Positions 1 to 64,000 of a stretch of DNA of 64,000 nucleotides are shown one piece after another. The position numbers and the translations under genes are program-made. Below the pieces are notes generated by a model. The model had not been told where the DNA came from. It searched no databases and saw nothing but the letters and a program-made list of their open reading frames with translations. How positions within the stretch are numbered: the first letter of the stretch is position 1; the number at the start of each line of letters is the position of its first letter. The DNA comes from Acidobacteriota bacterium (GTDB lineage Bacteria; Acidobacteriota; Terriglobia; Versatilivoradales; Versatilivoraceae): NCBI GenBank assembly GCA_022616615.1, contig JAKEER010000117.1:1-64000 (forward strand), given 5' to 3'.

Positions 1-68
1 AGCGACTGAATTTCCTTCTCCAGTTCTCCGATGCGCTCGGGCTGGTTGTTGTCCTTAGGCGCATTCAT
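1..68 (-). CDS. N-terminus of unknown protein, cut by window edge
   Basis: Reading leftward from an ATG at 68, an open frame gives MNAPKDNNQPERIGELEKEI and runs off the window. The visible 22 residues are hydrophilic and end in what may be the start of a coiled coil. No function can be assigned. The frame is not in the ORF track because it is truncated. The ribosome-binding site is weak, and only the charged, protein-like composition and the fact that the neighbouring decayed gene begins just beyond it support the call. Confidence 0.4.
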   Translation of the reverse strand, partial: MNAPKDNNQPERIGELEKEIQS

Positions 69-91
69 CCAGCCTACGGTAACCGAAGTCG

Positions 92-1042
92 CGGAATTTG
101 TTCACTACCTCCCTACAGATTCCAGATTTCATGCGCCTGCTGAGGCGGTAAACAAACACCTTTTTTGCGATCAAGCCCTGGCTCTCGCAGAGACACCTAA
201 ATACATTAAAAGAGGCTGCGCAGAGCGAGCCTCTGGTTTACAGCAGCTCAGAATTCCAGAGCGCCCTGATTCTGGCGGGCGACTGTTTTGATTCTAATCG
301 GAATGTGGGTCTCACAACTTATCGATCCATTGATCCGCAATTCACTTCTTCAGACATTGAGCCTACTACTGATGACTGGCCTTTTCTCTTTCTTGAAGAG
401 AGGGGTATGCCGTTTCACTACCTGTTACCCCTCTTCGTTATTTTTGCGCTGTCGATCATCCCGTTGAGAACGACTCAATTGAAAGTACAGGATGTAAGCT
501 GGCATTTATTCTTCATGGGAGCAGCCTTTCTTCTACTAGAAACGAAAGCGGTCACGACCCTCGCCCTCATTTTCGGATCTACCTGGGTGGTCAATTCGAT
601 CGTTGTAGGTTGCATTCTTGTCACAATCCTGATGGCAAATCTGCTAATTTCACGCTTGGTTCATTTGAGTTTTTCATTTCTCTACGCCGGATTGTTTGCT
701 GCCTTGATTCTCAATTTCTACTTTTCGTTTGCGACGTTGTTCCGCTTTCATTGGAATGTCCAGGTATTGATAAGCAGCACTATCGTCGGCCTGCCTATCT
801 TTTTTGCTGCTCTTATTTTTGCGAAAGTCTTTGCGGAAGTCCCATCTCCTAGCTCAGCTCTGGCCAGCAATCTTTTTGGTGGCTTGGTCGGTGGACTACT
901 CGAATACCTCGATATGTGGACGGGGCTAAGATGGCTAAACCTAGTTGCCCTGTTTCTCTACATCATATCGTCCGTGTTTCTTTTTGTAAGAATGCGGTCT
1001 TGCCAGGCTAGGACGATGGATGCAATGACGATACAACCATAA
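92..1042 (+). pseudogene. Decayed membrane spermidine-synthase-like protein (C-terminal part)
   Basis: This is a paralogue of the intact 703-aa protein at 7806. The reading frame of the 245-aa ORF can be followed upstream of its nominal GTG start at 305. From about 155 it reads through WLSQRHLNTLKEAAQSEPL, which matches WIQERFYRMLKEAAQSEPL of the intact protein. An in-frame TAA at 149-151 and a shift of frame separate this from a fainter match further left (FVHY... near 95). Downstream come the shared TDDWPF motif, a FGSTWVVNS segment and about six membrane helices. The methyltransferase core is missing, so the fragment is unlikely to be an active enzyme. Its 3' half is undamaged and could still be translated from GTG 305. 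Confidence 0.75.
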
Positions 1043-1231
1043 CTCGAGCGCGAGAACATCGGACGGCTGATCCCTGAAATGCTGGCCACTGACGGGTGCG
1101 GCAGCCTTTCTGAGCGTCTGTTTCCGGGAATGTCGGGCAGGTTGGGTTTGGGTCTCGACTTTCGCCGGTACAGTCCGCTGAGAATCCCGACAAGAGACCC
1201 TTGGAATGGGTTAGGCTCGAGACTCAGGTCC

Positions 1232-2974
1232 ATGCTCAAGTCGTCCCCAGATGCCCAACCTCATGCCGTTTTGCGCTCCAACACTCGAGAACAAATGGGA
1301 CCTGGAATTCGTCATTCAGAAAGCGGAATTGCGGATTCACGCAGGGCCTACCTTTACATTTGTTTGATTTGGACTGCAATTCAGGTCTTCTTTTTTTCAA
1401 GTGCCTTTCGCGTCGATGAACCTTATTACCTTGCTATCACGAAACAAATCTTTGCTCATCCTTTCAATCCTTACGGTCTCCAAATCAATTGGCTCGGAAC
1501 TCCCGAACCAGTGATCAGCAGTTTTGCCAACCCCCCTTTGGTGCCTGCATGGCTGGCAGCATGGAATCTCGTCTTTCCCTTATCCGAGTTTTGGTGTCGT
1601 CTCGGGGTTTTCCCGTTTTCTCTGGCGGCTTTGCACGGCTTCCGTTTGCTGGTGGGCTCTCTAAGGCTGAATCGGGAAATAGCCTTAGCTTTACTCTGTT
1701 GTTCACCAGCATTTTTCCTTGGCAGCCAGGTGGCCTTCCTGGACGTTCCAATGCTAGCGTTCTTTCTATTGGCACTAGCTTATGCCCAAGTGTATGAAGA
1801 AAAGGGAACTGCATTGAGGTTCTGGGTGGCGTTCCTCGCTGCTGTATGCTGTCCGCTTGCCAAAGTCAATGGCATCCTTCTTGTCCCTGTTCTGTTCAGT
1901 TGTCTGTTCAACAGGAGACGCAAACTTGGCCTGGCAGCGATTGCTACGGCCCCCATACTGGCACTGGCCGCATGGAACGGTTTTACGTGGGTCATCTACG
2001 GGACACCGCACCTCTTAGCCCTCAAGGGCTGGGAAAAATCCTTAGTTCCAAGGGTCGATCTGTTTCAAACGATTTTCAGCCTGCTTTCGTCTGTCGGAAT
2101 TGGAGTGGTGCCTCTTTGTCTCTTTCCGTTTCTCTTGCTGGTCAACAGTATCAGAAAGCCGCTTCTTATTGGGATGGGAATCTTGATTCCAGCCGGCACT
2201 TGGCTTGGACTAGAGATGGGCTACCCCCCGTCATCCGCTTGCTTGTTCGCCTTGTCCGTCACGATCTCGCTACTCCTTTTTGCGTGGGTCTGTGTGCGAG
2301 GGGTTAGGTTAGTAGCATCGCCAGATCCAGAAAAATTCTTCTTGTTTGTTTGGATCGCTGCGGTGGTGGCCTTTCAGCTCGCACAGAGGGTGACGACTGT
2401 CAGGTACGTGTTGCTGCTTGCCCCGCCCTTCATTATCTTGATCTTGGTGCTGTTGGATCAAATACGGCACTTGCATTTTCGCAACCCGACCGTGGTCGCT
2501 GTGATTGCCTTGAACCTCATCTTTGTAGTAGCTGTGGCGGTGGCTGACGCAAAGACGGCGAACGGATATCGTGCCACCGTCAGGAATGAAATCATTCCCG
2601 TGTTGAATCGAGGCCCAAGAAACTTCTACTTCGCAGGTGGATGGGGATTTAAGCATTACGCCGAACAGATTGGCGGCCAGCGCCTGGATGCTTCAAATCA
2701 ACAAAAGCTCGGTATTGGGGACTTGGTAGTCATCGCCACCACGGCTTGGCCTGGTCTCCTTGAACCGCACGTCAGCGAAGGCCAAGAACTTCATTTGCGT
2801 CTCGTTGATTTCAATCCGAACTCGTACTTGAGAACGATTGACTGCCGAGTGGGAGCTAATTTTTACGGGAGCAAAACAACTGGATGTAAACTGACAACAC
2901 TTCTGCCGTTTGGGTTTGGTGACCAGCCCTGTGAACGTTTCTTATTTTTTGCAGTAGCGTCGAAACCGCGTTAG
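1232..2974 (+). CDS. GT39/ArnT-like membrane glycosyltransferase
   Basis: This is a multi-pass inner-membrane protein of about 580 aa. An FRVDEPYY motif lies in the first periplasmic loop (about residue 62), the acidic-loop signature of GT39/ArnT/PMT-type enzymes that move sugars from polyprenyl phosphate carriers to lipids or proteins. About ten hydrophobic helices follow, and then a soluble tail of about 150 residues. The ORF is open from 1079, but the first 51 codons look non-membrane and unconserved. ATG 1232 follows a short AGG sequence, so I prefer it. The acceptor cannot be told. It sits in a run of similar transferases, which suggests surface-glycan work. Confidence 0.7.
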   Translation: MLKSSPDAQPHAVLRSNTREQMGPGIRHSESGIADSRRAYLYICLIWTAIQVFFFSSAFRVDEPYYLAITKQIFAHPFNPYGLQINWLGTPEPVISSFANPPLVPAWLAAWNLVFPLSEFWCRLGVFPFSLAALHGFRLLVGSLRLNREIALALLCCSPAFFLGSQVAFLDVPMLAFFLLALAYAQVYEEKGTALRFWVAFLAAVCCPLAKVNGILLVPVLFSCLFNRRRKLGLAAIATAPILALAAWNGFTWVIYGTPHLLALKGWEKSLVPRVDLFQTIFSLLSSVGIGVVPLCLFPFLLLVNSIRKPLLIGMGILIPAGTWLGLEMGYPPSSACLFALSVTISLLLFAWVCVRGVRLVASPDPEKFFLFVWIAAVVAFQLAQRVTTVRYVLLLAPPFIILILVLLDQIRHLHFRNPTVVAVIALNLIFVVAVAVADAKTANGYRATVRNEIIPVLNRGPRNFYFAGGWGFKHYAEQIGGQRLDASNQQKLGIGDLVVIATTAWPGLLEPHVSEGQELHLRLVDFNPNSYLRTIDCRVGANFYGSKTTGCKLTTLLPFGFGDQPCERFLFFAVASKPR

Positions 2975-3010
2975 GACCTCAAGCCACTCCGTTGTCCCCT
3001 TCGCTGGCGG

Positions 3011-4585
3011 CTATCTGCGGTAGCAGATGAGCTCGATGCCCGGAAGCTGAACGGATGTGACCCGTTGCAGGTGGGTGTCGAGCCATTGCCGGGTAAGTTC
3101 CCGAGGGTCATGAGTGTAGGTGCGATTGCGGATGAACCAGACGTGGCGGCTGGGAGTTCTGAGGAGTTTATCGAGCCTATTTAGATCCTGGGGATGCCTT
3201 ACCATCAGCCCAGAATCCGGCTCTTCACGCTCGTAGATCCCTTCCGGAGCCCCGGTCTTGATTAAGTCGCTTCTTGCCCCCCGGGAATACCAGTCGAATT
3301 GGATCTCGCCAACGTGCACCATGAAAAGCAAAACATCTCCAGGCTCAGCGGTCTTCACCAAATACCGAGTCGCACGTCGAAAGTCTTCCTTCCATTCGCT
3401 TTTGTAATAGCCATAAACCGAAAACAAGCTACACAGGCTGAAAAGACAGAGGGAAGCTGGACGCAGAAAGTTAAGCGAGCCACTTCCTCGATTTGACGCT
3501 GCGAGTAGTAGTGTCAATGGAATCAGACAGACAACGAATAGGCGGTCCACATACAACGAGCGCACAGCCAGACTGATGGTCACTATGAAAGCGAATGGCA
3601 AGACAAAGAGCAAATAGAGACTGAGAATGTTCCGAGACGGATTGCGCAAGGAAGCCAGCAGCGGTGCCAGAAAGAGGAACAGGCTACTGATGAGCCAAGC
3701 AAGCTGGATGAGGGGCAGAGAGAAACTCCAAGTTTGGAACCCAGGTGGAAGAAGGCCGGGCGTCGATGGCGGCAGAGATCCTAGGAGAATTAAAGTGTCT
3801 ATAAGCTTGCTTAGCGATGGGGCAGGTAACTGGGTTTGCTCGCGGAAGGCAGCTATCTGTTGTATGTAGATTGTTAGCCACGGAGCAAACGTTGCTAGCA
3901 CGATACAGTTGGCTGCGACCCACGCCCGTATTACGCGCTTTTTCCAAGTGCACCGCTGCGCAAGGAAGTACACGTTCAGGCTTGCCAAATAGACCAGCGA
4001 AACCCCATGAGAATACACCAAGAGTGCCGCAGAAACTGTGTAGCCAATCCAATAAACCTTACGCGGCGACTGCACAATTTGGATAAGAAAGTAGAGGCTG
4101 ATTCCGAAACACAAGAACAGGAGTGAGTAGGAACGAGCTTCTTGTGAGTATTGAATGTGATACGTAGATACGGCGAGAAGAAATGCAGCTAGCAATCCTG
4201 TTTGCCGGTCGAAAAGGAGCTTTCCCAAGAGAAAGATAACAAGCAAAGCAGCGGTTCCCAGCAGCGCGGAGAGCAGGCGGATGCTGAAGTCGCTTTCTGC
4301 GAAGAGCAGTGTCCAGGTTTTCAGAATGTAGTAGTAGAGTGGAGGCACCGTGTCGCTTCGGATGAGAAAGGGAAGCTTCGAGAAGGGCTGATGGATTTTC
4401 CAGACGGTGATCGCTTCGTCGAACCAGAGGCTGAAGCGATCAATGGCGTGCAGCCTGAGGAAGAGCCCGGCCGCAATCAAGAGAGTTAGTATTCCGCGTG
4501 ACGACAGCCAAGGATGCATAGGGGTCAACAGATCCCTCGCGGGGGCATGACGGCTTGAGAGTTGCTGTGATTCGATAGCGGTCAT
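3011..4585 (-). CDS. GT39-family membrane glycosyltransferase
   Basis: This 524-aa multi-pass protein has LWFDEAIT at residues 53-60 and a QEARSY motif near 148-153, both typical of the GT39/PMT_2 superfamily in bacteria that use dolichol- or undecaprenyl-phosphate sugars. About ten to twelve membrane helices are followed by a soluble periplasmic domain of about 120 residues containing WYSRGAR. It is convergent with the upstream transferase, with only 36 bp between their stops. It is divergent from the GT87 gene, with about 180 bp between that probably carries both promoters. ATG 4519 is an alternative start. Substrate and acceptor are unknown. Confidence 0.75.
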   Translation of the reverse strand: MTAIESQQLSSRHAPARDLLTPMHPWLSSRGILTLLIAAGLFLRLHAIDRFSLWFDEAITVWKIHQPFSKLPFLIRSDTVPPLYYYILKTWTLLFAESDFSIRLLSALLGTAALLVIFLLGKLLFDRQTGLLAAFLLAVSTYHIQYSQEARSYSLLFLCFGISLYFLIQIVQSPRKVYWIGYTVSAALLVYSHGVSLVYLASLNVYFLAQRCTWKKRVIRAWVAANCIVLATFAPWLTIYIQQIAAFREQTQLPAPSLSKLIDTLILLGSLPPSTPGLLPPGFQTWSFSLPLIQLAWLISSLFLFLAPLLASLRNPSRNILSLYLLFVLPFAFIVTISLAVRSLYVDRLFVVCLIPLTLLLAASNRGSGSLNFLRPASLCLFSLCSLFSVYGYYKSEWKEDFRRATRYLVKTAEPGDVLLFMVHVGEIQFDWYSRGARSDLIKTGAPEGIYEREEPDSGLMVRHPQDLNRLDKLLRTPSRHVWFIRNRTYTHDPRELTRQWLDTHLQRVTSVQLPGIELICYRR

Positions 4586-4767
4586 TGGACAAGCTTGTGG
4601 AAACTACCTTTGGGCTGGTAGGCGTCAGATGCCCCATTTGACCCAGACTCGCAGAATATCCTGGACTTTTGGAGACTGCTTTTGACGGTTGTGGACCTGA
4701 CCAGTAAGGAACGAACCGATGCCACAACTGTCCTGACCCGATGCCCTGAAAGGTTGTTAGAACTGCT

Positions 4768-6012
4768 GTGACACAACAGCCTTCGTCGCCACTCTGTCGT
4801 CTGCACTGGCTCTCGATTCTCTTTGTGGGGCTGATTGTTGCCTTCGCCATCCTAGCTTGGAACGCACGCGACCGTATTCTACAGGGAAACAGCGACTTCA
4901 TCAGCTACTACACCGCGGCCCGGATAGTACAGAGCGGGCAGAGTGGTTCTCTTTACAACCTGGAGTTACAGAAGGAGAACCAGGAAGCGGTGCTCGATTC
5001 GATCGGTTCGCAGTTTCGGTTTCTTGATGGTCTGCTTGCCTACAATCATCCTCCCTTTGAAGTCCTATTCTTTGTGCCGTTGGCATGGCTGCGTTACCTG
5101 AATGCTTTCTTCGTTTGGGGAGTGATCAGCGTTATCTGTGTTGGCTTGAGCGTGGGGGTCCTCTGCCGGGCTGATTCGCAGAGGCCCGCAAACGCAGACG
5201 TGCCCTGTTATGTGCTGGGAGCCTTCGCCTTCCTTCCAGTATGGGTGACCTTGGTTCAAGGGCAGGACAGTGCGACTACTTTGCTGTTTTTGACTCTTGC
5301 CTTTCACAGCTTCAAAAGATCGAGCGATGTTCGAGCGGGCCTTTGGTTGTCTCTCATTTTGCAGCGGTTTCAATTTCTTCCTCTGATCCTGGCTGTATTG
5401 CTGTTCAAGAAAAGATGGAGGGCACTTGCCGGATTCGCCGTAGGAGCCGTCCTGATACTTTTGGCGTCTCTCTATGTAACGGGCATTTCTGGACTCAAGG
5501 AGTATGGCCATCTTCTCGTTGAAATGACCAACTGGATCAATCGAAAAGGAATCTACCCCTCCCAGATGCACTGTCTTCGGGGGCAGGCCTATGCTCTCTG
5601 GTATCCGGCGCATCCCTTGCTCGCCAATGTCGCCACCGCAGTTGCGACACTAGTTCTCATAGGGGTTCTGCTTGTTGGGTGGCTAGGTCCATGGCAACCG
5701 GGGAGAACACGGTTTGATCTTCAGTTTGCCCTGCTTGTGGTGGTCAGCCTTGTCGCCAGCCCGCATCTTAATTTTCACGATCTTTCGCTCCTGCTGCTGC
5801 CATCCATACTGATCGTGCGGAACAGCATGCGCGAGAACCTCTCTGTGCCCTTTAAGCGTTTGAAGGTTGGTGCTCTTGTTTTGTGCTATCCAGTTACTTT
5901 GGCTGCTCTCATCGTGTCAGGCTGGGGGCCGATAAGGCTGAGTGTGTGGGGAATGTTATCGACCATCGCCTTGCTTCTGAGTGCCCTCCAACAGTCTGAG
6001 GATTTGATCTAA
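4768..6012 (+). CDS. GT87-family (DUF2029) membrane mannosyltransferase-like protein
   Basis: This protein has 414 aa and about ten membrane helices. After the first helix comes SDFISYYTAARI with YNLELQ and NHPPFEVLFF, the arrangement seen in GT87/DUF2029 polyprenyl-phosphate-mannose-dependent transferases (known members add mannose to lipids in Actinobacteria). It uses a GTG start at 4768, with GAAAGG about 15 nt upstream. It is probably co-transcribed with the next gene, since only one base separates its stop from the next GTG. Precise sugar and acceptor are unknown. Confidence 0.7.
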   Translation: MTQQPSSPLCRLHWLSILFVGLIVAFAILAWNARDRILQGNSDFISYYTAARIVQSGQSGSLYNLELQKENQEAVLDSIGSQFRFLDGLLAYNHPPFEVLFFVPLAWLRYLNAFFVWGVISVICVGLSVGVLCRADSQRPANADVPCYVLGAFAFLPVWVTLVQGQDSATTLLFLTLAFHSFKRSSDVRAGLWLSLILQRFQFLPLILAVLLFKKRWRALAGFAVGAVLILLASLYVTGISGLKEYGHLLVEMTNWINRKGIYPSQMHCLRGQAYALWYPAHPLLANVATAVATLVLIGVLLVGWLGPWQPGRTRFDLQFALLVVVSLVASPHLNFHDLSLLLLPSILIVRNSMRENLSVPFKRLKVGALVLCYPVTLAALIVSGWGPIRLSVWGMLSTIALLLSALQQSEDLI

Positions 6013-6013
6013 A

Positions 6014-7549
6014 GTGAACTGTATGCCTTCCAGTAGCTTGCACCGGCAGCTGGCGATCAATCTTTTCCTCCTGCTAGGTTCTGTCTATTTTCTCACATCG
6101 TCGGGGAACACAGTCGATGTGACAGACGACGCCATGCTACGATTCGCGGTCACGGAGCGCCTGGTAGAGAAGGGAACCTTCGATTTGCCAGGAGACCTAG
6201 GACGACGGTTTGGTGTCCTTGGCCCCGACGGAAGTTACTATACCAATCACGGGATTGGCCAGTCGGTTCTTGCTGTTCCGTTTTACTGGGCAGGGAAACT
6301 CCTGGGCAACTCGAAGTTTTTGGTCTCAATGATGGGCCCGGTGGCGTGCGGACTGACATGTGTTGTTTTGCTTCGATTGGGCTTGCGACTCGGGTACTCC
6401 ACCAGAACCGCCGTGCGGCTTGCACTGATCGCTGGGCTCTGCACTCAACTGTGGCCGGAGTCGAAAAGCCCATTTGATCACAGTCTGGAAACGCTGTTTA
6501 CTCTGTTGAGCCTTTTGCTTGTGTTTGCCGGTTCTCGCGAGGATCGGAACCAACTATTTGTTCTGGCAGGAGGCTGTCTGGGGTTGGCTGTGCTGACCCG
6601 CGTTACGGCCATCCTTTGGGCTTTACCGCTGCTGGTGTTTTTTTGGTTTCCTGACGAGGACATGCAGCGGACGCTCAAGCGCAGTCAACTGCTTACACGA
6701 GCGGTGGCATTCGCCGCAGGCCTGGTTCCTTTTCTGGCTTTGATACTCTGGTACAACTCTGCCCGCTTTGGGTCAGTTTTCGAGGCTGGCTACAACCAGT
6801 GGGCGCGCGATCGGAACGTTGACAATTTCAGCAATGCCCTTTGGTTGGGTCTGTTAGGCGAGACGGTGAGCCCCGGCAAGGGCGTTCTACTTTACAGCCC
6901 GGTCCTTGCGCTCGCAATAATCGGAGCGCCAGCGTTTCTTCGCTGGAGGCGGAGAACAGCCGTCTTCTGCGGTGCGGCAACTGCATTGTACCTGGTGTTT
7001 TTCGGCAAGTATATTGCTTGGCACGGCGACGTTGCCTGGGGGCCACGTTACCTGACTTTCTTGATGCCGCTTTGGCTGCTGTGCTTGGGTGTGTTCTGGA
7101 ACCGAAAGCTGTCTCGGAAGCTGGGGCCCAGGCTTGTCATGGGTACTCTAATCGGAATGAGTTTTATGCTTCAACTGGCTGGTGTAATAGTTGACATGAA
7201 CTTGCATTACCATCGATTGCTCAGGAGTGGCGTCATTCAGAACGTGAACAGCTATTCCTTCCCGGCCAAAATTTACTTCGACAGGCAATACTCGCCCTTG
7301 TGCTCCCGATGGACAGAAATTCGAGCATTGTTCGACAGAGGCAACCTCCCGGCACTCGACGTCGAAACCTCGGATCGCTGGGCCCCATCTTTGGACTTCT
7401 GGTGGGTGCGCAACCTGACTGAAGAGACCAGCCGCGCGACGGTGATTCTGGTTGGACCCTTCTTCTTTGAGATCATCATCAGTGGACTTCGCATCCGAAG
7501 ACTGCTTCGCCGAACGGCTCCTGACGGCGTGGACGCCATCGTGCCGTGA
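6014..7549 (+). CDS. Multi-pass glycosyltransferase-like membrane protein
   Basis: This 511-aa protein has an N-terminal helix, an acidic loop (TVDVTDDAMLRFAVTERL) and SPFDHSLETLF in a later loop, then about ten further helices. This layout matches GT39-like membrane transferases of soil bacteria, though I cannot assign a family with certainty. GTG 6014 comes one base after the upstream stop. ATG 6023 is an equally good start. The tight spacing implies translation coupled with the GT87 gene. About 250 bp without a gene follow it. Confidence 0.6.
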   Translation: MNCMPSSSLHRQLAINLFLLLGSVYFLTSSGNTVDVTDDAMLRFAVTERLVEKGTFDLPGDLGRRFGVLGPDGSYYTNHGIGQSVLAVPFYWAGKLLGNSKFLVSMMGPVACGLTCVVLLRLGLRLGYSTRTAVRLALIAGLCTQLWPESKSPFDHSLETLFTLLSLLLVFAGSREDRNQLFVLAGGCLGLAVLTRVTAILWALPLLVFFWFPDEDMQRTLKRSQLLTRAVAFAAGLVPFLALILWYNSARFGSVFEAGYNQWARDRNVDNFSNALWLGLLGETVSPGKGVLLYSPVLALAIIGAPAFLRWRRRTAVFCGAATALYLVFFGKYIAWHGDVAWGPRYLTFLMPLWLLCLGVFWNRKLSRKLGPRLVMGTLIGMSFMLQLAGVIVDMNLHYHRLLRSGVIQNVNSYSFPAKIYFDRQYSPLCSRWTEIRALFDRGNLPALDVETSDRWAPSLDFWWVRNLTEETSRATVILVGPFFFEIIISGLRIRRLLRRTAPDGVDAIVP

Positions 7550-7805
7550 CTTGTTTTTCTTCAGCTCTTGAGCCGATGGATGAGAGCGCACTGCGCTTTC
7601 AGGATTACCGATGGCGCAAATTAGCGAAGCTTATTTTCGCCTCTCAGCTGTTCGGAGGCTGTCTGGTATATGCTGCCAAAGCAATCGACCGTGACGTAAC
7701 ATGGCTTCAATAGCAAAATTCCTTTAACGTGCCTCGAAGTTCAAAACGATAGGACTCTCCGATTAGAGTGAGATTCTTCGCGTGGACACAGCACGTCGAT
7801 GATCC

Positions 7806-9917
7806 ATGATCCAAACCTGCCGGCGCCGGGACGCCTGGCTGCTGTTTCTTGTTAGCTTCCTGGCCCTATATTTTGAGTTGATCGTCATCCGCTGGCTTTC
7901 TTCTGAAGTCCGCGTTTTTGCCTATCTGAAAAACCTTCCTCTGATCGCCAGTTTTCTCGGGCTGGGGCTGGGATGCGCGGCGGCGCGCAGCGGCAAGGAT
8001 GCCTTCAACAAGCTGCCTTTGGCGCTAGGCATTCTGTGTCTTGTCATTGCCTTCTCTGCACAACTGGGCATTACTTTCCTGCCGTTTCCGATTTCCGACT
8101 ACCTCATTGTTGGAGACGTTACCGGGGGATTCGATTACTCTTCGTTGGCCAATAAGCTGTGGGCGCTGGCCAAGTTTCTTGCGGTGGTCATGTGCATTTG
8201 TGCCATCTGTGCTTACGTCTTCCTCGCTTTGGGACAAAAGCTGGGGCAATTGCTGGATCGATTTGACCCGCTCAAGTCGTACACACTCAATGTCGGCGGC
8301 AGTTTGGCCGGCGTGATCGCTTTCTCACTTATCTCGTTCGCGGGATGGCCTCCTTTGGCCTGGTTTGCTCTAGGCTTTGGGCTGTTGCTGGGTTTTCTAG
8401 ACAACAAGCGAGTCGGCGGACTCACTTTGGGCCTCTCGCTGCTCGCCATCGCCGCCGTTCCCGGCCGGGCGTTATGGTCACCTTACTACCGCATTGATGT
8501 CACGCCCATGCGGGCCGATGATTCGAATCCGAGTTCTCCGGTCGTTGGACACAATCTCAACGTGAATCACGACTACCACCAACGGATGCTGAATCTGGCC
8601 GAAGGCTCCTTCGAAACCGACTTCACTGTCAAGGCGCGACCGTACTACAACCTGATCTATCGTTTCGTCAGGCCGCAGAAGGTACTCGTGGTTGGCGCCG
8701 GGTCGGGCAATGATGTGGCCGCTGCGTTACGAAACGGGGCGACACAAGTGGACGCCGTCGAGATTGATCCGCTGATCCTGAAGCTGGGGAAGCAGCTTCA
8801 TCCCGAACAGCCTTATGATTCCAGCCGGGTGCGAGTCTTTAATAACGATGCCCGCGCGTTCTTCAAGCTGAGCCAGGAGAAGTATGACCTGATTGTCTTT
8901 GGGCTGCTGGATTCGCAGACGCTGCTTTCCAGCATGTCCAGCATCCGCCTCGACAATTACATCTACACCCAGGAAAGCCTGAAGGAAGCGCTCGATCATC
9001 TCCGCCAGGGCGGAACGCTTTCACTGAGCTTTGCGCTGACGGAGATCTGGATCCAGGAACGGTTCTACCGCATGCTCAAGGAGGCGGCTCAGTCAGAGCC
9101 ATTGTGTCTGCAGACACCTTACGATGCTGGAATTTCCTACATTGTTGGGCCATCGGCCAACCGCGAATGGGTTCGAGGTAAGACGGATCTCGAGGCTATG
9201 GTAATCAACGATCGCATCCCCAACACCGAGACGCCGCTGCCCACTGATGATTGGCCTTTTCTGTATCTTCGGCACAAGTCCATACCTTTCGCCTACTGGT
9301 TCACTTTGTCGGTGCTATTCCTGGTGGGGGCCTTTTGGATCCGTAAGACACTGGCGGCGAGCGAAACGCCATTTAATGGTTATTTCTTTCTGCTCGGCGC
9401 GGGGTTCATGCTGATCGAAGTCAAGAGCATCAGCGATCTGTCGCTGTTGTTTGGCTCGACCTGGTTGGTCAATTCAGTGGTGATTGCGTCGATCCTGTTC
9501 ATGATCCTGATCGCGAACCTGCTGGTGGCGAAGCTAAAGTGCACTGCCGCAAACTGGGCGTATGTTGGGCTGGCAGCTTGTCTGCTGTTCAGCTACTTTC
9601 TCAAACCGGCCGCGCTGGCAGGACTGGGGATATTGTCGAAGGTGCTGATGGGCGGACTGGTAAGCGGCCTGCCACTCTTCTTTGCCGGAATTCTCTTTGC
9701 CACGGCGTTCAAAAAGGTGCAGAACGTTCCATCGGCCTTCGGTGCTAACCTTCTCGGAGCTCTTGTCGGAGGCGTTCTGGAGAATCTTGCCATGATTTAC
9801 GGTGTGGCTTTCCTGAACCTTTTGGCACTGGGGATCTATCTGGTGTCCATACCCGTGCAATACCGGCCAGACTGGTACTGGCTTCGGGCGTCAAAGGCCC
9901 TGCTTCCTGAGAAGTAG
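7806..9917 (+). CDS. Membrane-fused spermidine-synthase-like methyltransferase-fold protein
   Basis: This 703-aa protein has three parts. Residues 10-215 hold about six membrane helices. Residues 280-420 form a Rossmann fold of the spermidine synthase type with motif I VLVVGAGSGND (293-303) and VEIDP (318-322). Residues 490-690 hold about six more helices, preceded by TDDWPF. Aminopropyl transfer cannot be assumed, because spermidine-synthase-fold proteins fused to membrane domains are mostly uncharacterised. This is the only intact copy in the window. Fragments of relatives lie at 92-1042 and 11865-11960. Its position among membrane glycosyltransferases hints at a role in envelope lipid or glycan modification. 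Confidence 0.75.
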   Translation: MIQTCRRRDAWLLFLVSFLALYFELIVIRWLSSEVRVFAYLKNLPLIASFLGLGLGCAAARSGKDAFNKLPLALGILCLVIAFSAQLGITFLPFPISDYLIVGDVTGGFDYSSLANKLWALAKFLAVVMCICAICAYVFLALGQKLGQLLDRFDPLKSYTLNVGGSLAGVIAFSLISFAGWPPLAWFALGFGLLLGFLDNKRVGGLTLGLSLLAIAAVPGRALWSPYYRIDVTPMRADDSNPSSPVVGHNLNVNHDYHQRMLNLAEGSFETDFTVKARPYYNLIYRFVRPQKVLVVGAGSGNDVAAALRNGATQVDAVEIDPLILKLGKQLHPEQPYDSSRVRVFNNDARAFFKLSQEKYDLIVFGLLDSQTLLSSMSSIRLDNYIYTQESLKEALDHLRQGGTLSLSFALTEIWIQERFYRMLKEAAQSEPLCLQTPYDAGISYIVGPSANREWVRGKTDLEAMVINDRIPNTETPLPTDDWPFLYLRHKSIPFAYWFTLSVLFLVGAFWIRKTLAASETPFNGYFFLLGAGFMLIEVKSISDLSLLFGSTWLVNSVVIASILFMILIANLLVAKLKCTAANWAYVGLAACLLFSYFLKPAALAGLGILSKVLMGGLVSGLPLFFAGILFATAFKKVQNVPSAFGANLLGALVGGVLENLAMIYGVAFLNLLALGIYLVSIPVQYRPDWYWLRASKALLPEK

Positions 9918-10231
9918 GAACGGAGCCGCCGATTGCAGTTGAGCTTTGTGGACTGACGATTCATACGCGGAGCTCCGACGCTCGCCATAGTTTATGGCGA
10001 GTAGTTTGGGGACTCAGGGGACTCGCGGGTTCCACCATAAAGACGCCCGCCCAAACAATTAGAAGCAGAGGGCGATGGTCGTGGAATCCACGGCTTAAGC
10101 AGCTGGATGCATAGACTGAGACATCAATCCAAAGCTGGGTTTGCAGCGAGGTCTCTTGATTCTGCCTCGGCTTTTCCTTTCTTGCTGCGATCGCGCGAGG
10201 CCCTATCATCGCGTGGCTTGTCTGATACTGC
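9918..10231. other. Gene-free stretch with a hairpin
   Basis: Between the convergent membrane-protein gene and the FkbM gene I see no convincing gene. A minus-strand ORF that overlaps the FkbM end has no recognisable domain. A perfect stem CTCGCCATA / TATGGCGAG with a 3-nt loop at 9981-10001 could end transcription from either side, but no T-run follows it. Confidence 0.5.
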
Positions 10232-11203
10232 TCAGTAAAAGAATAGCACCTCTGGCTTGACCATACCGTCCTTGATGGCACAATGACCGCAGTCCGTCTG
10301 ATAGCGGGCCTGGGCAGTAGTGATCAGATGAGAAATTCGAAGTGGATCGTCGGTTTCCTCTTCTGTCGAGACAGCCAAGCAAGGTCTGAATTTCTCAAGC
10401 GTCTTGGTAGAACCCCTAAGCGCCCTCTCAGCAGCCCCCTCAATATCGATTTTGATGACATCAACCCTCTTGAGGTTCAGATCCTCTCGTATCTTGTCAA
10501 TTGTGGTGACTCGAACGTGCACCGTGCCGGAAGCTTGAGGGGACCGGATTAAGAAACTGTCACCCGCCGAATTCTGCGGATTTGTAAAAAAACTCAGTAT
10601 ATCCTGCCGATCCCATACACCCTCAGGAACCAAAACGACTCTGCCATCGGCGATTTCCTTGACGAAGCTCCGTCGCAGACACTCCAAATTTAAGGGCGAT
10701 GGCTCGATCGCGACGACAAGTGCCGCGCCTTGAATTAGGGCCTCGCGTGTGAAGACACCGATGTGCGCTCCACAGTCGAAAACAGTGTCCCCCTTTTTGA
10801 TCTGAACCCGTCCCGGCAGCTCGTACACCCCACTCGCCTGTTGGGCCAGAAGAATCGGAAGAACTGCTTCACTTCCGGACGGAATCCAAAATCTGCCAGA
10901 GGGCGTGTCCCAAAGCTCGATGCCGGTCGAATCTCGCTCGATCAGCAGGCTCCTAGCCACCATTTCACGATATCTGCTCCTTCCGTGGTAGAAATTTCTT
11001 GCTCCCCGGAAGGCTGCCAGGCTTGAGCAAATAGGGCTCCGACCGAGAAGAGCAAGACCAAAGATGTAAAGAGGTGGGTATAGAAGCGTTGAGAATTCGA
11101 CGAGAATGATGACCCCGAGAGAGACAGCGAGAGATTTGGCCAATAAGACCCAACTCCTTGGGCCAATCAGAACACGCAGAGACTTCTGAGTTGAGAGAGT
11201 CAT
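10232..11203 (-). CDS. FkbM-family SAM methyltransferase
   Basis: The protein has 323 aa. The N-terminal 60 residues include a hydrophobic stretch that may anchor it to the membrane. The remainder is a FkbM-type class I methyltransferase: motif I is VFDCGAHIGVFT, followed by VVAIEPSPLN, and later VDVIKIDIEGAAERAL, the hallmark of the family. FkbM enzymes O-methylate sugars or polyketides, so methylation of a surface glycan is a reasonable inference here. ATG 11203 overlaps the stop of a small upstream ORF (ATGA). GTG 11221 and ATG 11215 are alternative in-frame starts. Confidence 0.85.
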   Translation of the reverse strand: MTLSTQKSLRVLIGPRSWVLLAKSLAVSLGVIILVEFSTLLYPPLYIFGLALLGRSPICSSLAAFRGARNFYHGRSRYREMVARSLLIERDSTGIELWDTPSGRFWIPSGSEAVLPILLAQQASGVYELPGRVQIKKGDTVFDCGAHIGVFTREALIQGAALVVAIEPSPLNLECLRRSFVKEIADGRVVLVPEGVWDRQDILSFFTNPQNSAGDSFLIRSPQASGTVHVRVTTIDKIREDLNLKRVDVIKIDIEGAAERALRGSTKTLEKFRPCLAVSTEEETDDPLRISHLITTAQARYQTDCGHCAIKDGMVKPEVLFFY

Positions 11204-11355
11204 GCCTGCTGGCATCTCCACATCACTCGCGGATAGTTAAGATCAGTCCCCACACCGAGTAAAGAATAGGGCAACAGAGGGTAGGGAGGCCCAGTAGTCA
11301 AGTAATCTACCATTGTCAGCTCAAATGGACCCATTATTAATGAGGTCAGTTTCAC
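11200..11355 (-). CDS. Small ORF of unknown function overlapping FkbM start
   Basis: A 51-codon frame from GTG 11355 (or 44 codons from ATG 11334) contains GPFELTMVDYLTTGPPYPLL and ends in a TGA that overlaps the ATG of the FkbM gene. The composition is protein-like and the ATGA overlap suggests translational coupling. An in-frame TAA lies shortly upstream, so it could instead be the tail of a decayed larger gene. I do not recognise the family. It is absent from the ORF track because of its length. Confidence 0.35.
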   Translation of the reverse strand: MKLTSLIMGPFELTMVDYLTTGPPYPLLPYSLLGVGTDLNYPRVMWRCQQA

Positions 11356-11634
11356 TCCTCTATAGGGATTTACCGGATGTTATCGCGGTCGAACCATAGA
11401 CGAGCTCATCCGGTTAGGGCCTTGGACACGTTCATGTACGTAGTGCTTGCCATCCACTGATGATTTGTAATAGCTGTGTACGCTTATTTACCTCATCGTG
11501 TTTGTGAAAAGGAAGCAGGACGAAATCAGCCCTGTCCACCATGGATCGTGCAAGAATAAAGGAGCACTCGAACTTGACAGCAGCACAAGTGGAATCTGGA
11601 GGGTATTACTTCTTGGCAGGGGCGTTCAAGTGTT

Positions 11635-11830
11635 GCGCGGATGTGAGCGACTGCCGGTGGCTGCAGCCGTTGCATAGCTAAGGTTTGCTGGCGGCAGCCG
11701 CCGAACTGTCTGTGCTACGCAACTGTCTGCGGCATAGACCAGCCTCGTCGAGCAGGCCAGCACACAGATCCAGCTGATGCAAAAGGTGCTGCGGCAGATG
11801 AACCTTCAGCTGCGGTCTTCTGGATCCGCA
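11635..11830 (+). mobile_element. IS110-family transposase remnant
   Basis: Translation of 11638 onward gives DVSDCRWLQPLHS, a stop, then GLL, and further on LVEQASTQIQLMQKVLRQMNLQL. These match conserved stretches of IS110-type (DEDD) transposases, where DVSDCQWLQ...LHSVGLL and a IQHMQKALTQMN-like helix are typical. At least one in-frame stop and one single-base shift (around CLRHR/LVEQ, near 11740) interrupt it. The catalytic C-terminal part is missing. The element is therefore dead. The identification rests on remembered family consensus and was not searched. Confidence 0.65.
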
Positions 11831-11864
11831 GAACCAATGTCAATCAGCGACTGAGAGTCTTTTC

Positions 11865-11960
11865 GATGGCTACTTCTTTCTGCTGGGCGCTGGGTGTATG
11901 TTGTCAAGAGCATCAGAGCTTTCGTTGGTGTCTGGCTCCACCTGGTTGATCACCAAGGTC
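11865..11960 (+). pseudogene. Fragment of membrane spermidine-synthase-like gene
   Basis: The bases encode GYFFLLGAG, then after a short deletion VKSI, then out of frame sequence that aligns at DNA level with the GSTWL segment of the intact gene at 7806 (bases about 9377-9475). Deletions and frameshifts make it non-coding. It directly follows the IS110 remnant, so the transposase may have taken part in its disruption. Confidence 0.65.
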
Positions 11961-12052
11961 CTGGTCTGCGGATCGGTAAGCCGACTGCTAACTCTTCGCT
12001 GCCGACCCCGTAGTTTCCTTTCTGCGGGTCTCGAACATCCATTGAGGAGCTG

Positions 12053-13762
12053 ATGAAGTCGATTCACTCTGACCTTCTCTGCCTGCTCGTTCTATCGGTC
12101 GTTCTTGTTGGCCGCCAGTTTGGCACGCCTCATTTTGTTTCGTGCGTCATCGATGACTCAATCTTGCAGATGAGCTGGGCGAGTCAGTTTGGACAACTTT
12201 TGCAGGAAGGGCAGTTGCTGCCGCGCTGGCTGCCTCAGTCCAATGGCGGATTTGGTAGTCCGGTCTTCGTCTTCTACTCTCCGCTGGTATATTACGCCAC
12301 CGCCCCCTGGCTCTGGTTGACTCAGTCGGTGGTGCTTTCAATGAAGATTGTGAGACTGCTTGGGCTTTGTCTGTCGGGGGTGGCAATGCACCGCTTCCTG
12401 TCGGGGCTGACAGACCGGAAGACTGCTCTGGCAGGGGCCATCGTCTATCTGGCGTTGCCTTTTCATGTCCTCGACATCAGTTACTGGAGCCTGTATGCGG
12501 AACCGTGGGCCTGGATTTGGTTTCCGCTGATCCTGCACTGTCTGACAAACGCCTTGGAGCAGGAGCGAGAGCGGCGACTCTGGTGGCTGCGATTTAGTGT
12601 GACATACGCCGCACTGGTCCTCACGCACTTGGTGTCGGCCTACATGTTTTCATTTGTCATCGCTGCATATGTGCTATCTGCTTCGCAAGCTTCGAGCCGG
12701 CTGCGCAACTTAAAAGATCTTGCCGGTAGCGTACTGATAGCAATGGCGCTGGCAGCGCTCTATCTGCTTCCGGCAGTTTATGAGCAGCGTTTTGTCCACA
12801 TCGAATACAGCACCATGCTTTCAGAGTTCGACTTTCGTAACACGTTGTTGTTTTTTCCCGACCCGGTGCTAATGGGTGCGAACCCATTTCAGGCCAGGAC
12901 CATTTGGCTCGAACAGGCAGTGGTTCTGTTGCAGGGTGCCTGGGGTGCTACGGGTGCCGCTTTGTTCTTCGTCCTAGCCGATAGGAGGGGCGAGCTGCGG
13001 CGCCATGTGATGTTTGCAGCTCTGCTCTGTGCTGGCTGTGTCTTTCTGATGTCGCGTGCCTCCATCTGGCTGTGGGAACTGGTGCCTGGTCTAGCCAAGA
13101 TCCAATTTTCGACACGCTGGTTGTCGGTCTTCACGCTTGGATCGGCTCTCCTCATTACGGCGGGCTTTCAAGTTTACTCAGCTGGTGCGAACGGCTGGCG
13201 CCAGGCGCTCAAGCTGGGGCATATGACGCTCGGCTTTGCGGCCGGCGTGGCCACACTGCTTGTCATTCTGGGAAGCTGCTTCCTCAGCGAAGAGCACACC
13301 CGAATGGCCCGGCAACATCTATACAACGCGCCCGAGTATAATCCTCGGTCGATGGTTCGTTGGAAGGAGCGAATTCTTTACCCACAACTGGAGGAATGTC
13401 TGTTATTGGAAGGAAAGGCAAAGATCAAGGTGCTGGCCTGGAAGACGCGCGAACGTCGTGTCGCTGTGGACGCCGCCAGCCTTGCTACGATAAAACTGCG
13501 AGTGTTTGACTATCCTGGTTGGGAAGTGAGCCTCAACGGTCAGCGAATCACTCCCGAGGCGGACCCCGCCGATGGAGGGATGACAGTCCGCCTGCCCGCC
13601 GGGAAACATGAATTGAGCCTGCGGTTCGTCAACACCTGGTGGCGGAACGCAGCGTTAGGAATCTCAGGTGCAGCCGCAGCTGTGGTGGCAGCGGTATGGT
13701 GGATTGAGAGAAAGCGCTGGGCAAATCAGCGTAACCTCTCATCACCTGTTCCCTTGGGGTAA
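12053..13762 (+). CDS. PTPS-related / YfhO-like membrane protein
   Basis: This is a 569-aa protein with about ten membrane helices. The motif GFGSPVFVFYSPLVYY follows the first loop and is characteristic of the 6-pyruvoyl-tetrahydropterin-synthase-related membrane family (Pfam PTPS_related), which despite its name is a glycosyltransferase-like membrane protein. The C-terminal 110 residues form a soluble beta-rich domain (YPGWEVSLNG, LPAGKHELSLRF) as in YfhO-type proteins. GAGG upstream of ATG 12053 is a fair ribosome-binding site. The precise reaction is unknown. Confidence 0.7.
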   Translation: MKSIHSDLLCLLVLSVVLVGRQFGTPHFVSCVIDDSILQMSWASQFGQLLQEGQLLPRWLPQSNGGFGSPVFVFYSPLVYYATAPWLWLTQSVVLSMKIVRLLGLCLSGVAMHRFLSGLTDRKTALAGAIVYLALPFHVLDISYWSLYAEPWAWIWFPLILHCLTNALEQERERRLWWLRFSVTYAALVLTHLVSAYMFSFVIAAYVLSASQASSRLRNLKDLAGSVLIAMALAALYLLPAVYEQRFVHIEYSTMLSEFDFRNTLLFFPDPVLMGANPFQARTIWLEQAVVLLQGAWGATGAALFFVLADRRGELRRHVMFAALLCAGCVFLMSRASIWLWELVPGLAKIQFSTRWLSVFTLGSALLITAGFQVYSAGANGWRQALKLGHMTLGFAAGVATLLVILGSCFLSEEHTRMARQHLYNAPEYNPRSMVRWKERILYPQLEECLLLEGKAKIKVLAWKTRERRVAVDAASLATIKLRVFDYPGWEVSLNGQRITPEADPADGGMTVRLPAGKHELSLRFVNTWWRNAALGISGAAAAVVAAVWWIERKRWANQRNLSSPVPLG

Positions 13763-13954
13763 GCCCAGTGCATTCATCTTTTATTGAGAAAAGTTTCGGA
13801 TCGCAAAGGAGCTGAGCCGGGCGTATCGAACGAGGAAGGAGCTGTCACGTACGCAAAGAGCTAAGTAGCTGCGGACGTGGCGGTTGATGAGAGGAGGCGC
13901 ATCGGCTCCGCCGGGATATTTTACGTTCAGTCAGAATTGGTGTTTGGGTTTGTG

Positions 13955-15454
13955 ATGGTTCGATCAGAGCAAGAGCGGTTATGGATGCTCTTGGCGGGAG
14001 TGTTTATTAGCCGTCTGCCATTTCGAGCTCGCATGCCTTACGGCCTGGATTCGATTCAGTTCGTTCTGGCCGTGGATCACTTCGATGTCAGGCTGCATCA
14101 GCCACATCCGCCCGGCTACTTCCTCTTTGTTCTGATGGGCAAGATCGGTAACTTCTTTTTTCATGATCCCAACCTGAGCTTCGTCGCGCTGAATGTCGTT
14201 TGCAGCGTTCTCGCTGTTTGGTTGACCTACTGGCTGAGTCGCGATCTGTTTGGAATAGAAGGTGCTTGGCTGGCGGCCCTTCTGATGGCGACCAGCCCGC
14301 TCGTCTGGTTCCACGGCGAAGTGGCCCTGTCAAACATGATGGACTGCTTTCTGGTTTGCCTGACGGCCCTGCTGTGCTGGCGGGCCGCACAGGGAAACGG
14401 GCGGGCTGGCGGATTTGCGGCCCTGGCTTTGGGGCTAGCAGGCGGAGTTCGTCAGAACACCCTCTTGTTCTTGGTTGCTTTGTGGCTGTGGTCGCTGCGA
14501 AAGTTTGAACTGCGAAAGCGTTTGGTATTTGGAGCGGTGCTGGGAGCGACATGCATCTGCTGGTATGTCCCCATGGCGTTGCTGTCTGGAGGGATACGCC
14601 AGTATCAAACCGCTTTGCGCGATCACTGGCTAAACTCTAACTGGCACGGATTCACACTTGCCTGGCTGCCCTTCAATTTCATCACTGTGACCTACTTCGC
14701 GCTGCTCGGGCTCGGTCTGGCCAGCGTCTTATTGCTCATCGGCCTGCTCTTCTTCATCGAAAAATCGCGTGGTCGGGGTATTTGGCGGGAAGCGAGACTG
14801 CAGTTCTTCGCCGCATGGTTAGCTCCGCCACTCGCCTTCTTCCTATTTGTTTACTCCCATCCGATACAGACGGGCCACAGTCTAGTTTATTTGCCCGCAC
14901 TGTTCGCCCTGATTCCCCAGGCATCAGCTCTCATGGTAGGCCGAGCCAGAGGGACCGTGCTGGCCAGCTTGGCTTTGCTCAATACCCTCAGTTTTCTGTT
15001 CATGAACATGCCCATGTCGAGGACGCGACTCGAAACGTACCAGCGGCGCGTGACGGAAACCATCACCATGGTTCGCAGCCAGTGCCGCCCGGAAGACACA
15101 ATCTTGCTGAACGCAGACTTCATGTTCCTGGGTTTTCGTGACTTCATGTTTCACCTGCCGGAGTTCCGGAGTTACCAACCCAAGCTTTATGTGCTCGATG
15201 GTAGATCTCGAATATTTGCAGGCGAGAACCGAGAAACACTGCTCCTGGACGCGATCTCTGTAGCGCCAGGTGTTAAGCATTTTGTATTGGTTGCCGATGA
15301 AGTTGAGGACAATCCGACCTTTGTGAATAGGGTTTCGTTGGAACGGTCCATTCCGGGACAGTTTTTCACTACGGAGTCGGGCGTGCGTTTGTTTCGTGGT
15401 TCGATTCGAGATCTTGCCAAGCTCTTTCCCAAGATCCCTTTGAATGCTTCATGA
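13955..15454 (+). CDS. GT39-like membrane protein
   Basis: The product of about 499 aa has nine to eleven membrane helices. Near the N-terminus it has YGLDSIQFVLAV and HQPHPPGYFLF, resembling the first periplasmic loop of GT39/DUF2723-type transferases, where Asp and His-Pro residues line the sugar-phosphate site. The ORF is open from GTG 13877, but the extra 26 residues look unrelated to the membrane domain, so ATG 13955 is preferred without a strong ribosome-binding site. Its stop overlaps the next start (ATGA), indicating an operon. Confidence 0.6.
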   Translation: MVRSEQERLWMLLAGVFISRLPFRARMPYGLDSIQFVLAVDHFDVRLHQPHPPGYFLFVLMGKIGNFFFHDPNLSFVALNVVCSVLAVWLTYWLSRDLFGIEGAWLAALLMATSPLVWFHGEVALSNMMDCFLVCLTALLCWRAAQGNGRAGGFAALALGLAGGVRQNTLLFLVALWLWSLRKFELRKRLVFGAVLGATCICWYVPMALLSGGIRQYQTALRDHWLNSNWHGFTLAWLPFNFITVTYFALLGLGLASVLLLIGLLFFIEKSRGRGIWREARLQFFAAWLAPPLAFFLFVYSHPIQTGHSLVYLPALFALIPQASALMVGRARGTVLASLALLNTLSFLFMNMPMSRTRLETYQRRVTETITMVRSQCRPEDTILLNADFMFLGFRDFMFHLPEFRSYQPKLYVLDGRSRIFAGENRETLLLDAISVAPGVKHFVLVADEVEDNPTFVNRVSLERSIPGQFFTTESGVRLFRGSIRDLAKLFPKIPLNAS

Positions 15455-17067
15455 CCACTTCAGAACAAGACACATCAGTGATTGTACGATGGCTTTTCCC
15501 CTCCATTAAGGACATCTTGTTCCTGGCTTTTCTCCTTGTCCCACTGGTGACGCGCCAGTCGGGCGTCCTTTACGACGGCGATACCGGCTGGCACATTCGC
15601 AATGGGGAACAGATTGCAGCAACGAAGAGTGTGCCGCGCACAGACGATTTCTCTTACACACACCGCGGTGCCCCCTGGTACGCTTGGGAGTGGCTAGCAG
15701 ACCTGACGCTGGCCGAGATTCATCGGCAAGCAGGACTAAACGGTATCGTCGTGTGGGCGAACTTGACGTTCGCGCTAACGTTTACTCTGATGTTCCGCGC
15801 GATGCTGCGGCGCAACGGAAACATCTTCGTATGCCTGTTATTCACGGCGTTGGCGGGCTTTGCGTCGGCGGTTCATTGGCTGGCGCGTCCTCATCTGTTC
15901 ACCCTGCTGCTAATGCTCATTTGGTCCCTGCTCGTGGAACGAATTCAAGAGCGGGGGTTGGGCACAGGCAGCTGGAGCAGTCTAGCCTGGGTTTTGCCGC
16001 CGTGCGCTCTCGCCTGGGCGAACCTGCACGGAGGATTTGTCGTCGGGATCATCTTGCTCATGATCCATGCGATCGGGAACTTTCTATCGAGTTTGACTGA
16101 GACTGAGAAAGCACTGCGCAAGCGGTGCCGGTGGCTAGCTGGGCGATTCACTTTCATCGCTCTCCTATGCCTTCTGGTGACGCTGATCAATCCCTATGGA
16201 TACGAGCTGCACTTGCATATTCTTGATTCTTATGTCCACTCGCAGTATCTAGTCGATCGGATTACAGAGTTCGCCTCGCCTAATTTTCATACCGTGGTAG
16301 TCCGTTTCTTTGAGGTGATTTTGCTGTGTACTATTGTGCTTCTTGGGGTTTCTTATCGTCGGCTGAGCTTCATTGAGAGCGGGCTGTTGATTTTTTGGAC
16401 TCATATGGCGCTCTTTTCCGTGAGGCACGTTCCGCTTTACACGTTAATTGTTGTGCCGTTGGTGGTGAATCACCTGTGCCACTACTTAGAGCAGGTGCAA
16501 ACGGACCAAAAGTTTCAGGGCTGGATTGGCCAACTCGTGGGACAGTTCAGCCGCTACTCCAATAGCATGAGCCGATTCGAAAACCAGTTTAAGGGCTTAC
16601 TCTATCCCGTGGGGGTCGGCGCACTTCTCCTTTTCGTGTGTCTGAATAGAGGCTTCCTCGGCGGAGCTCAGGTTCTTGATGCCCGCTTCGATGAGGAGCA
16701 GTTTCCTGTCAAGGCGGCCAAATTCATCGAAGCGGAAAATCTCCGGGGGAATCTGTTTACGACGGACTACTGGGGCGGGTATTTTATCTACCGGTTTTAT
16801 CCCCGGCACCGGGTCTTCTTTGATGGGCGTAGTGACATGTACGGGCGCGACTTCATCAAGGAGTACCAAACCCTTACGAACTTGGAGCATTCGTGGAAGG
16901 ATGTCCTGATCAAGTACAAAATATCTTGGATTGTGCTTCCGGTGAACTACGGCTTGGCGACTGCGTTAAAGGAACGTGACGATTGGCGAATAATTTACGA
17001 TGATCACCAGTCCATCATTTTTACGCGCTTGGGCGAATTTAGTTCTGCCGTAGCACCAGGGCAGTGA
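15451..17067 (+). CDS. Multi-pass membrane protein, possible glycosyltransferase
   Basis: This 538-aa protein has about ten helices. It carries GDTGWHIRNGE, then DDFSYTHRG and WEWLADL in the first loop, a set I associate with an uncharacterised bacterial family resembling GT39 transferases. A C-terminal soluble domain (about 430-538) contains WGGYFIYRFYP and VFFDGRSDMYG. ATG 15451 overlaps the upstream stop, and the kinase gene follows after 7 bp. The sugar-transfer role is inferred from context and topology only. Confidence 0.55.
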   Translation: MTTSEQDTSVIVRWLFPSIKDILFLAFLLVPLVTRQSGVLYDGDTGWHIRNGEQIAATKSVPRTDDFSYTHRGAPWYAWEWLADLTLAEIHRQAGLNGIVVWANLTFALTFTLMFRAMLRRNGNIFVCLLFTALAGFASAVHWLARPHLFTLLLMLIWSLLVERIQERGLGTGSWSSLAWVLPPCALAWANLHGGFVVGIILLMIHAIGNFLSSLTETEKALRKRCRWLAGRFTFIALLCLLVTLINPYGYELHLHILDSYVHSQYLVDRITEFASPNFHTVVVRFFEVILLCTIVLLGVSYRRLSFIESGLLIFWTHMALFSVRHVPLYTLIVVPLVVNHLCHYLEQVQTDQKFQGWIGQLVGQFSRYSNSMSRFENQFKGLLYPVGVGALLLFVCLNRGFLGGAQVLDARFDEEQFPVKAAKFIEAENLRGNLFTTDYWGGYFIYRFYPRHRVFFDGRSDMYGRDFIKEYQTLTNLEHSWKDVLIKYKISWIVLPVNYGLATALKERDDWRIIYDDHQSIIFTRLGEFSSAVAPGQ

Positions 17068-17074
17068 TAGCCGC

Positions 17075-18799
17075 ATGTTGGAGCAAGCTTCAAGAACGGA
17101 ACGGATCATTGCTGGGGCGCGATTAGTCTTGGCGATCGCTGCTTTCGCGCTCTTGATTGTTGAACCTGCTCAGTCATCCCGCGATGCCACCGAGGCCCAC
17201 CGGGTCGCCGCGCTGTACTTCTTGTATGCGGTGGCTGTGATGTGGATCATTGATCGCGGCTTGATGCGCGCCGAATCCGTTGGCATCTATTCCCAAGTTC
17301 TGGATACGTTATGGTTTCCGATCATTTTGATCTATACCCAAGGCGAGAACAGTCCGTTCTTTCTGTACTACGTCTACTCATTGGTGACGGCTGGGTTTCG
17401 ATGGGGATTTCTGGCGACTTTACTGTGCAACACGGCGAACGTCGCCATGTACACAATAGTTCACTTGGCCACAGTGCAGTCGCAGTTTGAATTTTCCCGG
17501 TTCTGGGTGAGGCCGACTTATCTTTATGTGCTGGCTTGCTTGATCGGTTACTTGGGGGAATATCAGAAGCGGACCCAGCGGAACCTGAGGACGCTGGCAG
17601 AACTGTCAGGGTCAATTCGCCTCAAATCTCAGTTCCCACGCATGCTCGGCGAGGCGATGGAAAAAGTGCGGCAGTTGTTTCAGGCTGATCAATGTATTTT
17701 GCTGCTGGAAGACCGCGACACGGGGCAGATCGTAGCCAGGAAGACAGGTGAAGGCAGCAGGAAGAGCCTGCACCACAGCGCGAGTTTGCCGGCCGGGGAA
17801 GCCGATTTCCTGCTAGCGCCCCGTCAGAACCTGGGCTATCTAGTCAATCCCCACCGGCGGGTGGCGAGAATCTTTGGCCTGAAGGATGTGCTCCTCTTTG
17901 ATTTTGACACGCAGAAGCCTGCCGCGCAGAAGTTTGAGCCAAGCCAGCGCCTGGCCTCGTTGTTTGAGATGGAGTCAATGCTTTCGGTTCCCATTGTTCT
18001 TGGGTCAGAGTTTCGCGGCCGGTTGTACTTGGTCAATCGCGGGGGCCGCGTTTTTGCTTACGCAGACCTCCAGCATCTAAACCTGGTTGTGTCGCAACTG
18101 GCGCCGCTTCTCGACAATTATCGCCTGCTCCAGCGGATGCAGCGAGTGGTAGTGTTGGAAGAAAAGAATCGGATTGCCCGCGACCTGCACGACGGGCTTC
18201 TTCAGTCGCTTGCCAGTCTCGATCTGCGCCTCGAAGTGTGCCGCAAAGTGTTTCGCAATGTGCCTTCGCCCATCTTGGATGAGCTGCAGGAGTTTCAAAA
18301 GATTGTTCGGGATGAGTATGGCCAGCTCAGAAGCTACATGAAGCGCCTTAAGACCCCTGCATTTGCCGGGCGGGAACTCCAGGAAGCTCTTGAGGATTAC
18401 GCTCGCGTATTCGAGAAGGAAAGCGGGCTGAAAGTAAAACTGGCTCTGCCCGCAGAGCCGATAGGCTTCTCGCGCAACACTGGCCGGGAAGTTTACCAGA
18501 TTATTCACGAGGCTCTCGCAAACGTGCGGAGGCACGCCAATGCACATGCGGTTGAAGTGAAACTGGAAGAGCAGGCTGGAATCGCGCAGTTGGTGATCTC
18601 GGACGATGGCTGCGGATTTCCTGAAGTCTCCGGCGGATCTTCAGAAGGAGCAGTCAGCGCCTGTCCCTGGTCGATCCATGAGCGGACACGGGTCCTTGGT
18701 GGAAGTCTGAAAGTGGAATCTGGTGCCGGCAGAGGATCGCGGCTGCTGCTGGAGATTCCCGTGATGAAGCCGCTGGACCCGAGCCAGAAGCGAAAATGA
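17075..18799 (+). CDS. NarL-type sensor histidine kinase with GAF domain
   Basis: The kinase has 574 aa. Residues 12-160 hold five or six membrane helices, 180-345 a GAF domain, 357-425 a HisKA_3 domain with phospho-accepting His372 in ARDLHDGLLQSL, and 460-565 the ATPase with N box EALANVRRHA and G1 DDGCGF. The G2 glycine loop normally expected before WSIHERTRVLGG is replaced by AVSACPWSIHER, so ATP-lid function is doubtful or compensating frameshifts have occurred. It starts 7 bp after the glycosyltransferase gene, yet its partner is surely the LuxR-type regulator just downstream. It probably controls the Tad locus that follows. Confidence 0.85.
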   Translation: MLEQASRTERIIAGARLVLAIAAFALLIVEPAQSSRDATEAHRVAALYFLYAVAVMWIIDRGLMRAESVGIYSQVLDTLWFPIILIYTQGENSPFFLYYVYSLVTAGFRWGFLATLLCNTANVAMYTIVHLATVQSQFEFSRFWVRPTYLYVLACLIGYLGEYQKRTQRNLRTLAELSGSIRLKSQFPRMLGEAMEKVRQLFQADQCILLLEDRDTGQIVARKTGEGSRKSLHHSASLPAGEADFLLAPRQNLGYLVNPHRRVARIFGLKDVLLFDFDTQKPAAQKFEPSQRLASLFEMESMLSVPIVLGSEFRGRLYLVNRGGRVFAYADLQHLNLVVSQLAPLLDNYRLLQRMQRVVVLEEKNRIARDLHDGLLQSLASLDLRLEVCRKVFRNVPSPILDELQEFQKIVRDEYGQLRSYMKRLKTPAFAGRELQEALEDYARVFEKESGLKVKLALPAEPIGFSRNTGREVYQIIHEALANVRRHANAHAVEVKLEEQAGIAQLVISDDGCGFPEVSGGSSEGAVSACPWSIHERTRVLGGSLKVESGAGRGSRLLLEIPVMKPLDPSQKRK

Positions 18800-18953
18800 G
18801 TATACTGTTCAGACCTGCTTCTGGAGATCTGCAGTTGGGGAATGGGAAGGGTGCAACCCAGTCAGCTTCCAACCGCGGAGTGCAGACAACTCGGCAAGCC
18901 AAACTTGGCATTCGCTCCGCACCCAACACCTGACACCTATTTTCAGGAGACCC

Positions 18954-19622
18954 ATGACAGAAAATCCCAAGATCAAGCTCGTTGTGGTGGATGATCACAC
19001 GCTATTTCGAGAGGGAATCAAGAAGATTCTTTCTCTGGAGAAGGATATCGAGATCATCGGCGAGGCGTTCGATGGTGAGGATGTGATTGGGCTGCTCAGC
19101 CGTTGCGAGCCAGACATCATGCTGCTGGATGTCAAAATGGAGCGGATCAACGGGCTTCAGATCCTACCTCAGATTGTGGAACAGTTCCCCCGTTTGAAAG
19201 TGATCATTCTCACCGCCCAAGTGAGCTTGGGTGAGAGTGTCAAGGCTATTCGAGATGGCGCCCGCGGAATCATCCTGAAGCATGCGGCCAGCGAATTTCT
19301 GATCAAGGGAATTCGGAAGGTGTTTGGGGGTGAGCTCTGGGCCGACAGCTCGACAATGACTCAAGTCGTCGAATCGCTGTCCCGCAAGTTTCGGGTTGAT
19401 CGCTCTCCTGAGAAGAGCCGCAAAGAGCTCTCTGAGCGCGAAATTGAGGTGGTTGCACTAGTCGCCTCAGGTCATCGCAACAAGGAGATTGCCAGCAAGC
19501 TGTTCATTAGCGAGCAAACGGTAAAGACCCACCTCAGCAACATTTTCCAAAAACTTGAAGTGAACGACCGGCTGGAATTGGCCCTTTACGCGATGAGAAA
19601 CGGGTTGGTGGACCGCGAGTGA
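18954..19622 (+). CDS. NarL/LuxR-type response regulator
   Basis: The regulator has 222 aa. The receiver carries the acidic pair Asp13-Asp14 and phospho-acceptor Asp59 (IMLLDVKM), with the conserved Lys in IILKHAA. A LuxR helix-turn-helix follows at about 155-215 (LSEREIEVVALVASG, EQTVKTHLSNIF). TCAGGAGACCC gives a good ribosome-binding site for ATG 18954. It is the obvious partner of the kinase ending about 150 bp upstream. The Tad pilus genes downstream are the likely target, though no binding site could be defined. Confidence 0.9.
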   Translation: MTENPKIKLVVVDDHTLFREGIKKILSLEKDIEIIGEAFDGEDVIGLLSRCEPDIMLLDVKMERINGLQILPQIVEQFPRLKVIILTAQVSLGESVKAIRDGARGIILKHAASEFLIKGIRKVFGGELWADSSTMTQVVESLSRKFRVDRSPEKSRKELSEREIEVVALVASGHRNKEIASKLFISEQTVKTHLSNIFQKLEVNDRLELALYAMRNGLVDRE

Positions 19623-20157
19623 AGAAACCGCTCGAAGAGGCACGGGCCGCACCGAAAGCCAGGAGCGGCGGGGATCTGAGCGCGTGTGTCCCGCTCACAA
19701 ACGTCCGTTTGAGTAGAGGGTTAAGAGAGCGCCGCGTTTGGCCAAATCAAACTCCCTTAACTCAGGAGGGAGCCCCGGGACCAGAAGTCGCAGCGGGGAT
19801 GGTGGTTGGCGGATTTCGCGGCACATCATGTGCGTACCGCCCCGTAAACAATTCAACCGCCCAGCGCTTCCTTACTTTAACCGCGGTAGGGGTCTGGAAT
19901 GTCCAATTTCTAGGGCGTGACAGCATGCTGCCGCCCCAGCAGACAGTTTTTCAGTGGGCCTTTCAGTAGGGAGGAGAAGCTTCTTTAAGCTCTTAAGACA
20001 AAGGCTCTTAATAAAAGCTCTACGACGAATGGTGGAGTCTTGTGGCAGGGAAATCCTTCCACTGGGACAGAGAAAATCCCACCCTTGGGGAATTGATTCG
20101 ACGCTGGCGACCTTCGATAATGCTCTGGTCAAATCAGGCAATCGGAGCGGGGTGGGC
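19623..20157. other. Gene-free stretch before orphan receiver
   Basis: An open frame extends upstream from the orphan receiver to 19954 and another short frame begins at 19619, but neither shows a recognisable domain. I see no RNA motif or repeat that I can name. Confidence 0.4.
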
Positions 20158-20592
20158 GTGAACAAGAGAATCCGAATCGCAATTGCTGACCGCCACGAAA
20201 ACTTCAGGGAGGCATGCAAGAGAATTCTCGGGCTGGAATCAGACATGGAGATGGTTTCAGAATCAGGGACAGGTTTCGGACTCTCTCCTTTGCTCGATTT
20301 GATGAAAGCGGATGTCTTGCTTTTCGACGAGAAGATTGGGGAAGTGGAGGGGCCGGAGTCGTTCAGGATGATTCGGGAGCAGTTCCCGAATCTCAAGATT
20401 CTCTATATGGTTTCGTCTGAGGACTGGGCGGGCAGCCTCCAAGCCATGCAACTGGGTGTGAACGGGGTGATCGAAAAAGGGAGAAGCACAGCACATCTTC
20501 CTAAAGCCATCCGCAAAATTGTCGATGGAGAAGTATGGATCAGTCGAAAATTCACCTCAGCTTTGATGCGAGCCGAGCTTCAGCACGAGTAA
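20158..20592 (+). CDS. Stand-alone receiver-domain protein
   Basis: The ORF track starts this at 19954, but homology begins at GTG 20158 (MNKRIRIAIADRHENF), which has GGAGCGGGGTG just upstream and leaves a 144-aa protein. It resembles the receiver of the adjacent regulator (LGLESDMEMV, IRKIVDGEVWIS). The phospho-acceptor Asp57 and the Lys are kept, but the first residue of the acidic pair is Ala10 instead of Asp. There is no DNA-binding domain. It could act as a phosphate sink or a partner-binding domain for pilus control. Confidence 0.75.
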   Translation: MNKRIRIAIADRHENFREACKRILGLESDMEMVSESGTGFGLSPLLDLMKADVLLFDEKIGEVEGPESFRMIREQFPNLKILYMVSSEDWAGSLQAMQLGVNGVIEKGRSTAHLPKAIRKIVDGEVWISRKFTSALMRAELQHE

Positions 20593-20968
20593 GATCGTGT
20601 TCTGTTGGAAATGCAGCCAAAATTGGAGTTGGATTCAGTTTTTGAGATCTCGATGGACACTTTTAGGGAGTCAGTTTCTTTTTTGTGCAGGTGGGATCTT
20701 TGCTATTTCTTTCCCTGGAGCATCGGGCTGTTGAACAGTCCATACACTTGATTACACCTGTCGGGTTGCAGCGAATTCCGCATCTGTTGAATATTTTTGG
20801 TTATGAAGTTGCCCATTAGCCTTGCAGATGAGAGCGAGACCGTGGTTGTGGACTAATGGTCAACTTCCTGCCCAAAAGGGCGGGTGCTTGATGGAGGTAA
20901 GCGGCGGTTCAAGCAGTGCCTCGGGCGTCAAGGCATTTCAGATTCCAACCCAAAAAGGAGAATAAACC
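20593..20968. promoter_or_regulatory. Leader region of Flp pilin
   Basis: About 375 bp without a gene precede the pilin. It must hold the pilin promoter. The best sigma-54-like match I can find is TGGTCAACTTCCTGCCC (about 20858-20874), with GG and GC ten bases apart, but the -12 element is only partial. A short GCCC-AAAA-GGGC hairpin follows at once. No riboswitch consensus was recognised. Confidence 0.3.
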
Positions 20969-21142
20969 ATGCTGGAACTAATGAAGAAGTTCATGAAGGA
21001 AGAAGAAGGACAGGATCTCGTAGAGTACGCGTTGTTGCTTGTGTTCCTGGCTCTGGCAGCGATCGCAGTTCTGCCGACTCTCGGTCAGGCTGTGAACAAT
21101 GTTTTCAGCCAGTCCGCCAGCACACTCACCACCGGTTCCTAA
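20969..21142 (+). CDS. flp: Flp/Fap-type pilin
   Basis: This is a 57-aa major pilin subunit of the Tad pilus, too short for the ORF track. After a charged leader (MLELMKKFMKEEEG) comes QDLVEYALLLVFLALAA, with the prepilin cleavage site after Gly14 and the Flp-type Glu-Tyr pair at +5/+6 of the mature protein. A single hydrophobic helix and a short Ser/Thr-rich tail complete it. AAAAAGGAG lies 9 nt before ATG. It stands alone between a long leader and a strong terminator, so it is likely transcribed at a higher level than the assembly genes. Confidence 0.95.
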   Translation: MLELMKKFMKEEEGQDLVEYALLLVFLALAAIAVLPTLGQAVNNVFSQSASTLTTGS

Positions 21143-21166
21143 GGCTTGCATGATTTGGAACCCAAG

Positions 21167-21204
21167 CGGTCCAGTGGCATAGCTTGTCACTGGACCTTTT
21201 TTTT
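21167..21204 (+). terminator. Intrinsic terminator after flp
   Basis: GGTCCAGTG (21168-21176) pairs perfectly with CACTGGACC (21188-21196), extended by a G-T and a C-G pair, and is followed by eight T. It lies 26 bp after the pilin stop. Confidence 0.95.
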
Positions 21205-21394
21205 GGTACACGTGAGAACGATTTCGTAATCTCTTTGGTATACTCTGTCGATATAATTTCTGAACAGATTTACAAGCGGAGGAGAGTTTTGTAATTGTCC
21301 GGAGCGTAAGTCCATTCCGAGCCGCGCACTCAGATCTAAATTAAACTAAGGGAAGCCCTCTTTTGTACCGAATACGCTGCTGAATTGAGGTCGC

Positions 21395-21931
21395 TTGAAT
21401 AGTTACATCCTGTTAGGCGTCACGCTCTGTGTGAGCTGTGCTGCCATCATTGATGTGCTCACCCAGAAGATCCCTAATTGGCTGACCCTACCGTGCATGG
21501 CAGCCGGACTGGCGTTGAACTTTTTCTTCTTCGGACTAGCGGGTTTGTTATCCGGCACCGAGGGACTGGCGGTAGGCTTTGGCTTGCTGTTTCTGGTCTA
21601 TCGCTTGGGAGGAATGGGGGCTGGAGATGTCAAATTGCTGGCCGCTGTCGGCGCCTTTGTTGGCCCCCAATTGGTCTTTTACAGTTTTATTTGGATGGCT
21701 CTGGTCGGTGGAGTCTTGGCGATTCTGCTCATCTGCTACAAGAACGCCTTTGCTCAGACCTTCCGAAACCTGAAACTGCTGCTAGTAGGTTGGTTCTTAA
21801 AGACCCACGATCAGGATGCGAACCTGACAATTAGGAACCAGGCATTGCTCAAACTTCCCTATGGAGTCGCGATTGCCCTGGGCACGATTTTGGCAGTCTT
21901 TCTTCGCCAAATCCCGCGGTTTGGTTTTTGA
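21395..21931 (+). CDS. tadV: A24-family prepilin peptidase
   Basis: This 178-aa inner-membrane aspartic protease has about six helices. The two catalytic aspartates are in AAIIDVLTQKIPNW and in the GAGDVKLL (GxGD) motif. It processes the Flp prepilin leader. TTG 21395 is the start: GAGG lies about 6 nt upstream and there is no earlier start in frame. It lacks the N-methylation zinc domain of long PilD-type enzymes, as expected for TadV/CpaA proteins. It begins the assembly-gene run after the terminator. Confidence 0.9.
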   Translation: MNSYILLGVTLCVSCAAIIDVLTQKIPNWLTLPCMAAGLALNFFFFGLAGLLSGTEGLAVGFGLLFLVYRLGGMGAGDVKLLAAVGAFVGPQLVFYSFIWMALVGGVLAILLICYKNAFAQTFRNLKLLLVGWFLKTHDQDANLTIRNQALLKLPYGVAIALGTILAVFLRQIPRFGF

Positions 21932-21988
21932 AATTGCGAATCGACCTCACCGGAACTTTCCCGATGGTTTGAACCTAGGAGATCTCAT

Positions 21989-22828
21989 ATGAACAGAGCG
22001 AGGATTCTGATTGTTCTGATGGTTGCGGTAGTCGTGGGCGGGGCCCTGAGTTATGCCGTTTACAATTTCTTACAGAGCCGTCCGGTTACGGTTGTGAGGA
22101 CGCCCGAAAAAAACGTCGTTGTAGCCGTTGGGGCGCTACCATTAGGAACGCTGCTCAAAGATGAAAATCTAAAGTTTGTCTCTTGGCCAGCTACCAACCT
22201 GCCTCCTGGCTACTTCGAGCGCAAAGAGGATTTGCTGAGCCGAGGGCTGGTCCAGCCGGTGGTTGTGAACGAACCCATTCTTGAATCGAAGCTGGCCCCC
22301 AAGGGGTCAGGAGCAGGCCTGCCCCCGGTCATTCCCAAGGGAATGCGTGCCCTCTCAATCAGGGCTAACGAGATCATCGGTGTTGCCGGCTACGTGGGCG
22401 TAGGCACGCGCGTTGACGTCGTACTAACCGCTACCCTCACGGGGGCGCAGGAGGCGATGACCAAGATCGTCCTCCAAAACGTTGAAGTAGCTTCAGCCGG
22501 ACAGGTGATTCAAAAAGATCCAGAGGGGAAACCACAAACAGTGACAGTTGTGACTTTGTTTGTCACACCTGAAGATGCCGAGAAACTCACAACAGCCAGT
22601 TCGCAGGGCCAGTTTCAATTGGCTTTGCGAAATCCCTTGGACCTGGATGAAGCCAAAACCAAGGGCAGTCAACTGAGCCAGCTCATACGCGGCGCGCCTG
22701 CCGCGCCCGCACCCGTTGTGAGAGCCCCCAGACGCGTGCCTCAGGTTATTGCGGCTCCACCGCCTGTTGCCCCCGCGACAAACATCGAAGTGATCAAGGG
22801 TGAGCAACGCTCGACAGTGAAGTTCTAA
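21989..22828 (+). CDS. cpaB: Flp pilus assembly protein CpaB/RcpC
   Basis: The protein has 279 aa with one N-terminal membrane helix (RILIVLMVAVVVGGALSYAV). A SAF domain at about 45-110 includes VVVAVGALPLGTLL and the PPGYF segment, and an RcpC-type domain at about 115-210 includes AISIRANEIIGVAGYVGVGTRVDV. A Pro-rich tail follows. It is the periplasmic adaptor that helps the secretin in Tad systems. GGAG precedes ATG 21989. Confidence 0.9.
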   Translation: MNRARILIVLMVAVVVGGALSYAVYNFLQSRPVTVVRTPEKNVVVAVGALPLGTLLKDENLKFVSWPATNLPPGYFERKEDLLSRGLVQPVVVNEPILESKLAPKGSGAGLPPVIPKGMRALSIRANEIIGVAGYVGVGTRVDVVLTATLTGAQEAMTKIVLQNVEVASAGQVIQKDPEGKPQTVTVVTLFVTPEDAEKLTTASSQGQFQLALRNPLDLDEAKTKGSQLSQLIRGAPAAPAPVVRAPRRVPQVIAAPPPVAPATNIEVIKGEQRSTVKF

Positions 22829-23051
22829 GGAGCATCTTTGATGTCGGGACACTCCCAAGCTTGTCCATTCGATGTCCTTGAGTCGGCGAGATTTCATTAA
22901 AGTGAGGCTACCGGCGTTTCGAAACGTAGTTGAGAACAGTTCATGGTGATCGGGCTTTCAATCCAATCCGGAATAGAGCTGAAGCCATGCTGAGCTCTCT
23001 TCTGTCAGGGTACTCGCCTTATTGTTCAAAGTTCCAGGAGGATTAATTCAC

Positions 23052-24494
23052 ATGCTGCCTGCAGCCCTTCGAGAAAAGGTCCTGCTTCGACGGTCCCCGT
23101 TGCTCATCCCTGTTTTTGTTTCTGCAGTTGTTCTCTCGCTGCATTTAACTGTGGAAGCCCACCAGGCGCAGCGGCCACAAGTTTCCGATGTGCCACAGTT
23201 GACGGTGATCGCGTCGAAGTCGATTATCGTGAACACTGCGGAACCCATCGAGCGTGTGGCGGTGACCAGTACGGAGATTGCCGACGCGTTGGTGATTTCT
23301 CCTCAGCAGGTTATGATCAATGGAAAAGCACCCGGGATTGTGAGCCTAATCTTGTGGGACCGAACGGGCAAGAGCACAAGCTACGATTTGGTCGTGGAGA
23401 TCGATCTTTCCTTGCTTCAGAGGCAGCTCGAAGAGCAGTTCCCCACTGAGAACATCGGCGTCAGCTCTGCGAAGGGTGCTCTGGTTCTATCGGGATCGGC
23501 AAGTGAGCCTCGCGTTGCGGAGAAGGCCATCGAGATCGCAGGATCTTTTTCCCCGAAAGTAATAAACCTGTTGCAACTGCCGCCGCCGCCGGATACTGAA
23601 CAGATTCTGCTGCAGGTGAAGTTTGCTGACGTGGATCGCGCCGCCACGCAACAATTAGGGGTTAACTTGATCAGCACAGGGGTGGGAAATACACTAGGCT
23701 CAACTTCCACTCAGCAATTTGGCACGGGTTTGACTGGTGTAAACCTCACCACGATCTCGCCGGCGGTGGGGCCGGGATTCACGTCGTCACAAACGCTATC
23801 CGATGTTCTGAATGTTTTTCTTTTCCGCTTCGATCTCAACCTGGGTGCTACCATCAAAGCTCTACAGCAGAAGAATCTTCTTCAGATCCTGGCTGAGCCC
23901 AATCTGCTGGCCTCAAACGGCAAGGAAGCCAGCTTTCTGGCGGGTGGCGAGTTTCCGATCCCGATTGTTCAATCAACCCAGGGGACGAATGCCATCACGA
24001 TTCAGTTCAAGGAATTCGGAGTTCGATTGACGTTTACACCCACAGTGACTTCGAGCGGCAAGATTCGTCTGAAGGTTCGTCCAGAGGTGAGCGCTTTAGA
24101 TTTCACCAATGCCGCCACAATTGGTGGGTTCTTTGTTCCGGCGTTGAGCACACGGCGAGCTGAGACCGAGGTCGAATTGGCGGACGGCCAGAGTTTTGCG
24201 ATTGCGGGCTTGATTGACAACCGGATGACTGAAGTCTTCACCAAGATTCCAGCCCTTGGTGATATTCCGATTCTAGGAAATCTGTTTCGAAGCCGCCAGA
24301 TCAACAAGTCAAAAAGCGAGCTGCTCGTGCTGGTAACTCCAAAGTTTGTGAAACCCCTGAACGCCGATCAGGCGCCTCCTTTGCCAGAGAACCCAAAGCC
24401 TTTCTTGGATCCTCAAAGATTTGACGGGAAGACGGGACCTGTGGACGCTCCTCCCAAGAAGGTGGAGGGTGGCGAGGTTCCGAAAAGCCAGTGA
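23052..24494 (+). CDS. cpaC: Tad secretin CpaC/RcpA
   Basis: The ORF track begins at TTG 23022, but CCAGGAGG lies 10 nt before ATG 23052, which decides the start and gives a 480-aa outer-membrane channel. A signal peptide (SPLLIPVFVSAVVLSLHL) leads. The N-terminal pilus-secretin domain (VIASKSIIVNT..., about 45-115) is followed by a BON-like segment (about 125-180) and the C-terminal secretin domain (270-430) with LLQILAEPNLLASNGKEA and VPALSTRRAETEVEL. The tail is Pro-rich. It forms the pore for the Flp fibre. Confidence 0.95.
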   Translation: MLPAALREKVLLRRSPLLIPVFVSAVVLSLHLTVEAHQAQRPQVSDVPQLTVIASKSIIVNTAEPIERVAVTSTEIADALVISPQQVMINGKAPGIVSLILWDRTGKSTSYDLVVEIDLSLLQRQLEEQFPTENIGVSSAKGALVLSGSASEPRVAEKAIEIAGSFSPKVINLLQLPPPPDTEQILLQVKFADVDRAATQQLGVNLISTGVGNTLGSTSTQQFGTGLTGVNLTTISPAVGPGFTSSQTLSDVLNVFLFRFDLNLGATIKALQQKNLLQILAEPNLLASNGKEASFLAGGEFPIPIVQSTQGTNAITIQFKEFGVRLTFTPTVTSSGKIRLKVRPEVSALDFTNAATIGGFFVPALSTRRAETEVELADGQSFAIAGLIDNRMTEVFTKIPALGDIPILGNLFRSRQINKSKSELLVLVTPKFVKPLNADQAPPLPENPKPFLDPQRFDGKTGPVDAPPKKVEGGEVPKSQ

Positions 24495-24524
24495 CCGTAG
24501 CATCCAACTAGGGAGTTTCGTTCC

Positions 24525-25715
24525 ATGTTGTCAGCCATCATCATTAGTCCTGATGAGCAGTTTCGAGATGCGACACGGGAGTTGTTGGAAGGTTCAGACC
24601 AGATTGAGGTGCGGGCTGAACTCAACAATTTCTACTCCTCTCTGGATAGCTGGATTTTTAACGAGATCAAGACCATGGAGGCCGACGTCATTATTGTGGA
24701 TGTCGTTCCAGACAAGGAACAGGGGATACTTACTGTTGAAAAAATTCTCGAGATCTCCAAACACAGCCATATCTTCGTCGCCGGAAACGGGACCGACGCG
24801 GATGTGATTCTCCGGTCGATGCGAGCGGGGGCAAAGGAGTTCCTCTCCACACCACTGGAAAGCCAGCCGCTGTTTGCGGCCATCGAGCGTGTCAGCAAAG
24901 TACATACCGTCGCGACAAAAGAGAAAAAGCGGTTTGGAAAGCTCTTTACCTTTTTCAGCGCCAAGGGAGGCACGGGTTCAACCGTGGTTTCAACGAATTT
25001 CGCGGTGAGCTTGGTTGAGCAAACGAAGAAGCCAACGATCCTTGTGGATCTCGATATGCAGCTCGGCGAGGTGTCGTTGTTTCTGGGAATGAAGCCGGCT
25101 TTCAATATCGTTGATGTTGCGGACAACATTCACCGCATGGATGAGGCCTTGTTGAAGGGGTTCATCAAGAAGCATGCTTCTGGGCTCGACGTGCTGGCCG
25201 CGCCGGACTCGCTGGAGAAAGTGGAATCTGTGGGCCCGTCTCAGATTGTTCAAATCCTTCAGTTCCTGAAGAACAGTTACGAATACGTGGTTGTCGACAC
25301 ATCGAACACGTTCGATGATCATACCGTGTCTGCGCTTGACCAGTCATCGACCATCTTTCTGATCTCCAATACCGATCTCCCCTCGCTACGCAATGCCCAG
25401 CGCTGTCTTTCTATTTTCGAGCGGATGGGGTATAAGAAGGAAAAGATCAGGCTCTTGATCAACCGCTATCAGAAGAGCCTCGAAATACGGACGAAGGACA
25501 TTGAGGAAACACTGAATTTTCCGGTCAACTGGTTTTTTCCCAACGACTGGCCGACGATCATGAACGCTGTAAATAGCGGAGTGCCACTTTCGACAGTGAA
25601 CCACAGCGAGATTGCTGGGTCTTTCGCATCCTTCGTTCAGCAGGTGGCCGGCATTCAGCCGCCCAAACAGCCGGAGAAGAAGAAGAAAGGATTGCTAGGA
25701 CTGTTTGGAAAATGA
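24525..25715 (+). CDS. cpaE: Tad localisation ATPase CpaE/TadZ
   Basis: The protein has 396 aa. Residues 1-125 are an atypical receiver-like domain and 140-370 a MinD/ParA-type P-loop domain. The deviant Walker A is AKGGTGSTVVSTN: the signature Lys147 is kept, but Ser152 stands where the phosphate-binding Lys of GKT should be. TadZ proteins place the Tad machinery at a pole, and reduced ATPase activity is known in the family. GGGAG precedes ATG. A second copy lies at 36146-37399. Confidence 0.9.
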   Translation: MLSAIIISPDEQFRDATRELLEGSDQIEVRAELNNFYSSLDSWIFNEIKTMEADVIIVDVVPDKEQGILTVEKILEISKHSHIFVAGNGTDADVILRSMRAGAKEFLSTPLESQPLFAAIERVSKVHTVATKEKKRFGKLFTFFSAKGGTGSTVVSTNFAVSLVEQTKKPTILVDLDMQLGEVSLFLGMKPAFNIVDVADNIHRMDEALLKGFIKKHASGLDVLAAPDSLEKVESVGPSQIVQILQFLKNSYEYVVVDTSNTFDDHTVSALDQSSTIFLISNTDLPSLRNAQRCLSIFERMGYKKEKIRLLINRYQKSLEIRTKDIEETLNFPVNWFFPNDWPTIMNAVNSGVPLSTVNHSEIAGSFASFVQQVAGIQPPKQPEKKKKGLLGLFGK

Positions 25716-25830
25716 ATGCGAACGCCAGAGGCAGAACCGGGTTTGCAGCTAAGCTCTCCCGGCCCAGATTCAACAGCCCGCATCCTGAATTTGCTTGATT
25801 GGTCATTTTGATCTGAAAGGTATTGCCAAT

Positions 25831-27207
25831 ATGGGTGACACACGACTATTTACCAAGGAAGGTGCGCCAAGCCCGGATCGTAATTCATGGAACGACCGCT
25901 TGAACAAAGGCACTGGCGCAACGCCCAGTAGCGGCCACTTCCAGGTTTTGAAACACAACATTCATCGGAAGCTTTTGGACAAGCTGGATCTGCAAAGCAT
26001 TGCCTCGTTGAGCAAGCCGGTGCTTAGCAATGAGATTCGCAAGGTTGTGGAGAGCTTACTGGTTGAAGAGACCACTCCGCTAAGCTTGATGGAGCGAGAG
26101 AAACTCGTCAACGAAGTCTTGGATGAAGTTCTTGGGCTGGGCCCTCTGGAGCCGTTGCTCAAAGATGGAACAATTTCCGATATCCTCGTCAACACGCACA
26201 AGAAAGTTTACATCGAACGCCGCGGGAAACTGGAGGCCACCGATGTCGTTTTCAAAGATGATGCCCATCTGCTGCAGATCATCGACAAGATCGTTTCGGC
26301 GGTGGGCCGGCGCATCGACGAATCGTCACCCATGGTCGATGCACGCTTGCCCGACGGCTCGCGTGTGAACGCCATCATTCCGCCTTTGGCGCTGGATGGG
26401 CCAATTGTGTCGATTCGTCGGTTTGGTTCGACGCCACTGACGGCGGATGACATGTTGAACAACAACACTCTGACACCCGCGATGCTGGAACTGCTGAAAG
26501 GCATCGTGAAGGCGCGCCTCAACGTGATCATCTCCGGCGGCACAGGCTCCGGTAAAACCACATTGCTGAATTGCCTCTCCAGCTATATTCCAGAAGACGA
26601 ACGAATCGTCACGATCGAAGACGCCGCCGAACTTCAGCTCAAGCAGGAACACATCGTTCGTCTGGAAACCCGTCCGCCCAACATTGAAGGCAAAGGCGCT
26701 GTTCGCCAGCGGCAGTTGGTGATTAACGCGCTGCGTATGCGTCCCGACCGGATTGTGGTTGGCGAAGTCCGCGGCGAAGAGGCCCTGGACATGCTCCAGG
26801 CGATGAATACAGGCCACGACGGCTCTTTGACCACTATTCACGCAAACACCCCGCGAGACGCCCTGTCCCGAATGGAAACTATGATTTCCATGGCTAACCT
26901 CAATCTTCCGGACAAGGCCATGCGCCAGCAGATTGCTTCGGCTGTGGACGTGGTGATTCAGGCTTCGCGCCTGAGTGATGGCACCCGCAAGATCATGAGC
27001 ATTTCTGAAGTCGTAGGAATGGAAGGCGACGTGGTCACTATGCAGGACATCTTTGTCTTTGAGCGAGTTGGCATTGGAGAAAAGGGCAAGGTGTTGGGGC
27101 GATTTCGTCCAACCGGCATTCGTCCCAAGTTTGCCGAGCGGCTCAAATACGCTGGCATTCATCTTCCGGCCAGCATGTTTGACAATGTGACTGAATATAA
27201 GCGATAG
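25831..27207 (+). CDS. cpaF: Tad pilus assembly ATPase CpaF/TadA
   Basis: The protein has 458 aa from ATG 25831 (the track start, TTG 25795, lacks a ribosome-binding site, while GAAAGG precedes the ATG). An N-terminal helical domain is followed by the secretion-ATPase core: Walker [10 protein letters not shown] at about 236-244, [12 protein letters not shown], then [12 protein letters not shown] and the TTIHANTP His box. It is the hexameric motor that drives Flp pilus extension and, in TadA, retraction. Confidence 0.95.
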
Positions 27208-27301
27208 ACGGCAGTTAGGAAGGCAGCCTCGACTGTTTGTCAGCTCAGGACGAAGCGGCGGCTGCCACAGTCGAAGCGGTTGGGAGTGCAGGAGCGTTAG
27301 C

Positions 27302-28279
27302 ATGAATCCATTACTCATTGCTTCCGTCATTTTCATGATCGCGGTTCTCTTCGTCGGTAGTGTCTACTTTGCCATTTGGGAACTGCCTGAGAGAGAGAAG
27401 CGGAAAAAGATTAAGGATCGCTTGGAATCAATTTCCGAGGCTGGGCGGCGAATGCCCAGCCCGGAACTGGATATCATGAAGAGTGAACTCTTGAGCGATG
27501 TGCCAGCATTCAACAGGATGCTGCTTCAGTTCTCTCACTCGAACCAGCTCAAAAAGCTTATCGGCCAGGCGGACATGAAAATGAAGGTCAGCACCTTGAT
27601 CTTGGTTTCGCTTGTCTTGTTTGCCTTTGGGATCGTCGTTTCAAACCAACTGCTGAACATGCTGCCTGTCAATATTCTGATCGGTTTGCTTCTTTCCGCG
27701 CTTCCCTTCCTGGTTATTCTGTACAAGAGGAACCGCAGATTCAGGAAGTTTGAGGAACTCTTTCCCGAGGCTTTGGAACTGTTAACCCGCGCCGTCAAAG
27801 CCGGCCACGCTTTCAATACGGGCATCGAGATGATTGCTGAAGAAATGGTTGAGCCGATATCAAAGGAATTTCGCATCACCTTTGACGAACAGAACTTCGG
27901 CCTGCCGTTGAAACAGGCCTTGTTTAACATGGTGGAACGCATGCCCCTGCTGGACCTGAAATTCTTTGTAACCGCCGTTCTGATGCAGAAGGAAACCGGC
28001 GGTAACCTGGCCGAAATCCTTACGAACTTGTCACACCTGATTCGCGAACGGTTCAAGATCATGGGCGAAGTGCGAACGTTCTCCGCCCAGGGCCGCTTAA
28101 CGGGCTACATCTTGACGGCCGTGCCCATCGCTATGGGGTTCATCTTGTCGGCTATGAACTGGGATTACATGAGCGCTCTTTTCAAGGAACAGATTGGGCA
28201 CTACATGCTGGCCGGAGCTGGCTTCTGCCAGCTTTTGGGTTACATCATCATTCGCAAGATCGTGAACATTAAGGTTTAG
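27302..28279 (+). CDS. tadB: Tad platform protein TadB
   Basis: This 325-aa GspF-superfamily inner-membrane protein has one N-terminal helix, two in the middle (about 95-140) and two at the C-terminus. The T2SSF domain spans about 155-290 (FPEALELLTRAVKAGHAFNTGIE and KETGGNLAEIL). It pairs with TadC as the membrane platform that CpaF acts on. GGAG lies 7 nt before ATG. TadC follows 15 bp downstream. Confidence 0.95.
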   Translation: MNPLLIASVIFMIAVLFVGSVYFAIWELPEREKRKKIKDRLESISEAGRRMPSPELDIMKSELLSDVPAFNRMLLQFSHSNQLKKLIGQADMKMKVSTLILVSLVLFAFGIVVSNQLLNMLPVNILIGLLLSALPFLVILYKRNRRFRKFEELFPEALELLTRAVKAGHAFNTGIEMIAEEMVEPISKEFRITFDEQNFGLPLKQALFNMVERMPLLDLKFFVTAVLMQKETGGNLAEILTNLSHLIRERFKIMGEVRTFSAQGRLTGYILTAVPIAMGFILSAMNWDYMSALFKEQIGHYMLAGAGFCQLLGYIIIRKIVNIKV

Positions 28280-28294
28280 ACTGGCGGTGGATCG

Positions 28295-29233
28295 ATGGCG
28301 ATAATGATTGCTTTTCTCACCTTTGTTCTGGCGACCTCGCTGGTGTTTTACCTCCATTATGCCTTCATGAGGAAGAAGAACCCGCTTTCCGAGCGGTTGG
28401 CGGATCTTGAGAAGTCGAATCCCTTCCGGGCTTACGCCGAATCCGCGGTGCTGGCTCAGCGAGAGACCAACATAGAAAAGGTCTTTCAGCCGCTGAGCAA
28501 GCTGATGCCAAAGTCGCCGAACGAATTGAGTGCGACGACTCGAAAGCTGATGCAGGCGGGCTATCGCCACAAGTCGGCTGTCACGATTTTCTACGGCATC
28601 AAAGTAGGTTTCATACTGTTGGTGCTACTGGCTGCTTTCCTGAGTGGGCGGCTTCAGTCCGGCCCCGTGGAGAACATCTTCATCACGTTGCTGGCGTGCG
28701 TCGCCGCCGGCTACATTCTTCCAGACTTCATCCTTTCAACGCGAGTCACTTCGCGGAAGGAAAAGATCCAACTTGCGTTGCCTGATGCTTTGGACTTGTT
28801 GGTCGTCTGCGTCGAGGCAGGTCTCGGCCTGGACCAGGGCATTCTGAAAACGAGCGAGGAGCTGAGGGTAACGCACCCGGACATCTGTGATGAATTGAAC
28901 CTGGTGAATCTTGAGCTGCGCGCTGGAAAACCTCGCAAGGATGCGCTCAAGAATCTGGCCGACCGGACCGGTGTGGAAGACATGAATGGCTTAGTTTCGA
29001 TGCTGATTCAGACCGACAAATTTGGAACCAGCATCGCGCAGTCTTTACGAGTCCACTCGGACGCCCTGAGAACCAAGCGCCGCCAGCGCGCCGAGGAGCG
29101 AGCGCACAAGGTTTCGGTGAAACTGGTGTTTCCACTTGTTTTTCTCATCTTCCCCTCAATGTTCATTGTCATCCTGGGACCAGGGGTTATCAAGATCATC
29201 AAGCAGCTCATGCCTGCCATGGGTGGCGGTTAG
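28295..29233 (+). CDS. tadC: Tad platform protein TadC
   Basis: This 312-aa GspF-superfamily partner of TadB has the same topology: one N-terminal helix, two in the middle, a T2SSF domain (LPDALDLLVVCVEAGLGLDQGI ... QTDKFGTSIAQSLRVHSDALR) and a C-terminal helix pair. It ends the conserved Tad assembly set and is followed by a tiny membrane gene in the same run. Confidence 0.95.
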   Translation: MAIMIAFLTFVLATSLVFYLHYAFMRKKNPLSERLADLEKSNPFRAYAESAVLAQRETNIEKVFQPLSKLMPKSPNELSATTRKLMQAGYRHKSAVTIFYGIKVGFILLVLLAAFLSGRLQSGPVENIFITLLACVAAGYILPDFILSTRVTSRKEKIQLALPDALDLLVVCVEAGLGLDQGILKTSEELRVTHPDICDELNLVNLELRAGKPRKDALKNLADRTGVEDMNGLVSMLIQTDKFGTSIAQSLRVHSDALRTKRRQRAEERAHKVSVKLVFPLVFLIFPSMFIVILGPGVIKIIKQLMPAMGGG

Positions 29234-29286
29234 TAAATCCTCTTCAATCGTCGCAGTCTGATGAAATTACAGAAAGGAGTTTCGTA

Positions 29287-29379
29287 ATGGCGCCTGCCAA
29301 TATGCTCAAGCTTGTTCTCTTTATCGTCTTTCTGATCCTGTTGGTGATTGTGATCAAACGACGCGCGGGCAAATCCTGA
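29287..29379 (+). CDS. 30-aa membrane peptide at the end of the Tad operon
   Basis: Too short for the ORF track. GAAAGGAG lies 8 nt before ATG and the 30-residue product consists of a short polar start, one hydrophobic helix (LKLVLFIVFLILLVIVI) and a KRRAGKS tail, so it would sit in the inner membrane with its C-terminus inside. It follows tadC by 53 bp and comes just before a perfect terminator, which fixes it as the last gene of the operon. I do not know a named family; a Tad-platform accessory peptide is an inference. Confidence 0.65.
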   Translation: MAPANMLKLVLFIVFLILLVIVIKRRAGKS

Positions 29380-29440
29380 TGGTACTGCCCTAGCTACGCC
29401 TAGGCTACAGTCAAGAACCAGTTTCCTACGAGGTCTTTCT

Positions 29441-29474
29441 AAAGTTAACGGCTCTATGAGCCGTTAACTTTTTT
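29441..29474 (+). terminator. Intrinsic terminator of the Tad operon
   Basis: AAAGTTAACGGCTC and GAGCCGTTAACTTT form a perfect 14-bp stem with a TAT loop, continuing into TTTTT. With A and T on both flanks it may act in both directions. Confidence 0.95.
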
Positions 29475-29493
29475 GTAGCAGATCCCAAAACGG

Positions 29494-29841
29494 ATGCAGG
29501 CATTCAACGTCACGCAACAAAGAATGCTGGCCGGTGTTCTCACGGTTGCAAATACTTTTTTTCGCAGCTTGATGGGGCTGATGGGCAAGCCCGGTCTGGC
29601 GGAGGGACACGGGCTGTGGATTGTCCCTTGCCAGAGCATTCACACGTTCTGGATGCGGTTCCCCATCGACGTGATTTTTCTCGACCAGCATCGAACGGTC
29701 GTTCACCTGGTTGAAAGCCTCAGACCTTTTCGTGTTTCGAAGCATCTTTCCAAAGCAAGCAGCGTCATCGAGCTGCCCGTGAACGTCATCAGAACCACCT
29801 GCACCCGTTTGGGCGATGAGATCGAAATCACACAGAAATAA
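29494..29841 (+). CDS. DUF192-family protein
   Basis: This 115-aa protein matches DUF192: GLMGK near residue 28, HGLWIVPC and IHTFWMRFPIDVIFLD in the centre, and VIELP near the C-terminus. Many relatives are exported, but this one has no signal peptide. It starts 20 bp after the Tad terminator with no clear ribosome-binding site and ends inside the start region of the TPR gene. Function is unknown; the family is often found beside Tad loci. Confidence 0.85.
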   Translation: MQAFNVTQQRMLAGVLTVANTFFRSLMGLMGKPGLAEGHGLWIVPCQSIHTFWMRFPIDVIFLDQHRTVVHLVESLRPFRVSKHLSKASSVIELPVNVIRTTCTRLGDEIEITQK

Positions 29842-29851
29842 TCGAGGCGTG

Positions 29852-31369
29852 ATGTCATCACCGAGACAATCATCAAAGGTGCTGATTGCCCGGACGGAGA
29901 TCTCTGAAGGTTCGCGTTCTGGAGAGTGCACCCGTGAGCAGCCAGGGCGGGCGCGCGCTAGGCGGATCCGGCCTCTGGCATTGAAAGTGATGCCGTTGGC
30001 TATGGCGTGTGGCCTTGTCTTGATGACCGGTGCCTGTGTGCACAAGATCCGCGCGGTCAACGACAACTTTTATGTGATCAACCGAAGCGGCAAGCCGCCC
30101 AAGCTGTCGTTTACACATGACCTGAGGCTCGCTCCCAAGAGCCCACGACCTTTAGACTCCATCGAAACATCCGAGAGCCAGGCAAGCAGCAGGCCGCGAC
30201 CAAAGAGCTTGCTATCGAATGCGGAAATTCTGGAGGATGAGAACTCAGAGATGGCTGCTCTCCTGAGGAAGGTGAAGAGCGATCCGGCAAATGCCGGGGT
30301 CCACTCCCAACTGGGGCGAGCCTATCACGAATTCCGAATTTATGATGAGGCTTTGTGGCATTACCAGAAGGCGATCCAACTCGAGCCAGAAAATCCGGGC
30401 CACTATGAGCAGGCCGGAAGGTTATGGAGAGACTGGCAGTCGCCGCAGCAAGGTGTCAGTCTGGTGCAGAAAGCGCTGGAGCTTGAGCCGGATTTTGTTG
30501 AGGCGTGGAACACCTTAGGAACGTTGTTCGACCGGTTGGGGAATCGCAGGCAGGCGCAGGAAGCCTACTTGCAGGCACTGTCGCACGATCCAGGTCTCGA
30601 CTATGTCCACAATAACCTCTGCTTCAGCTATTTGCAGGATGGGCGTTTTGAGCAAGCCGTCCAGCACGGCGAGAGAGCAACGCAACTGAACCCGTCCATG
30701 CTGGTGGCTCACAACAATCTTGGGCTTGCCTATGGAATGCGCGGCGATCTGGTACGATCTCTCGAGGAATTTAGTCAGACGGGAGACGAGGCCGCCGCCA
30801 GAAACAATCTCGGGTTGATGCTCCTGAATTGGGGTCAGTTCGCTGAGTCGATGGAGCAGTTCAGGCTGGCGGCGCGTCTCAGACCGCATTATCGGGTTGC
30901 TGCGTCGAACTACCGGAGCGCGCGCGATCTGAAGTTTCAACAAGAACGAGCTTCCAAGGACAGAATGAGGGCCTTTGATCATGAGACCGGGCTGGCGGTC
31001 CTACCCGGGTCTTTAGGACTTGTGGCACTCAAGGAAGCCGGGTTGAACCTTTTAAGTGGTCCTTTGGAGCTGCTCTCAGCTTTACCCGTGCTGGCGCCTT
31101 CACTTGTGCCGCCGGCCAGCCCCATAGTGGAAGTTGAGGTTGAAAGCCTCGGGGGACCCAGCCAGGACGGAAGGATCTTGGGTGGGCTGCTTGGCAATGA
31201 GTGCCTGTTCCTGACGACGCGCACCGAGCGCACGCGCACGGTCGTTTATTACAGACCAGGATATCTCAAAGCGGCTTTGGAACTGGCGCATTCCATTCCT
31301 GGAAACCAGACTGTCCTCGAGACCAGTCCTTCGGAACAGAACGCCGGCATCAGGGTTCTGCTGCCGTGA
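29852..31369 (+). CDS. TadD-like TPR lipoprotein with LytR_C-like domain
   Basis: The track starts this at ATG 29816 inside the DUF192 gene, but ATG 29852 has GAGG just upstream and is preferred (505 aa). A basic stretch RARARRIR precedes a hydrophobic segment ending in LMTGAC, a possible lipobox. Five or six TPRs follow at about 110-360. The C-terminal 90 residues (IVEVEVESLGG ... TVVYYRPGYLKAALELA) look like a LytR_C domain. TPR lipoproteins named TadD help assemble the Tad secretin, so that role is likely. Confidence 0.7.
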   Translation: MSSPRQSSKVLIARTEISEGSRSGECTREQPGRARARRIRPLALKVMPLAMACGLVLMTGACVHKIRAVNDNFYVINRSGKPPKLSFTHDLRLAPKSPRPLDSIETSESQASSRPRPKSLLSNAEILEDENSEMAALLRKVKSDPANAGVHSQLGRAYHEFRIYDEALWHYQKAIQLEPENPGHYEQAGRLWRDWQSPQQGVSLVQKALELEPDFVEAWNTLGTLFDRLGNRRQAQEAYLQALSHDPGLDYVHNNLCFSYLQDGRFEQAVQHGERATQLNPSMLVAHNNLGLAYGMRGDLVRSLEEFSQTGDEAAARNNLGLMLLNWGQFAESMEQFRLAARLRPHYRVAASNYRSARDLKFQQERASKDRMRAFDHETGLAVLPGSLGLVALKEAGLNLLSGPLELLSALPVLAPSLVPPASPIVEVEVESLGGPSQDGRILGGLLGNECLFLTTRTERTRTVVYYRPGYLKAALELAHSIPGNQTVLETSPSEQNAGIRVLLP

Positions 31370-31489
31370 TGTCTTTTCTGAAGTGGCCAAGCAACGGCAG
31401 GGTCGTCATAGCTTTCCGCCGTTGTGATGCCAAACCGGGCCAGTGGTAAAACAGCGGCCAAAGCTCGATAACTGCAAAGGAGCCTCGTT

Positions 31490-32839
31490 ATGGATTCTGA
31501 AGTCATCGTTAGTGATGTGAAGATTGTTGATGAGAGCAGCCAGAAGCTGATGGCGAGCTATACGCCGCCAACTCCGGCAAGTTTGAAGGAAGTCGGAGTC
31601 AACCGAGACTCACTGATCCACTTGGTGGTCAAGGTTCTCTATTACGCCGGCGAAGTGACCGGATCTTATCTGGCGTCGCGGATGAAGCTGCCTTACACGC
31701 TAGTGGACGAGCTCATCGAATTCGTCAAAGCGGAAAAGCTGTGCGAAGTAAAGGGAATGGCTGGCATCGGCAAGTCCGCTTACCGATATGCGATCACGTC
31801 GCTTGGAAGAGACCGAGCCCGCGAGTTTCTCGAAATCAATCAATACACCGGCGCGGCTCCGGTTCCGCTAGCGCAATATATTGAGATGATCAAACGGCAG
31901 GCCGCTGCCCGGTCGTACATCACGCAGGAAGGCATTGCCAAGAATTTCTCTCACCTGGTTCTTAGCAAGCAGATGCTTGACATGCTTGGGCCAGCCATCA
32001 ACTCAGGCAAGTCAATGTTTGTTTATGGTGCGCCTGGAAACGGCAAATCCGTCGTTTCTGAGGCGATTGGCCATATGCTTGGCGGGGAGGTTTATATTCC
32101 TCATGCCATTGACGTGGATGGCATCGTGATCACGATTTACGATCCCATCAACCATCATGCATACGAGAGCGACAAGGTCCCCGAGTCTTCAGGTTACCGG
32201 TCGCCGATATTCAGCGACACCGAAGATTTTGATCAGCGATGGGTGCGCTGCCACCGCCCCTTTGTTTTCGCTGGCGGGGAGCTGACGCTGGACATGCTTG
32301 ACTTGTCGTTTAACGAAATCGCCAAGTTTTATGAAGCCCCTTTTCAGGTGAAGGCCAACGGAGGCGTTTTTCTGATCGACGACTTTGGCCGCCAATTGGT
32401 GCGCCCGAAGGATCTGTTGAACCGGTGGATCGTCCCGCTCGAAAAGCGAGTCGATTACCTGACGCTGCACACGGGGAAGAAATTCGAGCTGCCCTTTGAC
32501 GCACTGATCATTTTCTCGACCAACCTCAAACCGCAGGAACTAGTCGACGAGGCCTTCTTCCGCCGCATTCGTTACAAGATCCACTTTGAAAATCCAACGC
32601 TGGAAGAGTACAAGGAAATCTTCAAGAATTACTGCCGCACCAAGAATATTGTCTACAATCCGATTATCGTGGATTACATGCAGACAGAGTTCTATCAGAA
32701 ATACGGCGTGGAAATTCGGCGCTGCCATCCACGGGATGTCATCGAACAGGTAGCCGACATCGCCCGTTATTTGAATACGCCGCCAGCACTCACTAAGGAG
32801 TTGGTGGACGCGGCCTGCCATAGTTACTTCGTGAAGTGA
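31490..32839 (+). CDS. AAA+ ATPase with winged-helix-like N-terminus
   Basis: The protein has 449 aa. Residues 35-115 resemble a winged helix (LASRMKLPYTLVDELIEFV). The AAA+ domain has Walker A YGAPGNGKS (179-187), Walker B VFLIDDFGR (293-301, with Asp-Asp instead of the usual Asp-Glu), a sensor-1-like FSTNL and an arginine-rich AFFRRIRYKI segment. The overall form recalls MoxR-type remodelling ATPases, but no partner VWA gene is nearby. AAAGGAG lies 8 nt before ATG. Its neighbours are Tad genes, a membrane coiled coil and divergent J-domain and PilZ genes, which suggests remodelling of an envelope complex. Confidence 0.8.
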   Translation: MDSEVIVSDVKIVDESSQKLMASYTPPTPASLKEVGVNRDSLIHLVVKVLYYAGEVTGSYLASRMKLPYTLVDELIEFVKAEKLCEVKGMAGIGKSAYRYAITSLGRDRAREFLEINQYTGAAPVPLAQYIEMIKRQAAARSYITQEGIAKNFSHLVLSKQMLDMLGPAINSGKSMFVYGAPGNGKSVVSEAIGHMLGGEVYIPHAIDVDGIVITIYDPINHHAYESDKVPESSGYRSPIFSDTEDFDQRWVRCHRPFVFAGGELTLDMLDLSFNEIAKFYEAPFQVKANGGVFLIDDFGRQLVRPKDLLNRWIVPLEKRVDYLTLHTGKKFELPFDALIIFSTNLKPQELVDEAFFRRIRYKIHFENPTLEEYKEIFKNYCRTKNIVYNPIIVDYMQTEFYQKYGVEIRRCHPRDVIEQVADIARYLNTPPALTKELVDAACHSYFVK

Positions 32840-32877
32840 TTCCTTCAGGCGGCCGGTTCGTTCAGAGGCAGACGCTG

Positions 32878-33228
32878 ATGTTCGACAAGATCAGATATGC
32901 TCTAACGCTGTTCGACAGTACGGAGATCTTCATCCTGTTTGCCGGTCTGATTGTTTACCACCTCGTCATTCTGCTCTTCATCACTATGTCCGTTCGAGCC
33001 TCGGCGGTGCTACGGCTCAGGTCGCTGGAAGCGGAACGGGATGAATACAAGAAGAACTGGCAGCATCGCGATGAAGGGTGGAAAGATCGTGAAGAAGGGT
33101 TGCGGCGAATCCTAAGCGAGGAGCGGGAGCGGCAGGTTTCGCAGCTCAAGGCAGAGTACGATTCTTACATCGGACTGCTGGAACAGAAACTGACCAGGAC
33201 GAAAACCCGCGAGACGGGAATGTCTTAG
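32878..33228 (+). CDS. Small membrane-anchored coiled-coil protein
   Basis: The protein has about 116 aa from ATG 32878 (the track uses GTG 32836, which would overlap the ATPase gene). One strong membrane helix (IFILFAGLIVYHLVILLFITM) is followed by about 70 charged residues rich in Glu, Arg and Lys with coiled-coil heptads (LEAERDEYKKNW, LSEERERQVSQLKAEYD). It lies about 40 bp after the ATPase and is probably its partner, tethering it to the membrane. No family recognised. Confidence 0.65.
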   Translation: MFDKIRYALTLFDSTEIFILFAGLIVYHLVILLFITMSVRASAVLRLRSLEAERDEYKKNWQHRDEGWKDREEGLRRILSEERERQVSQLKAEYDSYIGLLEQKLTRTKTRETGMS

Positions 33229-33299
33229 CCTGCCTACGATACTGTAGACTGCAAGAACCTCCAGTGCTCAGGGAGGCCTACAATGTCATCATACTTACT

Positions 33300-34751
33300 C
33301 TACCGGCTCATTGACAGCCGCCACGCGGCGTCAAACTCGTCGACGCTCTGGTGCGTCACTTTTTGAAAAGCATTCTCGAAGTTGTAGTTTTGTCCCATGA
33401 GATCGAGGATGCTTCGGATTGAAGGCTTGCCTAGCGAAGCCACCAGATGCTCAACAGCCGCCAGTCCCTCAATATAGGCGACTGAGGCAGCGCCAGCGGA
33501 CAGTCCGACGAACGATCCTTTCAACCCCTTCAAAGGAATCAGTTGACCTTCCTTGTTCAGTGCTTCGAGCCATTTGCGGTAGTTGGAAGCCGATTTCCCC
33601 TCTTGAAATTGCGCGACTCCTTCGTTAAACCACGAAGGGCAACCGCGTCCGGGTAGCGATCGAATGAACGCGTGCGTCAGCTCGTGAACCAAAACTGCGG
33701 AAAGCTCCGTTGTGACGGAGGCGAGTCCTTTGGTAGGAACACGAATCTTGCCATCAAAAAGGGCACCCGACCAGCTGGGGGCTTGGGTTATGTCGAAGTA
33801 GGCTTGATCGGGATACAGAATCACGGCGACCGTCGCTGGTGCCTGGGAAGTCAGGTCAATGCTCAGCTGGCGGTAGAGGCTTTCGAGTGTCGTCAGAATT
33901 TGCTGGCCGAGCCGGTAATCAGACACCTTGCGGTCGTAACGTAAGATGAAGTGGGCGCTCTGCAACACGCCCAGCTCGCTGTGCACCCCTGACTCCTGGC
34001 GCGCTTTTTCCAGCCTGGCAGAAATTTCTGGGCTCGGGCCAAGCTGCAGCGCTTCAGTCCACTGTCTGATGGCTTGCGCGACTTTCTCTTGGGCGTAGTA
34101 AGCCTCACCCAGCAGGTAATGGGTCCACTGATTCCTTTTGTCCAATTCCAGGCATGTCAGCAGTAGATCTTCGGAGGCGCGATAGTTCCCTGTACGGTGA
34201 TTGATGATTGCCAAGTTTGACAGAACAGCAAGGTTTCTCTTGTCCAGGGCCAAAGCTTCCTCAAGGCTGCTCTTAGCGGACGCAAGATCCCCCTGAGCGG
34301 CCTGAAGAGACGCGAGCGAATTCAGGCCGCGCACGAGTTCTGATTTGGCGAGTGCGTCCGCCGGATCCGCTTTCAGATTCTCTCTGAGCCGGTTCAGCAG
34401 CTCTTTGGAAATGGTTGACGTCCCGCCACGCAAGGGAGTGTCCAGCGGCGCCTTGGGTTCGCTTGGCGCGGAAGGACTGCGTTCGTCAATGGCAATGCCG
34501 TATCTTCTAGAAGGCCCCTCGGGCGTGGGAAGTGACTTTTGCTCCTGGATTCTCCGCACAGCAGATTTCGGGAGAACTTGGACCTTGCCTCCGGTCTGAT
34601 ATCTAATTTCAGCACCTTCCTCCCAGGCTTTCTCAACGACCAGCACATTTCCGTTCGTGAGATAGACGACATCCGCCGTCAGCCTCGCTGGGAGGCTGAT
34701 AAGCAAGAAGTAACTTAGGGCTGCGGTGTTCAGTTGGCGCGGAGATTTCAT
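33300..34751 (-). CDS. Secreted TPR protein with gluzincin peptidase domain
   Basis: Start is set at ATG 34751 (483 aa) because the track start at 34889 would overlap the previous gene, while 34751 begins a good signal peptide (ALSYFLLISLPARLTA). Then come VVYLTNGNVLVVEKA, a beta-rich segment, four to five TPRs (about 120-260) and a peptidase_MA-like domain at about 290-460 with the zinc site HELTH and WFNEGVAQF, the second Glu being the third ligand. It is likely a periplasmic metallopeptidase. It lies 37 bp after the repeat-protein gene on the same strand. Confidence 0.8.
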   Translation of the reverse strand: MKSPRQLNTAALSYFLLISLPARLTADVVYLTNGNVLVVEKAWEEGAEIRYQTGGKVQVLPKSAVRRIQEQKSLPTPEGPSRRYGIAIDERSPSAPSEPKAPLDTPLRGGTSTISKELLNRLRENLKADPADALAKSELVRGLNSLASLQAAQGDLASAKSSLEEALALDKRNLAVLSNLAIINHRTGNYRASEDLLLTCLELDKRNQWTHYLLGEAYYAQEKVAQAIRQWTEALQLGPSPEISARLEKARQESGVHSELGVLQSAHFILRYDRKVSDYRLGQQILTTLESLYRQLSIDLTSQAPATVAVILYPDQAYFDITQAPSWSGALFDGKIRVPTKGLASVTTELSAVLVHELTHAFIRSLPGRGCPSWFNEGVAQFQEGKSASNYRKWLEALNKEGQLIPLKGLKGSFVGLSAGAASVAYIEGLAAVEHLVASLGKPSIRSILDLMGQNYNFENAFQKVTHQSVDEFDAAWRLSMSR

Positions 34752-34788
34752 GGGCCCGACGGGAAGAGAAACAATTTGGCGGAAGGCA

Positions 34789-35916
34789 TTATTTGCCAGG
34801 CTCAATGGTTTGAGCGACCTTCTGGGAGACCGCCAGATTGCCATTGGCGTCGCGAGTCTTGATGGTTCTTTCGACGCTAACCTTTCCATTTCCCAGAGGC
34901 TTAGAAGTCTCTGTCACCAGCTCGCTGACCCGCAGACCGCCTGACGGATTTAGCGGATCGACTGCTTCGACTTGGGTGCTGCTCTGAATGCTGCCGTCCG
35001 GCAGCCGGCGTTCTTCTCCGGTCACGCGTTGCGAAAGCGTGAGCCCGGTACTGTTCACGTTTGGCAGCAGGCGGTGCACATTTCGCGACTCGAGAAGCCG
35101 CTGGTAGTTGCGGACACCGTCGGAAGTTTCAGATTGGGTCTCGGTGACTCTGTCTGTCAACAAGAACCGGCCGTCATAGCTTGTCTGATGGACCGCCGTT
35201 TCCTTTTTGAAGGCGTTCTCGCCGAGCTTGGTCGTCGTTTCCTTGACGTTTTCGACCACAGCCATGCGACCGCTGGCTTCTTTGAGTTTCCGGCTGCTTT
35301 CCTTCACCGTCAATGTTTCCGAGATCTTCCTTTCGCTTGCTTCTTCGATCTCAGCGAGTGAAAACTTGCCTTCGGCGTCGGGCCGGTAGAGAGCACGGGT
35401 CAATTGTCGTTCCTTAGGTGAAGTTCTAACGACCGTTTCATTCTCGACAATCTGCGCGGCCATCTTGCCGTTAATGTCTGGCCGATAATACGACCTTTGC
35501 GTTTCTTCAGTATTTCCCTTCAACATATGATCTTCTTTGATCAGCTCTTGTGTTGCCAGCCGCCCGTTCAAGTCCGGTGTCCGGATGGTTCGCTCTACCT
35601 GATATTGAGTGTCGCTGATCCGGCGGCTTAGCTCACTCTCCTCCCGATCCACGCGCTCGCCACCGTTGATTGAAAGCGCCCGAAAAGCCGTGGTTCGTTG
35701 GTAGTTCTTGTCGTCTGCAAGTTTCTGGTATTCAGAGACCTTCGTCTCGGAGCCCATACGGTCCGTGCTCGTTGGCACATAGAGGTAGCTGGTCGATGAT
35801 TGTTCTCGCCCGCCTGATTTCTTGGCAGTTTCCTGGCCCAGTGTCAAGACGGGAAGAGCCAACAAAGCCAGGACGACCGCGAGGCTAAAGCTTCTCATAG
35901 AATGACTGCGTTGCAT
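34789..35916 (-). CDS. Secreted protein of about eight 33-residue repeats
   Basis: Start at ATG 35916, ahead of a signal peptide (MRSFSLAVVLALLALPVLTLGQ); the track start at 36057 adds unrelated sequence. After about 60 residues the 375-aa chain is built from roughly eight units of about 33 residues, each with an aromatic or Thr stretch, a D/S-x-x-G-R/K core (PDLNGRLA, PDINGKMA, PDAEGKFS, SYDGRFLL, RDANGNLA) and a strongly charged linker. Such spacing suggests a beta-solenoid or filament. It is upstream of the metallopeptidase gene in an apparent operon. No family recognised. Confidence 0.7.
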   Translation of the reverse strand: MQRSHSMRSFSLAVVLALLALPVLTLGQETAKKSGGREQSSTSYLYVPTSTDRMGSETKVSEYQKLADDKNYQRTTAFRALSINGGERVDREESELSRRISDTQYQVERTIRTPDLNGRLATQELIKEDHMLKGNTEETQRSYYRPDINGKMAAQIVENETVVRTSPKERQLTRALYRPDAEGKFSLAEIEEASERKISETLTVKESSRKLKEASGRMAVVENVKETTTKLGENAFKKETAVHQTSYDGRFLLTDRVTETQSETSDGVRNYQRLLESRNVHRLLPNVNSTGLTLSQRVTGEERRLPDGSIQSSTQVEAVDPLNPSGGLRVSELVTETSKPLGNGKVSVERTIKTRDANGNLAVSQKVAQTIEPGK

Positions 35917-36145
35917 TGGCTTAACCCTGCCTTGCCCGCAAGAATTCAATTCGATAATTTTCTCATCGACGCTCACCGGCCTGTAGATTAGGGCCAATTT
36001 GCTTGTGCCGATGAATGAGCTTTTTGGTACCGAAATCCTGCGGCATCCAGCCAGCAAGGACCACCCTTGTGAATAGGTCTCGCCCCTTCAACGACACAAA
36101 TGCTAGGAATGCCCAAAACACCTTCTCGCTTTCGACGGCATTGAG

Positions 36146-37399
36146 TTAGCTCTTCAGGAGTTTCAGAGTGGTCAAAGGCAATGACTTGTTGGCCGTGTCT
36201 TTCGCCCGTACCAAGAAGCCGCCGCCGGATCTGGGATGAGACTCAATGGGAATGCCAAGGACGTGCGCAGACATATCGTAGAAGCTTTTCGCAAGGGGAA
36301 TTGAGTCGCTTTGAAGAGTCAAAGGGTCGCCTGACTGAATCGAGCGAATCAGTGACTTGTAATCGTTGGGGATTGACCAGAAAACCTTGAAATTAAGAGT
36401 CTTCTCAACCTCTTTGATGCTGACATCGTTACCCTTAAGATACCGGTTGAGCAGCAGCCGAATGCGACTTGAAGAGTAACCGAGGCGCTCGAACCCATGC
36501 AGCACTCGCTGGGCATTGCGTAGGGCCGGCAGACTACACTTGGAAATCAAGAAAATGATGTGTGAAGAATCCAGGACTGACACAACCAACTCGTTTAGCG
36601 TGCTGGAAGTGTCAATGATGATGTAGTCGTACTCCATCTGCAGAATAGCCAGCAGCGGTCTTACCTCCGCAGCCAATGCTCGCGACTTCTGCGGGAAACC
36701 GTCGCTGAAAGAGAGCAGGTCAATTCCGGTCTTTGAGTGTGTCGTGATGGTTCTGAAAATCAAAGCCGGGTCGAGAACTGAGTCCTTGCTGTCTTCCTGA
36801 ACCAGAAACTTATGACTCTTCAGTCCGAAGAATCCGGCCACATCCCCGAATTCGACGTCCAAATCAAAAACAAGAACCTTCTTCTTGGAAAGCTTGCTCA
36901 AGCTGACTGCAAAATTCGTGGAGATTGTCGTCGAACCGTTGCCACCCTTGCAGCTAAAGAACGAGAATATCGTAGCAGGTTCCTTAGCCTGGGCCGATGG
37001 GCCGATCTGCCTCTGAACTCGCACAAACGCCTGGTGTACGGCTTCTGCGGTCAACGGCCTCGAAAGAATCTCCTTCACTCCCAGCCGCAGGGCTTCAATC
37101 AAAAAGCCTGAATCGAACGATTCACCCGCAGTAAGGATTGGGACTCCTGGAAAATTTTGCTGCAGATCTTTGAGCAACTGCAAGCTGGATTGGGGGTCTT
37201 TGCTGAATTCAACTAAGAGGACATGGGGGTCGATGCTTGCCATCTCTTCCCAAGTTTCATTGCTGAAACCTTCCGACGCGCCGAGGACCTCTAATACGAT
37301 CCTGGCAGAATCAATTTTCCCCACATGATGGCGACATTCTTTTCTAAACCGATCTTCCCAATAGATTACCAGGGTCCGAAGTTTTTCTGTCGTTGGCAT
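36146..37399 (-). CDS. Second CpaE/TadZ-like ATPase
   Basis: This 417-aa protein is a paralogue of the CpaE at 24525, with the same plan: receiver-like N-terminus (to about 130) and MinD-like domain. The Walker A is CKGGNGSTTISTN, again lacking the phosphate-binding Lys (Ser156) while keeping signature Lys151. Sequence similarity to copy 1 is evident (SLPALRNAQRVL against SLRNAQRCL; TLNFKVFWSIPNDY against TLNFPVNWFFPNDW). It lies on the opposite strand in the accessory module, so it may place a different complex. Confidence 0.85.
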   Translation of the reverse strand: MPTTEKLRTLVIYWEDRFRKECRHHVGKIDSARIVLEVLGASEGFSNETWEEMASIDPHVLLVEFSKDPQSSLQLLKDLQQNFPGVPILTAGESFDSGFLIEALRLGVKEILSRPLTAEAVHQAFVRVQRQIGPSAQAKEPATIFSFFSCKGGNGSTTISTNFAVSLSKLSKKKVLVFDLDVEFGDVAGFFGLKSHKFLVQEDSKDSVLDPALIFRTITTHSKTGIDLLSFSDGFPQKSRALAAEVRPLLAILQMEYDYIIIDTSSTLNELVVSVLDSSHIIFLISKCSLPALRNAQRVLHGFERLGYSSSRIRLLLNRYLKGNDVSIKEVEKTLNFKVFWSIPNDYKSLIRSIQSGDPLTLQSDSIPLAKSFYDMSAHVLGIPIESHPRSGGGFLVRAKDTANKSLPLTTLKLLKS

Positions 37400-37792
37400 G
37401 AAATGTTTGCTTCTCCGAAGGTTTGACGTTCAACTACCCGACGCTGTGCAATTTAAGGGCCCAGGGATTCTCCAGTGACATCTTGAGAAACGAGCCAAGT
37501 GGTGGCTCATTCCCAACTCGTCCTTTGCACCCGCCATTCCCCATAGAGTGGACTGTTCCCCCGAATTCATTGGGCAAGAACCGTGTGAATCCAATCGTAC
37601 TGAGATCGCTCGCCAACCTCGCGGGAATTTCGTCGAGGCTCAAACTCGGAAAAAATGTCCTCAAGAAATCCCGAAAAGTGGAAATAAATTACCCATCGAT
37701 GCGAATTGACCGAGAAAGAGAAACCGCTATATCTGACCAACTAGCATTGGGCCTTCAGGCACCCGAAGCGATGTCCCCACCAGCGCAATGTC
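37400..37792. other. Gap between TadZ2 and PilZ genes
   Basis: A 129-codon plus-strand ORF (37423-37812) spans most of it, but its composition is not protein-like and it overlaps the PilZ gene antisense. I regard the stretch as untranslated, probably holding the promoter for the second TadZ gene. Confidence 0.4.
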
Positions 37793-38704
37793 TTAGAGAG
37801 CTTCGACTTTGACTTTTTGATCGATGAATTCAATGCCGGCAAGCCGGAAGGAGTTCTCGCGCGACGGCTGAATCCAACGGATTTTCGCCAGGGCTGCAAA
37901 CTCCTCAGGCATCCGGACGCCAATCTCGGATTGACTGCCCAGGTCCTTTCCAGAAAAAACGATGCAAGCTCCGTCTTCACATACATTTACAGTGTAGGTG
38001 TGGAATTGTAATTGAGTGTCCTCGCTCAGATAGCTGACAGTAATGGGGAGGATAACGACTTTTCTTGCCGTCTTCCGCAGCGAGTAAAGGCCGCTGGATC
38101 CCTTAAACTCACCGGCAGTTGTGTCCGGAGCGGTTACACTGGCCGGAGGCTCTGCAAGATCCCCGGCTGAAGCCGCCAGCAGAGGGTTTGTACTGTCGAG
38201 CGAGCCAAGGTTTTCTACGGAGCGCCGCATTTCTTGCACCAGCAGTTGCACTTGGTCTATCCGCTCCATCACTTCTCTCAAGTCGCGCTCTAGCTGCGGC
38301 GACGCCTTGCGTCCAAGCTGAGCTCTGGCAAAAAACATGATTGCCGACAGAGAATGCTCAATGCCCTGGCAAAAGGTTCCCAGTCGCTTAGACAGTTGGG
38401 CCTCGATTCGTACTGCCTGTAGCCTTTTTTCTTCCTCTGCATCTTGCTTTGCAGGAACCAACCCATTATTCCGCAAAGCCAAAATATTTGAGTATAAGGC
38501 GAGACAGGTTGCGACGAGCGCGAAAACCAGGACTTCCAGTAGCAGTAGGGCAGGATTGCGCATCACTCCGTGGAACTGCAAAACGATTAACAGAACTACC
38601 TGGTAGAAGACAAAAGCACAACCTCCCCACAGAACGTGGGCGATACGAGGGTGATCACTCGAAGTCAGAAAACCCTCAATAGCTTTCCGCTGGCTCTTTG
38701 CCAT
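37793..38704 (-). CDS. Membrane PilZ-domain protein with kinase-like helix
   Basis: The protein has 303 aa from ATG 38704 (track start 38839 adds a Cys-rich non-homologous stretch). Two membrane helices (about 25-75) are followed by a long helical segment. In it, FCQGIEHSLSAIMFFA looks like the H-box of a histidine kinase, but there is no ATPase domain. The C-terminal 100 residues are a PilZ domain with RKTARK (RxxxR motif) and VNVCEDG, where Cys replaces the usual Ser of DxSxxG. Binding of cyclic di-GMP is likely. Confidence 0.7.
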   Translation of the reverse strand: MAKSQRKAIEGFLTSSDHPRIAHVLWGGCAFVFYQVVLLIVLQFHGVMRNPALLLLEVLVFALVATCLALYSNILALRNNGLVPAKQDAEEEKRLQAVRIEAQLSKRLGTFCQGIEHSLSAIMFFARAQLGRKASPQLERDLREVMERIDQVQLLVQEMRRSVENLGSLDSTNPLLAASAGDLAEPPASVTAPDTTAGEFKGSSGLYSLRKTARKVVILPITVSYLSEDTQLQFHTYTVNVCEDGACIVFSGKDLGSQSEIGVRMPEEFAALAKIRWIQPSRENSFRLAGIEFIDQKVKVEAL

Positions 38705-38948
38705 GGTGCAATGGATTTGAAACACGTCCCAGCACGGGATCGGCTGTGTTGCTGACGACAGAAATTCTAACACGGAACACGCGGCACGCAGTAGGGACAT
38801 GGGAAACCGGCTCTGCAGGACCCACGAGACAGCGCCCAAGACCCGCAGCCAACGCCCCTTTTCTACTGGACAATGCCTGCTCCTTAGCCTTGCCCAAACA
38901 ACTTGGCTCTGGCGTCAGAAGGTCGAGGGGAAGATCGAACAGGTGGAG

Positions 38949-39617
38949 TCAAGAGCCCAGGTTCTTACAGACGACTTCTGCGATGGCTTCTGCGAGCGAA
39001 TTCTTGATGCGGTTCATGTCAAAGGGTTCTGCCAATTGTTGTACTCTATCGCTGCAATCTCCGTTGAATTTGGAACCGGTCGGAACGCCGCGAAGCTGGT
39101 ATTCTCGATTCAGTATCCGGGTCACGAGCCCCACCGAATTCAGGTTGTAGTCGGAAACGCGAGTGAAAAGGTCTTCGAGCTTCTTCTGAAACTGGTTGAT
39201 CTCTTCCACGATGTGTTGGCGGTCGCGTTTCAGATTCTCAAACTCCAACCGCTCTAGAGCTGACTGGTGCTGCTCAATCGCGGCCTGAGTTTTCTTGAAC
39301 TCGAGCTCCAGGGCATGACGGATGCCTACCAGATTCTGCAAACGGTCGTTATCGGCCTTGAGTTTCCTTTCCCCTGCCTGGATGCTTTCTTCAATTTCCC
39401 TTTTTTGCCTATCGTCGAATTCTCCAATGAGTTCTCTCGCCTGAATCTCGTAATACCGGTTTTTCAGGTGTTCCAACTCAGTTTCAACTTTTTCGACATT
39501 GTTGACCGAGGTATTCTTGATTTGATCGTCGATCTCGGTCACCTTTTCGCGAATCTTGCCAATCTTCTGTTCAAGGCCTTGCATCGCCTGCTCAATCTCT
39601 AGTTGGGTTGCTGGCAT
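38949..39617 (-). CDS. Coiled-coil protein of unknown function
   Basis: The protein has 222 aa and no signal peptide or membrane helix. Residues 1-160 are almost wholly coiled coil (LEIEQAMQGLEQKIGKIREK, then repeated Leu/Ile heptads), and the last 60 residues form a small separate domain. AGGAG lies 5 nt before ATG. It is probably in one operon with the J-domain gene upstream and the PilZ gene downstream. A scaffold or tether role is possible. No family recognised. Confidence 0.65.
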   Translation of the reverse strand: MPATQLEIEQAMQGLEQKIGKIREKVTEIDDQIKNTSVNNVEKVETELEHLKNRYYEIQARELIGEFDDRQKREIEESIQAGERKLKADNDRLQNLVGIRHALELEFKKTQAAIEQHQSALERLEFENLKRDRQHIVEEINQFQKKLEDLFTRVSDYNLNSVGLVTRILNREYQLRGVPTGSKFNGDCSDRVQQLAEPFDMNRIKNSLAEAIAEVVCKNLGS

Positions 39618-39707
39618 TGTTTCTCCTGAGTTCCTGAAATTCTGGCTTGAGCCGACTTGGCCGCTCGCGACGCTTGTCTCAAAGGGCCGCGCTGGCGGGC
39701 GCCCCGT

Positions 39708-40337
39708 CTAACGCCGGCCTTCCGGTAAGGAAAGAATCTGCTTGTCTGTTTCCTTCTTTACTAACTCGTTCTCGACGTAATCAACGCCAGCAATCGAGAT
39801 GGAGAAGTCGGCAGACTCACTGATCCGGATGTAGCCTTTCTCCTTCAAATACCAGTTTGAAAACTCCAGATTCTCGATCGAGCAGCCCAGCAACTCCGCC
39901 AGGACCAGCATGGAAACCTCGGGGCTTCCAGGAGAATTGCGTCGCACGTCGTAAAGGACCATCAGCATCAACTTTCTGAGTTCTCGCTCAGAGAGGCCCG
40001 CATCCCCCGGTGCTGCGTCTGCTTCGGCTCCGAATCTTGCCCTCAACTCCTCCCGGCTTCGCGCTATTCCGGGCGCGGGTTCGTCTGCGCGGATCTTTGG
40101 AGCACTTGCGGCGTCTTTGCCGAGGAACTCAATATTGTACCGGGATCTCTTGGTAGGATCAGACAGCACCTCATATGCCTTAAGTACGGTCTTGAACTTT
40201 TCCTCGTTTCCCGTCTGCTTGTTGTCAGGATGATAGTAAGCAGCCAGCAGCCGGTAGACTTTCGTAATGACGAGTTGCTCAGCATTGGGGCTGAGCTGCA
40301 GGAGCTCATAATAATTCTGTGGCGCGCGTTGGCTCAT
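39708..40337 (-). CDS. J-domain protein
   Basis: This 209-aa protein has a J-domain at about 6-70: NYYELLQLSPNA, the HPD motif in AAYYHPDNKQTG, and KAYEVLSDPTKRSRY. The Gly/Phe-rich and zinc regions of DnaJ are absent, so it is a specialised co-chaperone that would stimulate a DnaK partner on one client. Residues 105-205 are a separate helical and beta domain (ELRKLMLMVLYDVRRNS, LKEKGYIRIS) resembling a winged helix. The clients may be the coiled-coil and ATPase proteins encoded nearby. Confidence 0.85.
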   Translation of the reverse strand: MSQRAPQNYYELLQLSPNAEQLVITKVYRLLAAYYHPDNKQTGNEEKFKTVLKAYEVLSDPTKRSRYNIEFLGKDAASAPKIRADEPAPGIARSREELRARFGAEADAAPGDAGLSERELRKLMLMVLYDVRRNSPGSPEVSMLVLAELLGCSIENLEFSNWYLKEKGYIRISESADFSISIAGVDYVENELVKKETDKQILSLPEGRR

Positions 40338-40494
40338 GATTCTGATTGACTCATGTTGTCCTGAGTTTGCCAGGAAGCCTGCCTCCTGGGTCGATAGAAT
40401 CGATAGCCCTGGGGCGGCGTTTGGAACAATCGAAAGAGGAACTGATGATTGACGATGGTTACCCTATGGCTTCATCGGCTGGGTGACGTTGCGA

Positions 40495-40881
40495 CTAGTG
40501 AGGTTTCTCGACAAGCCATTCAACCACCAGTCCGGTGACCCCCAGAACGAAACTTACAACAAAGGCAAAGAAGAGCTCGCCTCCAAATAAAGTGTTATTC
40601 AACGGCAGCGGAACGTGCTCCTCGTTGTAGAAAAACGCGGTGACCAATACTAGAGCACCCAAAGCCAGATAGGGTGATCCATTTTTCTTCTTAAGGAACA
40701 TATTGAACAACGCAAACAGAAACCCACCGGCGCCGATAGTGATGATGAATACCTCAAAGCCACCCCGAATGTTGCCAACCGATCGAAACTGAAAATAGTC
40801 GTTGATTGGCTCTATCTGTGAGATATACGGGCTTCCCGCCAGCAATAAGGAAAGAAGCGCCAGAAGAAGATTCGGTCCCAT
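40495..40881 (-). CDS. Small multi-pass membrane protein
   Basis: The protein has 128 aa with four hydrophobic segments: a signal-like first helix (LLLALLSLLLAGSPYI), then GFEVFIITIGAGGFLFALFN, YLALGALVLVTAFF and FFAFVVSFVLGVTGLVVEW. A short positively charged loop (KKKNGS) separates the second and third. No family recognised. It precedes the J-domain gene by about 160 bp on the same strand. Confidence 0.55.
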   Translation of the reverse strand: MGPNLLLALLSLLLAGSPYISQIEPINDYFQFRSVGNIRGGFEVFIITIGAGGFLFALFNMFLKKKNGSPYLALGALVLVTAFFYNEEHVPLPLNNTLFGGELFFAFVVSFVLGVTGLVVEWLVEKPH

Positions 40882-41166
40882 GAGTTTACAGGGTCATTTG
40901 CCTGACAAATCTCAACGCTCTTGCGCCTATTCTTCGGCAGCCGGGGTCAAATAGATTAGAGAAGTTATGGCGAATGTTTGACTTTGTCAATGCTGAACTC
41001 GCCCGTGAAACAGCACGCGGGTTTCACCTCTCCGCCTCCTGTGGAACGTTCTGCCGCTTCCGGCCAAACAGGTTGCCTGCCGAAAAGTGCGTGTGCTAGT
41101 ATCGTGGCGTTTCATCCCGAAATAATCCATGGAACGCGGACTCGCAAAGCGAGAAAGGAGCTTCCT

Positions 41167-43272
41167 GTGAAGGTTTTTGGCGGAGCCAACATTCGCAATG
41201 TGGCTGTGGCTGGGCATGGATCAAGCGGCAAGACGTCCCTGGTGGCGGGATGTTTGTACCTCGGAGGTGTCGGCAATCGCCTGGGCCGGGTCGATGACGG
41301 AACTACCCTGACAGATTTTGACCCGGAAGAGATTGAGCGCAAGATCAGCATTTCTTCCGCAATCGCTTTCAGCGAGTGGAATAAGACGAAGATCAATTTT
41401 CTCGACACGCCAGGGAAGGGCGTCTTCATCCAGGACACTCGAGGCAGCATGCGCGTCTGCGAGTCGGCTCTGGTCCTAGTGGACGCCGTGGCTGGCGTGG
41501 AGGTCCAGACTGAGAAAGTACTTAAGTTTTCCGAGGAGTTCAGCTTGCCTGCCGCATTTGTAGTGAACAAGCTGGATCGCGAGAATGCTTCTTTTGACCG
41601 GGCGGTCGCCTCTCTCCAGGAGAACTTTGGCCGCACCGCCCTTCCCATTCAGTTGCCGGTCGGCGCCGAAAAAAGCTTTCGAGGCATTGTTGACCTCATT
41701 GAGCTGAAGGCGTACGAGTTCGAGCCCAACGGTGACGGCAAGTCGAAGCCGGTGGCAATCCCCGCTGCTTTACAGGATGCTGCGGCCAAAGGACACGAGG
41801 CGATTGTCGAAATGGTGGCTGAAGGCAACGATCAGCTGATGGAAGAGTTCTTCGATAAGGGCACAATTCCCCTAGAGGATCTTGTTCCAGGGCTAAGGCA
41901 GGCCATCGCGGAAAGGAAGATTCATCCCATCGTGGCCTATTCGGCCTTGTTGAATGTTGGTCCCCAGACGCTGGTAGACTTCATCGTAAACTACCTGCCT
42001 TCGCCAGTGGGCTCCAAGACCATTCCCTCGACAACCACTGCGCAAGGCGACAGTGCCGCCGAGCGAAGTATCAGTGCCGAAGGGCCTCTTTCGGTGTTTG
42101 TCTTCAAGACGCTCGCAGATCCTTTTGCGGGGCGGCTGTCGTTTCTAAAGGTCTTTTCCGGAGTACTAAAGACCGACGCTACGGTGATGAACTTGAACCG
42201 GGGGACGGCTGAACGGCTGGCTCACCTTGCGATTCCACAGGGAAAGACTCCGGTGGAAGTGCCTGAGCTGCACGCAGGCGACATTGGAGTCGTGGCCAAG
42301 CTGAAAGACACCGTGACGGGCGACACTCTCGGCGACAAGGACCACCCGGTTTTCTACCAGAAGCTCGGCTACCCGGAACCCCTGATTACGTTTGCCATTG
42401 AGCCCAAGTCTCGAGGCGATGAAGATAAGATTAGCAGCGCCCTCCACCGGCTCCTGGAAGAAGACCCCACATTGCGCTTTGGTCGGGATCAACAGACCCA
42501 CGAAATGTTGTTGTCTGGAATGGGACAATTGCACATTGAAACCATTGTGGCCCGGCTCAAGAAACGATTCGGCGTTGAGGTGACGCTGAAGCCTCCCAAG
42601 GTTCCCTACCGAGAGACGATTCGAGGCCGGGCCGATGTGCAAGGGCGGCACAAGAAGCAGTCGGGCGGACACGGCCAATATGGAGACTGCAAGATCAAGA
42701 TGGAACCGCTGCCGCGCGGCGATCAGTTCGAATTCGTCAATGAGATCTTTGGTGGAGCCATTCCCAAGAACTTCATTCCAGCCGTTGAAAAGGGGATTCT
42801 CGAATCGGCGGCCCGAGGCTACCTTGCCGGCTACCCAGTCGTGGACTTCCGGGTCATACTCTATGACGGGTCTTATCATGATGTGGACTCGTCAGAAATG
42901 GCCTTCAAGATTGCCGGTTCGCTGGCCTTCAAGAAAGCGATGGAACTCGCCAATCCGGTGCTGCTGGAGCCCATCATGAATGTGGAGGTCTACGCGCCCG
43001 ATGCTTATGCCGGCGACTTGATGGGGGACTTGAATAGCCGGCGCGGCAGGGTGCAGGGGATGGACTCGAAAGCGGCCATGCAGGTGATCAAGGCCCAAGT
43101 CCCCATGTCGGAGATGCTCTCCTACGCACCTACCTTGACGTCAATGACTCAAGGCCGCGGTGATTACACCATGGAGTTTTCCCACTACGAAGTTGTTCCC
43201 AGCCAGATTGCGGAAAAAATTGTTGCTCAAGCCAAAGCTGTGAAGGCAGGCGTGGCAGAGGCCGAATCGTGA
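41167..43272 (+). CDS. Elongation factor G paralogue
   Basis: GTG 41167 is chosen because AGAAAGGAG lies just upstream and the G-domain starts ten residues on; the track start at 40978 adds 63 unlikely residues. The 701-aa protein has G1 GHGSSGKTSL, G3 LDTPGKGVF and G4 NKLDREN, then domains II to V ending with the EF-G C-terminus (MTQGRGDYTMEFSHYE). Sequence GHGSSGKT and the short G2 region place it with the FusA2/EF-G-like group, not with housekeeping FusA. Such paralogues are often not needed for translocation. No ribosomal protein genes are near. Confidence 0.85.
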   Translation: MKVFGGANIRNVAVAGHGSSGKTSLVAGCLYLGGVGNRLGRVDDGTTLTDFDPEEIERKISISSAIAFSEWNKTKINFLDTPGKGVFIQDTRGSMRVCESALVLVDAVAGVEVQTEKVLKFSEEFSLPAAFVVNKLDRENASFDRAVASLQENFGRTALPIQLPVGAEKSFRGIVDLIELKAYEFEPNGDGKSKPVAIPAALQDAAAKGHEAIVEMVAEGNDQLMEEFFDKGTIPLEDLVPGLRQAIAERKIHPIVAYSALLNVGPQTLVDFIVNYLPSPVGSKTIPSTTTAQGDSAAERSISAEGPLSVFVFKTLADPFAGRLSFLKVFSGVLKTDATVMNLNRGTAERLAHLAIPQGKTPVEVPELHAGDIGVVAKLKDTVTGDTLGDKDHPVFYQKLGYPEPLITFAIEPKSRGDEDKISSALHRLLEEDPTLRFGRDQQTHEMLLSGMGQLHIETIVARLKKRFGVEVTLKPPKVPYRETIRGRADVQGRHKKQSGGHGQYGDCKIKMEPLPRGDQFEFVNEIFGGAIPKNFIPAVEKGILESAARGYLAGYPVVDFRVILYDGSYHDVDSSEMAFKIAGSLAFKKAMELANPVLLEPIMNVEVYAPDAYAGDLMGDLNSRRGRVQGMDSKAAMQVIKAQVPMSEMLSYAPTLTSMTQGRGDYTMEFSHYEVVPSQIAEKIVAQAKAVKAGVAEAES

Positions 43273-43627
43273 ACTGAAAAAATCAGATTGGCCAGGTACG
43301 TCCTTCCCACGAAGGGCCATCCGCTTTCCCGCGAAAGCGGGAACCCAGTGTCGCTGCTGCGATCGAGACTGGTTTTCCGGCTCGCCCTCCGCTTGGCCCG
43401 ATTGACGGGAAACAGACAACGCAACGTCCGTTCCCGACCATCTTCCCCGCAGTGCGGCGCCGATCGCAGGATCGGAGCCTCTCCCTCAATTTCCTACAGT
43501 CATCGGTCAAATTTACCGAAATAGAACCTGAGTCAGAGGACTTGCTGGCAGCTCAGTGGCCTAAATGAGGCTCGGTTGCGATGCACATGCCGGAGTCGCA
43601 GCACTCTGTTTGGCTCGTTGACCGATC
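43273..43627. other. Gene-free stretch with REP-like hairpin
   Basis: No gene is seen. TTCCCGCGAAAGCGGGAA at 43326-43343 is a 7-bp stem with a GAAA loop, and CCGCTTTC/GAAAGCGG overlaps it as an alternative. It is the same family as the repeats at 49050 and 49124. It may slow mRNA decay after the EF-G gene. Confidence 0.6.
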
Positions 43628-45721
43628 ATGAACGCCACCGACATTTCACGAACCCAACCCCATTGCATTCTGGCGGTCGACGACGACCCCAAGATTCTCC
43701 ATCTCACCGAGATGATTCTGACGAAGGAGGCCTATTCGGTTGCTTTGGCCGGCTCGGTCGAGGAGGCGCGGAAGATTCTGCAAGAGCGCAAGGTGGACTT
43801 GGTGCTGCTGGATGTGATGCTTTCTGACGGCGACGGCTTTTCCTTGTGCAAGAGCATCAAGGAGAATGCTGAAACCCGCGATATCCCGGTCATCCTGCTA
43901 ACGGCGCTGGACACCATCGATAGCAAGGTGCGAGGGCTCGACGTCGGGGCCAGTGACTACTTGGTCAAACCCTTTCTGAAGAAAGAACTGCTGGCGAGAA
44001 TCCGTTCCCATCTCCGCGAGCGGGAATTCGCACAGGAGATGAAGACGTTGTACGCCTACGAAAAGCAGCGGGCGCACCAGGTGGCCATTCTGAACAAGCT
44101 GACCACCGAGTTCAACCAGTCTCTTGATCAGATGGAACTGCTGCAGCATGCGGCGCAGGTCATCAGCACCGAGCTGAACTTCCAAGGGTGCTTGATTGCC
44201 ACTTGGGACGACAGAGCCTCGCGGTTGAGTGTCGCGGCGGCCTATCGCCCTGGCCACGACCTTCGCTTTGATGGGAATTCGTTCCAGACGGAGCAGGGCA
44301 TCATGGGCTGGGTGGCTTCTCATCGAGAGCCACGTATTGTGCCCGACGTTCAGATGGAGCCGCAGTATCTGCGGTTTTTTCGGGATACACGCTCTGAAAT
44401 GGCGGTGCCACTAGTGCACCAGAAGAAGATTCTGGGCGTGCTCAATGTTGAAAGTCACTTGCCGCATGCCTATAACTCGGATCATCTCAACTTGCTCACC
44501 ATGGTGGCCGGCAATCTTGCCCTAGCCCTGAAGAACGCTGAACTCTATTCCACGGCGAAAGTGCACAGCCAGAACTTGAAGTCGATGGTGGAGCTGCGAA
44601 CGCGCGAGCTAGAAAGCCAGAAGCGATTCATGGAGTGCATTGTCGACTCGCTCCCGATTGGCCTCTATGTCGTCGACAAAGACTATTCCGTGACGACCTG
44701 GAACCGAAAGCGCGAAACAGGAATTCTTGGAATCTCGCGAGAGCAGGTTATTGGCCAGAACGTTCTTTCTGTCTTCTCCAACATGTCTTCGGACAGGTTG
44801 AAAACAGAAATTGACCATGTGTTTTCCACGGGCCAGCCGTTTGAGACCCAGACGGCCTCCTGGTCTTCAGGCGAAAAGCGCTACTATCACCTGCGCAAAA
44901 TTCCCATGTCGATTGATGGCAGCGCCGTGAGCCATGTCATTACACTGGGTGAAGACATCACCGAGCGGCGGCGAATGGAGGAATCGCTGGCGACGAATGA
45001 AAAGCTGGCGAGCATCGGCAAACTCGCGGCAGGCATTGCCCACGAAATCAACAACCCGTTGGCCGCCATCGCAGGATGCGTCGAGGGCCTGATTTCGCGA
45101 GCGCAGGATGAGGCACTGGCCAGGGTGGCCGCCTTCGAAGATTTTCCCGAGTATCTCAAGATCATTGACGGTGAGATCTTCCGCTGCAAAGGCATCATCA
45201 ACAACCTGCTCGATTTCAGTCGGAACAAGGAAATCCTCAAACAAGAAATTCGCGTAAATGAAACGCTCGAGCAAACCCTGCAGCTTCTCAGCCACCACAA
45301 GAGCTTCAAACAGATCCAGGTCGTGAAAGAGTTGGATTCGGAGTGCCCTCCAGTCGTCGGCAACAGTGGAGAGCTTCGGCAGGTATTCCTGGCGATGTGC
45401 ATCAACGCAATGGACGCCATGAACGAGTCGGGGATGCTCACCATACGCACCACAACCGAAATGCACAACAACCAGAGCTTTGTTCGCGTGCAGTTTCAAG
45501 ACACAGGCATTGGCATTCCACCGGGTAATCTCAACAAGATCTTTGACCCGTTTTTCACCACTAAGCCTGTCGGGAAGGGCACCGGATTAGGCCTTTCCAT
45601 TTGCTATGGTATCGTGCGCAGTCATGAAGGATCGATCAAGGTCGAGTCGGAAATAGGCAAAGGAAGTACCTTTCAGATTCTTGTGCCTGCCAAGGCTATT
45701 AATCAGATCAGTGGTTCCTAG
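43628..45721 (+). CDS. Hybrid histidine kinase (receiver-GAF-PAS-HisKA-HATPase)
   Basis: This 697-aa soluble kinase has an N-terminal receiver at 12-130 with Asp62 (LVLLDVML), a GAF domain at about 160-305, a coiled-coil link, a PAS domain at 335-445, HisKA with His472 in [15 protein letters not shown], and HATPase at about 560-690 with N box CINAMDAM, G1 QDTGIGIPP and G2 [10 protein letters not shown]. The NtrB-like catalytic core and the NtrC-like gene 84 bp downstream form a two-component pair. An N-terminal receiver suggests that it also accepts phosphate from another kinase. Confidence 0.9.
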
Positions 45722-45805
45722 GGAGAAGGGACAGGGGAAACGGGGTGAGAGCAACCGACCGTGTCTCCTGACCTCTGCACCTACCAAAAGAACAAGAGGA
45801 CCGCA

Positions 45806-47173
45806 ATGTCAACTGGAAAGAAAATCAAGCTGCTGATTGCAGACGACGAAAAAAACGTCAGCCTCATCCTGCAAAAGGAACTGGCGCGGAGAAATTATGA
45901 TGTCTCGGTTGCCAACGACGGCAAGAGCGCGGTGGAATTTGCGCAGAAGGTTGACTACGACGTGATCGTCATGGACTTGACTATGCCGCAGATGGATGGC
46001 ATCCAGGCGCTCAAAGTCATCAAGCAGGCTGAGCCGTCGCCTGAAATCATCATGCTGACCGGAAATGCCACGCTCGAAACAGCGATTGAAGCGATGAAAG
46101 CCGGAGCTTACGATTATCTCACCAAGCCCTGCAAAATCGAGGAACTAGATGTCTTGATCCGAAAGGCATGTGAACGACGCGATCTGCAGAAGGAAAACCT
46201 TTACATGCAGACGCGGCTGAGCCGGAAGGAATCTGCGCCTTTGCTGGTTACCAACAACCGCAAGATGAAAGAGCTGCTTTCCTTCGTGGAGAAAACAGCC
46301 GCCACTGATTCGAGTGCGTTGATTCTAGGCGAAAGCGGAACCGGCAAAGAGCTTGTTGCCCAGTCATTTCACCGGTTCTCAGCGAGACGGGCCGAAGCCT
46401 TCATCGACATCAATTGCGGGGCAATTCAGGAGACCTTGCTGGAAAGTGAGATGTTCGGCTATGAAAAGGGCGCTTTTACCAATGCCGACACCTCGAAGCC
46501 CGGACTGTTTGAACTGGCTGACCACGGCACCTTGTTCCTGGATGAGATTGGCGAACTCAGCCCCCGCCTGCAGGTGAAGCTTCTGCGAGTGCTGGAAGCT
46601 CGCACCTTCTTTCGGGTCGGCGGCGTGAAGCAAGTGAAGGTGGATTTTCGCCTCGTTGCTGCCACTAACAAGAATCTGCTTGAAGAAGTGAGGGAGAACC
46701 GTTTTCGCCAGGACCTGCTCTATCGCATAAACACGGTGACCGTGGAGATCCCGCCGTTGCGCGAAAGAGTCGACGACATTGCGCTCCTCGTCGAGCATTT
46801 CACGAAGAAAACGGGTCTGCAAGATCCTGTGACCGTTTCCAGCGAAGCCATGGAACTACTGCGTCTGTACTCCTGGCCGGGGAATGTCCGTGAGCTAAAG
46901 AACGTTATGGAACGGGCCATGGTTCTGGCATCTAAAGGGGGAATCACTGCCAACTGCCTGCCTGCCGAGGTTTGCAACGGCGAGAAACGCATCAGGGCCG
47001 TGGCGAAGCCAGCAGCCTCCGGCACGGCCAGTCTTGCGGATCTGGAAAGAGAACAAATTCTCGCGACACTGGACAAAGTCAACTGGCATCGTGGCAGAGC
47101 GGCCGGCCTGCTGGGCATCACGCCAAAGACGCTCTATCGAAAACTGCGCTCGTACAATATCGGGAAGAATTGA
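45806..47173 (+). CDS. NtrC-family sigma-54-dependent response regulator
   Basis: The protein has 455 aa from ATG 45806 (AGAGGA upstream; track start GTG 45761 is too early). The receiver has Asp57 (VMDLTMP); the AAA+ domain has Walker A GESGTGKE at about 175-182 and FLDEIGEL; a Fis-type helix-turn-helix ends it (GRAAGLLGITPKTLYRKL). The sigma-54-contacting loop reads GAFTNA rather than the consensus GAFTGA. It pairs with the kinase upstream. The targets are not visible here. Confidence 0.9.
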   Translation: MSTGKKIKLLIADDEKNVSLILQKELARRNYDVSVANDGKSAVEFAQKVDYDVIVMDLTMPQMDGIQALKVIKQAEPSPEIIMLTGNATLETAIEAMKAGAYDYLTKPCKIEELDVLIRKACERRDLQKENLYMQTRLSRKESAPLLVTNNRKMKELLSFVEKTAATDSSALILGESGTGKELVAQSFHRFSARRAEAFIDINCGAIQETLLESEMFGYEKGAFTNADTSKPGLFELADHGTLFLDEIGELSPRLQVKLLRVLEARTFFRVGGVKQVKVDFRLVAATNKNLLEEVRENRFRQDLLYRINTVTVEIPPLRERVDDIALLVEHFTKKTGLQDPVTVSSEAMELLRLYSWPGNVRELKNVMERAMVLASKGGITANCLPAEVCNGEKRIRAVAKPAASGTASLADLEREQILATLDKVNWHRGRAAGLLGITPKTLYRKLRSYNIGKN

Positions 47174-47210
47174 TTCTGAATTTCGAAGTTGGCAGGAATG
47201 CAGGGCTGCT

Positions 47211-47302
47211 TGCGTGGGCCAGACATTCTTGTCTGCCAGTTGAGGCGGCTTTCCAGTTTGCCCGGGGCCGGACTGGCGAGTCCGACGAGACGGCAGGCTA
47301 GA
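47211..47302. repeat. REP-like inverted repeats
   Basis: CAGACATTCTTGTCTG (47220-47235) is a 6-bp stem with a TTCT loop, followed by GGACTGGCGAGTCC, which is also self-complementary. Palindromes of this type are common as dispersed extragenic elements. It lies between the regulator gene and the ASPIC remnant. Confidence 0.45.
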
Positions 47303-47361
47303 AAGCTTGCTCCACATTGCTTGGCGCGGAACCGCAGGTCCTCAACTTCCCTATCTTGCGA

Positions 47362-47604
47362 TCATCGATTGAGAGCCTGTGGCTTCTTTCCTTCCTCAAT
47401 CAGGTAGACCTTGTCACAGCCACCTCTCGAAATACTTGATGGAGGCCACTGGGCCACCGGATCTCGACGCTTTCGGCGCGCGGGCTTTGTCCTAGACCGA
47501 AATGGGCGCAGGTCGCTCCGGGACAAATAGCTTCCGGCTCCCGAGATCTCCCGAATTTGAGAGATTCCTACCCGATGAAGGCGTCTGAACTTAATCTTGC
47601 GCAA
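47362..47604 (-). pseudogene. Decayed ASPIC/UnbV (CRTAC1-like) C-terminus
   Basis: One minus-strand frame begins QIREISGAGSYLSRSDLR, the classic ASPIC/UnbV start. The homology then moves to another frame as AHFGLGQSPRAESVEIRWPS and returns to the first frame as DKVYLIEEGKK. Two frameshifts therefore break the domain. Only about 80 C-terminal residues of what is normally a protein of over 500 aa with FG-GAP/VCBS repeats remain. The upstream part is missing, cut off next to the APC transporter gene. Confidence 0.75.
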
Positions 47605-47613
47605 GCCCCTAGT

Positions 47614-49011
47614 TTAGGACTCTTCGGGAACCGGCATAGGCCGTTTCCTAAAGTACAGACTGTAGCTAAGCGCACCTGCCACCACCGTGAGTAAGCTCCA
47701 CAGCGCTTCCCAACCCCTCAGTCGAGCAAAATAGACAAACACCCAGATATTCATCGAGACATAGGTCAAGGGAATGAGCGGATAGCCGATGTTCACCCAG
47801 CGGGACCGTCTCCAGCCCGGCCGCTTGCGAAACTTGAACAGTGCGAGCACAGACAAAGCGGTAAAAAGAAACAGCGTGAATCCGATGTAGTAACCCAGAC
47901 TTTCGAAAGTCCCTGTCAGGATGAGCAGGCAGCAGCATGTTCCTTGTGCCAGGACTGCCATCCACGGGCTGTCCCAGCGGGGATGCACTTTCGCCGCCGC
48001 GGCGAAGAAAGCACCGTTGCGGGCCATAGCGTAGTAGACGCGCGGTCCGATCATGCACATCGCGTTGATAGTGGCGAGCAACGAGACGGCCATGGCGCCA
48101 CTGAACAGCCCGCCGGCTCGATCACCAAATAGCGACCTCGCGGCTTGCGCACCGACCGCGACGACGCCTTTCATCTCGTCAAGCGAGTTTGCGTAAATGT
48201 ACAGCACGTTCAGAGCGGCGTAGAGCGTGGCGACAAACAGCGTGCCCAAGCCGAGAGCGATCGGCAGCGTGCGCTCGGGACTCCGAATCTCCTCGGCGAC
48301 ATACACGGCGGCGTTCCAGCCGCTGTACGCGTAAAAGACAAAAATTAGGCTGACTGCGAATTGCGCGGCCAAGGGGCTGGTAACTGTCCGCTCCGCGTCC
48401 TCGGCGAAATGGGCCCAGTCGCCGTTCCCAACACTGAACCCAAGCACGAGGAATATTCCGATGACGACCAGTTTCGTGGCAGTGAGTACGATCTGCAGCT
48501 TAGCGACCCGAGAGACATTAATCAGGTTGATGGCCGTGAACGCCAAGACAATACCGCAAGCCACAAACTGCGCCCCTCCGAGACGAAGGTGAGCAAAACC
48601 CAGAGGCACGACCACGCCTGCGGAGCTATCCGCCGACAACGACGGAAAGAAATACGCGAGGTATGCGGAAACCGCTAATGCGGCAGCCCCAATTGGCGCC
48701 GAGAAACCTGCAAAGAAGCTGATCCAGCCGTCGATGAAGCCCCAGGCGGGTCCCCACGCTTCGGAAAGGTATACGTATTCGCCACCGGAGCGTGGAAAGT
48801 TCATTCCCAGTTCCGAGTAACAGAGGGCGCCCGCGAGCGCCAACGCCGCCCCCACAAACCAGATCCCGATTACGAGCGTCGGCCGTCCGATGTCGCCTGC
48901 GAGAAAGCCGGTGGTCGTAAAGATGCCGACGCCAATCATGTTGGACACAACGAGAGCCGTAGCGCTCAGAGTCCCGAGTTGGCGCGCAAGACCGGCCTGT
49001 AACGTCGTCAC
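47614..49011 (-). CDS. APC-family amino acid permease
   Basis: The permease has about 465 aa and twelve helices. Near the N-terminus it has VSNMIGVGIFTTTGF, the consensus amino-acid-binding segment of APC transporters, then PRSGGEYVYLSEAWG and YSGWNAAVYVAEEIRSPERTLP, as in the LAT/AdiC-like branch. The track start at 49167 translates two dispersed repeats (IPAKAGIQ and FPRRREL are repeat-derived peptides), so GTG 49011, preceded by ACGGGGACA, is the better start. Substrate not determinable. Confidence 0.85.
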   Translation of the reverse strand: MTTLQAGLARQLGTLSATALVVSNMIGVGIFTTTGFLAGDIGRPTLVIGIWFVGAALALAGALCYSELGMNFPRSGGEYVYLSEAWGPAWGFIDGWISFFAGFSAPIGAAALAVSAYLAYFFPSLSADSSAGVVVPLGFAHLRLGGAQFVACGIVLAFTAINLINVSRVAKLQIVLTATKLVVIGIFLVLGFSVGNGDWAHFAEDAERTVTSPLAAQFAVSLIFVFYAYSGWNAAVYVAEEIRSPERTLPIALGLGTLFVATLYAALNVLYIYANSLDEMKGVVAVGAQAARSLFGDRAGGLFSGAMAVSLLATINAMCMIGPRVYYAMARNGAFFAAAAKVHPRWDSPWMAVLAQGTCCCLLILTGTFESLGYYIGFTLFLFTALSVLALFKFRKRPGWRRSRWVNIGYPLIPLTYVSMNIWVFVYFARLRGWEALWSLLTVVAGALSYSLYFRKRPMPVPEES

Positions 49012-49049
49012 ACAGAATGTCCCCGTTCCGAAACCAAGACTCACGGCCA

Positions 49050-49143
49050 ATTCCCGCCTTCGCGGGAATGACAGCAGCCTACGCCGGAATCCAGTTCCCC
49101 TGTTGACAGCAACGACCGTCTGAATTCCCGCCTTCGCGGGAAT
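49050..49143. repeat. Two ATTCCCGC-CTTC-GCGGGAAT dispersed repeats
   Basis: Two perfect 8-bp stems with CTTC loops at 49050-49069 and 49124-49143, each followed by GAC, match the widely spread extragenic repeat whose translation is PAKAGIQ. A degenerate unit lies between them (CGCCGGAATCCAG). They sit in the 5' leader of the permease gene. A cousin lies at 43326. Confidence 0.85.
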
Positions 49144-49192
49144 GACGGACGTTGCGGTGTAACCCATGCGCTTTGGTAGGTTCTCTTATCTT

Positions 49193-51097
49193 TCACCGTG
49201 ACTTGCTTTCCAGCAGGCCGCGGCTCCAAGGCTGCGCTAGCGTTGGCCGATTGACGTAGCGATTCATCCAAAGGGTTAGCCTGGACCCCGTTCCAGGGGC
49301 CAGACGAACATTGAGCACTGGAGCGTCGAGAGAAACTGTGTTCCCGTTTGATGTGACCCCCGTGAATTGGTGCTCTCCATATCCGCCTGCCTGGACGTCG
49401 AGCGTGCGAGCTTCAACCTGGTTGGTGTTGACAAGGATGACTGTGACGGAATCGCCCGTCAGCTTCTCCACCAGAGCCGCGACATCCAGAGGAAGGCCCG
49501 AACGGCGTTTCTCTGGATCGAAGTAACGCAAACGGCTGTGCAGCACCCAGATGCGGCCCGCGGCGAAGTAGCCGCCCAGGGTCAATTCAACCAGCTGGTC
49601 CGTTGTTGCGGGAACAATACCCAGAAGATAGTCGGCCAGGCGCGTGTCCGGGGAGGTAGAGTCGTTGCGCATCAGTTCCATGCGCTTGCGGATGTGCTCG
49701 AAATCCGCAGCCAATGCCTTTTCGGGGTAAGTAGGGTTCTTGCCTTCCAAAAAGCCGATCCAGCCCTGGTCGGGTGGCAGGCGCTCGAGGTCAAGGCGGT
49801 CCATCGACCAAAGGTAGATTTCTGCAAGCCGGTCGAGAAAGAGATTGCCAGTGAAATGATAGAACTCCGGCTTTCCTTTGTATTTGTATCCGCGAGGGTC
49901 TCCGTACATCTGCGGAAGGAGGGTCTTGCCATTCTCAACTCTCTTGTGCTGGTAGATCAGGTCCATTTGCTTGCGCAAGACGCTGACATAAGACTGGTCG
50001 CCCGTCAGCAATAGCGCGTTAGCAAAGCCCGGCCAGGCGCCTTGAAAGTAATTGCGGTGGGCGATTTGCTGCAACTCGCCGTCGAAGATGGTGAAGTTCC
50101 AGCCATAAGTGCCTTTCCACCATTGTCCGTCGTATTCGCCTCCAGGTTCCCCATTCAGCCCGACGTTCGATGGAATCATTCCCCCGGTTTTTTGTGTGCG
50201 TTCCTTCCACGCGTTCATGTACTCGAGGGTCCAATTGCGATACTTCTCCTCCTGAGTGAGCGCATAGGCGTTCAACCCGAGCAGAGTGGCTGCCGTGTTC
50301 AGGTGATTGTCACCAACCGAGTCCAGGTATTCCTCGCAGTGGGCCAGCATGCGCGGATACCATTCCATCAGGTTCAACATTTTTGACGTGCCGGCCGCGT
50401 TGTGCAGCAGGTGGAACGTTCCGGGAACGGGATCACCTACCCAGTCATAGACAGTGGCCTTGCGCAGCATTGGACCTTTCGACCCATTCCAGATGCTTTT
50501 GATGATTTTCTTTTCGGGATCGTAATTCGGGGCTTCCGGATCTTCGTTCATATACATCCCGGCGAATCGCTTCATCCGCTGCACCAGGCTGGGATTCGTC
50601 GGTTCCGAAAGCCCCCAGAGAAAGAAAGCTCTCATGCCTTCACCAGTGTGAAACCAGTCAGACATGGTGATGAACTCCTTGTGATAGGCGCCGTTGGACG
50701 CCAGCTCAGTTTTCTCCGTTCGCAGCTCTTTGTACTGCAGGAGATGGCCTTCCAGCCCTTTCTTGTAAAGCTCCAGAACCTTGTCAGAGCCTCCCAGCGC
50801 GTGCAACAAAGTCCAGTTGTAGTAAGTCTCGATGGCGTCATCGGGGCCGTCCAGCGTTCCCCAGCGAGGCGTGTGAAGAAGGTAGCCACGCGCATCCATA
50901 TACTTTTCAGCAAACGCTTCGACGGCGCGGGAGTTGGCCTCGAGCAGTGCCCGCTCCATCAGTGCCCACGCTGGCGGACTCATGGGCGTCTCGATTCTCA
51001 ACGTGGCCTGCGCGAAGGCCGCGTGAGACAGGAGCAGGCCAGCCCATAGTTTGAATACTTGTCCCAAGACCCAAGAACACGTTCGTAGCCTTTGCAT
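49193..51097 (-). CDS. Secreted alpha-toroid-like protein of unknown activity
   Basis: The protein has 634 aa with a signal peptide (VFKLWAGLLLSHAAFA). Residues 60-460 consist of helical pairs rich in Trp, Tyr and His (DWFHTGEGMRAFFLWGLSE, DNHLNTAATLLGLNAYALT, QQIAHRNYFQGAWPGFANALLL), as in (alpha/alpha)6 barrels of glycoside hydrolases and polysaccharide lyases. The C-terminal 120 residues are beta-rich, as are accessory domains of such enzymes. I cannot pick out catalytic residues or a CAZy family. A periplasmic carbohydrate-active role is a guess from fold. Confidence 0.5.
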   Translation of the reverse strand: MQRLRTCSWVLGQVFKLWAGLLLSHAAFAQATLRIETPMSPPAWALMERALLEANSRAVEAFAEKYMDARGYLLHTPRWGTLDGPDDAIETYYNWTLLHALGGSDKVLELYKKGLEGHLLQYKELRTEKTELASNGAYHKEFITMSDWFHTGEGMRAFFLWGLSEPTNPSLVQRMKRFAGMYMNEDPEAPNYDPEKKIIKSIWNGSKGPMLRKATVYDWVGDPVPGTFHLLHNAAGTSKMLNLMEWYPRMLAHCEEYLDSVGDNHLNTAATLLGLNAYALTQEEKYRNWTLEYMNAWKERTQKTGGMIPSNVGLNGEPGGEYDGQWWKGTYGWNFTIFDGELQQIAHRNYFQGAWPGFANALLLTGDQSYVSVLRKQMDLIYQHKRVENGKTLLPQMYGDPRGYKYKGKPEFYHFTGNLFLDRLAEIYLWSMDRLDLERLPPDQGWIGFLEGKNPTYPEKALAADFEHIRKRMELMRNDSTSPDTRLADYLLGIVPATTDQLVELTLGGYFAAGRIWVLHSRLRYFDPEKRRSGLPLDVAALVEKLTGDSVTVILVNTNQVEARTLDVQAGGYGEHQFTGVTSNGNTVSLDAPVLNVRLAPGTGSRLTLWMNRYVNRPTLAQPWSRGLLESKSR

Positions 51098-51179
51098 CTC
51101 TAGTTCCTCGCTTCTTCAAACCTTTGTCACAAAGCTGGCGGCGCCCAGCGCCGGCCCAGCAACCTTGACCACAGGCAAA

Positions 51180-52028
51180 TCAGAGAGTTTGCCGGCCTGC
51201 GTCAGAATCTAAGTAGAACTTCTCCAAACCCGACCGGATAACCTGGAATGCCTGCTTGGGCGTGTCGGCAAACTGAATGAGTTTGAGGTCTTCGGAATCA
51301 ATGGTTCCCCAGCGCACCAGGGCTTCAAAGTTCATTAATTCCTTCCAGTACTTTGTTCCATAGAGCAGCACAACCATCTTTTTGCTGATCTTGTGTGTCT
51401 GGATGAGGGTCAGAATTTCCATCAACTCGTCCAGCGTTCCAAAGCCACCCGGAAAAACCACCAGAGCTTTGGCCAAGTAGGCAAACCAGTACTTGCGCGT
51501 GAAGAAATAATGGAACTCAAAGCTGAGTTCCGGAGAGATGTAGGGATTGGGCGCCTGCTCGAAAGGCAGGCTGATGTTTAGCCCAATCGTCTTGCCTCCC
51601 GCCAAGCGCGCGCCGCGGTTGGCGGCTTCCATGATTCCCGGGCCACCTCCGGAGCAGACCACGAAGCGGCGGGCCTTCTTCCCCAGTGATAACGCCCACT
51701 CCGTGAGCTGGCGCGAGAGTTCAGCGGCCTCATCGTAGTATGCAGCCAAAGCCACCCGGGTTGTTGCCCGCTCCAGCGCATCCGTCTGATCTGATGATCT
51801 GCCAGAGTCTTTCACAGCCTTCTGCAGTTCGCGATACTCATCCTCTGCCTGAGCTTTCGGAACTGCGCGCGCTGAACCGAAGAACACGATGGTGTCTTTG
51901 ATCTTTTCCCGTTGAAAATAGGAAAGCGGCCCCAAGTACTCTGAGAGGATACGCAGTGACCGCGCGTCCGGAGAATTCATGAAGTTAGGGTCTTTGTAGA
52001 ATTTAGGCGGCCGCGTCGGTGTGTTCAT
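51180..52028 (-). CDS. LOG-family (lysine-decarboxylase-like) nucleotide hydrolase
   Basis: The protein has 282 aa from ATG 52028, which overlaps the preceding stop as ATGA; the 60 residues upstream in the track are antisense-like and not homologous. The Rossmann fold has CSGGGPGIMEAANRGA and FPGGFGTLDELME, the PGGxGTxxE motif of LOG proteins, which hydrolyse the N-glycosidic bond of nucleoside monophosphates or cytokinin ribotides. It is larger than the usual 190 aa, with an N-terminal extension of about 100 residues. Confidence 0.85.
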   Translation of the reverse strand: MNTPTRPPKFYKDPNFMNSPDARSLRILSEYLGPLSYFQREKIKDTIVFFGSARAVPKAQAEDEYRELQKAVKDSGRSSDQTDALERATTRVALAAYYDEAAELSRQLTEWALSLGKKARRFVVCSGGGPGIMEAANRGARLAGGKTIGLNISLPFEQAPNPYISPELSFEFHYFFTRKYWFAYLAKALVVFPGGFGTLDELMEILTLIQTHKISKKMVVLLYGTKYWKELMNFEALVRWGTIDSEDLKLIQFADTPKQAFQVIRSGLEKFYLDSDAGRQTL

Positions 52029-53068
52029 GATCGAGTGCTGGCGATCCTCCGAATCTGCAGCGTGAGAGTCTTCCTGGGGTTGTCGATCAGAAGCGCCCGA
52101 ACCTGCTGGGCTGACAGGCCCGTCTGACGCAACATCGGGATGAAGCTCACAAACAGAAAAGTGTACGGGCGGTAGTTTCCGCCCCCGGGTTCGCCCACGT
52201 GGTACCAACCAGCGTCTTGCGAAATGAGCACATGGTCCAGAAGACCCTGCTCCGCCATGCGCTTGATCAACTGGAGATGTCTTTCTGCAGACTTATCGCT
52301 GATGCCATCGAACTCGACCCAAGCGCCTTGCCGAGCAGCGTTTGAATGGAACTGCTCTTTGGTTTCATTCTGGGCGTGAACCCAAATGAAAGCGCCGGGA
52401 TGTACTCCTTCCTGTCTCAGAATTTCCAACTCTTCCATTGCTGCCACTCCATCGCCCGTGTGAGAAGCGATGGCGAGCCCTGTCTGCAGGTGCGTTTTGG
52501 CGGCTGCGCGCACGAGCTTGGCGTCGATGTCCGAAAGAGGACCCGGGTCCACACCGATCTTGATGACGCCGGGGCGGATGCTCGTCCCGTCGATACCCTC
52601 TCGGAACTCACGAGTCCATCGAACCGCGAGTTCATTTGCACTTTCCCGGTAGGCCAGCGCGGGGACGTACTTGTCGTTAGCTGCGCCGTAGAAGCCCGTG
52701 TTGGTAATGATGTGCAGGCCAGAAGCGCGCGCCAGCCGCTCAAGAAGCTTCGGGTCACGACCGAGAAAGGCTGGTGTGCATTCCACCAGCGTGCGGCAAC
52801 CTGCCTCGCGCAGCGCCTTGAGAGGCTGTAAGGCTATCTGAAATACTTCTTCGCTGTTATAGCGCTCGGGGCTTGCCTTCTCAGCGCCGATGAAATCCAC
52901 TAGGACATGCTCGTGCATGAGCGTCATGCCCAGAGCACGGGGAGAGCGTTCACCGCGCACAGTGTTGACTTGTGCCGCGGGCGAAGCCGTGGCGAAGGAA
53001 GCCGCCGCGAAGGACGAGGCTGCAGCGATTCCTGCCGGAACTGTTTTGAGGAATTGGCGGCGCTGCAT
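52025..53068 (-). CDS. Phosphotriesterase-family metalloenzyme, Tat-type signal
   Basis: The protein has 347 aa. Twin-arginine-like leader MQRRQFLKTVPAG with an Ala-rich hydrophobic region. The amidohydrolase barrel has TLMHEHV (metal-binding HxH), Lys in GVIKIGVD (the carboxylated lysine position), SHTG, WVHAQ and SQDAGWY, which covers the binuclear metal site. Phosphotriesterase-like lactonases are the closest known activity, but substrate is not shown. Coupled by ATGA overlap to the LOG gene. Confidence 0.85.
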   Translation of the reverse strand: MQRRQFLKTVPAGIAAASSFAAASFATASPAAQVNTVRGERSPRALGMTLMHEHVLVDFIGAEKASPERYNSEEVFQIALQPLKALREAGCRTLVECTPAFLGRDPKLLERLARASGLHIITNTGFYGAANDKYVPALAYRESANELAVRWTREFREGIDGTSIRPGVIKIGVDPGPLSDIDAKLVRAAAKTHLQTGLAIASHTGDGVAAMEELEILRQEGVHPGAFIWVHAQNETKEQFHSNAARQGAWVEFDGISDKSAERHLQLIKRMAEQGLLDHVLISQDAGWYHVGEPGGGNYRPYTFLFVSFIPMLRQTGLSAQQVRALLIDNPRKTLTLQIRRIASTRS

Positions 53069-53107
53069 GGCTTCACTCTCAGGATTCTCTATCGATCAAG
53101 CGCCATG

Positions 53108-53626
53108 CTAAGCCGTTGGCAAGGTAATGACTCCTTCGATCCTTCTTGATCCGAAGGCCACTGAAACCACCAGCTTCCCATCCGTGGGGCCGTGACCGCC
53201 GGTAAGGTTGAGGTCCAGATGGTGCAACACTGCCTGGTTGGCGAAGGATTTGGTTTCGAGCGCAGTTCCTTTGCTGACATCCGGATTTCGCGGATCACCG
53301 GCCAATGCTTCGGGAATCAGCACTAGCGTCCACTCGTCGGCCGACTTCGCTTTCGCGCGAAGAAAATAGGCACCCGCTCCCAGCTTGGTGTTCCCCACAG
53401 TCATCTCGCCGGCTACGGTCAGCTTGGCCCTGCCGCATCCAAAAACAAATCCTTCCTTGATTCCCTCCAGGTGCTTGGCGTTGTAGGGCAGCGTGATATA
53501 GGTGAGTTTCAGCTCCAAACCCTTGACCGATGCGGTCACTGTCTTATCGAAGTGCGGATGAGCGAAAAGCGCGCCAACCAGGCAAACCAGCAGCAGAGTT
53601 GTGACAAGGAGAGTCGCTTTTTTCAT
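53108..53626 (-). CDS. Secreted DUF2911-like protein
   Basis: The protein has 172 aa from ATG 53626, with GAAAGGTGA upstream (the track uses 53644). Signal peptide ATLLVTTLLLVCLVGALFA. The mature part is beta-rich and contains LGAGAYFLRAKAKSADEWTLVLIPE, a pattern of DUF2911 proteins (AGTYxLxxxPxxxxWTLVL). Family function unknown. It is probably in an operon with the phosphotriesterase gene 40 bp downstream. Confidence 0.6.
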   Translation of the reverse strand: MKKATLLVTTLLLVCLVGALFAHPHFDKTVTASVKGLELKLTYITLPYNAKHLEGIKEGFVFGCGRAKLTVAGEMTVGNTKLGAGAYFLRAKAKSADEWTLVLIPEALAGDPRNPDVSKGTALETKSFANQAVLHHLDLNLTGGHGPTDGKLVVSVAFGSRRIEGVITLPTA

Positions 53627-53784
53627 TGAGTTTTCACCTTTCATGTTTGAAGAAAATGATGATGAACCTTGGGAGTGGTTTTCATTCTAATACAATTAAG
53701 AGCGAAGTTGGGAGCCGCTGTCGTCAGCGGCAATAGCCCGGCCAAAGTCTAGAGTCAGCCCCGAAGGAGCGAGCAAGTCTTCCT

Positions 53785-54023
53785 GGAACTGTGAAAAAAT
53801 TCTAAGCACCGAGCGGCTCTGCCGCCCGATGTGCGGAGAGGCTCTGCCTTTCCGCATGAGGGGCCGTAGTTACCTTTCTCCTCTGCCCGTCAAAAGCCGT
53901 GCGTAGCACGGCTTTTGACGGGCAGAGGAGAAAATGGAGGGGTGACCCTTTGACGGAAGGGCCAAGCCCTTCCGCACATCGGGCGGCAGAGCCGCGCCCA
54001 GTCCGCCATTTTTTCACAGCTCC
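53785..54023. mobile_element. 239-bp MITE-like element, near-perfect hairpin
   Basis: Ends GGAACTGTGAAAAAAT and ATTTTTTCACAGCTCC are inverted repeats with one mismatch. Inside, 25-bp arms at 53813-53837 and 53971-53995 are perfect inverted repeats. A core of two 28-bp arms (53875-53902 and 53906-53933) separated by three bases forms another perfect stem. It has no open frame. Such symmetry fits a non-autonomous transposon. I see no target-site duplication. Confidence 0.75.
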
Positions 54024-54244
54024 GCTAAACAAAGGGGCAAAGGCCGCAGGCCTTCGGGATTGTCTCACGGAAATTCTCTTAACTCGGAAGCGCGACAACC
54101 CCGCACGGTTTCTGCGAACCCGCTGTTCCCCCATTTTGATGGGTCTTGATAAGGGGGATCTTGACGAAATCCGTCCTGGGCGGCGACCGGAACAGACTTC
54201 GTTATCGCCCCAAGGACAGCGGCTCTCACCGGTGGTTTCAGAAT

Positions 54245-55420
54245 TCACTTCGTCACAATCGCCGAGGGATTGGCGCCCGTTGTGATGACTGCGAACAGCG
54301 CGTTGTTTCCCGATCCGACAGCGTCGGTTCGAATGACGGAGACATCATTGGATCCGGAGTTCAAAACGAAAAGGTAAAGATCGTCGGGCGTCAGATATAC
54401 CGACTCGGGCTGTGTGCCTACCGCGATAGACGCAATCACCTGCCGGTTGTTCGGAGGGTCGAGTACCGAAACGGTATTCGATCCATAGTTCGCAACATAG
54501 AGTCGTTGCGCATCTCGCGAAATCACGCCGCGGATGGGGTTCCTGCCCACTGAGAACGACCCATTCAACGTGCAATTGGAAGTGTTAACCACGACAACCG
54601 AGCCCGCGTCGAAGTTGTTCGCGTAGATTTCACCTCCGTCGGGTTTCATCACCAGGTGCATCGGGGATCGGCCCGTTACGATGGGATCGAGCGCCTTTCG
54701 GGTCTGAGTGTCGATCACCGTTAGACTCTCGTTGCTCGAATTGGAGACAAAGAGCCTGGACTGGTCTGGAAGAATCTCGAGAAACAGCGGCCCTTTCCCT
54801 GTGGGGATTGATTCGTCGAGCTCTTGTGTCTCCAGGTCAACAACACCCACGGTGTTGCTAGTCTGCTGCGCAACCCAAAGTTCCCTTCTCGACTCAGACA
54901 GCTTCAGTGCGGCTGGTCCGGCCTGGGTCTTGATCGTCTTGACGACAACCAACGCTTCGCAGTCAATTACAGCAATGTTGTTGGAACCATAACAGGCTAC
55001 AAACGCATAGCGGCCGTCTGCAGAAAACACCACGTCCACGGGGCTTTTTCCCACCAGAATTGTCTTCTTGACAGCGTGGGTGTTGGCGTCGATGACGCTG
55101 ATGGAGCCAGAGCCCAGGTTTGCGGCGAACACCAAGTCGTCAATCGGGCTGGCCGCCAGCCTCCCAGGCGATTTCCCTACCGGTATCGTCTCGACGTTCT
55201 TGAAGCTCTTGAGATCGATCACTGAGACCGTATTGCTGCCCAGGTTGGCAACATAGGCATGGGTAAACGGCGGGATGGCACCCAGGTCGATGTCTTCGCC
55301 GCATCCGGACTCAGCCAGGAGAATGGAGATGCAAAGCAAGGGCCGCAACCAGCGCGCCAAGCCTCGATAAGGCGCCGTGACTCTAGGGGTGATACAGGCG
55401 GCTTGCAAGGTGAGAGCCAT
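54245..55420 (-). CDS. YVTN-type beta-propeller lipoprotein
   Basis: The protein has 391 aa. The N-terminal hydrophobic stretch (LRPLLCISILLAESGC) ends in a plausible lipobox, Cys at about 40. About seven YVTN repeats follow, each like HAYVANLGSNTVSVIDL, forming a seven-bladed propeller typical of extracytoplasmic binding proteins. No catalytic motif. The exact start is uncertain because there is no good ribosome-binding site for ATG 55420. Confidence 0.85.
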   Translation of the reverse strand: MALTLQAACITPRVTAPYRGLARWLRPLLCISILLAESGCGEDIDLGAIPPFTHAYVANLGSNTVSVIDLKSFKNVETIPVGKSPGRLAASPIDDLVFAANLGSGSISVIDANTHAVKKTILVGKSPVDVVFSADGRYAFVACYGSNNIAVIDCEALVVVKTIKTQAGPAALKLSESRRELWVAQQTSNTVGVVDLETQELDESIPTGKGPLFLEILPDQSRLFVSNSSNESLTVIDTQTRKALDPIVTGRSPMHLVMKPDGGEIYANNFDAGSVVVVNTSNCTLNGSFSVGRNPIRGVISRDAQRLYVANYGSNTVSVLDPPNNRQVIASIAVGTQPESVYLTPDDLYLFVLNSGSNDVSVIRTDAVGSGNNALFAVITTGANPSAIVTK

Positions 55421-55527
55421 CGCGGAGTTGCGGAGGACGCAACCAGAAGCACAGCCGGGCTGCGCAACGCTGTCCGCGCGCCGGTTTCAAGCGAAGAACA
55501 GCCGGTTCTTGGCCGACGACGCTGAGG

Positions 55528-55836
55528 CTATTCGTCGCTCGACTTGTCTTCATTCTCTTTGTACATGTACCGGATGCAGTGTTTGAAGACCAGCAGATTG
55601 GGTTCTGCTTCGCGATTTACTTTGATGCAGTTTCGGTCGTACCACTCGATGATGCCGCGCAACTGCTGCCCGTCCTCAAGCACCACCACCATGGGCGTCT
55701 TGTTCTGCATCTGCTTCAGATAATAGAAGCTCTCTGCGTTCGTTTGCTCTTGAGGGGCAGGCTTCCTCTTCTGCGAGCGCACCGTCATCTTGTCCTTCAG
55801 GTCCGCGAGCGAAGGGCGAATTAGCCGGCGGTTCAT
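55528..55836 (-). CDS. hfq: Hfq-like RNA chaperone
   Basis: The protein has about 102 aa from ATG 55836, with AAGAGGA 5 nt upstream (track start 55905 is earlier). Residues 35-97 fit the Sm fold of Hfq: FYYLKQMQNKTPMVVVLEDGQQLRGIIEWYD as Sm1, then LLVFKHCIRYMYK where E. coli has MVYKHAIST. The Hfq KH pair is kept. The N-terminus has a basic extension (NRRLIRPSLADLKDK...RKPAPQ), unlike enterobacterial Hfq, and the C-terminal tail is short and acidic. It likely binds sRNAs and mRNAs as a hexamer. Confidence 0.8.
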   Translation of the reverse strand: MNRRLIRPSLADLKDKMTVRSQKRKPAPQEQTNAESFYYLKQMQNKTPMVVVLEDGQQLRGIIEWYDRNCIKVNREAEPNLLVFKHCIRYMYKENEDKSSDE

Positions 55837-56357
55837 GTAGTCCTCTTGAGGCTTTCTATCCCGAAAAGTTGGTCGGTTCATAGCGGTGATTGGAAACGGC
55901 AGCACACAAAAGCAGTTCGGTTGCCGCGCAGGGTTAATGAATTCAGAGATTGCAAGTGCGTCCGGCGTGTTCCAAGAAACCCAATCCCTTCGGGTTTCTT
56001 CAACCGGCGGGAGTTTGAACTTCGAATTCTGGGCAACAGTTCTGAGGGGAGCCGCACGCTCAGTGCATCAACTTCACGTTCTCCCTCTTGGTTAACTCAA
56101 AGTATTGAAACCGTAACACAAGTAGGCAGCGCCAACAAGGAGAAATCTGCTTCACGCGAAATTTTCGCTTGTAGCCACCCATGCCTGGCGGAGGCCTCGG
56201 CCAGTGGAGAATGAAGCGGATTCGCAGGCGCAAGGACGCGGATGGCTCTGCTGACATGCCCAAGTTCGCAACCCCTAACATTTGATCGCGGCCGAGTTTG
56301 GCTGGCTGTAACAACATACCCGCTACTGACTGGCGGAAAAACAGTCTCTCGATGCGC
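55837..56357. other. Gene-free stretch between hfq and holB
   Basis: No gene is supported. AAGAAACCC (55974-55982) and GGGTTTCTT (55992-56000) form a perfect 9-bp stem that could be a weak terminator or a dispersed palindrome. Nothing else was recognised. Confidence 0.4.
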
Positions 56358-57356
56358 TCATGGGTTCGAGGTCACACCACCGAGACGTAAGACGAACTGA
56401 TCGGCCGCCAGGCCTCGGTTCAGGTTGCGTCGCATTCCCGCTTCCAGATGATCCAGCGATTGGGTGGCGTTCATCAACTGGTTGATGGAATATAGGGAGG
56501 AGAGAGTAGCTAGTTTGCCCGCGATGTCGGCGTGCGTGAGGGCTTGTGTTTCTGCTCCCGCCTTCAAAAGAAACAGGTCGCGCAGGAGCGTGAAGAGGAT
56601 ACCCGTCTTGGAATCGAATTCGGCCTGCTTCCTTTTGTCCAGCCATCCACTGGCCGCTCTGGCTGCGTTCGCATAAAGAAAATTGCGAGAACAGGCCTCC
56701 AGCAAAGCCAGCATTTCATCGCGCTGCCTCCTGTATTCGGCCAGGTCGATAGTGACGGCCTTGCCCAGGCTGCCGCCAGCAATTCGGGCCAGCAGTTGCC
56801 GCTCCTCTGACGAATAGGAAGTTCGGCCCTGCAGCAGCAGCTCGACATCCGCCAGCGGGAGTGGCGCGAACGGGTACATCTGGCAGCGCGATCGAATGGT
56901 CGGTAGCAAGTCGTTTGGCCGGGAGGTAATGAGAATAAGAATCGATGTGTCGGGAGGCTCTTCGAGCGTCTTTAAGATGGAATTGGCTGCTTCGTCTCTG
57001 AGCTTCTCAGCTTCATCCATGATGAAGATGCGGCACTTGCCTTCGAAAGGCTTAAAGAAGACCTCGCGGCTAAGGCTGCGCATCTGGTCAATCTTGATGA
57101 ACTGGCCTTCGGGTGCGACGTTTTTAACGTCAGGATGAGCGTTCTCTGAAATCCTCTGGCAATTCGGACAGCCGTTGCAGAAGTCGTCCTTCAGTCGAAG
57201 GCAGTTGCAAGCCTTGGCGATGAACTGGGCCAGAGTCCACTTTCCGATTCCAGAAACCCCGGTGAACAGCATTGAATGGGGCAGCCGACAGGACGCCAGC
57301 TGGCTGCGCACGGTCTCCAGGATGGGACGGTTCCCAAGAAAATCGTCGAACGCCAT
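56358..57356 (-). CDS. holB: DNA polymerase III delta-prime subunit
   Basis: The protein has 332 aa from ATG 57356, with AAAGGAT upstream. AAA+ clamp-loader fold: FTGVSGIGKWTLA at about 32-44, zinc-binding Cys residues (CNCLRLKDDFCNGCPNC), FIMDEAEKL as Walker B and the SRC motif in TIRSRCQ. The Walker A has Trp after GK where Ser or Thr is normal, so nucleotide binding may be weak, as accepted for delta-prime. It belongs with the tmk gene upstream. Confidence 0.85.
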   Translation of the reverse strand: MAFDDFLGNRPILETVRSQLASCRLPHSMLFTGVSGIGKWTLAQFIAKACNCLRLKDDFCNGCPNCQRISENAHPDVKNVAPEGQFIKIDQMRSLSREVFFKPFEGKCRIFIMDEAEKLRDEAANSILKTLEEPPDTSILILITSRPNDLLPTIRSRCQMYPFAPLPLADVELLLQGRTSYSSEERQLLARIAGGSLGKAVTIDLAEYRRQRDEMLALLEACSRNFLYANAARAASGWLDKRKQAEFDSKTGILFTLLRDLFLLKAGAETQALTHADIAGKLATLSSLYSINQLMNATQSLDHLEAGMRRNLNRGLAADQFVLRLGGVTSNP

Positions 57357-57395
57357 GGGACGGTAATCCTTTTCTGCCGGCAAACTCCCGCCTCT

Positions 57396-57473
57396 GAAAA
57401 TTGTCCTCGTCGTCGTCCTCGTAATCGAAAACCCGACGACGAGAACGACAACGAGGACGAGGATGATATTTTC
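57396..57473. repeat. GAC-rich imperfect inverted repeat
   Basis: GAAAATTGTCCTCGTCGTCGTCCTCG and its near complement CGAGGACGAGGATGATATTTTC enclose a spacer, giving an imperfect stem of about 30 bp made of GAC/GTC triplets. It lies just upstream of holB and may be a dispersed low-complexity element. Confidence 0.55.
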
Positions 57474-57502
57474 ATCCTTTGGGTGGTGCCGCTGAGGCGG
57501 GA

Positions 57503-57718
57503 TCAGTCAGTCCACCCAAAATACACTTTGAACGCTGGGGCTATATCCTCAGCCGCGAGGGCAGCAACTCCCCACAATCGCCGTTCGGAGAAAGCCTCCA
57601 TGTCCAAGATTTCTGTCTGCCGCCTTAACCCTGCAACGACAGCGGAGTAAATTGCCTCCGCTCTGGCCGGGTTTTTGCTATTGGAGCGGCAGTAAGCGCA
57701 GTATCTCCTGATGGGCAC
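57503..57718 (-). CDS. Possible small ORF between tmk and holB
   Basis: A 71-codon frame overlaps the tmk end by 41 nt and continues with ARAEAIYSAVVAGLRRQTEI and AFKVYFGWTD. The composition is protein-like and its place in the run suggests translation, but no family comes to mind and no ribosome-binding site is seen. It could be the remnant of a decayed gene. Confidence 0.35.
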   Translation of the reverse strand: MPIRRYCAYCRSNSKNPARAEAIYSAVVAGLRRQTEILDMEAFSERRLWGVAALAAEDIAPAFKVYFGWTD

Positions 57719-58304
57719 CTTCTATCGAGAGATTGCCCGAGACAATGCGGAAGCGTTGTGGGTCCTGGCGGGCCAAGTTCAGGTAGCCTTGCCGTACACG
57801 CTCAAAAAACTCCAGCGACTCCTTCTCAAACCGGCCCTCATCGACTGCCCGCCGCTGGTTGCGTTCTCGGGCGCGCGCCAAGGCAAGGCTGGGATCTAAA
57901 TCGATAAGCAGGGTCAAATCGGGCATTCGTTGGCCGATCACCACCTGGTTGAGCCGCTCGATGAAATTCAAATCCACTCCACGCCCGTAGCCCTGGTAGG
58001 CCGCGCTGGCATCCGCATAACGGTCGCACAGGACCCATTGACCACGCTCCAATGCCGGAAGGATGTTCTGGCAAAAGTTCTGGTAGCGGGAAGCGTAGTA
58101 GAGCAGCAGTTCGCTGAGGGGCTTGAGTTCCTTCGTTCCGGAATGTAGCAGAATCTGACGGATCGATTCTCCAATCGCCGTCCCGCCGGGTTCGCGCGCT
58201 ACGACGACCGGCATGCCCCGTTTCAGCAAGTAGTCATGCAGCAGCTTAAGCTGCGTGGTTTTGCCAGATCCGTCGATGCCTTCGAAGGTGATGAAAAGAT
58301 TCAT
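57678..58304 (-). CDS. tmk: Thymidylate kinase
   Basis: The protein has 208 aa from ATG 58304; the track adds 45 residues upstream. P-loop FEGIDGSGKTTQ at 7-18, then AREPGGTAIGE, the CDRYADASAAYQG motif for dTMP binding, and a LID region RNQRRAVDEGRFE. It phosphorylates dTMP to dTDP in the cytosol. The tmk-holB order is widespread in bacteria and supports both calls. Confidence 0.95.
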   Translation of the reverse strand: MNLFITFEGIDGSGKTTQLKLLHDYLLKRGMPVVVAREPGGTAIGESIRQILLHSGTKELKPLSELLLYYASRYQNFCQNILPALERGQWVLCDRYADASAAYQGYGRGVDLNFIERLNQVVIGQRMPDLTLLIDLDPSLALARARERNQRRAVDEGRFEKESLEFFERVRQGYLNLARQDPQRFRIVSGNLSIEGAHQEILRLLPLQ

Positions 58305-58826
58305 GAAGAAATTCAGGAGGCGGGAAGCGAAGAGCCGGATGCCTACGCAACGGCGGAAACGTAACACAAAAGATAGGGTCGAACAAGCGAGCCCCTTTGC
58401 CTGCGAGCCCCTTTGCCAAGTCGACCAACAGTCGGGCAACAGCCGATTTTCTATTGGCTATTTGAGAGAAGGGCACACAATCCACAAATATCAAATAGCC
58501 GATAGCCAATAAAGCAATAGCAAAAGGCTTAGCCGCCTCTCAGTAGCGGGAATTTGAATGAACCCCTGCCAGCGAGCCCCAGGGACATGTTTTGAAAAAG
58601 CCTCTTGACCTGTTGTAAGATCTCACGCACTTTACGCAGCGCAGCCGATGCAGGGTCTCGCCAAAGTCGCGTAAGTCGTTGAGTCGAGGCAGAGCCCTTG
58701 CTGACGCGCGGGCTACTGACTTGAGTCTCGGACCTGTTCAGTAGCCCGACCGTAAGGGAGGGCTCGCGACTTTGACGAAACCCTGGTAGCCGATGCATGT
58801 TGGTTTACATGAAAAATCGAGTCTGA
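58305..58826. other. Intergenic region with two inverted-repeat elements
   Basis: No gene. Element one: CTATTGGCTATTTGA (58451-58465) with TCAAATAGCC...CCAAT (58491-58512), an AT-rich palindrome. Element two is listed separately at 58651-58785. Confidence 0.5.
58651..58785. repeat. MITE-like imperfect hairpin
   Basis: CAGGGTCTCGCCAAAGTCGCG (58651-58671) matches the complement of 58765-58785 (CGCGACTTTGACGAAACCCTG) at 19 of 21 positions. Inner arms share GGGCTACTGA with TCAGTAGCCC. No reading frame. It is a different family from the element at 53785. Confidence 0.6.
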
Positions 58827-59543
58827 ATGGGATCTTCGCATAGCTCCATCGATGTCCAAGCCAATGTACAGACCGTTCTTGAGAATATCGAGCGGGCGAC
58901 AATGAAGGCTGGCCGCCCGAAAAACTCCGTCAGGCTGGTGGCGGTCTCGAAAACAGTTGGAGTGGAGTCCATCCGCCAGGCAATGGCTGCCGGTGTCACC
59001 GATCTGGGTGAGAACAAGGTGCAGGAGGCTTCTTCCAAGAGGCCTTTGTTGAGTGAGCAGCACGTGGCATGGCATCTCATCGGGGCACTGCAAAAAAACA
59101 AAGCCAATCGTGCTGCGGAGATTTTTGATTGGATTGAGTCGCTCGACGATCTCGAACTGGCCTCCAAGCTGCAGCACGCTTGCGAGCGCTTGAACAAGCA
59201 AATGCCGGTTCTGGTTCAGGTGAACGTCGGACGGGAAGCGAGCAAATCGGGGATTGCTGAGGAAGGCGCTGTGGAGTTTGTGCGCCGGGTTTCGGTCTGC
59301 ACACACCTGCAAGTTCGCGGGCTGATGGCGATTCCACCCTATACCGAAAATCCCGAAGACGCCCGACGCTACTTCATCCGGCTGCGTGAGACGGCCCAAC
59401 GCATTGCGAGCCACAAGTTGCCCCATATTTCCATGGGCGAGCTTTCGATGGGGATGAGTCACGACTATTCCGCAGCCATTGAGGAAGGTGCAACGCTGGT
59501 GCGCGTGGGAACGGCGATTTTCGGTCCAAGGGATAATCCCTGA
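58827..59543 (+). CDS. yggS: YggS-family PLP-binding protein
   Basis: This 238-aa alanine-racemase-like TIM barrel has Lys in VAVSKTV as the PLP lysine, then LGENKVQEA, WHLIGALQKNKA, and SMGMSHDY...GATLVRVGTAIFG at the C-terminus. Proteins of this family (PLPBP) control PLP and amino-acid balance without known catalysis. It is close upstream of the YggU gene, a common gene pair. Confidence 0.95.
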   Translation: MGSSHSSIDVQANVQTVLENIERATMKAGRPKNSVRLVAVSKTVGVESIRQAMAAGVTDLGENKVQEASSKRPLLSEQHVAWHLIGALQKNKANRAAEIFDWIESLDDLELASKLQHACERLNKQMPVLVQVNVGREASKSGIAEEGAVEFVRRVSVCTHLQVRGLMAIPPYTENPEDARRYFIRLRETAQRIASHKLPHISMGELSMGMSHDYSAAIEEGATLVRVGTAIFGPRDNP

Positions 59544-59632
59544 CTCTGAGAGCTGGCAGGAGAAGACATTTCCTCGTGGATGCGGGGGCAACGCCTCAGT
59601 TATTAGCCAGTGCAATAGTAAAAGGGCCCTCA

Positions 59633-59739
59633 TTGTTCGTAGTACCGGCTTCAGCCGGCCGCCGGAGCGACGCGGTTGTACCACGTGGCATGGCCAACTT
59701 GCCGAAGGCGGTGCCGCGTAAAGGCGGTACTACAAACAA
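59633..59739. repeat. Inverted-repeat element (TTGTTCGTAGTACCG family)
   Basis: TTGTTCGTAGTACCG (59633-59647) and CGGTACTACAAACAA (59725-59739) are inverted repeats with two mismatches. An inner palindrome CCGGCTTCAGCCGG overlaps the left arm. It fills most of the gap between yggS and yggU and looks like a small dispersed element. Confidence 0.6.
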
Positions 59740-59814
59740 GCTTGGTCAGGTTGTCCTATCTTATGCTCCCGTTAATGTGGGCCAGGTTTGAGGCGGGCTC
59801 TGGAGTGCCGGCTG

Positions 59815-60102
59815 ATGACGTCAAGTTCTCACCCTCTTTGCTTCTCGGTGAAGGTGCAGCCGAACGCCTCGAGAACCTGCGTGGGAGGCAGGGAAGGGGA
59901 ATTCTTGCAGATCCGCCTCGCGGCGCCGCCCGTCGATGGCAAGGCCAACCAAGCTCTGATTGAGTTCCTGGCACGCCGGTTGTCTGTCCCAAAGGCGTCC
60001 GTGCAGAGCCGTTCTGGGTTGTCTTCGCGGCGAAAGGTGATTCAAGTGGAGAATTGTCCGAAGGGGAAGTTCTTGCAGTTTCTGTCAGACTTTAGCTTGT
60101 AA
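59815..60102 (+). CDS. yggU: YggU/DUF167-family protein
   Basis: The protein has 95 aa from ATG 59815, with GGAG about 10 nt upstream. Family motifs: VKVQPNASRT, LQIRLAAPPVDGKANQALIEFLA and SGLSSRRKVIQV. The function of DUF167 is not known, but it is conserved beside yggS in many bacteria. Confidence 0.9.
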   Translation: MTSSSHPLCFSVKVQPNASRTCVGGREGEFLQIRLAAPPVDGKANQALIEFLARRLSVPKASVQSRSGLSSRRKVIQVENCPKGKFLQFLSDFSL

Positions 60103-60180
60103 AGAAACGGCATCGGTTGCCAGGAGAGGGCCGTGCGAATCCCAGCCGCGGAGAGCATACTTTCCGCAGACAGGTTGTCG

Positions 60181-60558
60181 ATGAACTTCAACAAAATTAA
60201 GACCGGAGTTGTGGTGGCAAGCGCGTTGATCTTTCCAGGCCTAGGCCATTTGATCCTTGGAAAATGGGTCCGAGCCGTCCTGCTGGCCAGTTCCATTCTC
60301 GCCTTGTTCTGCCTGGGGCTGGCTGTGGATGGGAAGCTCCACGGATTGGATGCCAGCGAGCTGATCGCCCTGCTATATTTCTTTGCCGACGCCAGCAACG
60401 GTTTGCCTTACCTGCTGGCGCGGAATTGGGGATACGGCTCCGGCAATCCGCAGAATCAGTCGTTCGAGTACGGGAACACCTTCTTGGCGGTGGCGGGACT
60501 TCTCAACCTGCTCGTGGTAATGAATGCTTTCGACATTTCAGTGGGCCGAAAGAAATAA
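60181..60558 (+). CDS. Small TM2-like membrane protein
   Basis: The protein has 125 aa from ATG 60181 (the track start GTG 60133 adds 16 residues). Three helices: VVVASALIFPGLGHLILG with the PGLGHL turn recalling TM2/DUF6677-like proteins, AVLLASSILALFCLGLAV, and FLAVAGLLNLLVVMNAFDI. It is 4 bp from the next small membrane gene. Function unknown. Confidence 0.7.
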   Translation: MNFNKIKTGVVVASALIFPGLGHLILGKWVRAVLLASSILALFCLGLAVDGKLHGLDASELIALLYFFADASNGLPYLLARNWGYGSGNPQNQSFEYGNTFLAVAGLLNLLVVMNAFDISVGRKK

Positions 60559-60562
60559 ACGA

Positions 60563-60739
60563 ATGGAACTGCCGCACTTCACCGCCCTCACCATTTTTGC
60601 TTTTTGTGTTTCCATCGTTTTTTCACTTACCTCGAAAGAAAGCCCCAAGGAACGCCTGCAGTACGGAGCGACCGTGTTCCTCACTTTCCTGGGCGTGGCC
60701 TTTGCCCTCGGCTGGGTTATGTTCCCATTTCCACCATAG
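60563..60739 (+). CDS. 58-aa membrane protein
   Basis: The ORF track begins at 60524, but ATG 60563 starts 4 bp after the previous stop and gives two helices (FTALTIFAFCVSIVFSL and GATVFLTFLGVAFALGWVMF) joined by a charged loop. Pairing with the TM2-like gene suggests that the two work together. No family recognised. Confidence 0.6.
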   Translation: MELPHFTALTIFAFCVSIVFSLTSKESPKERLQYGATVFLTFLGVAFALGWVMFPFPP

Positions 60740-60914
60740 GCCGGAGGAGCAGGAGCTTCCTGGTTTTGGGACTGGAAAAGTTGAGCTACATGGATGACAA
60801 TTCAGTGAAGCAGTTTGCCAAATGCCGCGAGGGATGGCGACTGGCTTGCTCGCCGAAGGCTGAACCCAACGGGCAATCTGCACTGGTGCTCTTTTTGAAC
60901 AAGCGGGGGTGCGT

Positions 60915-62639
60915 ATGCCTGTTTCCGACTTTAGACAATTTCTCGCTTGTGTGTTTGCGGTACTGCTCCTCGATTTGCCATTTGCCCTGCTTGCGCAACG
61001 TCAGCAAAATCGGGCGCCTCGGCCACAGGCGGCCAATGAGAAATCCAACTTGCAGCCCGGCAGTATCAAAGGCCGTGTCGTTGCTGTCGAGAATGGCCAG
61101 GGAATGAGTAAAGTCACCCTAAGCCTGATCCCGCTGGAGCGCAGGGAAGAAGGCCGGCCTCTAACCGTCAGGACGACTCCGGACGGGCAGTATGAATTCA
61201 AGCAGGTCGCGCCGGGACGGTATCGTCTATTTGCTTTGCGAAACGGATATGCACGCCAGGGCTATGGACAGAAGCCAGGGAATGAAAACGATCTGGCCAG
61301 CGCCACCCCGCTGGATGTGCGTTCCGGAGAAACGCTCGACAACATCGACTTGAGCCTAGTGCGCGGAGGCGCCCTCGAAGGACGCGTGCTTGACCAGGAC
61401 GGAGAACCCGCGGCCCGAGTTGCGGTAAATTTGATCCGCGCCCGATATGTTCAGGGCAGGCGCGTGCTGCAGCCCTCGGGGTCTGACCAGACCGACGATC
61501 GAGGCCAATTCCGCATCTATGATATTCCTCCCGGCACTTACTATTTGATGGCTACCCCCCGCGTCTTTGGCATGACTGATGAGAATCGGTCGGTTTATCC
61601 CCCGATCTATTTCCCCGGTGTTCTTGACCCACAGGAGGCCTCCAAGGTAAAGATGGTCCCGGGCGGCGAGCTTCGCGGATACGATCTGAGCCTGTTCGAA
61701 ACCAGAGGCTACCAAATCAGCGGAAAAGTGACCTCGGCAGACGGACAGCCTCCCCGGCGCGTCTTTGTCACCGCTCACAAGGTGCCGTCGTCGGGCCTTT
61801 CTCAGCCAGCTTCAGCACAAGGCACGGGCGCTCAGGGAGATTTCACGCTGCGTGGGCTGATTCCAGGAAGCTACCGCCTGGTGGCGCAGGAACGCCGCGC
61901 AGACCGGTTCTCGACCGGAAGCACTGTCGTAGATATAGGGAATCAGGATGTTTCTGGAGTTGTTCTTGCGCTGGGCAATGGGGCCGAATTGCAGGGGCGC
62001 GTCTTGCTTGAAGGAAAGAACCAAGCAGTTAATCTGGCATCATTGCGGGTGTCGGCCATTCCGCTGGGAGACGGGGCTGGTTCTGGCTTCAGGGGGCGAG
62101 GCGCCACAGGTTCCACCCTGAAAGAAGACGGCACTTTTCTGCTGAAAGACCTCGCGGAAGGTCCTGCCAGAATTGTGCTTTCACAGCCACCAGGAAGCTC
62201 TTATGTCAAATCCATCCGCGCCCAGGGAAAGGATGTCACCGACGCACCACTGGACCTGCACAGCGGCGATCGGATTCAAGGCCTCGAGATTGTAGTGGCT
62301 TCAAACGGGGCCCAGTTGAGCGGTAGCGTCAAGGAAGCCACAAACGGCCCGCCTGTTCCCGGCGCTTCGGTTCTGATCTACCCCGCCGATGCCCGGCTTA
62401 TCGGTCCCAACTCACGCTACATCCGCGCCGTGAAATCTGGCCAGCAGGGAGAGTTTTCAGTTCAAGGGCTGGTGCCGGGTGAATACAAGATCTGTGCACT
62501 GCTGGATCATGAAAGTGGCGCGGAATACGATCCCGAGTATCTTCAAAGTCTGCACCGGGTTTCCAGGACAGTCCAACTCAATGCCGGCCAGGCTGCCAAC
62601 GAAACCCTGGAAGCAGCTCCCTCGCCGGCGCGGGATTGA
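60915..62639 (+). CDS. Secreted carboxypeptidase-regulatory-domain protein
   Basis: The protein has 574 aa. Signal peptide FLACVFAVLLLDLPFALLA. The rest is a chain of five or six CarboxypepD_reg/transthyretin-like beta domains, each with an opening such as GSIKGRVVAVENG, GALEGRVLDQDGEP or YQISGKVTSADGQP and a GxYxLxA close (APGRYRLFA, PPGTYYLMA, IPGSYRLVA). Such proteins are abundant in Acidobacteria and probably bind or display surface material. No catalytic site is visible. ATG 60915 follows a GGGGG stretch; GTG 60909 is also possible. Confidence 0.85.
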   Translation: MPVSDFRQFLACVFAVLLLDLPFALLAQRQQNRAPRPQAANEKSNLQPGSIKGRVVAVENGQGMSKVTLSLIPLERREEGRPLTVRTTPDGQYEFKQVAPGRYRLFALRNGYARQGYGQKPGNENDLASATPLDVRSGETLDNIDLSLVRGGALEGRVLDQDGEPAARVAVNLIRARYVQGRRVLQPSGSDQTDDRGQFRIYDIPPGTYYLMATPRVFGMTDENRSVYPPIYFPGVLDPQEASKVKMVPGGELRGYDLSLFETRGYQISGKVTSADGQPPRRVFVTAHKVPSSGLSQPASAQGTGAQGDFTLRGLIPGSYRLVAQERRADRFSTGSTVVDIGNQDVSGVVLALGNGAELQGRVLLEGKNQAVNLASLRVSAIPLGDGAGSGFRGRGATGSTLKEDGTFLLKDLAEGPARIVLSQPPGSSYVKSIRAQGKDVTDAPLDLHSGDRIQGLEIVVASNGAQLSGSVKEATNGPPVPGASVLIYPADARLIGPNSRYIRAVKSGQQGEFSVQGLVPGEYKICALLDHESGAEYDPEYLQSLHRVSRTVQLNAGQAANETLEAAPSPARD

Positions 62640-62961
62640 TTTGTGCGTCACTCATGGGGCTGAACAATAGGGAGGGTTCCCTCATGCCTCACTCCGCATG
62701 CTCGCCCTCCTTGTTTTCAGCGGGAAAAATCGTGAGCCCGTCATGGCTGACAGCGTTCGCCCGGGCCTCTACAGCTACACGGCGACCATTCTCGGTGTGG
62801 GGGGATTGCTTGACCGGGCAAGCTCTTAGTCAACTCTCGCCGACCGTTAACTCTGTCCGGCAGTATTGCCGAAAGGTCTCATCGTGAGCGAGAATCGTTG
62901 AAAGTCGCACAAACTATCCAATATCCTCCCATCCCTAAAGGACAGCAAAGCGAGAACCACA
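62640..62961. other. Gene-free stretch before right-edge genes
   Basis: About 320 bp with only short frames. I recognise no gene, RNA or repeat. The base composition becomes more AT-rich toward the next gene. Confidence 0.4.
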
Positions 62962-63762
62962 ATGGACAAGAGTATTTTTGTCAAAGGGAAGAGCTCCATC
63001 CTCCACAAAGTTGTTTTCGAACTGCGATATGATCAAGGCTTTACTTATTTGGACAAGTGCGGCCGAACAGTCAATGAGATAACTAGGAACTATCCTGACT
63101 GGATGATAAAGGGAAGCGGGCCTGATCCTAACAATGCAGCTTTAGTGAGTATCAAGAATGGCTGCTTGCTGAATTTCTCATCATTCAAGTACGACCTATC
63201 GCTGGAAAAGGCACTCGGTGGGACGCCAGTTTCAGTCGATCAATTCACCGAATTCGTTGACCAGGTTTCGGACATTTCTTATATTCTGATGGACCAACTG
63301 GGTTTGAAGGAGTTCAAGCGCATAGGAATCCGAGAGTGGCATTTGTTTCCAGGTGAGGATAAGGAAAGCTCCGAACGATGGCTGAGCGGCATGGGCTGTT
63401 ACACTATATCGCCCAGATTATGTGAAGCTTTCGACGGGAAGGTTGAGTCAACGGGCGTTACCGTGATTATCGATGGGCTTGACCGAAAGTTTAGAATCGG
63501 CTTTAACCAAGTGGAGAGAAGCGCTCAGCTGGACTTAGGACAAGAGATTCTCCATGTACGAGCTAGTTCTCTTTCAAAGAATCAGGACAAAGTCCTCAGG
63601 CAGCAGATGCAGGTAAGACGCCGTCTGCTTGCCAATCCTGAGTTTGCGGCTATGATTGATATTGATGCGTTTATCGAGGATCCTTCTTTCGTTGACCCGC
63701 GTGACTTTGTAGAAACGAGTACAAGGCAGATTGAAGAGCGAATGAACAAAGCAACACAATAG
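62962..63762 (+). CDS. Possible TIGR04255-like protein
   Basis: The protein has 266 aa, no signal peptide or membrane helix. It begins with KVVFELRYD and has KEFKRIGIREWHLF in the centre, a pattern that recalls TIGR04255 proteins (sporadically spread, about 250 aa, EAVIEIRF start and FxRIGLR). Codon use and AT content look different from the left neighbours. It is 4 bp from the next gene. The family link is from memory and weak. Confidence 0.45.
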   Translation: MDKSIFVKGKSSILHKVVFELRYDQGFTYLDKCGRTVNEITRNYPDWMIKGSGPDPNNAALVSIKNGCLLNFSSFKYDLSLEKALGGTPVSVDQFTEFVDQVSDISYILMDQLGLKEFKRIGIREWHLFPGEDKESSERWLSGMGCYTISPRLCEAFDGKVESTGVTVIIDGLDRKFRIGFNQVERSAQLDLGQEILHVRASSLSKNQDKVLRQQMQVRRRLLANPEFAAMIDIDAFIEDPSFVDPRDFVETSTRQIEERMNKATQ

Positions 63763-63766
63763 AGAG

Positions 63767-64000
63767 ATGTCGATCATGCTTGATGAGTCACCCAACGAGA
63801 CTAATACAACCGTCGCTTCGCAGAGACTGCCGAACACGCTCTTTTCGAAGGTTTCCGACGTTCAGGAAAGCCGACTGGCAGGCTATCACGTCGTTTACAG
63901 CAGGTCTGGTGCGACTGACAATGCCAGCGGCTTCTATGCTGTTTCGCCTATCACTAAATCCCAGCCTCGATCCGACGCTGCTTCGCGCGATGCGATTAGA
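63767..64000 (+). CDS. Partial gene of unknown function at window edge
   Basis: From ATG 63767, four bases after the previous stop, 78 codons are open to the window edge (MSIMLDESPNETNTTV...). The visible part is polar and Ser/Thr/Asp-rich, without a signal peptide. The close spacing implies a two-gene operon with the TIGR04255-like protein. No function can be given. ATG 63776 is an alternative. Confidence 0.5.
   Translation, partial: MSIMLDESPNETNTTVASQRLPNTLFSKVSDVQESRLAGYHVVYSRSGATDNASGFYAVSPITKSQPRSDAASRDAIR

Follow-up and report, generated by a model that had tools for sequence, protein, structure and literature searches.

Many soil bacteria make Tad pili, and to our knowledge few partners of these pili are known beyond the core machine. 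The stretch of Acidobacteriota DNA analysed here (the window, 64,000 nucleotides) carries a Tad locus followed directly by nine further genes. An earlier note had read these nine genes as one trans-envelope machine under c-di-GMP control. Whether they form such a machine, serve the pilus, or merely adjoin it is the question of this work. In distant relatives several of the extra genes occur again, either with one another or next to Tad genes; the group is therefore probably a set of helpers of this pilus, so far undescribed, and not a separate machine.

Gene organization of the window

All nine open reading frames are present, on two strands, with the domains that the earlier note had assigned to them. 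They are listed here with the neighbouring Tad genes.

20969–29233, +: Tad core, pilin ORF through TadC
29494–29841, +: DUF192 protein, recurrent in Tad operons bearing the AAA+ gene
29816–31369, +: TPR lipoprotein-like protein in a TadD-like position, directly upstream of the AAA+ gene; the TPR-AAA+ order recurs
31490–32839, +: AAA+ ATPase, 449 aa
32836–33228, +: CC116, membrane-anchored coiled-coil protein, 130 aa from GTG, 116 aa from the ATG at 32878
33300–34889, -: PepMA, exported TPR and Peptidase_MA metallopeptidase; likely start 34751, with signal peptide
34789–36057, -: REP, exported 33-aa beta-hairpin repeat protein; likely start near 35916
36146–37399, -: TadZ2, receiver-like domain and deviant-Walker MinD-type ATPase (KGGNGST)
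37793–38839, -: PilZ protein, two predicted TM segments and a PilZ domain of marginal Pfam score
38949–39617, -: CC222, coiled-coil protein, 222 aa
39708–40337, -: J protein, J-domain (HPD) and C-terminal winged-helix-like domain, 209 aa
40495–40881, -: TM128, small membrane protein, 128 aa

The coiled-coil protein previously given as 116 residues is the reading from the ATG. The REP and PepMA frames overlap by 101 bases because the PepMA start is probably over-long, a signal peptide being predicted from M47. An EF-G gene follows the minus-strand block immediately. Past this EF-G-like gene, nt 43628–47173 (+) encode a hybrid receiver/GAF/PAS histidine kinase and then an NtrC-type response regulator. 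The host is a metagenome-assembled genome of 9.58 Mb, made up of 918 contigs and with contamination estimated at 8%; named relatives of its AAA+ protein suggest that the group lies in Acidobacteriota. That G006, another genome of the family, shares the gene order argues against a chimeric contig.

The Tad locus upstream of the nine genes, already recognized in the earlier note, is borne out by profile matches. These cover the TadA motor, the TadB/TadC platform, RcpC/CpaB, the secretin, TadZ and the prepilin peptidase (T2SSE 5e-64, T2SSF twice, RcpC 5e-25, Secretin 9e-49, AAA_31, Peptidase_A24). The gene order is Flp-like pilin ORF, prepilin peptidase, CpaB/RcpC, CpaC secretin, TadZ1, TadA, TadB and TadC. 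The 57-aa ORF at nt 20969–21142 (+), just upstream of the prepilin peptidase gene, carries GQDLVEYALLL as read by eye, and likely encodes the Flp major pilin.

An AAA+ ATPase family linked to Tad loci

The AAA+ protein has a Walker A motif GAPGNGKS, an invariant DDFG Walker B motif and a sensor-1 Asn. Its AlphaFold2 model (pLDDT 85.6) shows an AAA+-like fold and, at the N-terminus, a winged-helix-like part. Solved structures come no nearer than distant AAA+ proteins, the best match being 8p49, Q8U0N8 of Pyrococcus furiosus. The protein has no Pfam match above the cut-off, and no Pfam, NCBIfam or PADLOC model is specific to its family. A text search of PMC6668835 brought up no AAA+ protein of this kind among the Tad components, and the open-licence papers searched held nothing relevant on a Tad-linked AAA+ accessory ATPase like that of the window.

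Several named identities were considered and rejected. A sigma-54 enhancer-binding protein is disfavored by a partial Sigma54_activat match at 20.0 of 20.2 bits and a sequence free of GAFTGA. For a MoxR ATPase, bpMoxR scored 16.0 of 27 bits, and the genes scanned encode no vWA domain. The IetA/IteA defence ATPase was dismissed with 30.5 of the 510 bits needed in NCBIfam and with short, generic PADLOC matches. The module as a whole is likewise not taken for a defence system, PADLOC giving just short generic matches to AAA+ and coiled-coil proteins.

In a species-level genome collection the family numbers at least 588 loci. In Acidobacteriota, Gemmatimonadota and Chloroflexota it lies within or adjoining Tad operons. 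The closest loci of the first two phyla have the gene after TadC, often with a DUF192 or TPR gene, and in Chloroflexales it stands before TadA. It is solitary and away from Tad in most other loci of Chloroflexota, Myxococcota and Nitrospirota and in several members of the class. On the AAA+ tree (a second tree was also made) Tad linkage requires five changes, versus about 18 in shuffles; linkage is therefore clustered, yet was gained or lost several times.

A survey of 247 Acidobacteriota genomes, including that of the window, found the AAA+ family in 21. RcpC is present in 17 of these 21 (16 of 20 without the window's genome), versus 52 of 247 overall, a 21% background. With the window's genome set aside, the comparison is 16 of 20 AAA+ genomes versus 35 of 226 (p = 3.6e-9, in a sample of related genomes). 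This and the other co-occurrence p-values overstate independence, because the sampled genomes are related; a count by family, with an approximate number of families, retains the trend. In about 13 of the 21 genomes the AAA+ gene lies on the same strand as Tad genes and at most 13 kb from them. The functional link to Tad that the earlier note had proposed is thus supported by co-occurrence, shared presence within the family and recurrent linkage, and from these genomic data the AAA+ protein appears to be a well-supported Tad accessory. Two genomes carry two copies each: in G388 (C221, C627) one copy adjoins REP and the other does not, and in G347 (C360, C381) one copy is near J.

The J protein and the repeat protein

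The J protein matches DnaJ (9e-19) and has HPD at residue 36, as a J-domain co-chaperone should. Because a phylum-level search with the J-domain returned mostly ordinary DnaJ proteins, relatives of J were sought by the C-terminal domain alone. The profile was seeded with five sample genomes picked by the J search and not for AAA+. Of the 247 genomes, 12 encode this winged-helix-like domain, and AAA+ is present in 8 of the 12. Among the 11 other than the window's, 7 have AAA+ (Fisher, p = 2e-6, related genomes). J is not Tad-specific, because in four genomes it is near ClpB/Hsp20 genes (two genomes) or sigma-54 regulator genes. In the latter two, G178 and G015 (L078:8270-9772, L237:8002-9621), the J-winged-helix gene directly follows the gene of an NtrC-type regulator.

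The 33-residue repeat reported for the exported protein is real: the lag-33 self-similarity is -0.01, and the maximum reached after shuffling is -0.39 +/- 0.05. The AlphaFold2 model of REP (pLDDT 83) is an all-beta sheet of 33-residue hairpins. The predicted polar hairpin sheet and a likely signal peptide suggest that REP probably acts outside the cytoplasm. An outer-membrane barrel was rejected. The composition (31% charged, 4% aromatic) and the C-terminus (...EPGK) are wrong for one, and the fold matches, of which the best are barrels, are weak (TM 0.36–0.46 for the best ten).

REP relatives occur in 7 of the 247 genomes, 6 with AAA+ and 6 with J. Without the window's genome, J is present in 5 of the 6 (Fisher, p = 4e-7), and the AAA+/REP co-occurrence has p = 1e-5 by the same test, again among related genomes and with a profile that included G175, a genome found because its REP adjoins AAA+. 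AAA+ and REP are adjacent in G175 and also in G388, and both genomes have AAA+, J and REP and lack RcpC. In G015 the REP match falls in a subfamily that is encoded beside a miaB-like gene. In G058 an Hsp70-like gene (L189:2729-4054, +) lies about 5 kb from the REP relative.

Physical linkage to AAA+ is found in other lineages for each of J, REP and TM128, in differing arrangements. J is linked through a Usp gene (J-Usp-AAA+) in G157 and G347, both of the same genus; Usp was not taken as a module part, as this arrangement was seen in two genomes of one genus. A TM128 homologue is convergent with AAA+ in the distant genome G128, within a Tad-DUF192-TPR-AAA+ locus whose AAA+ protein is 56% identical to that of the window. 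Besides G128, TM128 was found among the 247 genomes only in the window's own. An HD-GYP-type response regulator (HD_5 5.8e-37; L243:15206-16279, -) is encoded beside the G128 homologue. None of full-length J, REP, PilZ, CC222 and TM128 was near AAA+ in the 80 closest named loci.

The sister locus and the lineage-limited genes

The family sample comprises 12 genomes. AAA+, full-length J, REP and RcpC are all confined to the same two, the window's and G006, which belongs to a different genus. The G006 locus lies on two contigs, both breaking inside PepMA. One reads Tad-DUF192-TPR-AAA+-PepMA', the other 'PepMA-REP-TadZ2-J-TM128-EF-G; from the matching PepMA halves we infer that the two adjoin. 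The locus is otherwise collinear with the window and lacks the PilZ gene. The AAA+ and PepMA genes of G006 are only some 225 bp apart, too little for CC116, which within the family is so far specific to the window. CC222 is reduced in G006 to a remnant (a short match of 33 residues, 42%), and a search of 199 other genomes of the class gave no homologue.

TadZ2 has a 57% identical orthologue in G006 and PepMA has one at the same place; compared within the family, both were seen only in the window and this one sister genus. TadZ2 (AAA_31 9e-13) combines a receiver-like domain with a deviant-Walker MinD-type ATPase, as in CpaE/TadZ. It groups with TadZ proteins in a tree, though not as the sister of TadZ1, which rules out a recent TadZ1 duplicate. 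PepMA matches Peptidase_MA_2 (1.8e-11) with TPRs and has the HExxH motif (HELTH...E). Motifs for activity are present in AAA+, J, PepMA and TadZ2.

The PilZ domain scores 22.9 bits at a cut-off of 22.5, a marginal match. The RxxxR motif is present (RKTAR), and the second motif, expected as (D/N)xSxxG, reads NVCEDG. A relative, G340, encodes a PilZ-J-winged-helix fusion protein (L238:9763-10632, -; PilZ 1.7e-8, DnaJ 5.5e-18). An unclassified N-terminal domain of similar size is found in the related J proteins of L081, L082 and L236.

Proposed working and alternative readings

The genes fall into three layers: the AAA+ Tad accessory, the co-inherited J and REP, and lineage-limited additions (TadZ2, PepMA, PilZ and the coiled coils). 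Judged by sequence, the set goes beyond chance adjacency, but a single nine-part machine is unsupported. We give a probability of roughly 0.55 to an expanded Tad-pilus locus, in which an unnamed AAA+ family has recurrent J/winged-helix and exported beta-hairpin-repeat partners and lineage additions.

The sequence itself shows the gene content, the identity of the domains, the synteny, the co-occurrence and the recurrent linkage. For every functional step, the oligomeric state, the clients and any c-di-GMP input we infer the following. A previously unnamed AAA+ ATPase family would act with the Tad machine. The soluble ATPase, presumably a hexamer, would cooperate with the J protein, and the latter would recruit Hsp70. 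Targets of remodelling or quality control by the pair may be Tad components of the cytoplasm or inner membrane, or else the exported repeat protein. The lineage would have added a second TadZ, the metallopeptidase and the small membrane protein, and only here the PilZ protein and the coiled coils. A second positional cue would come from TadZ2. REP and the peptidase would function on the far side of the inner membrane. The set may be under c-di-GMP control, as suggested indirectly by the G340 fusion and by the HD-GYP regulator beside the TM128 homologue.

The nine-part machine of the earlier note is highly improbable. The core is collinear in G006, and a PilZ domain is present and is fused to J-winged-helix in G340; however, the sister locus lacks CC116 and PilZ and keeps a mere remnant of CC222, a protein that no other sampled member of the class has. 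Of the genes whose synteny with AAA+ that note had proposed as a check, J co-occurs with AAA+ and is linked to it in G157 and G347, and CC116 and PilZ are absent from the sister locus. The independent scattering in relatives that was named as adverse to that reading is seen only in part: J and REP often lie apart from AAA+, yet most of the genomes concerned carry AAA+ as well. The opposite extreme takes the plus-strand AAA+ gene for a Tad accessory and the minus-strand genes for an unrelated operon that happens to abut it. Opposite strands, the EF-G gene immediately after and the limited distribution of several minus-strand genes are consistent with it. We consider it unlikely, given that other lineages show linkage of AAA+ to each of J, REP and TM128, in different arrangements, and that AAA+, J and REP share presence and absence within the family.

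AAA+, J-winged-helix and REP might instead be a unit of their own, Tad-adjacent in some lineages only, in which a beta-repeat protein prone to aggregation is kept export-competent by the ATPase and the co-chaperone. Nearly all REP genomes have J and AAA+, the RcpC-free G175 and G388 have AAA+ next to REP, and REP is a predicted all-beta repeat sheet with many charged residues. Yet most of the Acidobacteriota AAA+ genes seen in Tad loci have neither REP nor J adjoining them. REP is also confined to few genomes, by a profile seeded in part through AAA+ adjacency, and partners may differ by paralogue because G388 carries two AAA+ copies. This reading is rather unlikely. A related proposal, that the three proteins are a dedicated undescribed chaperone-export unit which several Acidobacteriota lineages coupled to their Tad pili, is put forward tentatively. 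If it is true, the repeat protein would be a new extracellular or periplasmic Tad partner.

On the preferred reading of an expanded Tad-pilus locus, a non-motor AAA+ protein recurring beside TadC in several phyla is a testable candidate for regulation or maintenance of the pilus. The co-inheritance of AAA+ and J, together with the PilZ-J fusion of G340, would connect the control of the pilus with chaperones and possibly with c-di-GMP.

Comparison with known systems

The window shares with Tad/Flp (type IVc) pilus loci the pilin-like ORF, prepilin peptidase, RcpC/CpaB, secretin, TadZ, TadA, TadB, TadC and TPR protein, in order. It differs in adding the AAA+ ATPase, DUF192, the J-domain protein, the repeat protein, the second TadZ and others. 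The anti-phage ATPases IetA (PADLOC) and IteA (NCBIfam) are the best named-model matches of the AAA+ protein outside Pfam, over short generic AAA+ stretches; the window has no partner defence genes and offers a Tad context instead.

In Myxococcus, CsdK1 and CsdK2 are PilZ domains fused to a DnaK chaperone (PMC10313047). The likeness lies in joining PilZ to the Hsp70 chaperone system, as the PilZ-J fusion of G340 does. In the window, by contrast, PilZ and J are separate genes and the module has no DnaK. By analogy with the G340 fusion and these proteins, a c-di-GMP input to the chaperone part is plausible, with a window PilZ domain that is itself marginal.

Archaeal type IV pilus loci carry linked MoxR/GvpN ATPases, paired with vWA proteins (PMC4858521). 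The window differs in having no vWA among the genes scanned and a bpMoxR score far below the cut-off. What the two have in common is a non-motor AAA+ protein recurrently linked to type IV filament genes, and the archaeal loci are a precedent for such an ATPase beside type IV pili.
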